Positions 1-64,000 of a stretch of 64,000 nucleotides of DNA are shown here, in pieces (position 1 is the first letter of the stretch; each line of letters starts with the position of its first letter). The position numbers and the translations under genes are program-made. The notes beneath the pieces are model-generated. The model was given only the letters and a program-made list of their open reading frames with translations. It did no database searches and was not told the origin of the DNA. The stretch is from Edaphochlamys debaryana (lineage: Eukaryota > Chlorophyta > Chlorophyceae > Chlamydomonadales), in the NCBI GenBank assembly GCA_016858145.1, contig JAEHOE010000013.1, positions 372,001 to 436,000 of the forward strand. The letters run 5' to 3'.

Positions 1-4659
<4,659 letters not shown>

Positions 4660-6426
4660 CCGGGACGGTGATCGTAGAGGTGTACGGCCCGAGCCACGTG
4701 ATGTGCGGCAGGCAGTTCGGCGAATCGATCTGGCCGCTTGTAGGCTTGTCGAGTTGAGGGAGGATGGGATATTGGAGGCTGTCCCGGAATGCAGTGTGCG
4801 TTGGGGCGAGGCACACACAGAATGTGTGCCACAGCTAGGCTTGAGTACGATAGTACTCAACACCGCAGGTGCAAAATTGTACGAGGGCAGCCGGTAAGGA
4901 TGGGACGTTGAGGATTGCGCTCCGAAGCGAGGGGAGGGACGGCAAGGCGCGGCATGTGACATTAGAGGAGAGGAGGCTTTCAGTGAAGGGGTCTGACGAG
5001 AACAACTTTGAGTGAAGGGGGCAACGGGCTGTTGACGAGAGACGTCCTTGTTGTGAGGTGCGCATTGGCTTTGCATGAGAGCGTGGTTGAGCGTGAGGAG
5101 ATGCTTTGGCACGGCCGCCGAGTTGGAGATCTGGGTACCGGTAGGCGGTAGCGCTGCTGTGGCGTTTGGGCGTTGGGGCTTGTGTGCAGGCCGCGTTGCA
5201 TTGCGTGACACGGCACGTATTGTGCGGGCCTCGCACGCGACGGGGCACGGGGGCCGGATGGAAGTGCATGTCAAGCGCCGACGGTACCTGCAATGCCCAG
5301 ACCGTTTTAAAGTGTGCCGCTCCCTTCGTAGAACGCCATGCAGCGTCATGGGTCGAGTGAAACCTATCTGGGAAGATGGACTCCGTTCGACGCATGGCGA
5401 GGATGGTGTGGCACGCTGGCGCCCTAGCTGGCCAGGTGCTCCGTCCACCCTGGGGGGGCTGTCCTGGCCATGACGCGTGGACTCCTGCGCAAAGCCTCGA
5501 CGGGATTCCTGCCGCACAAGTAAGAGTGGAGGCGTGCTTACAGTGAGAGCTACCTCGACGGCAACGGATGCAGACAGATCGACAGATGAAAGGGGATCCC
5601 CAGTCCAACAAGTTCATTCGCCACAGGAGCTCCGCCATGTCCCGAATGGAGCAGATTATCAGGCACGACGCGCCTTGTTCAAGTTATGGTGCATTCAATC
5701 CAAGCCATCGGTGACTTGCCCGCGGCGGCTGTCCAGCCGTCCCCAAACCAAGGAGGGTGGAAGGAACCGCAACAACGTAACCCAACCCCCATTTGACAAT
5801 TATTTCCTCGCACGTTCCCAAGCTCTCGCCGCCCTCCTTGTTATGTCCCTGCCCTCGCCCGTTTCCAGCAAATGTGAGGGTGCTTGATGCTAGACGACCA
5901 AGTGCGCACCACAAGTTCATTGACACGTTGGAGCAGCACTCAGAACATTTTGGCCACGTTGCGCTGTCTGCCACACTTACTCGCTCCACACAAAGCTTGT
6001 GGGCGGGGGAAACTACCCCCCCGCTTTGTGGGTGACACACCCTCCTTTGCACATTCGGGAAGAATCGGTCCTCGCGGGTGCCCCCCCTCCCCATTTTCCT
6101 GCCCACAGCGCATTTGTATTAGTCCGCCACTCAGTGCACCCGCGTTGCGCGCGCGCTGAACGGTTTTATAGAGAGCAACAAGAAAGTGCATCCGTAAAAG
6201 AAAGACAAGGAACTAGAATATCGAGTAGGGGCCACCCGCAATTGAACCCGGCCCCAGCCACCAGCGGGCCCCCAGCCTCCAGGACCCCCCAGCCAGACCC
6301 CGTCCTTTGGCCCCAAAATGCACAACCCGCCGCTGGCACCATCGGAATGCAGCAGCGGCGCTACTTACGCATGCCAGTTTAGCTAGCAGGTTAGAAACAA
6401 AGCAACTCCTTTGCCGCGCGTTCCCT
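4660..6426. other. Intergenic stretch with no supported gene
   Basis: Between the OYE stop codon and the target duplication of the retroelement. Open frames here are short, lack recognisable motifs and lack convincing splice structure. It must contain the OYE 3' UTR; I could not identify a polyadenylation signal with confidence. Confidence 0.6.
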
Positions 6427-6430
6427 GGCA
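6427..6430. repeat. Target-site duplication GGCA, left copy
   Basis: GGCA immediately before the outer TG of the element. The same four bases follow the outer CA at 27377-27380. Four bases is short and could be chance, but it coincides exactly with TG...CA ends. Confidence 0.6.
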
Positions 6431-6478
6431 TGTCAAGACACACTATGGGCTACGGCAAAGTGCAGCCGGCTGACCGAA
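6431..6478 (-). repeat. Terminal repeat B2 (48 bp, outer copy)
   Basis: Forty-eight bases, identical to 6921-6968 except one position (a/g at 6436/6926). It forms the outermost left end of the element, next to the target duplication. No copy is present at the right end of the element, where a normal LTR pair would require one. Confidence 0.9.
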
Positions 6479-6919
6479 AATCGGCGAGCAAAGACGCAGG
6501 CGGTGCCTGGGCTCACTTCTAGGACCAGCGCTGAGGCTCAGCGACTGGGTTGAGCGAAGGCTCCTCGGGAAGTCGTCGGATGGCACAGAGACTGCGCCGC
6601 AGGCGCTAGAGGCAGCAGAGCAGCAACACTCTAGTAGTTACAGTCACAGCAGAGTAGATCCGCAGCAAGTAGTGCTTCCGACTTGCCAGTCGGAAGCTGG
6701 GCGTTCGCCTAAGTCCCCCCGATCGGAAGGGCTCATTGCCGTACCTCAGGTGCTCATGCCACGTGTCCCACGAGGCAAACCCTGGTGTCACAACCCTAGT
6801 CACGACCCTAGACGTACCCTCCAGCCCAAACCAGCAGACCAACCACAAAACCCCAGCATCCTACCTCAACTCCCAACCGGCAACCATACTGTGACAGCGA
6901 CGGTACTGTGCTCTGTCAG
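6478..6919 (-). repeat. Terminal repeat A2 (442 bp)
   Basis: Matches 26936-27377 over 442 bases with six substitutions and no indel. It contains a perfect 10-bp inverted repeat with 4-base loop (6674-6697). Flanked on both sides by the 48-bp B repeat. Confidence 0.95.
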
Positions 6920-6920
6920 C

Positions 6921-6968
6921 TGTCAGGACACACTATGGGCTACGGCAAAGTGCAGCCGGCTGACCGAA
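6921..6968 (-). repeat. Terminal repeat B1 (48 bp, inner copy)
   Basis: Inner copy of the 48-bp repeat, lying between the purine tract and A2. Read on the element's coding strand the order is G-tract, B1, A2, B2. Confidence 0.9.
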
Positions 6969-6977
6969 CTCCCCCCC
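6969..6977 (-). promoter_or_regulatory. Polypurine-tract-like sequence
   Basis: On the minus strand this reads as a run of Gs ending GAG directly before B1, the position and composition expected of a plus-strand primer for reverse transcription. If it is the functional tract, the reverse-transcribed LTR would begin with B, not A. Inferred from position only. Confidence 0.5.
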
Positions 6978-7167
6978 TTGGCGACTCTAGAGCCAAAAAC
7001 GCGCAGTCAGGCGGCCTCGAAGCCATACGCTAAGTCAGAAGCAGTTTGCTCAAGCTGTGCACAACAGTTCCCTCCAGCAGAGAAGCCTCAATCCTCCCCC
7101 ATGCTCGCTAAGTGCTCTCACCAGGCTACAGCCAGCAGAACTCATCTCTCTCGGTTCACCACCCTAT

Positions 7168-10100
7168 CTACGCATGCACCCAGTGCCCAGCGCGTCCCTT
7201 CCCGATACCCCTCATCAGCTGCGCCCTCATGGTCGCATCCCGGAACACTAACAGCCAAGCTCCAGGCTTTCCGTTGACGTATCCACAGGTGTCTCCAGTG
7301 ATGATGGCCAGCCGCTCGTCCTCCGTGAAGGTGTTGAGCAGGGCAGCCCATGCGTCCGGCGGGGCCGTAAGCATGCGCCGTGGGATGAAGGCCACGACTA
7401 GCGGCACCATGGCGACGGCCAGGGGCAGATAGAAGGGCAGAAGCTCCAGGTGCGGAGCAGAGATGATGAGCCAGGACTCGCCGGGCGTGGCGAGGCGGCG
7501 GTAGGTCCCAGGTTGCAGGGGATCCAAGCGGGGCCAGCCCGGGGCCTCGGTGGCCCAGCCTCCGTTGGCGCAGACGGAGTAGCCTCTCGCGCGGTGCGCG
7601 TTGGCCAGGGTCTCGTCGCCGGCGCACGGGTCCAGAAGGACGGGCGATCGGCTCGCGTCCAGGTGGTCTAGCAGCAGGTTGAGCGCCTCCTGAGCGGGCG
7701 CAGGGTGCGGACCCGCGGGGAAGGACTCAGGCAGGCTGGAGGCCAGCCCGGGCGCGGAGCGTAGCTGCAGCAGCGCAGTGGCTCGGGCGCTTGGCGAGGA
7801 CAGGTCCCAGGCGTCGGGAAGCACTAAGGGCGGGGCCCCAGTTGCCGTGACGAGGGCCGTGGCGGACGGTTGAGCGCATGCTTTGGCTGCCCGCAGAGTC
7901 AGGCGTTCCACGGTGCCGTCAGTGTAGCGCGCCTCAATGGGGCGAGAATGCGGTTCGTCCGGCTTGTAGTGCAGGGTGCCCCTGCGGTTCACGAAGGTGT
8001 TGGTCGCGGGGTCTCGGACCTTGCGGGAGCAGGGAATGCCCTCCAGCGCCTTGGCCTCGTTGAGCCGGCGGCGCGCTTGAGCGGAGGGGAAGATCTGCGG
8101 CTGCGGTGCCTCGCGCGGTACGGGGGCAGGTAGCTGATCAATTGTTGCGGGTGTCACGCCGCAGGCATGGCAGTCGGGGCAAGTCCAGGTGCCGCGGGGC
8201 ACGCGCTGGAGCGGGGGTCGAAGGCAGTACAGGTGCCAGCCGGTGCCGCACCCGTCGCACATGACCATCTTGGACTCGTCGCCTGGGAAGGCACAGATCT
8301 CGCAGGGCAGGTCCAGCGGCAGCACTGCGATGCGGGGATCGACGATTGGGTCCAGGTCTTGGAGGTGGCAGGGAGCAAGGTTGCTCACGTGCTCCTTGCG
8401 GATGGTGCCGTCACGGCCCATCAGCTCGGCAACTCCCTCTGGGCTCACGGCCACAATGCGGAGCACGGTGTCGTGGACAGGCAGTTGGAGCGTGTTGTTC
8501 TGGTTGCGTAGGATGACGTAGACGTAGTCACCTACGTTGAATTTGGTAAAGCGGGGCTTGTAGCCGCCAGCTCGCACGCGGGCGTAGTTGTGGCGGTCTC
8601 GCCACTGCGCCGTCAGCAGGTTCTGGCCGTTGAAAGGCGCGGCCTGTTGCACGTTGTGTGAGCGCAGCATGACGAGTTGGTCGGCCCATTGCGGATCGGC
8701 ATCAGGGTCGATCGCCTCTGCCCACAGCTCGGCGGCCTGTGATGCAGGCGGTGCGCCGTACATGAGCTCAAACGGGGACTTGCCGGTGGACTTCTGAGGG
8801 GAGCAGCGGTAGCCCATCAGGACCCAAGGCAGGTACTCGTCCCAGCGCTCGGCGGAGGCGTACTGAGCGCAGTACTTGCGCAGAGAGCGTTTGCAGACCT
8901 GCACGACCCTTTCCGCAGCGCCGTTGGCCTGCGGGTGGTTGGGCGACGTGTGACGATGGTCGATGAAGCATTGCTCGAGCAGGGCGGCAAAGGCGCCTTG
9001 GAACTCGGAGCCTCCGTCGGTCACAACTTTGGCGGGCGCCAAGAAGCGGGCTAGGACGTTGGCTAGGAAGGCGTTGGCCACCTCCTCAGAGCCCTTGGAG
9101 CGAAGCGGGATCATCTCCACGTGCTTGGTCCAAGCCTCGACGCAGACCATGACGTACTCGTAGCCGGAGCTCGTGCGAGTGAGAGGCCCAGCCAGGTCCA
9201 CGTGCCAGCGGAAGAAGGGCCCGCGGATTGGCAGGGGGTGCAGCTCGGGCGGAGTGACGTTACCGACGGTGTTGGCGCGGTCGCACAGGGGGCAGCGCTG
9301 AACCACATACTCGACGTCCCTGGACATGCCTTGCCACCAGTAGCCTTTCTGGACCAGGCACAGGGTGCGGCGAGCTCCCCAGTGCCCCAGGCGGTGGTGG
9401 GCCTCCTGGATGATGGCTTGGCGGCGCTCAGGTGGAGGTACCTCGCGCATGGTGCTGTTAGGCATGCGGCGGTACAGGCGGTTGCTCCGGTCGTCGAAAT
9501 GGTAGTTGATGGCGCGACGCGCCACCCGCCTGGCCGCTTCTCCGACAATGCCGGCGGGGCAGGTGCCCTGGGCGAGGTAGTGGAGCAGTTGCTTGTCCTC
9601 CCAAGGGTCGCAGTAGCGGGACTCCTGGGCATCGGCGACGGCCGAGACCAGGGCGGAAGTCAAGTGCTCGTTGGATTGGTGGTGCTGCAGTGCGGCGGTG
9701 ACCAGGGCTGCAGGCTGCGCCGCTGTGTTGTTTTCAATCTCCCTACCCCCCCCCAGCGGGGCAGCCGGTGGCGCCTGCTGAGGTGGCATGCGAGCCATGT
9801 GGTGCGGGGTGACGAAAGCGCGTTGAAGGGCTTGTGCGCAGAGAAAGATGCATGCAGCAGCTGGAGTCTGCAGACCCTGCTGCAGGGCGTCGATGGCGGA
9901 GGGCACGGCGAGGGTGCCGTCGTTGCGCCGCTCCAGCAGCGAGGCAGGCTCCAGGCCGGTCAGGGCGGCTATCTCCTCTGGCAGCAGCGGCGAAGGCATG
10001 GCCGAGGCGGTGGAGGCTAGCTGGATAGTGGCGAGGTTGCCTGGCGGGAAGACGGTGACGGGGCGACCCGGCACGTCGCAGGCCGAGTAGGGCTCGCCGA

Positions 10101-11289
10101 GGGGCGCCTCGCAGAGGGGCAGGCGGCGCGAGGGTGCCGCTGCAGCTGCCGAGAGGTTGCTGGGGTTCCAGGCACCAGATGTTGCCACCTTGCGCAGGTG
10201 CTCGGGAGCCGCGAGGTTGGTGCAGAAGGCACGCAGCGAGTGCTGGGCCCTGCCCATGGCGGCGGTGTCCAGCGTAAGGCAGGTCCCGAAGGGCGTGTCC
10301 GCAGATGCTGGAGGCTCGCACTCCAGCAGGAAGCCGGGCGGGAGTCGGGGTTGCAGCTCTTGGAGCCTGCCAAGGAGCTCTAGCACTCTATCTGGCGGAG
10401 CCAGGGTCGAGTCTAGGTTGCCGAGCACCAACCACTGCTGCCCTGACTTGGCGGAAGCAGCAAGGAGGTGGTCGTTGGTGAGTGGACCGGGCGGCAGCGC
10501 GGCCCAGGGGCTTTCAACGGCGGAGCCGCGAAGCTGTCGGGGAAAGGAGGCACGGAGCCAGCCCAGGCGGCGGCGCAGCAGCGAATGCTCCTGCGCGGGC
10601 GCGCCCAGGGTGTGATACCGGCGCACGGTCCAGCCCGCCCGGAGGCAGGCCTCGAGGCCCGTGGCAGCTGAGGTGCCGCACTCCACGACTACCAGTCCTT
10701 CCATGGAGGCGTGCTCCAGGAAGTGGTGCAAGAGCAAACTGGTGTCAAGAGAGGCGGTGCGGCCCCCGGCAACTCGGCGGGGGTGCGGCGGCAGGAGCGA
10801 GGTTGCCCGGAGGGCGTCTCGGGCCTCGCGCACGACGCGGTTGGCGGTGAGGTTGGCCTGTCGGGTCAGGAGCTGAGCCGCAGTGCACTCGGGATCGGCA
10901 AAGCGCTCGACGGGGTCAGAGGCCGTGCCGTTGCCGCCAGCGAGCCACTCGTCGGGAGAGGGAGCGAGGGCAGAGCCCTGTCCCGTGACGGTGGCCAGCA
11001 GGGAGTACTCCTCGCGAGCGCGCAGCGCCAGGACTTGGACTGCAGACATGAGCGCCGTGGGTTGCGCCGAGGGCGTGACGGTCGGATACGGGACGAGCCG
11101 AGGTGGCGGCGGCTTGGCGTCGGAGTCCTCGTCCATGCGGGCTCCAGAGCTGTCAGCGCTTGAGGGCAGAGGCGAGCGGCTGAGGGTGTCAGCGTTATAG
11201 TGGAGCTGGCCTGGCCAATGGGCGACATCAAAGTCGTACTCTTGCATCAAGAGGGCCCAGCGAGCGTACTGCCCCACTAGGTTTTGGTT
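7168..11289 (-). CDS. Retroelement pol, second part: C5-MTase-like domain, integrase, PHD finger, N6-MTase-like domain
   Basis: Continues in the same frame as the RT/RNase H frame after one amber codon. It opens with the end of RNase H and its connection (HYNADTLSR). About 9950-10700 resembles DNA cytosine-5 methyltransferases: VVVECGTSAATGLEACLRAG like motif I, FLLECEPP where ENV is expected, LDTAAMGRAQHSLRAFCTNL like the motif VIII region, LLPEEIAALTGLEP like the late LTP..A..MG motif; the catalytic PCQ is absent. An HHCC finger (HRLGHWGAR..CPLCDRAN) precedes a DDE integrase with HVDLAGP, VVTDGGSEF and NHPQANGAAERVV. Then a PHD finger (C-x2-C...CDGCGTGWHLYC...C-x2-C; about 8165-8315). At the C-terminus is an N6-adenine-MTase-like fold with VLLDPCAGDE and IISAPH in place of the NPPY/F motif. 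Functions of both MTase-like domains are inferred; both look catalytically degenerate. Confidence 0.85.
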   Translation of the reverse strand, partial: NQNLVGQYARWALLMQEYDFDVAHWPGQLHYNADTLSRSPLPSSADSSGARMDEDSDAKPPPPRLVPYPTVTPSAQPTALMSAVQVLALRAREEYSLLATVTGQGSALAPSPDEWLAGGNGTASDPVERFADPECTAAQLLTRQANLTANRVVREARDALRATSLLPPHPRRVAGGRTASLDTSLLLHHFLEHASMEGLVVVECGTSAATGLEACLRAGWTVRRYHTLGAPAQEHSLLRRRLGWLRASFPRQLRGSAVESPWAALPPGPLTNDHLLAASAKSGQQWLVLGNLDSTLAPPDRVLELLGRLQELQPRLPPGFLLECEPPASADTPFGTCLTLDTAAMGRAQHSLRAFCTNLAAPEHLRKVATSGAWNPSNLSAAAAAPSRRLPLCEAPLGEPYSACDVPGRPVTVFPPGNLATIQLASTASAMPSPLLPEEIAALTGLEPASLLERRNDGTLAVPSAIDALQQGLQTPAAACIFLCAQALQRAFVTPHHMARMPPQQAPPAAPLGGGREIENNTAAQPAALVTAALQHHQSNEHLTSALVSAVADAQESRYCDPWEDKQLLHYLAQGTCPAGIVGEAARRVARRAINYHFDDRSNRLYRRMPNSTMREVPPPERRQAIIQEAHHRLGHWGARRTLCLVQKGYWWQGMSRDVEYVVQRCPLCDRANTVGNVTPPELHPLPIRGPFFRWHVDLAGPLTRTSSGYEYVMVCVEAWTKHVEMIPLRSKGSEEVANAFLANVLARFLAPAKVVTDGGSEFQGAFAALLEQCFIDHRHTSPNHPQANGAAERVVQVCKRSLRKYCAQYASAERWDEYLPWVLMGYRCSPQKSTGKSPFELMYGAPPASQAAELWAEAIDPDADPQWADQLVMLRSHNVQQAAPFNGQNLLTAQWRDRHNYARVRAGGYKPRFTKFNVGDYVYVILRNQNNTLQLPVHDTVLRIVAVSPEGVAELMGRDGTIRKEHVSNLAPCHLQDLDPIVDPRIAVLPLDLPCEICAFPGDESKMVMCDGCGTGWHLYCLRPPLQRVPRGTWTCPDCHACGVTPATIDQLPAPVPREAPQPQIFPSAQARRRLNEAKALEGIPCSRKVRDPATNTFVNRRGTLHYKPDEPHSRPIEARYTDGTVERLTLRAAKACAQPSATALVTATGAPPLVLPDAWDLSSPSARATALLQLRSAPGLASSLPESFPAGPHPAPAQEALNLLLDHLDASRSPVLLDPCAGDETLANAHRARGYSVCANGGWATEAPGWPRLDPLQPGTYRRLATPGESWLIISAPHLELLPFYLPLAVAMVPLVVAFIPRRMLTAPPDAWAALLNTFTEDERLAIITGDTCGYVNGKPGAWLLVFRDATMRAQLMRGIGKGRAGHWVHA

Positions 11290-14200
11290 CTACATCAGCC
11301 AGAGCAGGGGCGTGTGGTCGGTGACCAGGATGAAGCGTGGCCCTATCAGGTACGGGCGCAGCATCTTCATTGCCCAGCAGGCAGCCAGCATCTCACCCTT
11401 GTAGGAGGTGTAGTTGCGCTCGTGCACGTTGAGTGAGCGCGAGATGCAGGCAACCATGTACTCATGCCCTTCATCATCCAGTTGGCCCAGGACGGTGCTG
11501 ATGCCTACGTTGGAAAAGTCAGTGTGCAGGATCAGTTGACGGTTGGGATCAGGCTTGCGGAGCAGCCGGTCGTTGGTCGAGAACTCGGCCTTGAGCTGGT
11601 CCAAGGCCTCCTGGTGGCGCGGCTGCCAGGTCTCGGGGCCCCACGCGACACCCTTCTTGGTGAGCTTGTAGAGCGGGTTGGCGATGCAGGCGAAGCGGGG
11701 GATGTAACAACGATAGTAGTTGCAGAGGCCAAGCAGGGCTTGGAGCTCGGTCAGCGAGCGAGGGGGCTGGATGGCTTGGATTGCAGCGACCTTGGCCTGA
11801 ACCGGGCGGAGCCCGTCAGCGCTCACCATGTGGCCCAGGAACTCTATCTTGTCCGCCGCGACCACAGTCTTGTCGGGATGCAACTTAATGTTGATCTTGT
11901 CCAACATCGCGAGAAACCGCGTGAGATTCTGCTTGTGCTCCTCTGCCATACGGCCGGTTACTGCGGCGTCGTCGACAAAAAGGTACACACAGTCCTGCAG
12001 GCCGTACTTCCGTACGTGGTGCAAAAGTACTCGCTGCCAAGCTGCCGTGGCGTTGACGGCGCCGTACATCAACCGTTTGTACCGCCAGAGGGTGTTGTTC
12101 CACCAGAACGAGGTCTTATCACGATCCTCCTCCGTGAGCGGCAGTTGGTTGAACGCGGCGCGGCAGTCGCACTTAGTAATGAATCGCGCGCCCAGGATGC
12201 GATCGAACAGGTCTTCCGGCGCCGGCGGCCGGAAATAATCGCGCATGCTCGCTGCATTTATACGGCGCGCGTCCGCACAATAGCGGTACTTGTTGGATTC
12301 ATATGAACCATCAATTCCCTTCTTACGTGGCAGGGTTACATTCATCGCGTAACGGGTGGAGTTGGACGGCTCAATGATGTCGGCGCCAAACAGCTCGCGA
12401 CACTTGGTATCCTCAACCAACCGCTCGGCAGCCGAATGTCTTCGCGGCGCCTCGAATATTGGGTTGTCGTGCTTGAGTTTGAGTCTCACTGGCCCCAACT
12501 CGCCTCTATAGCACCCAATGTCCTTCAGACTCCGCGCGAACAAGTGATCGTACTTGCCAAACAACGCCCTCAGACTATCACGCTGTGCCTCGGTCATGTC
12601 GGTGCGTATGCATAAGGTATAGCCTGCCTCCTGCTTGACTAAAGTGGAGTCTTTGGGCGGTGCCCTAGCCCCGTCGGGAGTCGTCACATTCGCAGGAGAA
12701 GGCCCAAGTGCAGCTGCGTCAGGCGGCTCTATCGGCGGAGCCGCAGGCCTCTCTACACTAGATGCATTTGCAGGTGCAGTGCTCGCGACAAAGGTGCTCG
12801 GTGGCTCTGTTAGAGGTGCCTCAGCCGAGGGCGAGCCCGCAGGCGGGGCCTGGGGCGGTGAGCGCCTCGCCGGCGGTGCCGGGTCACGCAGCTGGATGCG
12901 CCGCATGGCTTGCTCCAGCGGGGTGGTGGCGGGCGACTGCTCCAGCTGCGCCCAGCTCGGAGCCAGCCACTGCCCCCCCTGAGGGTAAGCCCGATGCGGA
13001 ACGCAGTTGGGCGCCGCGTCCGACAGCCGCCAGCAGCCCAGGAAGACCAGCATCACGATGGCGAAGGTGAAGGTCTTGTAGCTGTTGAGGCGCCAGCGCG
13101 CCGGCGTCGCCGACTTGGTGTTGGCATCGGGCGGTACGTACTTGCGCTTGGACACCATGGCGCCCGCCGCGGCCGCCCAGCGCTCCGCCCGTTGCTGCAG
13201 GAACTGTCGCTTGACTAGGCTCAGGTACTGGCGACGCGCCTGCTCCATGGCGGCAAAGGCCTGCGCACGCCGCTCCTCCTGTCGGCGCAGCTCGCGCCTT
13301 GCTTGGCGGGCCAGCTTGCGGTTGATGCTGCGCGTGACGCGGCGCAGGATCATGCAGCCCAGCCTCCACTGCACGTGCTCCATCCAGTCATCCAGCTGCT
13401 CGTCCAGCTCCGCGTCATCATCAGACTCCTCCTCACTGCTGGTCGAGTGCCAGTCCTCGTCCTCGGTGTCGGTGGTGTTGGCACCGAAGGTGTCGTACGG
13501 CTGCACGGGGCCGTAGACGGGGCTGGCCGCGATCAGGCGCGTGATGGCCCTGGGGCAGTGCGGGAGGGGAACCCAGATGCCAAAGGTGGTGGCACCATAA
13601 GCAACAGTGCGGGCACCGAGATCGCAGAGCAGGTGCAGGGCGCAAGCGAAGGACACGCCGTAGACGTCGTGGTCAATCAGGCCGCAGCTGGGGAGGGAGC
13701 CGGAGCCCTTGGCCTGCGACTCAGTACCGGCGGCGCCGGGAGCCGAGGACTCACCAGTCTCGAGGGGCTCCGCAGCGGGGCTGAGACCGGCGGCGCCGGG
13801 GCCGTTGATGCTGCGCTTGGCGGGGGTGTTGGCCTTGACCCAGAAGGGCAGCTGGCGCGGAGTCGCACCGCACTTGCTGTCGGGCAGCTCCTCCTTCCTC
13901 CGTTCGCCGGCGGGGCCGGGAGCGGAGTCACCGTTGGTGGAGGCAGGTTGCTCGTCCTGCGCGGTGGTGTCAGCGCAGGCCTCAGGCTTGGTCGCGAGTG
14001 GCGGGGCCGGCTCGAGCAGCTTTGAAGACGAGGCGAGCTCGGACTCGGGCTCGGGCTCGGACTCCACCTCCCCCCCTGCTCGAGGCCGGGGCTGCCGTGA
14101 GGGCGCATCAGCGGATGGCGTTGTCGGTGTACCGGTTGCAGAGCCAGAGCCGGGTGCACCAGGAGGCGACGTCATCGATGGGGTAGCTGAGCCAGCACTC

Positions 14201-16779
14201 GTCGCCGGCGGGGCGGATGCAGATGTTGGCTCACAGCAGGGAGAGGAAAGGGCGCCCAAACACGATGCCGTAGGGCAGGTCTGTCTCGGGCAGGACGGGT
14301 GCCACGGGCACGTCCACCATGATTGCTGCGGGCTCATCTGGGGCACCGTTGCGGGCCAGGGTACCGTTGATGAACTCGCGCACGTCGCGTGCCGTGAAGT
14401 CGGTGATGTACTTAGCGTTCTTGGTGCCGCGCGCTCCAAAGATCCTGATGGGCTCGGTTTCGTGGTTGAGCCCGGGCACCCCAATGTGTTCTGTGGAGAT
14501 GGGCATGTGGCCAAAGAGATCTCGACGCACGAGGCAGCTTGCCCCGGTGAGACCCATGTCGACGCTGAACGCTGCTGTCGTGATGTTGAGCCCCGCGCAC
14601 ATGATCTCGATCTTGGGAATGCCTTGGGACTCCCATCGGCCGGCCCCGGCCCCGGCCCCGGCCCCGGCCCCGGCCCCGGCCCCGGCCCCGGCCCCGGCCC
14701 CGGCCCCGGCCCCGGCCCCGGCCCCGGCCCGGCCCGCCCGGCCCCGGCCCCGGCCCCGGCCCCGGCCCCGGCCCCGGCCCCGGCCCCGGCCCCGGCCCCG
14801 GCCCCGGCCCCGGCCCCGGCCCCGGCCCCGGCCCCGGCCCCGGCCCCGGCCCCGGCCCCGGCCCCGGCCCCGGCCCCCCGGCCCCGGCCCCCCCGGCCCC
14901 GGCCCCGGCCCCGGCCCCGGCCCCGGCCCCGGCCCCGGCCCCCGGCCCCGGCCCCCGGCCCCGGCCCGGCCCCGGCCCCGGCCCCGGCCCCGGCCCCGCC
15001 CCGGCCCCGGCCCCGGCCCCCGGCCCCGGCCCCGGCCCCGGCCCCGGCCCCGGCCCCGGCCCCGCCCCGGCCCGGCCCCGGCCCCGCCCGGCCCCCGGCC
15101 CCGGCCCCGGCCCCGGCCCCGGCCCCGGCCCCGGCCCCGGCCCCGGCCCCGCCCCGGCCCGGCCCCGGCCCGGCCCCAGGCCCCGGCCCGGCCCCGGCCC
15201 CGGCCCGGCCCCCGGCCCCGGCCCCGGCCCCGGCCCCGGCCCCGGCCCCGCCCCGGCCCCGCCCCGGCCCCGGCCCCGGCCCCGGCCCCGGCCCCGGCCC
15301 CGGCCCCGCTCGCTCGTTGTCGCCAAACGGTAGACCGGTGCTCAGGTCGTTGCCGTCCCCGGGCGCAACATTGTCGCTGCACGAGGTGCCGTAGTAGCGG
15401 GTAGACGCCAGGGCGCAGACAGGAGGCGGTGGCCTCGGCTGAGCTACGGCGGCCTCGCGTTCTGCACAGCGCGGGAATGGTGCCGCCATGGTGTCTTCAC
15501 CGAAGATCACGTCTCCGACCACGATGGCCGAAGGCCGGCGCCACATGTAGGCCTGCTGGCTGGCCGGCGGGGATTGGGGTTCCGAACTCGGTTGCTCGGC
15601 CGGCTGCGGTGGCACCAGGGCCTCGTGGACTGTCGAGACCGGCAGCGGCGGCGGCAGGTAAGGGTACCGCGACACCAGAGTCGCAGTCAGCTCCGGGGCC
15701 TTGGGGGCGAGCTCGGCCCCCACGGGACGCGGGCCTTGGTCCGCAGAAGCTGCCGCCTCCGGAGCTGCGGGCGGAGCCCGAGTCGCGGGGATCGCGGTCG
15801 CTTGGCGCTTGGGCGAAGGTACTGCAGGCGGGGCCTGGGCGCCAGCCTCGAGCGCTTCTCGGTTGCGCACCTGTGCGCTGCCGCTGAGACCCGCCGCTGC
15901 GACGTCGCGCTGGGGCGCCGCCAAGGTCGAGGGCCCGGCGGCTGCGGCAGAAGGCGCCCCCGAGGGCCGGCTGCGCTCCTGGCGTGGCGGCGGCGGGGTG
16001 GGCTGAGGTGCCGGGAGCGGTCGCTGCTCCCGCCAGCCGATGGCTTGCTCCTTGAAGGCGAGCCAATCCCTGAGCTTGCGGCACCAGTCGATGTACGCAC
16101 TGATGAAGTAGGTGCTGGAGTGGACGTGGCGTTCACTCTTACGGTAGACGGAGACGTTGGGGCGATCGAGGTCAGGGCCCATGCACGCTAGCACCTCCTC
16201 CATCCACCGGCACTCGCGGCGAAGCTGCTTGTCACCTTGGTCGTACGCCTTGGCCAGGGGAAGCGCAGGCAGGTCCTCGGGCCACGGTTGCAGATCAATC
16301 TCGTTGATGGGCTGGAAGAAGCCCTTGATGTCCAGGCTGCCGAGCGAGTCCTGCAGCTCCGGGGTCCACCGTAGCAGCGTGGGACCGCCCAGCAAAGCGT
16401 GCAGCAGGCAGTAGTCCTGGCTGTGCCGCGACCAAGGTGGGTAGCACAGCGGGTTGCCGAGCCGGGGGCCGGCCCCTCGGTAGTTCTCGTGACCAGGGAA
16501 GACGGCCAGATCTTGGTAAAGCCTGCAGTTTGGTCGCCTCGCGCAGACAGTTGCAGAGGGTGCAGGGGCGGCGCGAGCCTGAGAGCCGTCCAGGCGTCCC
16601 AGGGGATCGACTGCGGGACCTCTGCGGAGAGCCTGAAGGTCTGCGGCCGCCAGCTCCACCACTGCTGCTACGGCGGGGTTGGCGGTCGCCTGAACGCTCG
16701 CGCTCGTGGTCACGGCCTCGGCTCTCGGCACCTCGGTCGCGGGAACGGGAGCGGCCGCGGCTGGACTGGCGCCCCTCAT
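11290..16779 (-). CDS. Retroelement pol, first part: Pro-rich leader, GGGGCC region, TM segment, reverse transcriptase, RNase H
   Basis: One long frame from an ATG that overlaps the upstream stop (ATGA) to an amber codon. It begins with about 250 residues of plausible folded sequence (CYPPWSRHSQDYCLLHALLG), then Pro/Ala-rich sequence and a Gly-Pro/Gly-Ala/Gly-Arg tract encoded by the GGGGCC repeat. Between the tract and RT lie an acidic stretch (STSSEEESDDDAELDEQLDD), a basic helix-rich stretch, and a hydrophobic segment FTFAIVMLVFLGCW near 13030-13075. RT spans about 11820-12420: PRKKGIDGSYESNKYRYCAD, FITKCDCRAAFNQ, the catalytic YLFVDDAAV, KIEFLGHMVSADGL. RNase H follows with LHTDFSNVG, a Glu in YTSYKGEMLAACWAM, and LVTDHTPLLW, ending at the amber. 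The protease is in another frame, so this frame alone skips it. Confidence 0.88.
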   Translation of the reverse strand: MRGASPAAAAPVPATEVPRAEAVTTSASVQATANPAVAAVVELAAADLQALRRGPAVDPLGRLDGSQARAAPAPSATVCARRPNCRLYQDLAVFPGHENYRGAGPRLGNPLCYPPWSRHSQDYCLLHALLGGPTLLRWTPELQDSLGSLDIKGFFQPINEIDLQPWPEDLPALPLAKAYDQGDKQLRRECRWMEEVLACMGPDLDRPNVSVYRKSERHVHSSTYFISAYIDWCRKLRDWLAFKEQAIGWREQRPLPAPQPTPPPPRQERSRPSGAPSAAAAGPSTLAAPQRDVAAAGLSGSAQVRNREALEAGAQAPPAVPSPKRQATAIPATRAPPAAPEAAASADQGPRPVGAELAPKAPELTATLVSRYPYLPPPLPVSTVHEALVPPQPAEQPSSEPQSPPASQQAYMWRRPSAIVVGDVIFGEDTMAAPFPRCAEREAAVAQPRPPPPVCALASTRYYGTSCSDNVAPGDGNDLSTGLPFGDNERAGPGPGPGPGPGPGPGRGRGGAGAGAGAGAGAGGRAGAGAGPGPGAGPGPGRGGAGAGAGAGAGAGAGAGAGGRAGPGPGRGGAGAGAGAGAGAGAGGRGRGRGGAGAGAGAGAGPGPGAGAGGRGRGRGRGRGRGRGRGGRGRGAGAGAGAGAGAGAGAGAGAGAGAGAGAGAGAGAGAGAGAGAGAGAGRAGPGPGPGPGPGPGPGPGPGPGPGPGPGPGPADGSPKAFPRSRSCARGSTSRQQRSASTWVSPGQAASCVEISLATCPSPQNTLGCPGSTTKPSPSGSLERAAPRTLSTSPTSRHATCASSSTVPWPATVPQMSPQQSWWTCPWHPSCPRQTCPTASCLGALSSPCCEPTSASAPPATSAGSATPSMTSPPGAPGSGSATGTPTTPSADAPSRQPRPRAGGEVESEPEPESELASSSKLLEPAPPLATKPEACADTTAQDEQPASTNGDSAPGPAGERRKEELPDSKCGATPRQLPFWVKANTPAKRSINGPGAAGLSPAAEPLETGESSAPGAAGTESQAKGSGSLPSCGLIDHDVYGVSFACALHLLCDLGARTVAYGATTFGIWVPLPHCPRAITRLIAASPVYGPVQPYDTFGANTTDTEDEDWHSTSSEEESDDDAELDEQLDDWMEHVQWRLGCMILRRVTRSINRKLARQARRELRRQEERRAQAFAAMEQARRQYLSLVKRQFLQQRAERWAAAAGAMVSKRKYVPPDANTKSATPARWRLNSYKTFTFAIVMLVFLGCWRLSDAAPNCVPHRAYPQGGQWLAPSWAQLEQSPATTPLEQAMRRIQLRDPAPPARRSPPQAPPAGSPSAEAPLTEPPSTFVASTAPANASSVERPAAPPIEPPDAAALGPSPANVTTPDGARAPPKDSTLVKQEAGYTLCIRTDMTEAQRDSLRALFGKYDHLFARSLKDIGCYRGELGPVRLKLKHDNPIFEAPRRHSAAERLVEDTKCRELFGADIIEPSNSTRYAMNVTLPRKKGIDGSYESNKYRYCADARRINAASMRDYFRPPAPEDLFDRILGARFITKCDCRAAFNQLPLTEEDRDKTSFWWNNTLWRYKRLMYGAVNATAAWQRVLLHHVRKYGLQDCVYLFVDDAAVTGRMAEEHKQNLTRFLAMLDKINIKLHPDKTVVAADKIEFLGHMVSADGLRPVQAKVAAIQAIQPPRSLTELQALLGLCNYYRCYIPRFACIANPLYKLTKKGVAWGPETWQPRHQEALDQLKAEFSTNDRLLRKPDPNRQLILHTDFSNVGISTVLGQLDDEGHEYMVACISRSLNVHERNYTSYKGEMLAACWAMKMLRPYLIGPRFILVTDHTPLLWLM
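14231..14640 (-). CDS. Retropepsin-like protease region in a shifted frame
   Basis: Just downstream of the GGGGCC tract (element direction) one frame reads like a retroviral-type aspartic protease: KIEIMCAGLNITTAAFSVDM, then LTGASCLVRRDLFGHM, and at the end GIVFGRPFLSLL followed by a stop. The spacing and the final (I/V)-x-G-R-P-F-L motif fit. The residue before TGAS is Leu rather than the catalytic Asp, with an Asp a few residues earlier, so activity is doubtful. It is not in frame with the flanking long frame; the repeat or an indel must account for the shift. No start codon of its own is needed if it is reached by frameshifting. Confidence 0.6.
14640..15307 (-). repeat. (GGGGCC)n hexanucleotide tract inside the pol region
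   Basis: About 670 bp of nearly pure GGCCCC on the plus strand, hence GGGGCC on the element's sense strand, roughly 110 units with scattered one- or two-base interruptions that shift the repeat phase. In the sense frames it encodes Gly-Pro, Gly-Ala and Gly-Arg dipeptide repeats. The interruptions place the upstream leader and downstream protease in different frames. Seen directly; exact unit count in the genome may differ because such tracts assemble poorly. Confidence 0.95.
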
Positions 16780-17390
16780 CTCGGGATGAGGCGGGCCGCC
16801 GCGGGTGGTCGTGCATGGCCAGGGCTTGGACCTCCCTTCGGCGGAGCCGAGGCAGCCGACGTCGGCGCTTGGGCGTGGTGCGGCTCCACCTCCTCGAGTT
16901 GGGGCTCAGGCAGCTCTCCACGCGCGTCCGCCTCCGCCAGCTCCTCGTCCTCGTACACGAGCATCTCCTCCTCGACCACCTCCTCCGCAGTGTCGACGCT
17001 GGTGGCGAAGGCCACGCTGGCGCCGTCCGTGGGGCTCCAGTCCCATATGCGGATGCGGCGGTCGCTCAGCCCCAGCGAAGATGCCAGCAGGTGAGCGCAG
17101 TCGCTGGGATCGAACTGCATGGTGGGGATGTGCACGGAGACGGTCTTGAGCTGGGCCTTGGCCTCATCCACCGGAGGTGACGAGGGCTCGGAGGGCAGCA
17201 GGGCCGTGGCGCAGCAGGCGCGGAGCGAGGCTGCCACCTTCTCCAGCTCCGGCGGGGCCGGGACCAGCGCCACGTGGCCGTTGATGGTCTCGTCGCCCTG
17301 GTGCAGCCCGGAGCGGAAGCGGAGGTGCGGGCGCGGGTAGTAGTCGTACAGCATGCCGCACTGGTGAAAGAGCGGCCCGCCCCACAGCAT
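16776..17390 (-). CDS. Retroelement gag C-terminal / linker frame
   Basis: About 205 codons ending RLIPR-stop, where the stop overlaps the pol ATG as ATGA. Begins at the nested insert: LWGGPLFHQCGMLYDYYPRP follows directly, in frame, from GDFLVVPDDWAAGLFTM on the other side of the insert, so the two halves were one frame before insertion. Otherwise unrecognised; contains an acidic stretch (VEEEMLVYEDEELAEADA) and Pro-rich end. No catalytic motif seen. Probably a structural part of the gag polyprotein. Confidence 0.7.
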   Translation of the reverse strand: MLWGGPLFHQCGMLYDYYPRPHLRFRSGLHQGDETINGHVALVPAPPELEKVAASLRACCATALLPSEPSSPPVDEAKAQLKTVSVHIPTMQFDPSDCAHLLASSLGLSDRRIRIWDWSPTDGASVAFATSVDTAEEVVEEEMLVYEDEELAEADARGELPEPQLEEVEPHHAQAPTSAASAPPKGGPSPGHARPPAAARLIPR

Positions 17391-17442
17391 CTTTGGGGCT
17401 GGCGTTTCTGTCAATCCCGAGCAGTGCGTACAGGTCAGTCAT
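17391..17442 (-). pseudogene. DnaJ (Hsp40) gene, N-terminal fragment of the J domain
   Basis: ATG at 17442 begins MTDLYALLGIDRNASPKD, the classic first helix and turn of a J domain, cut off by the insert boundary after the codon for Lys. The continuation is at 23574 on the same strand, upstream of this fragment in the present orientation, so the two pieces cannot be joined by ordinary splicing. In the current locus translation would run on into retroelement sequence out of frame. Confidence 0.85.
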
Positions 17443-17758
17443 CACCGCCACTTTCTCTATCCGTCAGAGAGACTCTTTGCGCGGCGAGTTGCCGCGCAAT
17501 GGCCATGCCCATGTCCAATGGCACGCCGACCTGCTGCTGTTCTGCCTTGCTGACGACCTCCCACATGGCGGTGCTGGACCCGCGAGTCAGCCGCAGCACG
17601 GCGGCCGTGCTGCCCGCGCCGTTGCAGCCGTGTGTTGACACCGACCGACCGTCCACGAGGATGACCCGCCACCCGACCGCCGTGGCCACCTTGTCGAGGT
17701 CATCGTCGGTGCTTGGGCAAAAGTCTGTTCCGACCTTGAGCTCGCCCCCGGCTCCCAC
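17435..17758 (-). CDS. Unknown short reading frame overlapping the DnaJ start codon
   Basis: About 100 codons with balanced composition, including KVGTDFCPSTDDDLDKVATA and RESGGDD before the stop. Its stop overlaps the first codons of the DnaJ fragment by eight bases. A possible splice acceptor lies just before it (minus strand, near 17765), so it may be a final exon of a gene whose earlier exons are to the right. I recognise no family. Could instead be 5' UTR of the DnaJ gene. Confidence 0.35.
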   Translation of the reverse strand: MGAGGELKVGTDFCPSTDDDLDKVATAVGWRVILVDGRSVSTHGCNGAGSTAAVLRLTRGSSTAMWEVVSKAEQQQVGVPLDMGMAIARQLAAQRVSLTDRESGGDD

Positions 17759-17920
17759 CCCTGGCTCCCGCCCTTTGCCCCTGCCCCTTGCCCCCCTACT
17801 TACCCTCGCCCCACTCTCTCCCCCTTATGCCGGACTCGCACACAACCCTACCCCACAGACGCTGGTTTGCAGATTCTTTGAGTTCAAGATGGGGCGGGGC
17901 AACAGGGAGGGGGGGACCGT

Positions 17921-19345
17921 ATGCGCCCGCTGTTCGTTGAGTGGCACCTGCCGGAGGTCCGGGCTCAGTGGTACGACGAGCTGCCGCTGCACCTGGAGCA
18001 CCCAGCCCATGCTCCACATCCACGAGCATGGCCCCCTCCCCCCTCCCCCCTCCCCCCTCCCCCCTCCCCCCTCCCCCCTCCCCCCTCCCCCCTCCCCCCT
18101 CCCCCCTCCCCCCTCCCCCCTCCCCCCTCCCCCCTCCCCCCTCCCCCCTCCCCCCTCCCCCCTCCCCCCTCCCCCCTCCCCCCTCCCCCCTCCCCCCTCC
18201 CCCCTCCCCCCTCCCCCCTCCCCCCTCCCCCCTCCCCCCTCCCCCCTCCCCCCTCCCCCCTCCCCCCTCCCCCCTCCCCCCTCCCCCCTCCCCCCTCCCC
18301 CCTCCCCTTGTGCTGCCTCCGGAGCAGCTGGAGCCTCTGCCCCTGGCCCCGCCGGCGCAGCCTCAGTGGCTGGTGGGCGAGCACGGCAGCTTCCTGCTTG
18401 CCCCGCACCTGGCGGCTGATGACGCAATCGCAGTCCCGCAAGGCCAATCGCATGCGGAGCTGCAGGAGCAGCTGGCCCGCGCGCGCGTGGCCCCTGTCTG
18501 GCGTGGGCCGCCGCCGCCCTTGCTCATCCCCCGTCCCCCAATCCCCTTCCCGCCACCGGGCGCGCCTCCGGCTCCGCCTCCAGAGGAGCCTCAGTCGGAG
18601 GACCCAGCCACGGAAGACGTGGAGGAGTCGCTTTGGGGGTGGATGGTCGCCAGCTGCAGAACCTGGGCCTGGGCCTGGGGCGCTGGGGGGGGAGCAGCAG
18701 GCGGAGCCAGCGGACAGCGTCGCTCCTGACCCCACGCGACAGGCCGTAGCTCGTGACTCCACGTCTCGGGCCGCCTTGCCCGCGGCAGAGGGCGGGCTCC
18801 GGCCGCCTGCACCGCCGCCTGCACCGCTGCAACCGGCACCGCCGCCGGAGCCGGCGCAGCCGCAGGAGCCAGAACAGCCGCCGTTGGACCTGAGCCGTTA
18901 CATGGGCGAGCTGGACCTGGAGGACCCGCTGATTAACCGCTCAGTCTTCCAGCAGCGGCGGCTCAGCGACCGTCGGTGGACCCCGCACCGGTCCGTCTTC
19001 CTCCACTGGCTGGCGATGAGGGGATCACCCTGGGCCCCAACAAGGTCACCCTCGACGTTAACCCAGTGGCTCGGTTCGTGCAGGGCCCCGAAACGGATTC
19101 GACCCGGCTCAGCGCTGCAAGCTTTGCGCTGCTAGAGCAATGCATGACTCTGGACTCCACTCGGGCTGCTGCTGACGTTGGCAAGGTGAACGCCCAGGCC
19201 AAGAAAGCTGTGAAAAGGAATGTCATGAAAAGTGTCATGAAAGATGTCAATGTCACGGAGGATGTCAAGGAAGATGGCCTTGTCACGTTTGCCAGTCCAG
19301 TCCGGGAGTGCGCGTTCATGTACACGATGACGGTCCTGCTCAAGC
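17921..19345 (+). CDS. Possible Pro-rich gene on the plus strand of the insert (uncertain)
   Basis: Three overlapping frames on this strand read as plausible protein in turn: LPEVRAQWYDELPLHLEHP before the CCCCCT tract, EHGSFLLAPHLAADDAIAVP and a Pro/Glu-rich stretch after it, then LDLSRYMGELDLEDPLINR, then ITLGPNKVTLDVNPVARFVQ and a lower-GC stretch with repeated Val-Met-Lys. They are joined neither by clear splice sites nor by one frame, so this is either intron-rich, frameshifted, or non-coding. No family recognised. It converges on the recombinase-like gene. Confidence 0.25.
18030..18306 (+). repeat. (CCCCCT)n microsatellite
   Basis: About 46 near-perfect copies of a six-base C/T unit, G-rich on the other strand. 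In plus frames it would encode Pro-Ser-Pro-Leu-Pro-Pro. Lies within the nested insert. Confidence 0.97.
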
Positions 19346-19346
19346 C

Positions 19347-21111
19347 TCAGGTCACGCTGCACACTGACCGCGCGGCCCTCCTCCGCAAGGTGCGGCACGT
19401 GGCCCAGGGGAAGCCGACAAAGATGTGGCGGGAGTCCTTTGGCCGGAGAGGCGAGCCCCCCTGCGCGACCCATGGCGCCCCGTTGTCCTGCTGGGCTGAC
19501 ACGTACAGGCCTGACAGGCTTGCGTACGAGCGCATGCTGTGTCCTTTCTTGCTGACCAGGAACCCACGCTGCATGCGGCGGCCCTTCACGAGGGTGGGCC
19601 GCGCCCGCTGCAGGTAGGCAGATACCCTCCTGCAGAGCTCCTCAGGCAACGGGATGGTGACGGTCCTCTTGGTGGGCTTTGCGGCACGAGCGGTCTTGTA
19701 GTGCACCAGCACGGCGTTGTACTTGGGCACCCCGGAGGCCCAGGTCCCCACGGCCTCCAGGCGGGTCCCCTTGCACGTGTCTGGGTGGCGGCAGTTGGCG
19801 TGCTCACACGGCACGCTGACCCCCGGCGCTCTGTGGTAGCGGCGTGGCAGGACAGTACGTTAGGTGGCAAGAAGGATGGCACCGGATCGATAATGGGGAC
19901 CAAATCTCTCCCGTGTTGCTAGCAAGGCGAGCTCTCAGTGCGCGCCACGCAGCTTACCGCATGGTCCACAACACTTCGGGGCGCAGGGGGGGGACGAAAG
20001 CCCCCAGTAGCAGGTCCACGAGGAGGGACTGAAGCATGAGCTGTGCTGTCTTCTTGGAAACCAGCTCCTGCTCCCCTCCCTCCTCGCCGCCCCCCTCCTG
20101 CCCGCCCTCCCTGCCCACTTCCCCGCCGGCGCCCTCCTCCCCCTCCCCCTCCCCCTCCCCCTCCCCCCCCCCCTCCCCCTCCCCCTCCTCCCCCTCCCCC
20201 TCGTCCTCTCCCTCATCCTCCTCAACTCCCTCCCCCTCCCCCTCCTCCCCGTCCCCCTCGTCCTCCCCATGCTCCTCCTCATCCTCTTCATCCCCACTAT
20301 CCTCCCCCTCCTCCTCCTCCTCCTCCTCCTCCTCCTCCTCCTCCTCCTCCTCCTCCTCCTCCTCCTCCTCCTCCTCCTCCTCCTCCTCCTCCTCCTCCTC
20401 CTCCTCCTCCTCCTCCCCCTCCAGCGCACGCTCAACCTACATAGAGGGGCAGGGGGAACCGTGGTGTTGGGCATGCGTCACCCTTGTACAGGCTCGGCTC
20501 ACAGTAGCACGCCCGTACGGCAAGATGAAGACCCGAGCTACACGGCAGGACCCCGCACCTGGGCGTACAGCTGGACCGAGAAGGCCAGCGCCTCCTCCAT
20601 GGTGGGGTACCGGGGCGCGGGCTTGGAGTTCGGAGGCGGTCTTGCGTCCTTGTTGGCTCCTAGCTGCGCCCGGAAGTTCTTGACCCAGGTTATCAGCCTC
20701 TGCAGGTAGTGGGCCTGTCCGGGGCAAGCCAATGGAAGGGGGAGATGGGGGAGGGAGAGGAAGAGGGACAGTCGTGTGGACTGACTGGGGTTCCAATGGG
20801 GGCTGTGGGGGGGTGGCCCATGCTACACAGCAGCCATGTACGACACACGCACGCACGGCACGCACCGGTGTGCCGTCCTCGTTCGGCGTCCACTCGCTGG
20901 GGCACCTGCTACGGCCGCGGCTGTCTAGGTACGCCAGCACTCGCAGCATGTTGTTGCAGTCATTGGCGAGGGCCCCAACTGCAGCATTCATGACATTCTT
21001 TTCATTATTGAGCGACTGCAAAGACTGCAGCAAATGCATGACAGGTCGTGGTGATCTGAGCACATAGTAGAGTGTTTCATAGCAGGGCATACAGCGGGCC
21101 GACCAGCGCAT
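19347..21111 (-). CDS. Tyrosine-recombinase-like (Crypton/DIRS-type) gene, four exons, probably broken near its end
   Basis: Exons 20866-21111, 20559-20699, 19958-20436, 19347-19830 join with consistent phase. Order of features: a helical N-terminal region (LNNEKNVMNAAVGALANDCN, ITWVKNFRAQLGANKDARPP) like a core-binding domain; a long poly-Glu tract; then LMLQSLLVDLLLGAFVPPLR, where the PPLR arginine fits catalytic box I; then HYKTARAAKPTKRTVTIPLP, a beta-region typical of these recombinases, and LRPKDSRHIFVG resembling the second conserved box. The frame stops 23 codons later and I could not place the catalytic tyrosine; the same frame past the stop has YMNAHSRTG, weakly like the expected (G/N)HS box. 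Would cut and join DNA at a short shared sequence. Family call is from motif memory, without a search. Confidence 0.5.
20303..20416 (-). repeat. (GAG)n tract encoding poly-Glu in the recombinase-like gene
   Basis: CTC repeat on plus, about 38 units, GAG on the coding strand. It continues into a wider Glu/Gly/Asp-rich stretch to about 20080, separating the core-binding-like part from the catalytic-like part of the protein. Confidence 0.95.
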
Positions 21112-21692
21112 TCTGTACCACTATTTGTACAGCGCACAGGTGACTTCGGCCTGTGGTTTGACCACTTAATTGTGTCAAGATTGCAAAATATTGCAATACA
21201 ACCACCGGTGTAATTATGGTTATCACCATGGCCCGGCCTGTGCGGGACGACCGGACTGTATTATGTAACATTACTTGTTCGCCAGAGCTACCCCGCTCTA
21301 CGAGCGAGACCACTCGTGGGGACCACTCGGCCCGACCAGTTCGGCCCTTGGCCAAACTCCACCACGCCTTGGCACCAGTTGGCGATCGCTGCCAGTTATT
21401 GTTGTACGCAGGCCATCACCTGCGACGGTTGTGTCTTCCGCTCGGTTGGTCGCTTGGGGGCCGGGGTCACACTCAGCACCTTCCAGCTCCCTCATGCCTC
21501 CTCCGCAGCGCCAGGGTTCAATAGTCCGTATCTCGCCGTTGTCAGTTTGTACTTGTAACGACTTAGAGCTGTAGTGAAGGTGGGTCACGGCGCATCGCAG
21601 CTCAATACGAGCCCGCGACGCAACCACAACGCTTTCACATACTTGTGTTCAACCGTTCCTGCTACTATCTCCGCCAATAGACCCATCCCGCA
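21112..21692. other. Insert segment with no supported gene
   Basis: Lies upstream of the recombinase-like gene and should hold its promoter. Base composition is noticeably more A/T-rich than elsewhere in the window around 21120-21280. No clear coding frame. Confidence 0.5.
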
Positions 21693-22130
21693 TTGGAACC
21701 TGCCGCGTCACAAATGTGGGCCATCAGCGACGTGCGCACAGAGCACCGCCAACTCACCGGACTCCCGGACGTACGTGAGGTCATGCTAAGCAACACCAAA
21801 CCCTGCGAGGGTTGGGCTGGGCTGCACAGCGTCAGTCGTAGCATGCGCGATGCTGTCGACCTCAACACCGAAAGCCTCACTATCAAGGTCGCGCACCTGA
21901 AAGCCTACAGTTCTCGCAACATCACGATGCCCGAGCTCGTGGGGCGCCTGCTGTTGAGGGTGCTCCGAGTGCGGGCGCTGACCGTGGAAACTGTGGACGA
22001 CGAGAACCCATTGCTAAACCGCTTGCTCCAATACATCCGGGAGAGCACGCTTCTGCCAGCAAGAGTACAGACGCTCACTGTTGTGCGGGGACGCTGTAGA
22101 GGGCTCCTCGACGTTTTGGCAGCAGCTTGA
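21693..22130 (+). CDS. Hypothetical protein of up to 145 residues
   Basis: Single plus-strand frame; if the first codon is not used, an ATG a few codons in (MWAISDVRTEHRQLTGLPDV) would start it. The composition is mixed and plausible (VSRSMRDAVDLNTESLTIKV, TVETVDDENPLLNRLLQYIR). The HSVSRSMRDAVD part vaguely recalls F-box helices but not enough for a call. It lies between the recombinase-like gene and the DnaJ gene, on the opposite strand to both. Confidence 0.4.
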   Translation: MEPAASQMWAISDVRTEHRQLTGLPDVREVMLSNTKPCEGWAGLHSVSRSMRDAVDLNTESLTIKVAHLKAYSSRNITMPELVGRLLLRVLRVRALTVETVDDENPLLNRLLQYIRESTLLPARVQTLTVVRGRCRGLLDVLAAA

Positions 22131-22746
22131 GGTCATGATGTGATCATGTCGAGAGAGTTAGTGAAGGTTGGGTGGGTGGTTTAGGGTTTAGGGCGAGAAT
22201 GATAGAGGTAGCAATAGGGATAGAGGTAGTGCACTCAGAGTGATAGACTCGTCAGACAACAACGTCGTTCATGATGATGATGATGATGATGATGCACGCT
22301 TGCCAAAGATGCGTCTGAACGCAAGACGGTACTTGACGAGCTGGTCGGCCGCGTCAAGCGCGGGGTAGACCACTTTAAAGTGGACACGGAGGCTTGCGCC
22401 GGCAGCAATTGCGGTGATCCCCTTGCCCGGGAAGCTCATCGGAGCCGTTGGGTCTCGGTATCCCGGGGCGTGCACCTCAATGTCACGACAGTCGCAGTGG
22501 TCGAGCACAAGCGATCACCGAAACCCGCAGAGCACCTCCTCAAGGGTCAGGGTCAGCGTCACAGTGATGTTGCCTGTCCTTGAGCACAGCACCGCTTCCA
22601 ACTCTGCGGGCAGCGCGTGGCGGATGCGGACACATATCTGGGACCCTGCAACGTGCGATACATCCCACACCTCACCATCGGCAACGCCTGGCAGAACGCG
22701 CACATCAAAGTGTCGCTGCCGGTACGTGGACCCCCGCCCATGGCAG

Positions 22747-22815
22747 GCCCTTGTTGCAGTGTGTTCCAGCATCCTGGCGCCAGGATGCTGGATCACACTG
22801 CAACAAAACGTGGGC
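22747..22815. repeat. Long near-perfect hairpin in a DnaJ intron
   Basis: Two arms of about 28 bases beginning TGTTGCAGTGTG, meeting at GGCGCC, with one or two mismatched positions. One arm occurs again at 23024-23054 without its partner. The two copies bracket about 200 bases of intron. It looks like a small palindromic mobile element or a foldback; also capable of forming a strong RNA stem. Confidence 0.85.
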
Positions 22816-23023
22816 CCTGTTGGGACCCAGGGCGGAGGGGCGCGCATGTCCCCAGTTCGAATCCTAGCGGGTGCGAGCGCAGGTGCGCTGCCTGCAGGTC
22901 TGGATTTCGTCGTGATGCGGAAAGTGTGGCGGTCCCAGCAGGCGCCAGGGCACTGGCCCCTGAGCAGCGAGCTTATCGGCTAGGGCGTGGTGGCGTCCTT
23001 GATGGTCCCACAGAGTCCACGGT

Positions 23024-23054
23024 TTGTTGCAGTGTGATCCAGCATCCTGGCGCA
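23024..23054. repeat. Half copy of the 22747 hairpin arm
   Basis: Matches one arm of the palindrome at 22747-22815 (GTTGCAGTGTGATCCAGCAT), followed by unrelated sequence. Same orientation as the left arm on the plus strand. Confidence 0.85.
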
Positions 23055-23574
23055 TGTTTTCGCGTCCTGAGTCGCGGGGCGCACGCCGCGGCCGCCCGAC
23101 CACCGCTCGCAATGTGCATCATGACGTGGGCCTCGTGCATTGATGCAAAGGACACGTTGCCGCGCCCCGCGCAGACGGTGCACTGTAGGAACGGGGTCTG
23201 CCCACAGCCCCGACACGTGGGACACGGTTCCAAGAGCTCATACTCGACGTGCTTGGTGCAGCCGTTCTGGATGTCTCGCAGAGACACCTGCACGTCTATG
23301 ACTTCATGCCCCTGAGCGTGACCCTGAGCGTGATCGAGACCCTGACCACCCAAACCCATGACGACTTCAAAGAGGTGGGTGAAGATGTCGACGTCCTCGA
23401 CTCCTGTATCGGGTGTTTGGGCCGACCCCGTCAGGTCGTATGTGTTCCACCGCACGGGGTCGGAGAGCACATTGAACGCCATTGAGATCTCCTTGAACTG
23501 CGACTCCGCCTCAAGTGTCGGATTCTTATCTGGATGCCACCGCAGCGCCAAGCTCTTGTACGCTCGCTTGACAT

Positions 23575-26500
23575 GGTGAAGAGGCCGGCCGCCCAGTCGT
23601 CGGGGACGACCAGGAAGTCCCCGCAGACGCGCAGCTCGGACGCGGTGCCAGGCGTGATGACGTTCCACACGCGGGCGATGCCGAGGGGTCGGCTGCTCTG
23701 GCGCAGGGACTTGACGCCGGCGTTACAGGGCTCCAGCTTGACGCCGAGGCTCTCGTACAAGCTCTGAATCATCAGGCCCACCGTGTTGCACATGGTGTTT
23801 GGCCCGATGCCGGGAGGGAAGATCAGGGTGGCGTCGGCCTTGAGCAGGCCAGCGCTGCGCTTGGGGTCGCTGTTGTCGACGTAGTGGAGGGAGCCGGCGA
23901 GCTCGCTCTTCAGGTACTGCTTGATCTCCTCCACCTTGGAGCCGGCGGTGGCGGCCGTGGATGAGCAGGCGAGGGCGGAGGCCTCGGGCGCCACCTCGGG
24001 GGTCTTGAGCAGATCCAGCAGCTCGGCCATCATCTTGCCCAGGATCTCGAGCGCCGCAGCCGTCTTGCCCAGCGCCATGGGGCCGAAGCGGACGTTAGAG
24101 CTGCCGTCCTTCATGTGCGAGAAGGAGACCTGCTCCACGGGCGGCAGGCACATGGAGCTGGGCAGCGGCCCGGGGGGCAGCTGCCGGAAGCTGGCCGGCA
24201 TGGGCTCCTTGGTGGTGTTGAAAGCCGCGGCCAAGGAGGCCTGCGGCGGCCACACGGTCTGGCCCTGGATTGGCGTTGGTGGCCCAGTCGGGGACACGGC
24301 GGGGCCGGTCTCCTTGCTGGCGAAGCTGCCGACGCTGTTGCACGCGCTCATACCCCCCCCCCAGCTGGGAGACCGAAGCCGACGTGGCCAGGGCTGCGCC
24401 GGGAGTGCCGTACTCCACGTACGTGACGAACGTACTGTTGTACGGGTGCTGGGCCACCGAGAGGACGTCTGTGTGCAGAGCGGAGGCCGAGCTCGGCACG
24501 TATGAGGATGGCGGTGGGTGCAAGAAGGGCGGAGCCCTGTAGCCCATGGGCCAGGACGGTGGCGGCGGCACACCGGGCGGCGGGGCCGCCGGGGCCCGGA
24601 AGGAGGCCGAGGACGGGAAGGCACCTGCAGGCGGAGCCTGAGGGCCCTGGCCGTAGCCGTAGCTGTGGCAGTACGATGAGGGCGGCGGCGTGGAGTAGCC
24701 GTAGCCGTAGCCGTAGGACGCGGGACCCTGGCCGTAGTGCAGCGCCGCAGGCGGAGCCTGGGACTGCAGGTACGGCGAGGCCTCTGCAGTGTAGGCCGCA
24801 TGCTGCGGGTTGCCCTTGCCTCGGTTGTTGTCCTTGGGCTTGGCGTAGTCCTGCCTGCGGGGGCGGTCGCCCTGCGGCTGCTGCTGGCGCGGCGCCGAGA
24901 GCAGAGCCGCGTACTCCGGCTTCTTGCGGACCAGCTCCGCCCAGGCGTTGTCCATGTTGCTGGACTTGGGGTGGCCGGGCAGTGCGGTCAGGTTGCCGGC
25001 CTTGGCGTTGGCCGTGCAGAAGTCCACCGAGTGGTGCTTGGCGTTGCAGAAGGAGCAGTTGCCCGTGGAGCCGGTGGCGGGGCCGGGCTCCGCCTTGGGC
25101 CAGCGGGGCTTGCTGCCGCCGCTCGACTGCTGCTGCTGCTGGCGCCCGCCCGCCTGGCCGCCGTAGCCCCTGCCGTTGTCCTGGCGACCGGAGTGCGTGG
25201 CCAGGGCCGAGACGCTGTTGGCCATGCGCTCGATCTGCGACGAGAGGCGGGCGATGTCGGCCAAGCCCACGCCGGAGGCGCTGGTGCTCTCGGAGACTGG
25301 GCCAGCAGACGTGGCGAGCGCCTTGACCTTCTTGGGGTCCTTGACCTTGCTGTCGGCCACCTCCTGCTCGATCCGGAAGGCACTGTAGATCTTGTGGCAG
25401 CGGATGATGGCCTTGGCGAGGTCCCAGGCGGTGGGGTCGCTGTCCTCCTTGCCCAGGTAGCTGACCTTGATGGTGTCGTTCATGAAGCTGGCCTTGACCC
25501 AGTGCGACTCCATGACGGCCCGGAGCCAGCGCTCGGTGCGGACGCGCCTCGAGATGCTGGCCTCGCTGATGGGCCTGACGAAGGAGAGGAAGCGAGCGCC
25601 CGCCGTCATGGGGTCCTCGAGGGGCTCGACGCCGAAGGTGTCGTAGCTCTTCTTGGACGTGGGGTCCTCGCGGCCGAACTTCTTGGCCAGGGCCTCCAGC
25701 AGGTACTCGCAGGCGTCGAGCTTGAGGTCAGGGAGCTTGGCCTGGCCCTTGTACTCGGGGGGATTGGCGTCACCGGCGTGGAGCAGGGTCCACTTGTCCT
25801 TGTGCTCAGCCAGGGCCTCGGCGCCCTCGGTCGCGCACCAGCCTTGCACGACCAGGTTGAGGTTGTTGCCCCCATCCTTGGTGAGCCCCCCGGCCATGCC
25901 GGCAAGGATGAGCTCGGCAATCAGGGCCTTGTTGTCGCCTCGGTCGCTCATGGCCCACTGCTTGACGAACAGGCGAGCGGACTGCAGGAAGGCAGGAAGG
26001 GAAGTGGGCTTAGCATCAAAGCTGGGGCAGTTGCGGTCGCCCATGTCTTCGTCTTCACTCCTCCTGGGCGGAGCCCGGGGAGCTAGCTGAGCAGCAGGTG
26101 CCGGCGCAGGCAGCGCCGGGGCGGGAAGCGGAAGGCCTCCGCCGTCCCCCTCAGCAGGTGCTAAGCCTAGGGCCCCCTCAGCCGCAGGCTGGGGGTGCTG
26201 TGCTTGATCGGCCGGGGCGGGGCCCGGGCCGAGATCTTGCTGCTCACCAGGCGCGTCGGGGGGTGCCGGCAGGCGATGCCCGAGCTCCTCAGCGAGCGCA
26301 GGTAGGGCCCCCGCAGCCGAGGGCTGCGGGGCAGGCGGAGAGGGAACGCGGGCGGGGCCCGGTCCCGAAGACGCTCCAGCAGCGTTGCCACCAGAGTTGG
26401 AGCCAGAAGGGCCTGCAACGTCGTTGCGGGTTGGCTCAGTCGCGAGGTCGGCCGAGGGCGAGCGACGATGTTGAAGCTCACCGGAGCCTCCGGATTTCGA

Positions 26501-26974
26501 CGGCCCAGCACCGGTGGAGCCGGTGGGGTCTTGCTCAAATAGCGGGTTGCCGCGAAGAGCAGTTGTCGCCGCTCGCGGGTCAGCAAGGCCTCGTCCGCGA
26601 GTTGGGCTTGCAGGTGCCGAGCGAATGGGAGTACCTGCGTTTCGGGCGTTCAGCAGAGCAGCCAAACGATCAATAGGGAGATTAGCCTCCTGCTCTTCTT
26701 GTCTGCGGAGCTCGCGCGCCGCAGCTCGACTCGCGGTCGTGGACACGGGCGTGAGCTGAGGAATCGGCAGAGGCGCGGCCGCGGGCCCACGCCTATCAGC
26801 ACCAGACGCAGTCTGTTGCTTAGACTTCCTAGAAGACTCCTTGGAAGCCAGATCGCAGCGCGGGCGGAGCCCGGAGCGATCAAGTCTGGAGGTCCGTAGC
26901 GCGCGGCGCCAGCGGGCAAAAGAGAAGTCGGAAGCAAATCGGCGAGCAAAGACGCAGGCGGTGCCTGGGCTCAC
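23575..26974 (-). CDS. Retroelement gag with CCHC zinc knuckle, one internal frame change
   Basis: Long frame beginning in terminal repeat A1; the first codon available there is GTG, and no ATG occurs before MGDRNCPSFDAKPTS, although the sequence before it reads like protein. A conserved-looking helical core (PAFLQSARLFVKQWAM, TERWLRAVMESHWVKASF, DLAKAIIRCHKIYSAFRIEQ) fits a capsid-like domain, followed by a Gln/Gly-rich stretch and the knuckle CSFCNAKHHSVDFC (C-x2-C-x4-H-x4-C). Then Tyr/Pro/Gly-rich sequence. At a 10-G run (24353-24362) the coding sense moves to another frame and continues MSACNSVGSFASKETGP to VVPDDWAAGLFTM at the nested insert. The G-run is either a programmed or mutational frameshift. 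Confidence 0.8.
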
Positions 26975-27377
26975 TTCTAGGACCAGCGCTGAGGCTCAGC
27001 GACTGGGTTGAGCGAAGGCTCCTCGGGAAGTCGTCGGATGGCACAGAGACTGCGCCGCAGGCGCTAGACGCAGCAGAGCAGCAACACTCTAGTAGTTACA
27101 GACACAGCAGAGTAGATCCGCAGCAAGTAGTGCTTCCGACTTGCCAGTCGGAAGCTGGGCGTTCGCCAAAGTCCCCCCGATCGGAAGGGCTCATTGCCGT
27201 ACCTCAGGTGCTCATGCCACGTGTCCCACGAGGCAAACCCTGGTGTCACAACCCTAGTCACGACCCTAGACGTACCCTCCAGCCCAAATCAGCAGACCAA
27301 CCACAAACCCCCAGCATCCTACCTCAACTCCCAACCGGCAACCATAATGTGACAGCGACGGTACTGTGCTCTGTCAG
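26936..27377 (-). repeat. Terminal repeat A1 (442 bp, 5' end of the element)
   Basis: Partner of A2 at 6478-6919. The internal flank begins directly without a B copy. The 10-base right arm of the A hairpin occurs again just inside A1 (26926-26935). I could not identify a convincing tRNA primer-binding site next to it. Confidence 0.95.
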
Positions 27378-27380
27378 GCA
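27377..27380. repeat. Target-site duplication GGCA, right copy
   Basis: GGCA directly after ...CTGTCA at the right end of terminal repeat A1; partner of 6427-6430. Confidence 0.6.
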
Positions 27381-29384
27381 GCCCTAGTTTGCTCCGCAGT
27401 GCCGCAAAGTAGGGAGCCCAGGCATGCTGCCGCCATCCAGCCAACCATCCACGCCCACCAAGCCATGACCTCTCGCCTCCGTCTAGCTTATCTGGCCGCC
27501 GGCTCATATGCCAGCGCGTCCGAGAGTCTTCTCGTCAAGCGTCCTTCCAGGGTGACGCACTTTTGTCATAGCCGTCATGCATATGCACAGGTACGTCCAG
27601 CAGCTATGGCTTAAACTTAGCTGTGGCCCACAAACGCTTGGGCGGTGCTCCGCGACACGCGTCCGTGCACTCCCGCATGCAAGCCCGCTGGGCTGTCCCG
27701 CATGTATGCAACACCAAAGGACGCCGAGGCGCCCTGACAATATGCGTCACAAAACCGTGTGAATCAAGCCTCACATAACACGCCCACGTGTCTATCTGAA
27801 ACGCACGGCGGGCAGTCAAGGGCCCAAGCTGTCTACGGCAGATGCCCAAATGCACACTTGCCACACAGGCACATCACGCGCCGCTCCTAGGTGTCAGAGA
27901 GGGCCCGGTACCTGGTACCGCAATGGCGGGTCTTCGCACACACTCAGAGGGTCGAACGGCCTAGGCCCTCGCCGCCCTCAAGCCAGGCGGGGCCGCTTGG
28001 CAGGCAGCGCCTCCGCCCCGTCTCCGGGCGCACCCAACGCGGCCCTGGCCCCGCCCTTGCCCCCGGCCTGGTGCACTGCCGCGGCCATCACAGCCACCGA
28101 CGCGAGCACTGACAGACCGTCCACCCCACCCGCTCCACCCTCGCCCTCACCACCACCAACACCACCGCCGCCGCGCTGCGCGCTTGCGGAGCCCCGTGTC
28201 GCCACCGCCACTTCAGGCGCACGGCGCGGTGGCCAGATGTGCCTGGCTGGCGTGACATGCTGCAGGACGGGCCGACCGGGCGCCTTTCCTGCGCTTTCGC
28301 GATGACATAACCCGAACAAATTCTCGCGGCGCGAGCTCCGGCATGCCTTGCCACCAAGCTGCAGTATGCAAGGAGGCCAGAACTATGAGCATAGCAACCG
28401 CGGCCAACGCGTGCGTGTGGAGGACTGTGGACCCCCCAGACCGCCTCTCACCCCGCCCGGCCACATACAACCCCTGAGGTTCCCCCAACATCGTGCGCTC
28501 CCGTATCGCCATCTTGGTGCCGAGTAGCATTCACTTGCACGCTGGCTTCTGGAGCCTACCGTGAGCGTTCGTAGAGGCACCTACACGTCCTCCGGCACGC
28601 GCCCTGCTGCTTTCCCCCAGCTCGCCCCCTCACATCTTTACACACTGCACTGCACTATGTGGCTTTTAGGCGCCCTAGGGGCAGTGCTGCTATCTTCCGG
28701 GGGCTTGGCTCTTGGCTGTGACCGAAAGTACCCCCTCCAGGGGCCGTGCCTTTCGGTACATGTGCACGAAAGTTGGCTTTCGCAGGCTTTCGGTTTCGGT
28801 ACAAGGGGTTGGGAGGCCGTGTCACCGTAGCTCAACGGATGCGAAGCGATCACCGACCCCGCTAGGGCGTTCGGGAGCGGGAGCGAAGTTAGAGCGGAGG
28901 ATACCCCGAGACTGCTGCACCGTGCGACCGTGCGACCGTCTGCCACCCACGGAGCGCTCGCGCCAAACGGACCGGCCCAGCCGCGTGAGAAGGTAGCTGG
29001 CTTCAACAAGCGGGCAGGGAGAAGCGACGGGAAAGTCGCGGACATACCGCGGACCCGCCGGGCCGGTGCTCGTCCAACTGCATGAGCCGAGCGAGCTGGT
29101 CCAGCGGAAGCACCCGAGTAAAGCAACGATGTGAGCGACGGTTACAGCACGGCCGCAACATGCGCACATAAGAACCAAGCAACGCGAAGACAAAGCACGA
29201 AGAACATGCGCACACGGCATCGGAGGCACCGCGGACAAGACCGACCGCGACAGCATAGGCAGCCCCGAGAAGCAAGAAGAAGTATGCGGAGGCAAAAGAG
29301 CCGTAGATATAGCAGTCGTAGCAGGAGGGGAAAGGCCGCCGGCGTGCAAGCGGCAGCGATCGCCGGGTAGGGACAGGGGCGGTG

Positions 29385-29725
29385 CCCCAGCAGAGCCCTC
29401 CCAGCGGCAGCGGCCAGGCAGCACCCAGTGCCCAGCGCCCGGCGGCAGCGTTCAGGGCCCAGCGGCACCGCCCAGGCAGGGCCCAGCAACGGCGCCACGC
29501 GGCGGCGCCCAGCAGCCGCGCCCAGCGACAACGCCCAGCGCCCAGCAACGGCGCCCCGCGGCAACTCCGAGCTGCAGCGCCCAGGCAGGGCCTAGCGCCC
29601 AGCGGCCGCGCCAAGCAGTAGCGCCCAGCGGCCGCGCCAAGCAGTAGCGCCCAGCGCGCAGCTCCCAGCGCCCAGCGGCGGCGTCCCTCGGCAGCGCCCC
29701 GTGCTCAGCAGCCAGCAGCAGTGCC
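29385..29725. repeat. Degenerate minisatellite built on CCCAGCG
   Basis: About 340 bp of imperfect units combining CCCAGCG, GGCAGCG and GCCCAGG-like words, irregular in length. It produces long Ala/Arg/Gly-rich shadow frames on both strands that should not be taken as genes. Confidence 0.8.
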
Positions 29726-30336
29726 GTGGGGTCCCGCCCGCCGCAAACCCAAAAACCCATGCCCCCTCGCTATGGCCGTGCCCATGCCTCGCACCGCGAA
29801 CAGTGGGAGCTGTGGCCCATCCACACAATGCGGCTACTGCTGCAGTGCGATGCAGCGCTCCCGGCCCCAGGCCGCCCATCGATCCACCGCGCCCAGCAAC
29901 GCCGCCACCCGGAGCCAGAGGGTTTCAGAGCAGGCAGGCAGCGCCGAGGACACCGTGGCGCGGCTTGTGACGCATGCGCCGGGGATGGCTGGGGAAGGGA
30001 GTCTGTCACGTGGGCCGCGTTTTTCGGACTTTGGGGTAAGGGGGGGGGGCGGGTCGGCTTTGCAACGTCTCCGACCGCTGAGGGTCCTCATCGTGCACGC
30101 AAGGGAGCACCGCTCAGTTGACACCACCACAGCATACCACAGCCGGCCGGCAAGCCCCGCCACTCGTCCTATTTACTGTTTGGAGCACGCCACCGCCACG
30201 AGTGTACGGGTTCGACTCCCGTTCAGCGCCGTGCACATCGCATACAGCCACGGATGACCTGCAGGACGGAGCTACGGTCCCCATTGAGCCAAAGCCCATG
30301 TTGCAGCTGGCACATTCGTGCCCTGCGATAGGGCCC

Positions 30337-30564
30337 CTCGTCAGAAAGTGTTCCACGCTACAGGAACCTTGATTCCTGTCCTTGCAGAGCTCAGGGGGCA
30401 CACAGGAGGCACCGTGCGGTGCGGCGTCAGCACGATTGCCTTGTCGGGAAGTGTTCCCCGTCGAGCAACCCCCCTGTCTCCTTGGCGTGCCAGCGCTCCG
30501 GGAGCGTGCAACTGACACCGTGAACCCTTGTGCCGGGTAGACCTTGTCAGAAAGTGTTCCCCAG
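30337..30564. repeat. Spaced repeat of a 17-base word at about 103-bp intervals
   Basis: GTCAGAAAGTGTTCC-like word at about 30340, 30443 and 30547, each preceded by CTTG/CTCG-like bases. The sequence between is strongly diverged, suggesting an old tandem array. Confidence 0.6.
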
Positions 30565-31118
30565 CTTGGCCCAGACGCACGAAAGGTGGTCAGCAGGGTC
30601 CAAATCCTTCGGTACATGGGCACGAAACATGGGTCCCCAGGGGGAAATCCTTCGTGACCCCTGCACGAAAGTTGCCAAAACGCTTTCGTGCAGAGCCCTC
30701 AAAATCGAAACTTGCACGAGAACGAAAGGAAGATAGCAGTCCTCGGTGTTTACAATGAAGGACCCCCCTGGGGTCACAGCGCTGAACGCTGGGGCCAAGC
30801 GACCCACCTCACGGGCTTGCCCCCTGCAAGCCAGAACGCAAGTCCCTGTCATAACTTGCACTGACCACGCTCAGGTCCCACCTTAGTCCTTGGCACGCAA
30901 TGACCATGCTCAGCGTGTATCGATGGCAGCAGATAGCAGCACTGCCTAGGGGCTCACGTGGCGCTCTACCTCCGCTTTGCAGTTGAGCATGCACCGTGTC
31001 TCGGGGAGCGGCGGACCTGTCACCTGGACGCACGCGCTGGGGGCCTCGGCACCACAAAATGGCATAGATAGGAAAGATAAGTAAGTGCGCTGCTTTGTGC
31101 GGCCCCTAGGATCCAGCC

Positions 31119-31343
31119 ATGCGGTTACTTGTGCTGCTCGTTGCCCTTCTCCTGTTTCTTTCTGTCGTCGTCACTCTGGCTACGCCGCACGGCCCCTGTG
31201 AGTACAGTACCCACAGGCTGCTGCGCGCGCCCCCGCCTCTTCGCCCGTTTCTCCTCGTACCCTCGTCGCCCGTTTCTCCTTCCCCGCCTCTTCACGCCAG
31301 CATGTGCGTGTTGTGCCACCCCAATCTAACCTACCTCGAATAG
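31119..31343 (+). CDS. Small secreted-type reading frame or first exon
   Basis: ATG followed by MRLLVLLVALLLFLSVVVTL, an obvious signal peptide or signal anchor, then ATPHGPCE. A strong splice donor (GTGAGTAC) lies at about 31198 just after that, so this may be only the first exon of an ER/secretory gene running rightwards; without splicing the frame ends after 74 codons with CVLC near the end. I could not find the downstream exons. The ORF is opposite and convergent to the F-box/LRR gene's 3' end. Confidence 0.4.
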   Translation: MRLLVLLVALLLFLSVVVTLATPHGPCEYSTHRLLRAPPPLRPFLLVPSSPVSPSPPLHASMCVLCHPNLTYLE

Positions 31344-31344
31344 G

Positions 31345-31950
31345 TACGCTAGGTACGATATATATGTAACCCTTCGGCGGGGTGTGCATCCACGGGCCCC
31401 TCCTCGGCTCTGCCCCCAATGAAGATCCGGGTTCCTGCCACTTTGTTCACCTGCAAAACCCTCCGCGATTCTCCCGTCCCAACGATGTAAACGCCCGCCA
31501 ATGGAGCGGGACTGCCCCCCCGAGCCCCGACCCCGCCCAGGCAAGCAAAAGCGTCGGAGTTTTGCTTGCACCTCGACCACCTACCTGATCTATGCTCCCC
31601 GATAGCTGCAGTGCGGCTCCGCGCCCACGGCCCACGGCCGCCCACGCCCAGTCGCGCACGACCGCATATCGTTCAATGACATTTCATCGCGTTGTAACTG
31701 TAACTGCAGGCCAGATCGCCCTTCCCAGCGGCCCCCCTGCCCCGACACACGGACAGCCTGCTGGCCGACCAGCTACACATCACGACACGACAGAACCAGC
31801 CAGGGGTGGAACCAGCAGAGCGGTACACGTGCCTGATGAGTTGCAATCCGGCTGGGCACGGTCGCAGGCAGCGCGGCCCTCCCTGACGCCGGGGCACCCG
31901 GCCCCAATGCTCGCCCACACCCGGCCAACAACGCGCGCACCAGAGCGTGT
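31345..31950. other. Gap between the small secreted frame and the LRR gene
   Basis: No recognisable gene. Several GC-rich frames lie on both strands but none shows motifs or clear splice structure. May hold the 3' UTR of the LRR gene. Confidence 0.4.
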
Positions 31951-34900
31951 TCAGACCCCCAGGCCGCCCCACGCCCCAACCCTCCCCTGCCCCGCCCAGC
32001 GCTCATGCAGGCTTAGGACGGCCCCAGGCCCCGGCAGCCAGCCGCCAGGGGGACACCCGGCCCCTTCCTCGCCCACCTCCCCACGCCCTTCAACACGCGC
32101 CTCGTCAGCTGTCCCTTGCCCGGACGCAATGCCACTGACCGATGCGCACCGCTCCGTAACCGCTTCGTGCCGCTCCAACCAGCGGTTAACCGCGAGGGCC
32201 TGATCCAGGCTGAGCGCACCGGGCCCACCTGGGCCTACCACCTCAACTGCCTCAGCCCGCTCTAGCCAGCGGCGGAAGCCAAGACTCAGGTGGGCAAGCG
32301 ACCCCGCCCTCCGCAGGGCCACGGACACCGCTGTCCCGACCTGAGGGCTTCCGACATCCCCCAACCCACCAACGCCAGTGGCTCCTCCCGGGGCCCCGGA
32401 AGGCCCCGCTCCACGGTGGGGGAGCAAGGAGCCGCCCGGGCCTGGCGCGGACCCGCTTGGGCCTGGTGCATCGCCGTCCGGGCCCATCATCAGGCCCCCC
32501 ATAAGGCCCACGTCAAGGGCGATGTCAGCCAGCTGCCCGGCCGTGGGCTGCGGACCCGTAGTAAAGCTCAGACCGCCGATGCACAGGCGGCGGACGTGGC
32601 GGAGGCGACAGAGCGCCTGTTTGCGGTTCACACAAGGCGGCAGGAAGTTGGACGCGGGTGAGTCCGCAAGGGGTCTCACGGCTCTCACCAACAGGTGCTC
32701 CCAGCAGGCCTGACTCGTGAGAGCCCAGGTGGCAGTGCGTGCGACGCGCCCGATGGCTTCGCTCCCTTCCAGCACATGGCAGGGAACTCCATCGAAGCTT
32801 CAAAGTTGACTTGATCTAGGGGTCACCTCCGTGCTGGCACACAGAGCCGCACTCACCGTCAGGCCCTGCTCGACTCGCGCGGCCGCGGGCAGCAGCACGT
32901 GCCCCACATCCAGCCGCCGCAGCAACGGCAGCCCCGCGGCAACCAGCTCCAGACCGACCATGTCGAGGGAGTTGTACGGCAAGGACAGGCCGTACAGGTT
33001 GGGCAGCTGTACGGCAGTTGGTGGAGGGGAGTGGGAGGGGGGGGCGTTACCTCTGGCAGCACTGGTCGGCGCGAGGCCAGCGAGGCAGCTCCTGCCAGAG
33101 CCTGTCATTGCCACCGTACAATGTGCAGCCCTCGGCGCCGTACCTGGCACGGCAGCCACCTTAGACAAGCCGTCGCCACACCCGTGACGACGGGGTCGCC
33201 ACTGGCCCAGGCGGAGAGCCTGGCGGCATCGTACGGCGCCTGCGGTACAGGCGGTACAGCCGGGATTCCCCCGGCGCCGCCTCCAGGCTCAGCTGCAGCC
33301 TCGGGGCCCCAGAGGCCTGGAGCGGGCCCGCCGGCCCCGAGTGGCAGGCCCAGGCCGGGCCCAGCGGGGCCCGCCCATCCGGGCGGCGGAGGCAGGATCC
33401 GGATGTCTAGGTCCAGGGCCTGGGCCTGGGCGAGGCAGCGCCACAGCTGCGGTCAGACGGAGGGGTACGGGGGGTACCGGAAAGGAGCGGCTCAGCCGGT
33501 CAGCGTGGGGGGCCTTGTGTGCTTCCTGCCTTGAAGCAAGCGGGTGCAATGGGACCTGGGGTAGGAAGAGTTGCGTGTAGCCAAGTTTAAGTGGTAAACT
33601 CATAATGCTTCCATTTCATTCAACTGCACAAGCAGGCGCCAAGTCTGGGGTCTGGGGTAACAGGACAGAGCCCGAACAGCCTTGCAGGAAGTGGAGCAAG
33701 GCCCAGGGGGCCTGGGCCGGACGGACAATCAAGATAGGGCCACACAGGCCGGGCTCGCCGCAAGTCCCGCACCGCCTCACGTTGTGTCTTGGCGCTGGAG
33801 GGAGGGGGTCGGAGGGCAATCGCCCGCTCCCCACCCTGTGCTCGTCCCACCAGCCAGCGATGTGCTGCGGAGAGGGCAACGGGCAGGGCGGACGAAGTGA
33901 AACAGGGGCCAGGCACGGCTGCGCTCCAGACGCAGAGAATACCACAACTTGCCACAACATGCCTGCCGCCCTGATCGGACAACAACACGCACCCACGCAC
34001 CCACCCCTGCCAGCACGCAAGCCAGGCCCCCCAGCACGCGGACAGGCACGCAGGCAGGCCGTGCCCGCGCTCACCTCCAGGCGGGTCACGGTCTCGAGCA
34101 GGCACACGCTGAGGCGCATGCCCGTCGGCAGCGGCGGCCAGGGCGGTCCATCAGCGATCTCCGCCTCCGCCTCCGCCGCCAGCGCCGCCAGCGTCACCCG
34201 GCCCGCCGCCAGATCTGCCGTACGGTCACGGCCGCCCACCACCACCGCCGCCGCCTCGTTGCCGCCGCCGCCGCCGCCACCGCACCCAGTCACCGCCGCT
34301 GCCGCCGCCGCCACGCGTTTCAGCGTCCAGGCCACGAGCGGCGCCGGCACGTGCCGACCCCAGTTGCACAACAGCCAGTCGGCTGGGGCCCGGGCCGGAG
34401 CCCAGCTGACCCAGGAGTGCGGGTCCATGCCGGGCCCAGGGGGGCCCGCCGCCGGGAAGCCGCGAAGTTGAAGCGCCTTCAGCTTCCGTACGGACATGCC
34501 CGCCCGCATCAGGACCTCAACCCACTCGGGCGATACCGCCAGGGTAGCCGGCTCCAGCCACCCAGCTGGCGGCGGCGGCGGCGGCGGCGGCCGTGTGGCC
34601 GCCTTCCCTGGCCCCGCCAACGCCGCCGCCAGCGCTGGCGGCGGGAGGTCCAGCTCGAGCTCTTCCAGTGCGCCTGGCGGCGCCGTCAGGAGCATGCCGT
34701 ACACCTCCACCGGGAGCTCTGGCAATGACGATGCTGCCGACGGCGCCGGCGGCGCCGCCACTACCAGCGCCAGGCTCAGCCGCCGCAGCCGCCGTAGCGC
34801 CGCCAGAGACTGCGGCGTGGGCTGGGCCAACCGCTTTCCGTTGGCCTCCCATGCCTCTGGCAGCACGCCCAACCGCAGGCACGTGAGGCGCGTGAGGCGG

Positions 34901-35865
34901 CTCAGGCAGTACCTCAGCTCCAGGGTGGGCGCGGTGCCGTACAGCTCGAGTGACGTGAGCTGGTCGGCCGCGGCCCCTAGAGAGACGAGCGCCTCCCGAG
35001 GCAGGCCCGGGGGCCGTGAGCGCTGCGGGCAGGGCAGGATGGGAAGGCAGGCACGTGTGTGTGGTCCGGAGACGGCTGCAGACCGACCGGCCGCTTCCCG
35101 CATCCTCGGGCGTCAGGGTAGGCCAGGGGCCAACGTGACTGAGGCTGCGTCAACCGCCACCCTCAAACGCCGCACAGCCTTCGTACGCCCCCGCAAAACT
35201 CCCCACAGCAAGCTCCCTCACCAACCTTCCTCCTTGATACCCCGGCCCCTAGGTCCCTGGTGACACCCCACGGGCGCACCTCAGGCGGGGGCAGGTCGAT
35301 CAGCCCCAGCTCCCGCAGGCGCGGCAGGCTCGCCAGCGGGGCAAACGGCAGGCCCACCACGGGCCATGGCTCCACGCCCGCCCCACGACCCAGCAGGCCC
35401 GTCGGTGGACGGACCCCTGTGCCAACCCCCGAGCTTCCCACCGCAGCGCCCGCAGGGGACGCAGGAGCAGGCAGGCCGCCAGCTGGGCCGCGGTGGAGGC
35501 GCAGGGAGGCCAGCAGGGGGCATGCCGAGGCAATGCACACTATGTCGGCCGCTGCGAGACGGGGCCAGAGGGTGAGCTCCAAGCGACCCACATCGTTAAA
35601 AGCGGACGGACATGGGACCGGGTTGGGAGGAGGGCCCGGGAGGTGGCCTGGGTCCGGGGCTGCAGGGCTTGAGGGTGGGGGCCCGGGGCGAGGCCCGGGC
35701 CATGGCGCCTGGAGCCAGGTGCTGCGCGATGCCGAAATGCGCAGGGCACGGCAGGTGGCGCGGAGGGAGCGGATGGAGGCTGGGCCCAAGCGGGAGGAAA
35801 GGTCCACCCATACGTTTGGGGGCAGCGAGGCCAAGGCCTGCGGGCGGAAGACGGGGGGAACAGGC
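31951..35865 (-). CDS. F-box / leucine-rich-repeat-like protein, multi-exon
   Basis: Recognisable exons from right to left: about 35862-35282 with ASLPPNVWVDLSSRLGPASI and RSLRATCRALR, an F-box-like helix set, then LRR-like LLASLRLHRGP and LPRLRELGLIDLPPPE ending at a GTGCGC donor; about 35035-34078 with LTSLELYGTAPTLELRYCLS, LTRLTCLRLGVL, LRRLRRLSLALVV, ALEELELDLPPP, RKLKALQLRGF, ending at GTGAGC; about 33450-33186; about 33018-32862 with LPNLYGLSLPYNSLDMVGLE and LLRRLDVGHVLLP; and a last exon with LCRLRHVRRLCIGGLSF and SLAHLSLGFRRW. Irregular plant-type LRRs separated by Gly/Pro/Ala-rich loops. F-box/LRR proteins usually select substrates for SCF ubiquitin ligases; that role is inferred. 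The 5' end and first exon are not determined. Confidence 0.6.
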
Positions 35866-36600
35866 GAGTAATTAGACACGGCCAGCTGCAGGACAACGGG
35901 GCTCGCAGGACAAAAGGCGGGACGGGGGGAAGTGGGGTGCACGCCGGCGTGTTGAAGCCCGTGCCCGGGCACGGCCCAGTCAAGGCTCTAGTGCCAGGAC
36001 AACTCTCTTACCGGTTGCGACGTCGCTTCTGAAGCCACCAGACCGCGGGGTTGATCGACTAGCACGCTGCTCGCGGTGTTGGCAGCTTCTGGTGGCTCCA
36101 AGTCCATACCTACCTACCCACCACGCTGTTTTCGCTTTGGGATGCAGAACAAGCTTTAGATCGCAGTTGTGCAGTCGTCTCAGGTGAATAGTGCTTCAAC
36201 CTTCCGTTTCTCCCGGTAGCGGCCCGCAACCCTGCATCGCGCGTTAAGCCACTCTGCAAAGCAATCAGAGCATGAAGCATTCAATCAACGAAGACCAACG
36301 TTGCGGGCCGCTGGCTGAAGGCCCGCCGGGCCCGGGGGTCACTAGGCCCGCACCCGAGATCAGGCCCCAGCACGCTGCATCCGGGGCCAGAGCTGGCCTT
36401 CCCCAGCCTCTTGCCCCGTTTGTTATCCTTCCCCCTGGCCCAGGGTCTGCCGCCTGGCCCTGTCCCGCAGTTTTGATGCCGTCCGGTTGGCTCCAGCGGG
36501 CTGCCGGCTGCGGAGCTGACCACCAGAACACTAGAACACTAGAACACTAGAACACCCCCCCCCCCAACCCCCACCATGGGACGCGACCACACCGCGTAGT
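35866..36600. other. Upstream region of the LRR gene and left flank of the LINE
   Basis: No coding frame supported. Probably contains the first exon and promoter of the LRR gene (an acceptor precedes the F-box exon). Near the LINE there is a tandem AGAACACT motif and a C-run. Confidence 0.5.
36526..36556 (+). repeat. Tandem 10-mer at the LINE 5' junction
   Basis: Three to four copies of AGAACACTAG just before a C-run and the LINE leader. Could be the target microsatellite or a by-product of insertion. Confidence 0.8.
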
Positions 36601-36615
36601 GTGGTCGGCGGCGAC

Positions 36616-38475
36616 ATGTCGCGACCAGCGGCCTGGCGGGGAGCGTCTAGCGCTCCCCGCCCTAAGATTCCATATGTCCTCAGGAATCCTCCGCGCGCTG
36701 AGCGCCTCCCGCGCCTGAGACTAGCCGCCAACATCGAGGGCCTCACCGCGGCCCAACTCAAACAGGACTACCTGCACCTGGTAAAGCTCTCCTTTGGAAC
36801 GATCACCGACAAGCAACTCGGCGACAGAAAAAACCCAAACACGCTGATGACCATCGGCACAATCCGCTTCACGGACTCCGACTCGGGGTGCGAGGCAGCC
36901 GTCACGCTGGAAATCGGCGACAAAGCGCGGGCCGTTCTGGAGTCGTTGGTCGCTGCTGCGGAGGCCGACGAGGACACGCCATATGGGGCCCCGGTCGCCC
37001 TCCGTGCCCCCGCCATCTCCGACCCCGGCCGACGCTCCACCGGCCCCACCCTGCCCGCCCTCAACTGGGAGCCCGAAGTCATCGAGGACCTCACCGCCCT
37101 GGACAGCTTTGGCTGGCCCGGCCGGTACGAGGACGAGCAGGTGCTGGACGTGGCCCGCCAGGCCCTGGGCACCAACCCCTGCAACGCGCACCCGCACACG
37201 GACGGCTGCACGGGCCTCCCCTCGGCAGACCGGTGGATCCTGTACTTCAAGGCGGGGACTACGCTGCCGGGCAACCTCAACAACCCGCCGTCCTCGTCTG
37301 ACAGATCCACCCAGCCTGACTGGATCTTCCCAATGGCCTCCACGACGCCGGGCCTGGTCGCCTTCGACCTCCGCTGCCGCCCCCTGAACCAGGGGAACTA
37401 CATCCGCGCCTACAGGGCGGGAGAGCGCCTGCACGCGGACTTCGTGGCCAGCCTTGCGGCCGAGGACGAGGAGGAGCCCCTTGGGCGCTGGGCGGATGAG
37501 GTGGACAACGCGGAGCTCAAGGCGCACATTGAGGAGCAGGCTCGCGCCGCCCGCGCGGCGATGCGCGCGGAGCGCGAGGCAGGCATCAGGGCGTCCGTCG
37601 CAGACCAGGTGGCGGCGGCACGGGCGGCGCAGGCGGAGCGACAGGCAGCAGCGGCGGCGCGCGCTCAGCAGGAGGCGGCAGCGGCGGCAGCGGCGGCTGC
37701 GGCGGTTGCCGCAGCTGCGGGCGCCGAGCAGGGGGCGGGTGCCGAGGAGGAGGCCGGGGCCGAGCCGGCGGCGGACGCCGCGGTGGAGGCGGGCGCAGAG
37801 CAGGAGGAGGGGGCCGAGCGGGAGCCCGGTGCCGAGCAGGGCCAGGGCCAGGGCCAGGGCCAGGCGCAGCCGGCGGCCGGCGGCGGCCAGCAGGAGCAGG
37901 GGGCGGCAGACCGCACTGAGCCGGAGCAGGCGGCAGCGGCAGCGGCAGCGAGCCTGGAGCAGGAGCAGGAGGCCTCGGGGCGCCTGCGCAGGCTGACTGA
38001 GGGGGCAATGGCCAATCTGCGGGAGCAGACGTCCACGGCTCCGGCAGCTGGGGAGGTGGTGGCGGCGGGGGCGACGGCCCCGGCCCCTGCCCCTCGGGGC
38101 ACGGGCGACCCGACAGCCCCGCCACCCGCCCTTCTCACGGCCGCGGCGCAGGTGCTGGGCGAGGGCAGCGGGGAGGAGGCGGAGAGCCTGGTAGCCCTGG
38201 TGCAGGCGAGCTACAGGCGCCCGGGCGGTGGCCGAGGGGGGCAGATCAGCCAGGGCGGCGGCCGGGGCGGCGGCCTGGGCGGCGGCCTGGGCGGCGCCAG
38301 CCGCGGCCGCAGCCCAGGAAGCCCGGCAGACCAGGGCGACCCAAAGAGGCCGTGCCTCCCTCAGTCCCCGACCCCGGGGGTGTCGGAGACGGACATGACG
38401 GAGGAGGGATGGGTGAGCGGCTCCGCGCGGCGCCACCTCACCTGTGCCGCAGCCGCGGTAGGCCCCAAGATCTAA
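36616..38475 (+). CDS. LINE copy 1 ORF1 protein
   Basis: About 619 residues from the ATG at 36616 (an in-frame GTG lies just upstream). An N-terminal globular region (DYLHLVKLSFGTITDKQLGD, ALNWEPEVIEDLTALDSFGW, GTNPCNAHPHTDGCTG, NQGNYIRAYRAGERLHADF) precedes an Ala/Glu/Gln/Arg-rich segment likely to form a long coiled coil, then Gly/Arg-rich sequence. This layout suits a LINE RNA-binding chaperone that multimerises through the coil. No zinc knuckle seen. The stop is followed at once, in the same frame, by ORF2. Confidence 0.75.
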   Translation: MSRPAAWRGASSAPRPKIPYVLRNPPRAERLPRLRLAANIEGLTAAQLKQDYLHLVKLSFGTITDKQLGDRKNPNTLMTIGTIRFTDSDSGCEAAVTLEIGDKARAVLESLVAAAEADEDTPYGAPVALRAPAISDPGRRSTGPTLPALNWEPEVIEDLTALDSFGWPGRYEDEQVLDVARQALGTNPCNAHPHTDGCTGLPSADRWILYFKAGTTLPGNLNNPPSSSDRSTQPDWIFPMASTTPGLVAFDLRCRPLNQGNYIRAYRAGERLHADFVASLAAEDEEEPLGRWADEVDNAELKAHIEEQARAARAAMRAEREAGIRASVADQVAAARAAQAERQAAAAARAQQEAAAAAAAAAAVAAAAGAEQGAGAEEEAGAEPAADAAVEAGAEQEEGAEREPGAEQGQGQGQGQAQPAAGGGQQEQGAADRTEPEQAAAAAAASLEQEQEASGRLRRLTEGAMANLREQTSTAPAAGEVVAAGATAPAPAPRGTGDPTAPPPALLTAAAQVLGEGSGEEAESLVALVQASYRRPGGGRGGQISQGGGRGGGLGGGLGGASRGRSPGSPADQGDPKRPCLPQSPTPGVSETDMTEEGWVSGSARRHLTCAAAAVGPKI

Positions 38476-41400
38476 GTGCCGGGGCGGTGCCACCATGCGG
38501 CGGCAACGCTGCCGCCGCTGCGTCTTGCAACGCACAACGTACGAGGCCTGTTTGGGGGAACGAATCGAGGGCTTGACCGGCTCACAGCCCTCATGCAGCT
38601 GTGGGCGTGGCAACGCCTGGACGTAGTGTTAGTACAGGAGACCAAACTTCCGGCGGACAGGGTCAACGCCGCCCAGACCAGCATTAGCGGCGTGGCGGCT
38701 GCACTACATGTGAGCGACTGGCAGACGTACTGGAGCCCAGCCGGCAAAGGGCCACGGGGCGGACCCGCGGGGGGGACTGCCGTCTTTATCAGGAGCGCCC
38801 TCATCGCATGTGGCAGCCTCACAGCCCCCGACTCTCCCTCAGCCACGGACGCAGACGGCCGCCTGGTGCAAGTCCCAATACAATGGGGCGGCCATTCCCT
38901 GACCCTCACCAGCGCATACCTCCCATGCGACAGCACAGCCGCGCGCCGCCGTTTCCTGGAATCAACGCTGGGCCCCCGCCTCACCTCACCCGGGCCCCAC
39001 CTGCTGGCGGCGGACTTCAACTTCGTGCCCAACCCCGCCATCGACACCAGAAACAGGGCCAGCCACGGCGACATCAGCAACGCCGCCACCTTCGCCAGCA
39101 CCTGCCCTGGCCTCATTGACGTCTTTCGCTCCCTCCACCCAGATCAACACGCCTTCACCTTTACGAACGGGACAAGTGCCGCCCGCCTTGACCGCTTCCA
39201 CGCCGCCATTGCCCTTGCCCCCTTTGCCCTCAGCGCCCGTGTTGAGTCCGGCCGACCCTCCGACCACCGCATGGTCACCATCCGGCTTGCCCCCACCGCT
39301 GCCGCCCGGCCGCCAGGGCGTGGCCTGCCCCGCGTCCGCCTCCACTTCCTCGGCCACCGCGACCTGCGAGAGGAGCTGTCCGAGTGGATCTTGTACCATG
39401 GCCAGGGCCGGCCCCCCAGCCCGACGGCCGAGCAAGCCAGCTGGTGGGACGATTTTAAGAGACGCCTCCGCTTCACCTGCATCAGGCTCAACAGATGGGC
39501 TAAGCGTCGACGCCTCGAAGCCACCGCAGAAGCAGAAGCAGCCGCCGCAGCCGAGGCGGCAGCCCTTGAAGCTCTCACCGCTGGCAACCTGGCCGCCGCC
39601 CAACAAGCTGCCGCCGCACGTGCAGCCGCCTCCACAGCAGCCCTGCGTGCCGCTGCCCCCGTTGCCACCATCGCCCGCCACGCGTGGCTCCGCACCAAGG
39701 AACGACCCAGCCCCGCCATCACCCGCCTCATCCGGCCCCCAGCGTCCAACCGCACTATCGCCTGCCTCCAGCGCCCCGACGGCACCCACACAACCGACCC
39801 CACCGAGCTCCCAGACGTGGTGGTGGAGTTCTGGAGCAGAGTCAGCACAGCCGCGGCCACCGACCCAGATGCCCGTGCACAGGTCCTTGACGCGCTCCGG
39901 GCAGCAGGCAACCGCTGCCCGGTTGACCAAGCGACCGAGATGGGGGCAGCCGAAGTCCTGGCAGCGGAGGTGACAGCCGCCATTGCTGGTGCACGCCCAG
40001 GCACAGCCCCCGGCGCGGACGGCATACCAATGGACCTATATAAGGCCTACGCAGGTCCCCTTGCTCCCATCCTGGCTGACGTCCTCTCAGCAGCTGGCGC
40101 TACTGGCACCACCCCAGCCGGCTTCCTGGACGCCGTTCTCTCCCTGTTCTTCAAGGCTGGCGACCCCACACTCCCGCCATGTACTGCCCCATATCCCTCC
40201 TGAACACGGACTACCGCCTCCTTGCCCGTGTTCTTACCCGCCGCCTCCTCCCCGCCTTCATGGAAGCCATTGACTGCGAGCAGACCGCCTTCCTCCGGCT
40301 CCGCCTCATTGCCGACAACATCCTCCTGTTGCAGCTGCTGGCAGAGCGGCTGCGCCAACAGGGGGAGGACAGGCTCGTTGCCTTCCTTGATTTCCACAAA
40401 GCGTACGACACTGTAGACCGGCTTCCTGTACGAGTGCCTGGAGCAGCTAGGGGTCGGCCAAGGCTTCATGCGCTGGGTGCGCCTGCTCCACACCGGGACA
40501 TGGGCAGCAGCACTGGTCAACGGGCGACTCTCAGCATACAAGGACATCACAGCCGGGGTACGGCAGGGCTGCCCGCTGGCCCCCCTCCTGTACCTGGCCC
40601 CCGGCCAAGCCCTGCTGTCCTTCCTCAAACGGCTGGAGCTGGGCTTCATCATCGCCAACACCCGCCTAACTGCCAGCCAGTACGCCAACGACTACGGGCA
40701 GCTCCTCCGCAGCGCTGCCCAGGTGCCCGCCCTCATTGCCACCATGGACAGCTTTGCCGCCGCCTCTGGCCAGCGGCTCAACGCCGCCAAGTCGGAACTC
40801 CTCCGCATCGGGGCCCCGCCGCCTGGCCCACCCCCAGGGCCAGACCACCCTGCCACGTCCGTTGCTGGCCTCCGCATCGTCTCCTCCGCCCGCACCCTCT
40901 GTGTCACCTTCACCTCGGAGCCCCCTGCTAGCAATCCCGTCCCACCCGCCCTGCTGGACAAGTACTGCCGCCGCCTCACCGTAGTTGCCTCCCTGGGCCT
41001 CTCGGCATTTGGCTCTGCCTCCTGCCTCTCGGGCTATGGGCTGTCGACACTGCTGTACCACCTCCAGCACAACGGGCTGCCCCCAAGACCAGCGGTAGCG
41101 GAGATGATTGGCGCGGCCGCAGCCCTTGTGGACCGTGGGCTGACCCCAGCCCAGTACCGCAACAACAGGAACTCCGTCCCAGCCGGCGCCCCGGTCACCT
41201 GCATGTACCTCCCCCCCAGCGGCGGCGGTTTTGGCCTGCTCCCCCTCACAGAGCACACCCAGGCGAGGCAGGCAATCTCGGCAATTAGGGGCATCCTGGG
41301 CGCCTGCGGCCGCCTGAAGTACAAGCCGCAGTGGACCCCTGCCCTACTGGCCATGCTCCGGCACCTCCACCCGGCTGCCCATCCCCTGAGCCTGCTGACG

Positions 41401-42708
41401 GTTCGGCGGCCGGACCCAACCGCGCACCCCCGCATCCTGGGCGTGCCGGTCCTGGCATCAACCACCCCGACCCTGGCCCGGCTGGTAGGCAGCCTGGCCT
41501 TCCTGCCCCCGGCCACGGTGATCAACGCGGAGGCCCTGGCGGCGGGCCCCTGGGTGCGCCACGCGCCCCTGTGGGGCACCCCGGCCCTGCCCGCACGGGC
41601 GGCATCAGACGTGAGTACAGGAATTGAGGCAGAGTTTAGGGACCTGTTTGCAGTACGGGGCTTGACGACCGTGGGCATGGCAGTCACGTGTGCAGATGCC
41701 CTAGGCAGTATTATCGTCGAGAGTGGGGTCGGGGGTGTGGCTGGGAGGGCCCACGCTCGGGCGCGCGCTGCGTGCAATAGGGAGTATGGCCAGAGAATTT
41801 TGCGTGACATACTTAGGACAGAAGCACAGGACTTGCCCCTGGCACTGAGAAACGGGACAGAAATGGCCAGGCGGCTGCAGGACCTGCTGGGACGTCTGCC
41901 CGAGGGGTGGGTGGCCGCGGCGCGCACTGCAGGCGGCCCTGCGGGGTCTGAGCTCGAGGCGTGGGGCAGAATAGCAGATAGTGTGGGGTGGGGGGACGTC
42001 GCTCTGAGCAAATTGTCGGTCCAGATTGCAACCCAGCTGCAGCTGGGCCCAGCGTGCACCCGACTGGTGCACAAGCATACAGAGTTTATTCGGGAGGCTT
42101 TGGGGACGGGGGAGGCCACGGAGGCTGAAGTTACGCGGCTGAAGGCTGTCTGGCCCCGTTTGTGGAAGTTGAAGTGGGAAGCAAGCAACAAGGAGCCCCT
42201 GTGGCGACTTGCCATGGACGGATATCCAGGGTTTGGCATGCATCGAGCCCAGCTGGGCACGAGTGAGGTAGCCAGGTGCCCGTGTGGGCAGGCGATGAAC
42301 CAAGGTGACCGGCTCCACCATTTCTGGTCGTGTGCGGCAACGATGGCAGTGCGCACAAGATTGAGCGATGCGATTGGTCGGGCAGTCAAGAGGCATGAGG
42401 TTTGGTTGGTGCAGGCCCCCGCGGGCATTCAGCAGCAAGTTTGGGATGTGGTGTGCTTGGCCGCTGTTGGGGCCATGGAGCAAGCACGACGCTACAAGTA
42501 CGCGCATTGGGGTGCACAGGGTCTGATCATGCAGGCAAGGGCGCTGGCGAGGGGAGAGCTTGAAGCGCGCCTTCAGTGCTTTGCCGGGGTGGGGTCAGCC
42601 CCGTCAGATTGGGACACGGTGCCTGAGGACCACCCCTTTTTGGCCGTGACTGAGGAGGGAGATGTGCGTTACATGCCCCACGTTGAGGTGATGGATGGTC
42701 TTCACTAG
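38476..42708 (+). pseudogene. LINE copy 1 ORF2: APE endonuclease and reverse transcriptase, broken
   Basis: Endonuclease motifs: LRLATHNVRGL, VLVQETKL, LLAADFNFVPN and the SDHRMV box. RT motifs: LVAFLDFHKAYDTVD and GVRQGCPLAPLLY, but the catalytic box reads QYANDYGQ, Asn for the first Asp of YADD. Two frame changes fall in RT, near 40190 (…GDPTLP / MYCPISLLNTDYR) and near 40420 (…DTVDR / FLYECLEQLGVG); each is a one-base event relative to copy 2. After RT a long C-terminal part runs to a C-x-C...H...C motif (CPCGQAMNQGDRLHHFWSC), the zf-RVT type seen in L1-like elements. No ATG starts the frame near its beginning, so the protein would need readthrough or reinitiation after ORF1. Confidence 0.85.
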
Positions 42709-42780
42709 ATCTCTTTTGGAGCCCGGGTAGGGGCCCTGCCGTTCAAGCTAGGGGGCGGCGTGCTGGCTTGCAGGGGGTAA

Positions 42781-43257
42781 GCCCGTGAGGTTGGCTGTCA
42801 AGCCACAGCGTTCAGCTGCCGTGTACCCCGCTGGGGTCCCTCATTGTAACCACCGAGGACTGCCGGTGCGGGCTGCTGGTGCCGGTGCTCTGAGCCCCAT
42901 GACGTCGGCTTCTACACAACAGCCGGGTACAAGGCAGCAAGAGCCCCATGTCCCCCAACGGCCAGCCGGAGATGACCCCCGGTGAACCCCAAGGATTCGA
43001 TCCAAGGCAGACGCAACGGGGACATCTACACAGGCGTGATACCGGTACGTACAGCATCGGTTGATTGGCTTGCCCTGACCCACTCTGACCCCTCTCGAAG
43101 ACCTGCCCCTGCGGCCCCTGCTCAGTGGTACCTTACCCCCAAGGCTTGCATTGGGGGCTTGTCCTTGCACTTTGTCCTCCTCGTCAACCGCAAAGCCCTC
43201 ACGGCAATCGGCTCGATCGCCTTAACCGTAGGGGCGCCGTGACTGCTGGTTGCCCAG
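42781..43257. other. Spacer between the two LINEs
   Basis: About 480 bp without a supported gene. Probably the 3' UTR of copy 1 plus the flank of copy 2; contains TGTAACCA-like words also present downstream of copy 2 (near 49170), which may be a shared 3'-end feature. Confidence 0.4.
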
Positions 43258-43384
43258 CTAGGGAATGCAGCAGCCTTGACAGGTTTCTGCAACCCCAAAC
43301 CCAACACAAGCAAGGAGAGAGGGGGGGCAGGTAGGGCAGGCACCGCGGCCCCGGCCTTCGAGGACGAAGGAGGCGGAGGAGGCG

Positions 43385-44149
43385 GTGGCCAAGGCCAAGG
43401 CCGCGGCCGCCGAGGCAGTGAAGGCTGCGGCGGAGCAGCAGCGCAAGGCTGCGGCGGAGGAGCAGCAGCGCAAGGCGGCCGCAGCGGAGCAGCAGCGCAA
43501 GGCGGCGGCGGAGGAGCAGCAGCGCAAGGCGGCGGCGGAGGAGGAGCAGCGCAAGGCGGCGGCGGAGGAGCAGCAGCGCAAGGCGGCGGCGGAGGAGCAG
43601 CGGAAGGCGGTGGCGGCGGCGGCCGCGGCCAAGGCGGCCAAGGCGGAGGAGGACGCCAAGGCGGCGCAGGCGCACAAGGCGGCCCAGCTGCAGAAGGCGC
43701 AGGCGCAGGCGCAGCTGCAGCGCGAGCGCGAGCGGAAGGCGGCGCAGGCGGTGGAGGCCCCCACTGCCCCCGCCCCCGCTGGCAGCACGAGCCAGAGCCC
43801 GCAGGGAGGGGTGACGGGGCCCGGCCGGCAGGCCAGCCCTCTGCCGCAACGCGTCGGGGGTGCGAGGGGGCGGCCCGAGTCAGCGGCTGGCACGCCGGAG
43901 GGGCGGCCGCCCAAGAGGCTGACGGCCGACCCGGCACGGGAGTCCGCCGAAGCGGTGGCGGCTCTCGTGATGGACGAGGGGTCGGAGGAGGAGGGGGAGA
44001 TCCGCGGGAGCGGGGCGTCGGGCATGGAGCACGACTCGGAGGCTGGCGGAGAGGGCCTGGCGGGCGGCAGCGACGGCGGCGGCAGCGGCGGCGGCAGCAG
44101 CAGCCCCGCAGCCCTGGCGCCGCCGGGGGCCCACGCCGAGGGCCAGTAA
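43385..44149 (+). CDS. LINE copy 2 ORF1, truncated: coiled-coil region
   Basis: Frame is open upstream with no ATG and begins in Ala/Lys/Glu/Gln heptad-like repeats (EEQQRKAAAEEQQRKAAA type), followed by a less biased tail (LTADPARESAEAVAALVMDE). Compared with copy 1 ORF1 the N-terminal globular part is missing. Ends with TAA; two codons on, ATAAAC ATG and a second TAA precede the ORF2 ATG in the same frame. Confidence 0.6.
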   Translation: MAKAKAAAAEAVKAAAEQQRKAAAEEQQRKAAAAEQQRKAAAEEQQRKAAAEEEQRKAAAEEQQRKAAAEEQRKAVAAAAAAKAAKAEEDAKAAQAHKAAQLQKAQAQAQLQRERERKAAQAVEAPTAPAPAGSTSQSPQGGVTGPGRQASPLPQRVGGARGRPESAAGTPEGRPPKRLTADPARESAEAVAALVMDEGSEEEGEIRGSGASGMEHDSEAGGEGLAGGSDGGGSGGGSSSPAALAPPGAHAEGQ

Positions 44150-44173
44150 ATAAACATGACCAACGTCTAACGG

Positions 44174-47100
44174 ATGCCGTGGTGGCAGGCGCGCACAGCT
44201 CGGCGCCGGCCAGCCACCAAGCCCAGTGATCCGCTTCGGGTGGGCTCGCTTAACGTACGCGGGCTTACCTCAGGCACTGAGTCCCTGGACCAACCGCGCC
44301 TGTCGGCGTACCTCAGGCTCTGGGCACAGCAACGGCTAGACGTGGTCTGCCTCCAAGAGACCAGAGTCACAGCGGCTCTGATCTCGGGTGTGGAAACTCA
44401 AATACAAGCAATAAGCAACACTCTGCGGCTGAGTGGCTGGCTGGCCTTCTGGGGGCCAGCGCAGCTGGGGGACAATGGCGGCGCAGCGGGGGGAACAGCC
44501 ATCCTGGTGCGCTCGGCGCTGGTCACGTCTGGCGCCCTCCAGGTCGCGGGCGCACACTCAGCGACTGAGGATGGGCGCGCGGTGCGGGTCCCAGTGCAGT
44601 GGGGTGGCCACTCCTTCACACTGCTCAGCACGTACCTGCCGTCAGGACAACCAACACAGCAGCGGCTCTTCATCCAACAGCAGCTAGCACCAATAGCCGC
44701 CAACGCGGAGACGCATGTGTGGGCCGGGGACTTCAATTTCGTGATGGACCCAGCACTCGACTGCAGCTCTGGCCCTAACAGCCGGCGAGAGGACACAGCA
44801 ACGGCGGGGGTCTTCAGCGCCGCCTGCCCAGGGCTTACGGACGCTTTCCGCAGCCTCCACCCAACCGTCCGCAGCTTCACCTTCTTCTACCCGTCTGGAG
44901 CCTCCCGCCTGGACCGCTTTCACGTCTCCTCCGACCTGGCGGCGAACGTGGCATCGTGCCGCATTGAGTGCGGCAGACCCGCTGACCACCGACTTGTGCT
45001 GCTACGCCTCTCACCATCCCCCGCCGCCCAGCCCCCGGGCAAAGGGTTGCCGAGGGTCAGGATGCATTTCCTTGACTTCACCGACTTGCGCGAGAGCTTC
45101 TGCGAATGGATTGACTCCCAGCGTGCCTCGATGCCAACGGACAGCCGACAGGTGCTCTCCTGGTGGCCAGCGGTGAAGGCAGGCATTAATAGGGAACTGC
45201 GGGCGCTCAACCAGATAGCACAGCAGCGCTCCGTCAGCGCTACAGCAGCAGAACAGACAGCCGCACAGTCAGCCGAAGCCGCCATGGCGGCAGTGGAGGC
45301 AGGCGACGAAGCCGCAGCTGCGCAGGCGGTTGCGGCAAGGAGCGCAGCAGCCAGGGCGGCATGCCGGGCCTCAGCACGGGCAGCTCGGAAGACTCGCCAC
45401 ACCTGGATCCATGCAGGCGAACGACCTTCACCCCTCCTCTCCCGCCTTCTGCGACCACCAGCCGCCTGCCGCCGAATCTGCGCACTCCGTCGAGCTGACG
45501 GGACCCTCACCTCCACCCCCCGCGAGATGGCACACAGCGTAGCCCGCTTCTGGCAGCGAGTCAGCACACCCAGCCCAGTTGACCATACCGCCCGTGCACA
45601 GGTGCTCCAGGCGCTTCGGGAGGCAGCGCTCAACTGCCCTGAGGAGTCAGTCACCAAGATGGGGGAGCCGACGGTGACTGCGACGGAGGTGGCAGCGGCC
45701 ATCTCCGCCGCCCCGCAAGGCAAAGCCCCCGGCGCGGACGGCATCCCCATGGAGCTGTACAAGGCATATAGCGGGCAGTTCTCGAGCATCCTAGCAGCCG
45801 TGTTCTCAGCGGCAATGGCGGCTGGTACAGCGCCTCGTGGCTTTCTTGACGGTGTGATTTCGTGCTTCTTCAAGTCAGGCGACCCAACCCAGCCCGCCAA
45901 CTATAGGCCCATCACGCTGCTGGACACGGACTACCGAACTTTGGCCCGCGTCCTGGCAGCCCGCCTGCAACCAGCCTTCGCCGCCATTATCAGCCCCGAG
46001 CAGACCGCCTTTCTGTCAGGTCGACGGATTGCTGATAACATCATGCTCATGCAGCTGACACCAGAGCTGCTAAGAGTGGCAGGTGAGGAGGGGCTCATGG
46101 CCTTCCTAGATTTCCACAAGGCGTACGACACGCTGGACCGGGGCTTCCTGTTTGAGTGCCTGGAAGCGCTGGGGGTTGGCAATGGCTTCCTGGCGTGGGT
46201 GCGGCTTCTGCACCAGGGCACAAGATCCGCGGCCCTAGTCAACGGCGACGTATCAGGTCACCTGGAGATAACAGCAGGGGTACGGCAAGGCTGCCCATTA
46301 GCGCCGCTGCTCTACCTGGCGGCCGCTCAAGCGCTACTATCGTGGCTTGCTAAACAGGGATTCCAGATTGCTCTCTCACCCAACGGCCGCCAGCTTGTCC
46401 TCCGAGCTTCCCAATACGCAGACGACTACACGCAATTCTTGCGACCCAACACAGCCGCCGCTTTCGCTGCAGCCATGGAGACCTTTGCGCAAGCAAGTGG
46501 ACAACGCCTGAACGCCAGCAAGTCGGAGCTGCTCCCCGTCGGCCTGATCCCACCGCCTGCGCCGCTGCCCGCGCCGCTGCCCGGCCCACCGCCCGCGCCG
46601 CCGCACGGCCCGCCGCCCGCACCGGCGCTGGACCCACCACCAGATCCACCGCACACGCTGCCGCCTGGCCTGCCGCCCGCGCTGCCGCCTGGCCTGCCGC
46701 CCGCGCCGCCGCCTGGCCTGCTGCCCGCGCCGCCGCCTGGCCTGCCGCCCGCGCCGCCGCCTGGCCTGCCGCCCGCGCCGCCGCCTGGCCTGCCGCCCGC
46801 GCTGCCGCCTGGCCTGCTGCCCGCGCCGCCGCCTGGCCTGCCGCCCGCGCCGCCGCCTGGCCTGCCGCCCGCGCCGCCGCCTGGCCTGCCGCCCGCGCCG
46901 CCGCCTGGCCCGCCGCCCGCGCCGCCGCCTGCTGCCGCCCGCGCCGCCGCCTGGCCTGCCGCCCGCGCCGCCGCCTGGCCTGCCGCCCGCGCCGCCGCCT
47001 GGCCTGCCGCCCGCGCCGCCGCCTGAGCCGCCGCCCGCGCCGCCGCCTGGCCTGCCGCCCGCGCCGCCGCCTGGCCTGCCGCCCGCGCCGCCGCCTGAGC

Positions 47101-48999
47101 CGCCGCCCGGCCCGCCGCCCGCACCGCCACCCCCTGATACCTCACTGCGAACCGTCGTGAAGGCCAAGACCCTGGGGGTAACAGTCGCCAACACCGCCGC
47201 CCTGTGCAAGCCGGCCATCGCCCTGGATGGAGTCTACTCGGCTCTAACCAAGCTGGTGTCCCTGAATCTTTCAGCCTTTGGGAGAGCGTCGACGGCCTCT
47301 GGCTACGCAATCTCCAAGGTCCTGTACCACCTGGAATTCGCTTTCCCCCCCCCCGCCCGAGCTGCAGCGACTCTGCAGCACGGTCGCAGCGATGGTGGAC
47401 CGCAGCATGACGCCGGCGGCACACGCCAGTAACCCACACGCTCGCCTACCGGGGATAGGCTACAAGGCGATGTGCGTCCCCCCGGAGGACGGAGGGCTCG
47501 GCCTCCTCCCGGTGGTAGAACACGTACGGGCCCGACAAGCGGTGCTGGCGACACGCTGCGTGCTGGGCAGCTGCCCGAACCTCCTCCGCTTCAGGCCAGT
47601 GTGGCCGACGGTCGCAATGGAGCTCCTCCGACGAACGCACCCGGCCGTACACCCCCTCTGCCTCTTCACAGCCCAGCGGGCAGGCCCCAACGCCGCCACC
47701 AAGGTGCTGGGGACCACGGCAAACAGCCCCTGCCCGACGCTGAACATGATAACGGGGGCACTCCTCCATCTCCCCCGGGTTGAGTTGATCAAGAGCCCCG
47801 CGGTGGGGCCGTGGGTACACAGCGCGCCAGTATGGGGAAATCCGGCCCTCAGACCCGCAGCAGCGGGCCGTGGGGGGCTGGAAAGCATGTATGCGGACCT
47901 GATGGGTATCAATGAATTGAGGACTGTTGGCCAACTAGTAAGAGCCTATAGGGCAGGGGCGGGAGCAAGGGCGGGGCTCAGTGGAGCCCAGGGGGGCAGG
48001 CTGCCACCGATGGCTAGGAGCGAGTGCTCAAGGAAGGTGAAAGAGAACATCGTAGTTGGTCTGTGGGGACGAGGGGGGTATGAGTCTCTACCTGCAGCGC
48101 TACGCAATGGCCCTGCGCTCCTAGGGAGGATCGATAGCTTGATGGGCCATATTCCCGTACCGTGGGTGCAAGCAGCAACGGAGGTGGAAGAGAACCCGGA
48201 CTTGGCCTGCCCAGAGGAGGAGGCATGGAAAGAACTCTTGGGATGCATAGGTTGGCGGATCGGACAGACGCTTGTGTCAGCGGCTAGGCTGTCGGTGAGC
48301 TTGGCCACGGCCCTGCAGATGGAGCCCGCTTTTGAGTATGTGAAAGGCAAGCATTTGAACTTTGTGGCAGAGGCGCTGAGTGGTGGGGTAGGGGACGAGT
48401 CAGACCTGTTGGACCTACAAGCCACCTTGCGCAGGCTGTGGGCCCTGCGCTGGGAGAACGTGTGGAAGGAAGCTTTCTGGCGCTTGGCGCTCAACGGCTT
48501 TACTGGCTTTTCGGCACATGAAGGAACGGCCACGTGCCCATGTGAGATTGCGATGCACGGAGGGGACAGATTGCACCACTTTTGGAAATGCTACTTGGCT
48601 GAGGGCCTGGTTGATGAGATGTGCGCGTGTCTAGGGGGCGAGCAGGGCATGCCATGGACCTGGCCACTTCGCCGGTTCAATCTTTGGCTGGCTCGACCAA
48701 CGGAGGGAGTTGACCAGAGAGTGTGGGATGTGGTGTGTCTTGCAGCCACGACAGCCATGGAGAAGGGACGCCGATATCTATACGCGACAAGGGAGAATGG
48801 GAATCGCCTCGGGGTGCTGAACCGTGGACGTGTGTTGGTGTCAGCTGAGTTTTGGGGAGCGCTTCACTCTTTTGCTGCGCTCAGGCCACCAAGTGGCTGG
48901 GAGACAATACCGGCGGACCACCCTTTCCTGCGAGTCTCAGGTGGCAGATTGACTGTGCAGGAGCCCCCAGGCGTCCTGGCCTTGATTGACGATGATTAA
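44174..48999 (+). pseudogene. LINE copy 2 ORF2: APE endonuclease, reverse transcriptase, zinc motif
   Basis: ATG start MPWWQARTARRRP. Endonuclease: VGSLNVRGL, VVCLQETRV, VWAGDFNFVMDPALD, ADHRLVLLRL. RT: PANYRPITLLDTDYRTLARV, LMAFLDFHKAYDTLDRGFL, GVRQGCPLAPLLY, and an intact catalytic ASQYADDYTQFL. After SKSELLPVG the frame enters a Pro-rich minisatellite and meets a stop at 47026; coding resumes in a second frame (KAKTLGVTVANTAALCKPAI) and, after a C-run near 47350, in a third (LQRLCSTVAAMVDRSMTPAA) that runs to the end, with CPCEIAMHGGDRLHHFWKC as the zinc motif. Two frame changes make a full-length product unlikely unless the minisatellite length varies between copies. Confidence 0.8.
46545..47130 (+). 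repeat. 24-bp Pro-rich minisatellite inside LINE ORF2
   Basis: About 20 copies of a 24-base unit encoding Pro-Pro-Gly-Leu-Pro-Pro-Ala-Pro, with small deletions near the end that change frame. Copy 1 has only a short Pro/Gly stretch at the same place (APPPGPPPGPDHP), so the array expanded here. Confidence 0.95.
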
Positions 49000-49080
49000 A
49001 GGCACAGCGGAATTAGTGGAATAGTACTGAGGGGGGCTCTACGGGCCCGACCCTAGCAACGTGGTGTGACGACCGAAAGT

Positions 49081-50054
49081 CAGTCACGTTGCGTGGGTGT
49101 CGGTGTGCAGGTGGCACACCCAGTAGGTGGCGCTCTCGCTCAACCCCTCCCCTTCTGGAGGCGGTTCCTGCTGTAACCATCGCATCCTTCGAGGTGAGGA
49201 GCAGTTGGGGGTTGTTAGGCAGGGGCGCGCGGCGACCGTGACACAGCCTCGTGAAGCCCAGGACGGGGCACCTGATACACAGCTTGCCATTTCTATCACA
49301 GCTAAGTGTGGAGGACGAAGTCGGCCGACGTCAACGCCAGTCAGTGGGCGTGTGATCCAGCCATGGCGACGGCAAGCACCGCCCAGGGAGCCAAGACACC
49401 TGGGCCTTGAAGTCACTGGGGAGCTGCTCGAGTGAAATCGGTGCGTGTTGGGCCCTCCCGGAACCAGGAAAAGAGGAGGGGTGCGTGACAAGAGCATGCA
49501 GCTAAAAGGATGTGGAGCCTGTTCCCAGGCGCAGCCAGGGGTTGCCTGGAGCTGGTGCGCGGGGGCCGCTGCTCACACTTGCTTTCACGCTGCGTCGGTG
49601 TGAGAGCCTGGCGTTCAGCACTGATACGGCGAGGTCCCCATGCGAGCCTCTATGCCGCTGCCCCGACTCCGCGCTTCCCCAAGCACTTCGACGCATCTAT
49701 GGTTAACTACAAAGCATCCAAGGCCACTAAACCTGTGCAGCGCACTGCTTTCGAGCTTCCCAACAAGCCCAGCTTCACCCAACTTCGCTTCACGCAAACG
49801 TGCCGTTGAGGCCCTCCTGCAGCCCTCGCTGTCAATTTCTGCGCCTATCGACATCAGCAGAGGGCATATCGGCGCCCGCGGCAAGCTCCCGGCGTCTCGG
49901 CTACGCCCGGTCCCCAGCTCGGAGCTCCTTCTCAGCCTGAGGGCCGCAGCGCCTTCACCCTTCTCCGTTCAACAGGCGCTGGACAACTGAATAGAATGGC
50001 GTTCGGGCGAGGGAGGTCTTGAGGCCTGCTGAGGACTCGGCCTCGGTCAGAGCC
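49081..50054. other. Region between LINE copy 2 and the PP2C gene
   Basis: No gene supported. Plausible-looking frames of about 100 codons lie at 49510-49990 on plus, but they lack motifs and could be 5' UTR or an upstream exon of the phosphatase gene. The PP2C promoter should be here. Confidence 0.45.
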
Positions 50055-53000
50055 ATGGAGAGCCAGAGCGGGTCCCCCGAGGCCTGCACCCTGCGCCTGA
50101 AGCGCAGCCTCACCCTAGGTACGTTTGCGGGCAAACTGTGGGACAAGCACAGTAACCCGTTGCGCGGCCCAAGGCGCGAGCGGCAGTGACTTAGCAAGGC
50201 GCGAAGCTGCCCAACGTTTTGCTGCCCCGGCCCAATCCCTGCAGACCCGACTGGACTAGCTGCTGCTGAGGGCGAGGTGCAGTTGCTGTCGCCGCCCAGC
50301 GTGTGCCTCTGCGGAGACCAGCAGTCGCAGCCGGCCAGCGCTTGCCGCGCCTGTGCGCCAGCCCGCAGCGCGTCCCCACCGCCAACGCCGTTTGTCGCGG
50401 CTGCGGTTGTGCACCAGGACGTTGTGTCTGCATTCCAGGCGACGCACGAAGTACCGTGCTCGCCGGGCTCGGTGTTCAGACACCAAGACACAATCATCGA
50501 GACGAGCAGCTCCGAGGAGCCATGCGCGACCGCTCAAGCGCCAGCAGTAGCGCGCATCAGCGGCACGCTAAGCACGCCCGCCGAGGGGGCCGCGCCCTGC
50601 GGTCCGTTTGAGGCAGCGCCCGCGCCTCAGCCTTCGATGCAGCGACAGTCGTCTTCGTCGCTGGGCGCTGTCAGCAGCTGCCCCGCGCACGGCGTAAAGG
50701 CGGTCTGCGGCAAGCGCAACAAAATGGAGGATATGTATGCGGTCCAGGTCAACTTCTTCGACATCCCCCTGTCTCCGACCGCGGACTCCGACCTGCAGGA
50801 CAAGCTTCCCACCCGCATCGCCGTGCAGCTAGAGACAGGCGAGGGTTCCCCCACGAGCAGCGCGCCGCTGTCTCCTAGCGGCCAGCAGCAAGGCGGGGGG
50901 GCCGGGAGCGGCGGGGCCGGGGACACGGGGGACCAATCCGTCAACTCGTGCGCGGCTTCGTCCGACACCGGCCCCGGGATGTGCGACACGCTCCACTTCT
51001 TCGGCGTGTATGATGGCCACGGTGGATGCCAAGCCGCGGAGCACTGCGCCAAGCGGCTGCACCACCACCTGTCTCACTCGCTGGCGGCGGCGTGCGGGTG
51101 CCTTGTCACGGACGGCAACCAGCTGCTGCAAGCGCCGGAGGCCGATAGCAGCCAGGTGGACTGGTCCATCAGCAGCTCCTTAATGCAGTCAGTCGCCAAG
51201 CTCGCCTGCCTCAGCATGCATGAGCACAACGCCGTCTCGCCACCGGCTCAAGGGCACGGCACGGTCGCGGCGGCCGCTGCGGCCGCCGCTTCCCACCCCG
51301 GCTCGGCTGCCGACAAGTCGCACGCCCGGCACCGGCTCCACGGCGTGGACTCCGACAGCAGTGGGGGCAGCGCGGGGCCGGACGACCACTGCCTATACCC
51401 GCTGCAGGAGAACGAGGCGGACGTTGGGGACACGCTGTTTGCCGACAATGACAGCAGCGGCTCCAGCGGCAGCTCGGACCGCTCCGACGGCGTTAGCATC
51501 ACGGGCATGCTTGAGGAGGCGCTCAAGGAGGCGTTCGTGAAGACGGACGCGGAGTTCGCCAACGACGGCTGTGCGGCCATGGTGGGCAGCACGGCGCTGG
51601 TGGCACTGGTCGGTACGCGCAAGGTCTGGCTAGCAAATTGTGGTGAGTGCGGGCCGCGTTATCTGAGGTTCGGGACCATGATTTGGTCGGACTGCATTGG
51701 GCACGGTACTGCGGGCTATAGCGGACTCTGCTTAGCTTGGGCCCAAAGCCTCTGCTTGGGCCTGAAGCCTTTATCCTGAAGCCCTGCCATGGCTCAGCCC
51801 AGATTGGTTCCCCGAGCATGCTGCTCATGCTTGTAGGCTTACCCCAGTGCCCCAACTTGCCCTTGCGCCCGTCCCTGCAGGCGACTCGCGCGCAGTGCTG
51901 TGCCGCAACGGCAAGGCTATCCAGCTCACTGACGACCACAAGCCGGAGCGCGAGGACGAGGCGGTGAGCGGGTCCCTTTCTTTGCCAGCCTCATCAACCT
52001 GATCAACCAGCGGAACATGGCTTGTGCAACATGTGCAGCAGGCCAGCGGAACATGGCTTGTGGGCTTGCACTTGCGGCCTCCACCTGGCCCAGCTGGTAG
52101 CTCATCAGCCTTGCAGCCGCGGTGCTGCTGCTGCCGCTCTAGACTCATCTGTCTCTCTGGGTCGTTTCTCTCGTGACACACAGGAACGCGTGGAGAAGGC
52201 GGGCGGCCAGGTGCTCTACTGGAACGGGCACCGCGTCATGGGCGTTCTGGCGATGTCCCGCGCTATCGGGGACCACGGGCTGCGGCCATACATCATCCCG
52301 GAGCCCGAGGTGAGGCATTAAACGCATCATGTTGCGGGCAGTATGCTTGTGTGATGTGGGTCGGGCCCGGCTGGTCATCTGGGTTGGGTCCATGAGCCGG
52401 TAGGATGTGGGTTGGGGCATACGCACGAGCAGGGCCGATTTCCTAATGTGGGTTCAGCCGGTTGCGCTCTACTACTGGCTTCCCTAACTGCTGCCCGCTT
52501 CGCCAGCTCTTTTGCCCCAGACATAGAGGAATCTCACGCAGCCGCTGACCGCGCCCTGCCCCCTTCTGCATCCCTAGGTGTCCGTCGTGTGCCGAACCGA
52601 CGACGATGACTTCCTGCTGCTAGCCAGCGACGGCCTGTGGGACGTGATGGCGAACCAGGTGCGCCCCAGTCTCGTCGCAAGCTGCGTCCTTGCGGCCCCC
52701 TTGGCATATGTCTAAGGGGTTGGCACGCGCCGCTACGTGGACCCCGTGTCCTCTTGGTTGGAGCCTTGCTGCGTGCTGGCCTCGCGCTCAGCCTCCTGTG
52801 CCGCGGCCCGGGTGCTCACCGCGCTCCGCAGGAGGCGACCAACCTGTGCGTCCGCTGCATCAAGCGCGCGCGGGAGAAGGGCGCCACCCGCAACGCCGCC
52901 GTCCGCATCGCGGCCAGCGTGCTGACTAAGGCCGCGATCGACCGCGGCAGCAAGGACAACGTGACGGTGGTAATTGTGGACCTACGCAGCGAGCGACCCG

Positions 53001-53146
53001 GAGGGCCGCCCGAGAAGCCCGCCGGCGGCGTCTCGTGCGGCGGCGCCGAGGGCACCGACGCGTCCGCTGGAGGCGACGTGCCCCCGACGCCGACGGCTGC
53101 GGCGCCCCAGCCACCTACGGCGCCTGCGGTGGAATGCAGCAGCTGA
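50055..53146 (+). CDS. PP2C-type protein serine/threonine phosphatase
   Basis: Metal-dependent (Mg/Mn) phosphatase that removes phosphate from Ser/Thr. Exons 50055-50118, 50245-51642, 51881-51963, 52184-52309, 52578-52658, 52832-53146; phases agree and give about 688 residues. Family motifs: [11 protein letters not shown] near residue 183 (metal-binding Asp), [10 protein letters not shown] near 274, [10 protein letters not shown] near 466, [13 protein letters not shown] across the first inner intron, [35 protein letters not shown], and [13 protein letters not shown] near 624. A long N-terminal extension and about 180 residues of Ser/Gly/Asp/Ala-rich sequence between GHGG and VGST make it much larger than a minimal PP2C. 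Similar layout to plant clade-A-type enzymes, but ABA signalling cannot be claimed. Start chosen as the ATG whose exon splices in phase. Confidence 0.92.
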
Positions 53147-55202
53147 CTCCGCTATCTACATATGCGCTGAAGACCCGCTTAGGAGACGACTTGAGACTGG
53201 ACGGTATGTTTTTGCGGCTTGGTGAGTGTGGCGCTGGACTTGAACGGAGACTGGAGGCGCGGCTGCGCCGGGTTTGGAGGTCGGGGGAAGAGGTTGGGCG
53301 AAGTGCGGAGGAGCGGTGCTGCGTGGAGCCCAGGCCGAGTGGCTTTGGCAGGAATCGATTCGCTACGAGGCGTAACGGTATCGGAGAGGCCGCTGGGGGG
53401 AGGCTGTTTTGCCATGTTGCACTGGTGTTTGCAGTCGCACATGCTTTTCCGCTGCGGGGGCCATGGGGCCGCCTGCCGCCCTGCACGCGCTACGCCCTAT
53501 GTATCGGCGGCCGTGCTGGGCGGCCGCGCGCCTTAGCTAGGGCCCCTGGCCCGCGGACTAGAGTTCGGCCGTCACCCTGCGAGTGCCTCCGGGTAGCTCC
53601 GCGGCTCTAGTGTTGTCAAGCCTGTCGACGGCACCCCTGTTTGCTGCATTGGTCAGTGTCTTGCGGGCGGCGGTGCGGCCAGCGCTGTCATGCGGCTATA
53701 CATAGCCGCGGCCGTGCGCTTGGGCGTGCTGCGACGCGTATGCGGCCCCGGTCTGAAGCGTGGGCGGCGCCCCGACACGTATTGTGGCGCTGCGCGCCCG
53801 CGCGCGGGTGTGTCTGGCTTGGGCGGGCCGCGTACGTGCGAGCCTCGCCTCGGTCGCGCCCCCTTGGGGCTCTTCCAGTGGTGGCACCCCAGCTGTGGGG
53901 CCCATGTTGCTTGTCTTAATAGCTCCCTGGGCGCGAGGCGTAGCGTCCCCGGTGGTAGGAGTTGTGAAACACGGCCCGATGAGACTACCGTATGATGAAT
54001 GGACACTTAGCGTAATGCGGCATGTTGGCACAGCAAGCCGTGCAGGATGTGTCGGCACCGTCAGTTGTAGGCTTGGGTGAGGAGAGCGTGGCGTCGCGCA
54101 GGGCCGGGGGCGAAGCTTTCAATTGCAAGTCTAAATTGCGCATTCCAACTGATGCAGTTCTTCCCCCGCAGCGCCCACAATCCCCCAAGGCGGTAACTCT
54201 CCGCGCGACCGCTCGGTGAAGTGCTAGATAGCCATGCTGCAGTATATGGAGGCTATGTCCTGCAACTCCATCCAAGGTGGGAACTCTAAGCACCGACAGC
54301 CAGAGGCCGCAGCGGTTCAAAGCCCCAGCCTCCAGCGACAGGGACGCATCAACTGTCGCACTCACTCGACAGCGAATCCATGCCACAGGTGAAAGTATGC
54401 TCCATGCTAACACACGGCAGAAAGCCTCATCATACATTACCGTATAACTCTGTTCTCGCTTTGCTCTGGCTTCGAGCGGTCACTTGAGGCCCCACTGATG
54501 TCACTCGATGCCCCACTCAGGTCAACAGCCTCGGCAGCCCCCAACCCCTCACCCGCAACGCTCAACCCCGCCAAGACCTGCTTCACGAACTGCAGTTGCA
54601 ATTTGCACGGTCCTCAACCTTCCAATCCCCACCAAGCGCTTCGCTTTGTTCTGTCGGTGTCGTCAACCCCCCAATCCTTAACCTCCAGCCCCCCAACCAG
54701 CCATGCCCCCCACACTCAAGATGCACATAATCACGCCCGCTCCGACGCTCCTGCTGCCGCGGCTAAGCGCCACGCGCCTGGGGCCCTCGCCTGCAGCCCC
54801 CGGCCTCTGAGCTCCCATGCACCCCCCGGCCGTCAGAAGCTGCTACGTCGTCTTGCCGCCTCCCTCCGGCCCATCTCGGCCTTGTGCATGTTCACCGGCC
54901 GGCCCCTCGCGCCCCGTATCCGCCGCCGCACCGCTGCCGCCAGGACCGGGATCCGCGTGTGCCGCCTCCGTACCGCCATCGGCAACCTCAGGCGCCGCTG
55001 ATCCAGCTGGCGGCGCCGATCCTGCAGACAGCGAGCCAGCTGGCGCTGCCGCCGCCGCCGCCGCAGTTTGCGGCTCCGCCAGGCCCGGCTCCGGAACGGC
55101 GCCATGCGCCGCCGCCGAGGACGCCGCTGGGTGGGCGGCACTGGCAGCGGCAGTGGCAGCTGCGGACTTGGAGTGGCGGTGCAGGGGCCAGTGTCGGTCC
55201 AG
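53147..55202. other. Intergenic region between convergent PP2C and Sec14 genes
   Basis: Holds the 3' UTRs of both genes. No supported coding frame; the long Arg/Ala/Pro-rich frames near 54500-55140 look like composition artefacts. No recognisable repeat beyond C/G-rich words. Confidence 0.5.
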
Positions 55203-58200
55203 TCAGGAGGCGGCCACCAGGGTGGTGTGCTCCACGCCCTCCTGCAGGCCCTGAGAGGGGGGGGGGGAAAAGGGAGACAAGCAAGAAGTCAGGGGAGGGC
55301 CAGCGAGTCGATGTGGCAAGCGTGTTCCGCCGTTCGTCCGGCCATGAGCCCTGCCCCCCGCTCCCTCCTCCCTTTGCCCCCAACCCCCAAACGCCCCTTT
55401 CCTCAGACCCCAACCCGAACCCTCCCTCCCCACGCGCCTGGATGGCGTTCTCGTGCGCTGTGTGGTGGTCCCCCGCCGCCGCCGCCGCCAGCGCGTGGGA
55501 GCGCACCGCCTCCAGCTCCGCGGCCACCTGGGGGCGGGGGGCGGGGGGCGGGTTAGGGTTGGGGTTGGGGTTGGGGGGACGGAGGGGGGCGAAGGAAGGG
55601 GGGATGTCCCCATTGCAGTAACGGTACGCAAGCAGCAAGGCTAGCTAGAACCACACGGCGCGGAGAGCGAAGGGGGGGCCCAAGGCGTGGAGGGGAGGCC
55701 CGGACCCGGTAATGGTTTGGTGAAACAGGCGACGTGGCTTGTTCCAGTCGCAGTGGGCGCAAGACGGCGGTTCGAAGCGGGCTAGACACCAGATCCCAGC
55801 ACCCAGTCGTACCTCCCTGTCGTACTCGTGCATGCGCGCGCCGTACTTGTCCTGGTCGTACGCGTGGCCCTGCAGCTTGCCGCCCATGCAGGACTCGATC
55901 TGCTCCATGTCGAACCTGGGGGCAGCACGCGTGTACGGTTTGATGAGATGGTGATGCGTGGTTTGACGGCATGTACGGCCACGTTAGCAACATCGCACTA
56001 TCAACGAACGCCGGCGCTAGGCGATGCAGGCGGGCAGAGCAGCTCTCCGCTCGGGCACTCTGCCTACCCCACACAGCGTCCGTGCTCGCCGCTCCTCCTC
56101 CCTTCACCCCACTAATCCACCGCCCTGATCCACCGCCGCATGGGTGCCGCCACAACCCCCGCCCCGACAACACATCGATCCCACCACCCCACACGTTACC
56201 CTGCCGTACACGAGCAGCCCTTTGCACCCCGCCAACCCCCCCACACCACCCCTCACCCACCTCTCCTCCATGGCAGCTCCCTCGTGGGAGTTCTTGTCGA
56301 CGAACACTGCAGGGGGAGCGGGGTGAGGGAGGGGTCAGCAGCGGTCGGCTCCAGTGCGGGTGGGCAGACTGGGAACGGCCCCGCACATCGAGCCCTGCAC
56401 GCGGCGGCCCGCATGGCCCAGAGGTGGGTGGACCCAACCCTATCAGCCTCTCACCGGGCTGTCGAGCAGAGACGGTGCCTCACTGCCCCTCAGTGGCCCC
56501 CGCCCCTCCCCGCACGTGCCAACACCCGGCCCGCGCAATTTCCGCAGCCGTCTCTCATTCTCCATGCGACAAGCCCCCTGCCCTCCCCGCCCCTCCCACC
56601 GATCTTCTGCTTAGTCACGGGGTCGATGAAAGGCTGCACGGCCTGTGAGGACAAGGGCGGGTGGGGGTGGGTGGGGGCGACGGAGGGCGATATGGGGATG
56701 GAGAAGGGCGAACTGGCAGAACCGTGCAGAGCTCGCCTACTGCTGCTGCGCCGCGGCACACCCCGCGGCACACCCGACGCCGTGTCAAAACACACACCCG
56801 CTCCCCCCTCGTTTCCCCCCCCCCGCCCCCCACCTTCCAGGTCATGGAGAAGAGCATGGGCGCGTGGTAGCACACCGCCAGGCCCAGGCGCTCGGGGTAG
56901 TGGTTGGCCAGGACCGAGTTGCAGTGGATGGAGACCTGGGCAGGGGGGGGGAGGAAGGGTTGGAGGCAAAGCGCAATGCAGGTGGGGAGGGTGATCTTTG
57001 ACGAGGTGTAGAGCGGAAGGAGAGAGGGAGTGGCACGGGAGGGGAGAGGGGGGCGCAGCTGGCGAGGGGAGGCCTCGAGCGGCAGGCGGTGGACCGAGGG
57101 TCTGGACCCCCGGATGCCTCATGCGTGGACAAAACACAGCCACGCCCCCCGTGGTTTCCCCCGCCTTTCCCCCCCGGCCCCCACCTTGAGCGGCGGCGCG
57201 TTGGACATGGTGTACCCCCCGAAGTCCAGCAGCCACGTGAACTTGCCCGAGCCTGGGGGGGGGGGAAGCACGGGAGGCGGGAGGAGAGGGGCAGGGGTCG
57301 GGGTCGGAGGTGAGGTGTGGAGAGTCGCTCCGACCGTTGGCCGGTGACCCGTGACCTGTAGACCAGATCAGTTGAGGTAATGCTGCAGGGAGTGGGGATG
57401 GCGGAGCGGGAACGCGTAACGCTCGCACTTGGCAGCCCGGCCCAGGCATGCGCGTGGGGAACCTGCCCGCCCACACGCGCCCCTCCCTTCCGCCCCACCT
57501 AACCCCCCGCCCGACCATCTCACCCCACCGTTCCCCGCCCCCCCCCCCCTGCCCCACCGTCTCCCTCCCTTCACACCACCGTTCTCCTCCCTCCGCCCCA
57601 CCGTTCCCCCCCTCTGCCCCACCGTTCTTGTCGGCGATGCGCGAGGCCACCTCCAGCGTGTAGATGAGGTGCCGGATCTGGGGGGCGAGGGGGCGGGAGT
57701 GGAGGGGCGAGCGAGGGGGCGGGGCGCCGGGCATGGATCAGAGTGCAGGAGAGCCGTAAGAAACCCATGCCTAGGGGCCCTAGGCCGGCCTCTGCACTAC
57801 CCTCTGCAATCACACAGAGGGGCCTTTGCGGAGGCCAGGGAGCAAAGGAAGACCACCCCGGACAGCGCGCGTTACTCGCTCGCCCTTCCTCGGGGCTCGG
57901 GCAAGTTTCTCATGCTGCCTCCTTCTCCCGGTGCCCCTCCATCCCTCCCCTCCCCTTCCCATCTGACCTGCTTCTCAGTGTCCTTGGTGTTCTGGTTGCT
58001 GAGGGGGGAAGGGAGAGATGTAGAGAAACAAGGGGTGGATGGAGGAGACTGAGGGCAGGATCAGGGCCCGAGCACGCATGCCGCTCCCTTGGGGGAAACC
58101 TACAGCACTCCAAAGCGTACAAACACACATGCTCGTGCGAGCAGCCCTTCGGGCCGAAATAGCTCTAGACTACCTCACTGTTAACCAGCTACAAACTACA

Positions 58201-59675
58201 GCTCCCGACGCTACAGCGGCGACACAAGTGTGACGGGCCGTAAATGTGCGGGATGAGACGGGCTTTGGGCACGTTAAAGGCGGCTGGCTATTCTCCACGC
58301 CCACGCTTCCCCGGCTTACGCGAGCAGCCCGTCACACCCGCGCTCCGCAGCATGCAGGGACGCGCGGCAGCGGCATGCGGGCGGAGGCAGCCGCCCCCAT
58401 GGCGTTACCCACCCCGCCCTCCTCTGCAGCCCTCTGCCCCCGCCAAGCCGCATTCGCAACGCGCGATCACGGCCGCCAACGCCCAGGCCCACCCCAGGTC
58501 TCAGGCCCAGTCCTACGTCCGCCGCCCGCAACCTCAGCCGCCAACGCCCCCCAGGCCCACCCCGGGCCTGGTCCAGGCCCGGCACAGGCCCACGCACCGC
58601 GGGCGCATCATGACGATGGGGCGGCCGGCCTTATCCACCGTGTGGTACACGTACTGCAGGGGAAAAGGGTACGGCAATGAGGAAAAAAGGAAAGCCGGGG
58701 AAGCAGAGGTTGGTTTCGCCTTCGACCCAACTGTCTACCGGCAGGCATCGACCCGGTGCTGACACCTTGCAGCCTGGCATGACTGCCCCGGCACATCCCC
58801 CGCCACCCTTCGCTGATGCCGACATGAGGTAGGTTGGGCCCATGTTGGGCTCGCTTGGGCCTGCCCCGTGCCCTGGCCCAGGCCCCCGGGCCCGTCCCCA
58901 AGCCGCGGGCTGCCGCACCTGCTTCCCCGTGGTGCTCTCCGACGCCACCTCGTCCCAGCGGATCGCGTGCGGCTTGTACTCCAGGCGCCTGTGAGGAGGG
59001 TAGAACGCATTCAAGGCGCTGTGAGCGAGCCTGGACTTGGGGGCACGTTGGTCCAGGCTCGGCCACCTGGCGTGAAGTGGCGAGGCAGGCTGGGAAGGCC
59101 TGCGCCGGACCTGCCCTCGTGCGAGCCGAACAGACTTCGCAGGGCCAGTCATCCCGCTTTGCCAACGACGCGTGAACACGTGTGGCCGGGGCCTCTCGCG
59201 CGGGTCGGCGCGGCCGCGCGCTGTGCCGCTCAAGAATGTGCTCAACGCCAACCGCGCCGGGGCGCGCTCTGGCCGCCTTGCTCAGTTGGAGAAGCTTCTA
59301 CAATCCAGACCGCAAAGGGCTTCGGGCGCGACGCTTGGCGAGTTGCAACGCGCTCGCGGGCGCTCACCACTTCAGCGTCGCTTCCAGCATTTTGAGCGCC
59401 TTCTGGAAGTTCCATTGCCTGCACAGGGGGTGAAGGAGGCAGCGCGTCACGCTGCTATTTTCTCTCGTTCTGGCGCCATCATCAGAGAAGCCGCTCGGCA
59501 ACCCACGCCCTCCCTTTCACACGTACCGAGCACGCAGGTAGCGCACGTAGGTGTGCCCGTGCCCCGAGTTAACAAAGGCTTGCAGATGGTCGTGCGCCCC
59601 AACCAGCGGCTTCACCGCGTCCTTCAGCTGCTGCACCAGCTGCTGCTCGTGCTCGGTGAGGTCAGCGTGAACCAT
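55203..59675 (-). CDS. CRAL-TRIO / Sec14-domain lipid-transfer protein, complete
   Basis: Thirteen exons on the minus strand: 59675-59527, 59418-59368, 58988-58919, 58653-58598, 57998-57968, 57677-57623, 57252-57185, 56935-56834, 56642-56600, 56306-56261, 55915-55813, 55527-55438, 55250-55203. Phases all close to a 303-residue protein. The N-terminal CRAL-TRIO-N helices read TYVRYLRARQWNFQKALKML; the lipid-binding lobe includes YHTVDKAGRPIVMMRPR, GKFTWLLDFGGYTMSN, NHYPERLGLAVCYHAPMLFS and PFIDPVTKQKIVFVDKNSHE, all typical of the Sec14 fold. It would bind and exchange phospholipids or other hydrophobic ligands at membranes. The last intron appears to use a GC donor. No GOLD or other extra domain. 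Ends with a short Ala/His-rich helix. Confidence 0.93.
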
Positions 59676-61900
59676 TGGGACGGGGGCTCGGGTCTCCGGC
59701 GCTGTCGCGCGCAAGGGTCGTTGGAAGCGAGTTGAAGCAGAGGCACACTCAGCGCTTGTGGATTATGCAGCTGCAATACTTGACGCTCACAATGCCGTGC
59801 GAATAGCTTATAGTATGCCTCTGCGCACGCCAACGGCGACTTCGGGACCGCGGACGGTTCAGGTGCGTGGCCGCTCCATGCACGTCCGTCCCGTCCGTCC
59901 CCCTCGGTCCCCCGCTCTTCCCCGTTGTTTAGAATTTCCCCTCACTTCCAGTGGAGTTCTAGGGCTATCGTGCTGTCTTTCCCCCTCGCTGCCAGTTAAG
60001 GAAAGGCCTCTCCCGCTTGACCCTTCAACTGCAGACGTCACGCACGCCAGGACGTGCAGTCACCAGCGCAGGTCCGCTGTGTTCTGAGACCCGCTCTCTC
60101 CGTTAGCAGCCTCCCCAACATGGAGGCTATGGCTTCCGTCCACCGGTGCAGTCTGTGGAAGGACCTGGGCGCCCGGTCCGGCCAGCTCGGACGCAAGGCA
60201 CTGTACGGGCACACCGAGACGCCGAGGCAGCTCGGGCTCTCAGGCGCAACAGCATCAGCACAGCGGTCCCCGGCAGAGGGGCAGGCTGCCAAGTCTGTCC
60301 AGGGACAGGGCTCCTCGCTGGACTACCCTTAATCTCCAGTAGTAGTCTCCGCACCCTTCCTCCGCGCCGTCTCACCAACCTCCTATCCCAGCAAATGACC
60401 ACATTCCGCACTTGCCTTGGGCAATGTCCGCCCACACAGCGCACACGCACTCGCGCTGGAACAGCCGGACACAACGCTCGTGGCACCTAGGAACGCATCT
60501 CCACCGGACATCTCCTCTGCGCATAAATGCCCGGCAAGCCCTGTCCCCACCCTCAATCCGGACTTCATCAAAGCCCCTCGTCCCCACTCCCCAGTACGCA
60601 GGAACTCCCACCATACAAACCCCCCAAAACCTTGTTGCTTGTGTGCTACGCGGGGGCTGTGCACACCAACCCCAAATCGAATGCTTGTGCTGCAAGCTTA
60701 CGGCCCCAGAGCGCACGTGCATCGACGGCAGGCAGAGCTCCTGTCGAGACTGGAAGTGATTCGGCCTCTTGAGCAGTCAGCTACGCTCCCCACGCGCATG
60801 CGTACAGGACCCGCAGGACCCCCGGGGCCCTAACCACCCGCACGCGTAACGCCCGCCCCTCAGTCTCGCCATCCAGCCCTTCGCCATGCCCAACCCCGCC
60901 CCCGGCTCAGCGCCGGCCAGAGCCCCTCAGCGCCCATCCAACAGCCGGGGAGGGGTTCAGCAAATCACGAGCCACCCTGCCGAACCCAGGCTACGCACGT
61001 TTAAGTTCACACCCCGGCCGGGGCACGCGAGCGGCACACGCAAGCCCCACACCGCAGCCCCGGCCGCCCCCCCCAGAGGCAACACATCCACAAGCCACCG
61101 CTACCACCACCACTACCACCACTTGCTCTGCATGCGTTAGAGTACTCTGTAACAAAGCCCCCGCCTCTCCTTGATTCAGGTCGCGGCAATCCGCCGCTGA
61201 CGCATGCGCGCCTCTCCCGCTGCGGCCGGACGCGCGCCAGCACGCATTGGCAGGCAATGCCAATCCCGTGATTGCTCGCGACACACACCGAGCTGCTCAC
61301 AGATAGGAATCACGCGACCCCGCGCCCACGCTGCGCCAGCCCGCTCGTCCGCTCGCAGGCCCGTGGGCCGCCCTCACGCATTCGGTTGCCGCACACAGGC
61401 GCTTCCCCCAAGAAAGCCGGAAGCGGCAACACAAAAAGCGGGGCCCCGCCCCGCCCCGGCCAGCGCCGGGTTGCTGGCGCACACCGTACGGCGTGCAGCG
61501 GTATGGGCGGTGTACGGCTCGCACGTACGGCTGGCAGGGCGCTGAGTACCGCAGAGAGGCCCAATTCAATATCGATCAATCATGTATTGAATACCGAAGC
61601 CGCACTTGAAGCCGCACTTGAATACCGAAGCCGCACGGGTGCTTACGCCTGCATTGCATCGTTGCACGTCCGTCGGGAGCCATGCCATCACGTACATGCA
61701 CGCCGTACGCCCTAGTTGCACGTCGTTGCAGCTAGTAGCATGCACGGCACCGCACGGCTGATACCAGACGCGTGCTGCGCTCCACGCCTCGCAAGGTGTT
61801 GGAGCGCGCCCGCTGCTCCGTTGCGAAGCCTAAGACGGCACAGGCAGCACCGCTGCGAGCGTCGAGCGCCCAGCCCCTGTCCGCGCAACTTAATCAGGGC
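59676..61900. other. Region upstream of Sec14 and downstream of the kinase
   Basis: Both flanking genes point left, so this holds the kinase 3' UTR and the Sec14 promoter. No coding frame supported. Contains a short tandem GCCGCACTTGAA/GAATACCGAA repeat at about 61590-61640 and many GTACG words. Nothing else recognised. Confidence 0.5.
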
Positions 61901-64000
61901 TCAGCTCTCCGCCCCAGACCCGGGCGCGGCGGCCTCCTCGATGCTCGTCATCTGCCCAACCGCCACTGAGCCGCTGAGGGCCATGGGACTGCCGTTCGCG
62001 AGCATCCCGCCGCCGCCGCCACCGCTGGAGCCGTGCGGACCGCCACGCGCGGGCAGCGGCGCCTGCAGCGCCGCCGGCCCTGCCGCCACCGGGCCGCCAG
62101 CCGCTGCCGCCGCCTGCGCCACCGCCCGCACCACCTCGCTTGCCGTACTGACCAGCCCGAGCCCGGAGGCGTCGAACGACGCCTCCAGGTCATCGGCCTG
62201 GTCCTGGTCGCCGCCGCCAGCACCGCCGCTGACAGCGTCGGCGACGGGGCCGTCGAGGTCTTGCGGCGGCGGCGGCACGAGGCCCTGCAGCGCTCGGCGG
62301 GGGCGGCCCTGGCCGCTGCCTAGCGCCGCGGACCCCACCGCTGCCGCCGCCCCTGCCGCCACCGCCGCCGCAGCCGACGTGCTGCCGCCACCGGCGGCGC
62401 TGCTGCCGCCGCCGCCAGCGCCGCTGCCGCCAGAGCCGACGGAGGCTGCCGGCGATGCGGAGGTGTCGGGGGTGCGGCGCATGGGCACGTGAGCCACGCG
62501 AGCGCCCGGCCCCGCCTCACGTGACAGCGGGCTCGGACCCGAGTTGGACGGCGCCTGCTGGGGCGTGTACCTGGGCCCCGAGTTGCCGCGGCCGCCACCG
62601 CCGCCGCCGAGGCTGGCGGCGGCGGCGGCGGCGGACGCGCCGCTCGAGCCGCCGCTGTTGCCGCTGGGGCCGGCCGGGGACGGCGGCGCGAGAGCGCCGG
62701 ACGAGGGCGGCGCTGGACCCACGCCCTGCTGCCCCTGCCCCTGCCCCTGTTGCTGTTGCTGCCCCTGCTGTTGACCCTGCCCCTGCTGCCCCCCCTGCCC
62801 CTGCTGCCCCTGCCCCTGCTGCTGCTGCTGCTGCGCGCGCACCAGCAGGCGCTGCAGCATGGACACCAGCACGGCGGCGGTGGGGCGGCGGCGGGCGTCG
62901 TCCATCCAGCAGGCGGAGGCCAGCATGCTGGGGGGAGGGGGCGAGGGGGGGAGGGCGGGGTGCTTTTAGTACAAGTTTGAGAGAGAAGGAGCGGCAGGAG
63001 GAAGGGGGGTCGTGGGAGGGTTGTCGGCTGGGAGGCAGTGGGGCCTTGTGGACACTAGCGAGCTGTGGAGTCGGGGTCAGTGAAGCGGGGAGGCCCCGGC
63101 GTGAGGCCGTGGGGAAGGGGAGCGGGCGGGCGGGGCCGGGCCTCTCCTGCCCTTGAGCTGTGACAGCCTCCGCGCGCCGAGCGCCTCCCCGAAGCAACCC
63201 GAGTACGCTGCCCCCACCCCCTCACCGGTACTCGGGGGGGACCAAGGGGTGGAACACGGGGCGCAGGCCGCGGCGGACCATGGACTGAGGGGGGCAGGGG
63301 GAGGGGCCAGGGGGGGGCCAGGGGGGGGCAGGGAAGGACGCGAGCATATCAGCCGGTGAGGAGAGCCGGGGAAGCACAAGCAGCAGTGCGCTGGGCATGG
63401 TGGGGGTGCACACCTACCGGCAGCTTCTCCTTGGGCACGGTGGCGTCGTACAGGGGGGCCACCATGATGAGCTCCCACATGATGATGCCGAAGGCGTAGA
63501 TGCTGTACGGCAGTACGGCAGGCGCAGGGTTGAGGTTAGGCGGGGGTGCGAGAGGCATCTGCTGGCAAGCTAGCCGTGTCGAGCGGTCGCCGTGCGGCCC
63601 GGCCCAGGTCCTTGCGCACCCCCCCCCCTTCCTCCTTGCCCCGGTGCTTCAAGCCCCGCCCCCGCGGCCCCCGCTCACTCCACGGCTCCGTCCAGCAGGC
63701 CCCCGCGTACGAACATCTCCTGCAGCCGGATCAAAGAAAGGATAATACCTGAGATCAGGTAAGCTGCCAAAGTCACCCCAAGTGAGACGGCTTAGGTCAC
63801 GGACCAGTCCAGAACAAGCCGTCTGCTAAGGCCATACCAGGAGTCGCGAGCTCAGGTGCGGCCGACGTCGCAAACCGAAACCAGCCCAGGCCCAGCCCTG
63901 GCCCAACCCAGGCCCAACGCACCGGGGCCATGTGGGTGAGCGTCCTGGAGCGAGGCAGGCCGGGGGAAGGGGAGGGGCGCACGCATTGGTGGGGAGGGTT
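61901..64000 (-). CDS. TKL-like protein kinase, C-terminal part (continues beyond the right edge)
   Basis: Exons on minus: 63944-63923, 63719-63679, 63502-63418, 63284-63226, 62927-61901; earlier exons lie outside. The joined product reads from the activation loop end TLTHMAPEMFVRGG (APE motif), through DGAVDIYAFGIIMWELIM (subdomain IX), MVRRGLRPVFHPLVPPEYR, to ASACWMDDARRRPTAAVLVS (subdomain XI with the conserved Arg). After the kinase core comes a tail of more than 300 residues of Gln/Gly, Ser/Gly/Ala-rich low complexity. The IYAFGIIMWEL form is usual for the tyrosine-kinase-like group. The catalytic loop and ATP site are not visible here, so activity cannot be judged. Substrates unknown. 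Confidence 0.88.

Follow-up and report, generated by a model that had tools for sequence, protein, structure and literature searches.

A 6.2-kb insert within a Ty3-type retrotransposon of Edaphochlamys debaryana, very probably a reinserted extrachromosomal circle opened inside a DnaJ gene

In wine yeasts, a circle-borne 17-kb segment from Zygosaccharomyces bailii, region B, has been inserted in permuted forms; within the portion of that report used here, four of the six insertions have two to three nucleotides in common with their target, the insertion site is as a rule left unaltered, and no recombinase is invoked (PMC3053389). Circle-mediated segmental duplications in humans also display a permuted order, with microhomology or none at the joints (PMC7450558, PMC7188851), and one of the two accounts, in the sections drawn on here, describes small indels and joints with one or two bases in common (PMC7450558). 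The colour-sidedness translocations of cattle, as presented in the part of the account considered, relocated very large segments by way of an opened circle, with the donor known. In Crypton and DIRS elements, a circle is joined to its target where the two share a short identity, and the target is not duplicated. Judged by titles among the matches listed, no such case is described in the circle-DNA literature on Chlamydomonas or green algae.

The locus described here lies in a 64,000-nucleotide stretch of E. debaryana DNA, referred to as the window (bases 372001-436000 of contig C13), and the genome searched with it is an assembly of 141.9 Mb in 502 contigs. The published assembly of this species, in the part of its description drawn on here, has 142.14 Mb in 527 contigs with 67.1% G+C and is built from long reads (PMC8226300). 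Within the window, an insert interrupts a retrotransposon and carries a broken DnaJ gene (Table 1). As far as the sources used here go, the insert resembles region B in its circular permutation and in the extent of the identity shared at four of the region B junctions, whereas region B is known from several permuted copies and has a functional replication origin (PMC3053389), and here there is one copy and no donor was found. It is like the human duplications in its permuted order and short shared identity, and unlike them in that their donor remains in the genome and their joints often carry small indels (PMC7450558, PMC7188851). The cattle translocations share relocation through an opened circle and differ in segment size and in having a known donor.

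Table 1. Coordinates of the insert, its target, and the features within them (window positions)
Feature	Position	Strand	Basis
Complete Ty3-type LTR retrotransposon (target)	6431..27376	-	RT, RNase H, integrase, and PHD domains; terminal repeats
CAT, left junction (ATG on the minus strand)	17388..17390		Run of exactly 3 bp common to both sides
Insert, probable linearised circle, 6184 bp	17391..23574		Abutting flanks in 16/17 relatives; DnaJ circular permutation
DnaJ start, 17 codons and first base of codon 18	17391..17442	-	J-domain match on joining; PSSM score
129-aa ORF running into the DnaJ start	17435..17824	-	No relatives found
Repeat family X, internal fragment	17914..19024		About 92% to a copy on C242
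Recombinase-like ORFs, seemingly exons of one gene cut upstream	19347..20969	-	Weak assignment
Repeat family Y, internal fragment, cut at both ends	20970..22095	+	94-97% to 12 copies holding the whole fragment
Rest of DnaJ: J domain, zinc-finger part, then C-terminal piece in another frame	22269..23574	-	Pfam; homolog profile
MITE-like repeat, 303 bp, inverted ends, inside DnaJ	22751..23053		Copy on C187 96% alike
CAT, right junction	23572..23574		Run of exactly 3 bp common to both sides

The gag frame of the retroelement is split at one ATG and reads through in frame once 17391-23574 is removed and the flanks are joined, as the initial annotation had proposed. The insert has CAT at both edges, and its identity with the target amounts to exactly 3 bp. 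When 17 related retroelement copies of the same assembly were searched with the left and right flanks kept apart, both flanks adjoined at the insertion base in 16 of them; in copy L050, the right flank is visible over 244 bases only, where the contig ends. The flanks of the target differ from the 17 copies by about 3 to 8%. The joint between insert and target is conservative and without target duplication, which is also expected of non-enzymatic circle insertion, and joining the insert ends neither gains nor loses a base. As at least three shared bases are expected in about 5% of random joins (our own arithmetic, with even base composition), the 3-bp identity would represent microhomology at most.

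The one exception among the relatives, a copy on C15 (L045, C15:236672-241172), is broken 11 bp before the insertion site and runs there into an inverse-orientation piece of its own terminal repeat. An insertion hot spot at this gag site was considered and dropped in view of what the C15 break joins.

The other broken partner is the DnaJ gene. Followed down the minus strand from 23572, it enters the J domain at profile position 17, and the missing start is present at the left edge of the insert in the right frame. With the insert ends joined, the J domain (PF00226) scores 76.8 bits, against 53.9 bits for the large piece alone, spans profile positions 1-63 of 63, and contains the HPD motif. The abutting 18-mer reaches 28.6 bits on a PSSM built from 52 homologs (which themselves have a minimum of 25.8 and a mean of 41.6 bits), and across all six reading frames of the window, which contain 94,569 stop-free 18-mers, the runner-up reaches 11.5 bits. 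Because the DnaJ start lies at the far end of the insert and the J domain is restored on joining, the insert can be read as a linearised circle. The initial annotation had described a DnaJ gene cut at the same triplet as gag with its first 17 codons at the far end, a J domain rebuilt by joining the ends, and a circle that shared only ATG with its target, and all three descriptions agree with these results.

Its expectation that DnaJ would be intact in the circular state did not hold. The gene is interrupted by the 303-bp MITE-like repeat, resumes after it in another frame according to the homolog profile, and contains a TGA at 22515-22517, and these features persist across the joined ends; because of them, DnaJ is probably a pseudogene even when the ends are joined, and an intron could account for part of the interruption. 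The zinc finger (PF00684) has an E value of 0.083 in Pfam, under the cut-off, and the homolog profile locates the zinc-finger and C-terminal regions in two different frames. No DnaJ C-terminal domain was found by Pfam in the last two DnaJ pieces, and the stretch beyond the TGA was assigned by eye. Relatives of the 129-aa ORF that runs into the DnaJ start were looked for, and none were found.

With respect to the origin of the gene, the best two database relatives of DnaJ show 36 and 38% identity across 82% of the query, and phage records match it at 28.5-33.5% (best 15 of 29 records). A viral origin was tried and set aside: viral contigs were scanned twice, with a reach limited to close relatives, and none was confirmed. 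A search for the zinc-finger family in the host gave three places, all below the cut-off and all outside the insert, and J-domain protein matches elsewhere in the assembly number two, at 45% each; neither search places the gene. Third-position G+C is 0.71-0.74 in the DnaJ pieces, 0.76-0.77 in the retroelement, and 0.83-0.88 in the recombinase-like exons, values that are not decisive as a clue to the origin of DnaJ.

The target carries RVT_1, RT_RNaseH, Integrase_H2C2, rve, and PHD domains. GGCA is present on both of its outer sides (6427-6430 and 27377-27380), and between its terminal repeats there are 6 differences over 442 positions. Ten relatives were examined at both ends, and both ends are present in eight; a matching 4-bp repeat lies outside the element in seven of these eight (it is absent in L065/L066), and the terminal repeats are without mismatch in seven of the eight. 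The GGCA flanks and the terminal-repeat mismatches, set against these relatives, suggest that the window copy arrived through ordinary integration and probably predates them.

The terminal repeats of this family have an arrangement of their own, seen at window positions 6431-6968 and 26936-27376 and in relatives L051-L070: there is one 442-bp repeat at the 5' end, and at the 3' end a 48-bp repeat flanks that repeat (A1 ... B1-A2-B2). A split-repeat arrangement of this kind is found in PAT-type elements; here it occurs alongside a DDE integrase and flanking repeats of 4 bp. As both 48-bp copies are present in 8 of the 10 relatives, the arrangement is a family structure, and a permuted two-LTR circle, with the 48-bp repeats around the left terminal repeat, was rejected. 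A long GC-rich hexamer array at 14640-15308 breaks the similarity of the window retroelement to its relatives.

Apart from DnaJ, the insert is a patchwork of internal fragments of repeats and single-copy sequence. Family X is large and includes a 1961-aa ORF, and within its fragment a CCCCCTC array at 18032-18307 stands in for about 80 bp. Family Y extends over several kilobases, its copies are about 98-99% alike where compared (L003-L015, L028-L033), and its two long ORFs, of 562 and 576 aa in L030, appear F-box/LRR-like by eye. No target duplication was seen around the MITE-like repeat. One end of this repeat carries a 56-bp palindrome that looks perfect, and a matching copy in inverted orientation lies at the opposite end; the palindrome also has copies on several contigs.

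Searches of the assembly used the single-copy parts at 17391-17900, 19025-20030, and 22096-22750 as DNA and the protein sequences of the DnaJ and recombinase-like ORFs; for 20031-20969 the only search was that with the whole insert, in which the best 40 of 155 candidates were scored. In the 141.9-Mb assembly, no second copy of the single-copy parts was found, these searches of DNA parts and ORF proteins gave no DnaJ donor locus, and no tandem DnaJ array was found.

Taken together, the locus very probably arose when an extrachromosomal circle of about 6.2 kb reinserted once, by a non-homologous route, into a Ty3-type element already resident in the genome. The circle would have been broken open within the DnaJ gene it carried, and a single conservative event would have linked it to gag, with 3 bp common to both partners and no base gained or lost on either side. 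It may have consisted of excised host DNA, the donor of which is now lost or unassembled, and the joint could have been made by end joining or template switching with no dedicated recombinase. The insertion would have followed the landing of the retroelement, with DnaJ already decaying. The observed basis for this reading is the empty site in relatives, the circular permutation, the 3-bp identity, and the position of the retroelement's 4-bp repeat outside the insert; the patchwork content, the single copy, and GGCA around the whole element also count for it. As neither a donor locus nor a second copy was found, it is the continuity of DnaJ, and this one feature, that points to a circle. Against reinsertion of a circle, both joints are free of indels, whereas end joining is not always so, and the search of the alga's own genome scored only the best candidates.

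The initial annotation preferred a recombinase-driven circular element whose DnaJ gene is intact only as a circle, with a one-off circle insertion as the plain alternative. On this view the insert would be a mobile element with Crypton- or DIRS-like action, its circle recombining at a fixed DnaJ site with the target ATG, the enzyme possibly being supplied in trans. The conservative 3-bp joint without target duplication is consistent with such an element, and the 170-aa ORF does have a PHROG integrase match, but only at E 0.24; it belongs to no Pfam family and has no PDB match up to E 10, and a search with the 303-aa chain of apparent exons gave no homolog at E up to 1. Only 2 of 300 shuffles attained the score of 49 given by the best alignment to one recombinase stretch of the same genome, a result that may mildly favour recombinase kinship, but the alignment leaves the catalytic motifs uncovered. 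The upstream side of the gene is cut by the family Y fragment, the ORF begins at a repeat-fragment edge, and a second copy with the same ends was not found in the assembly. From these sequence comparisons there appears to be no significant support for the ORF being a tyrosine recombinase. As 15 of the 19 listed integrase-domain places in the genome pass the family cut-off, none of them in the insert, help in trans is conceivable. Crypton and DIRS elements differ from the insert, which has no supported recombinase, no family of copies, and no fixed ends. We consider the mobile-element reading unlikely, and the plain alternative fits better; the linearised circle of the initial annotation stands, and the recombinase-driven element does not. 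Also improbable is a plasmid- or virus-like extrachromosomal element with a divergent DnaJ, integrated conservatively by a recombinase at three bases.

Linear DNA could give a similar outcome in two ways. A fragment that was exactly one unit of a DnaJ-containing tandem array would yield the same permutation, but this requires its two ends to coincide at a single base of the unit, and no such array was found in the assembly, which makes this account very unlikely. Alternatively, CAT at both ends might reflect a 3-bp target duplication around a linear fragment, with the ATG belonging to the target alone; in that case the stretch from the conserved glycine to the KRAY motif would lack one residue of the J domain, whereas with the ATG counted it fits the profile over its full length, and we give this proposal very little weight. 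Although the surroundings are rich in repeats, an assembly misjoin is highly improbable: it requires two reciprocal misjoins at one base, the divergence of the flanks from the 17 compared copies makes reads placeable, and long reads lie behind the published assembly, if it is the same one, according to the part of its description consulted (PMC8226300).

For reinsertion of a circle, the 3-bp scar appears, by comparison with the portions of the yeast and human reports considered here, to fall within the range of circle insertions in both. As the scar is like the published yeast cases, it points to a known process and not to a new mobile element. One of the two breaks falls in a retroelement gene that has many uninterrupted relatives, the other in a conserved domain, so both broken partners are readable to the base, and the insert would be an exceptionally clear relic of a reinserted circle. 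Should cases like this be frequent, circle insertions could be counted, without sequencing any circles, by screening coding genes for circular permutations.
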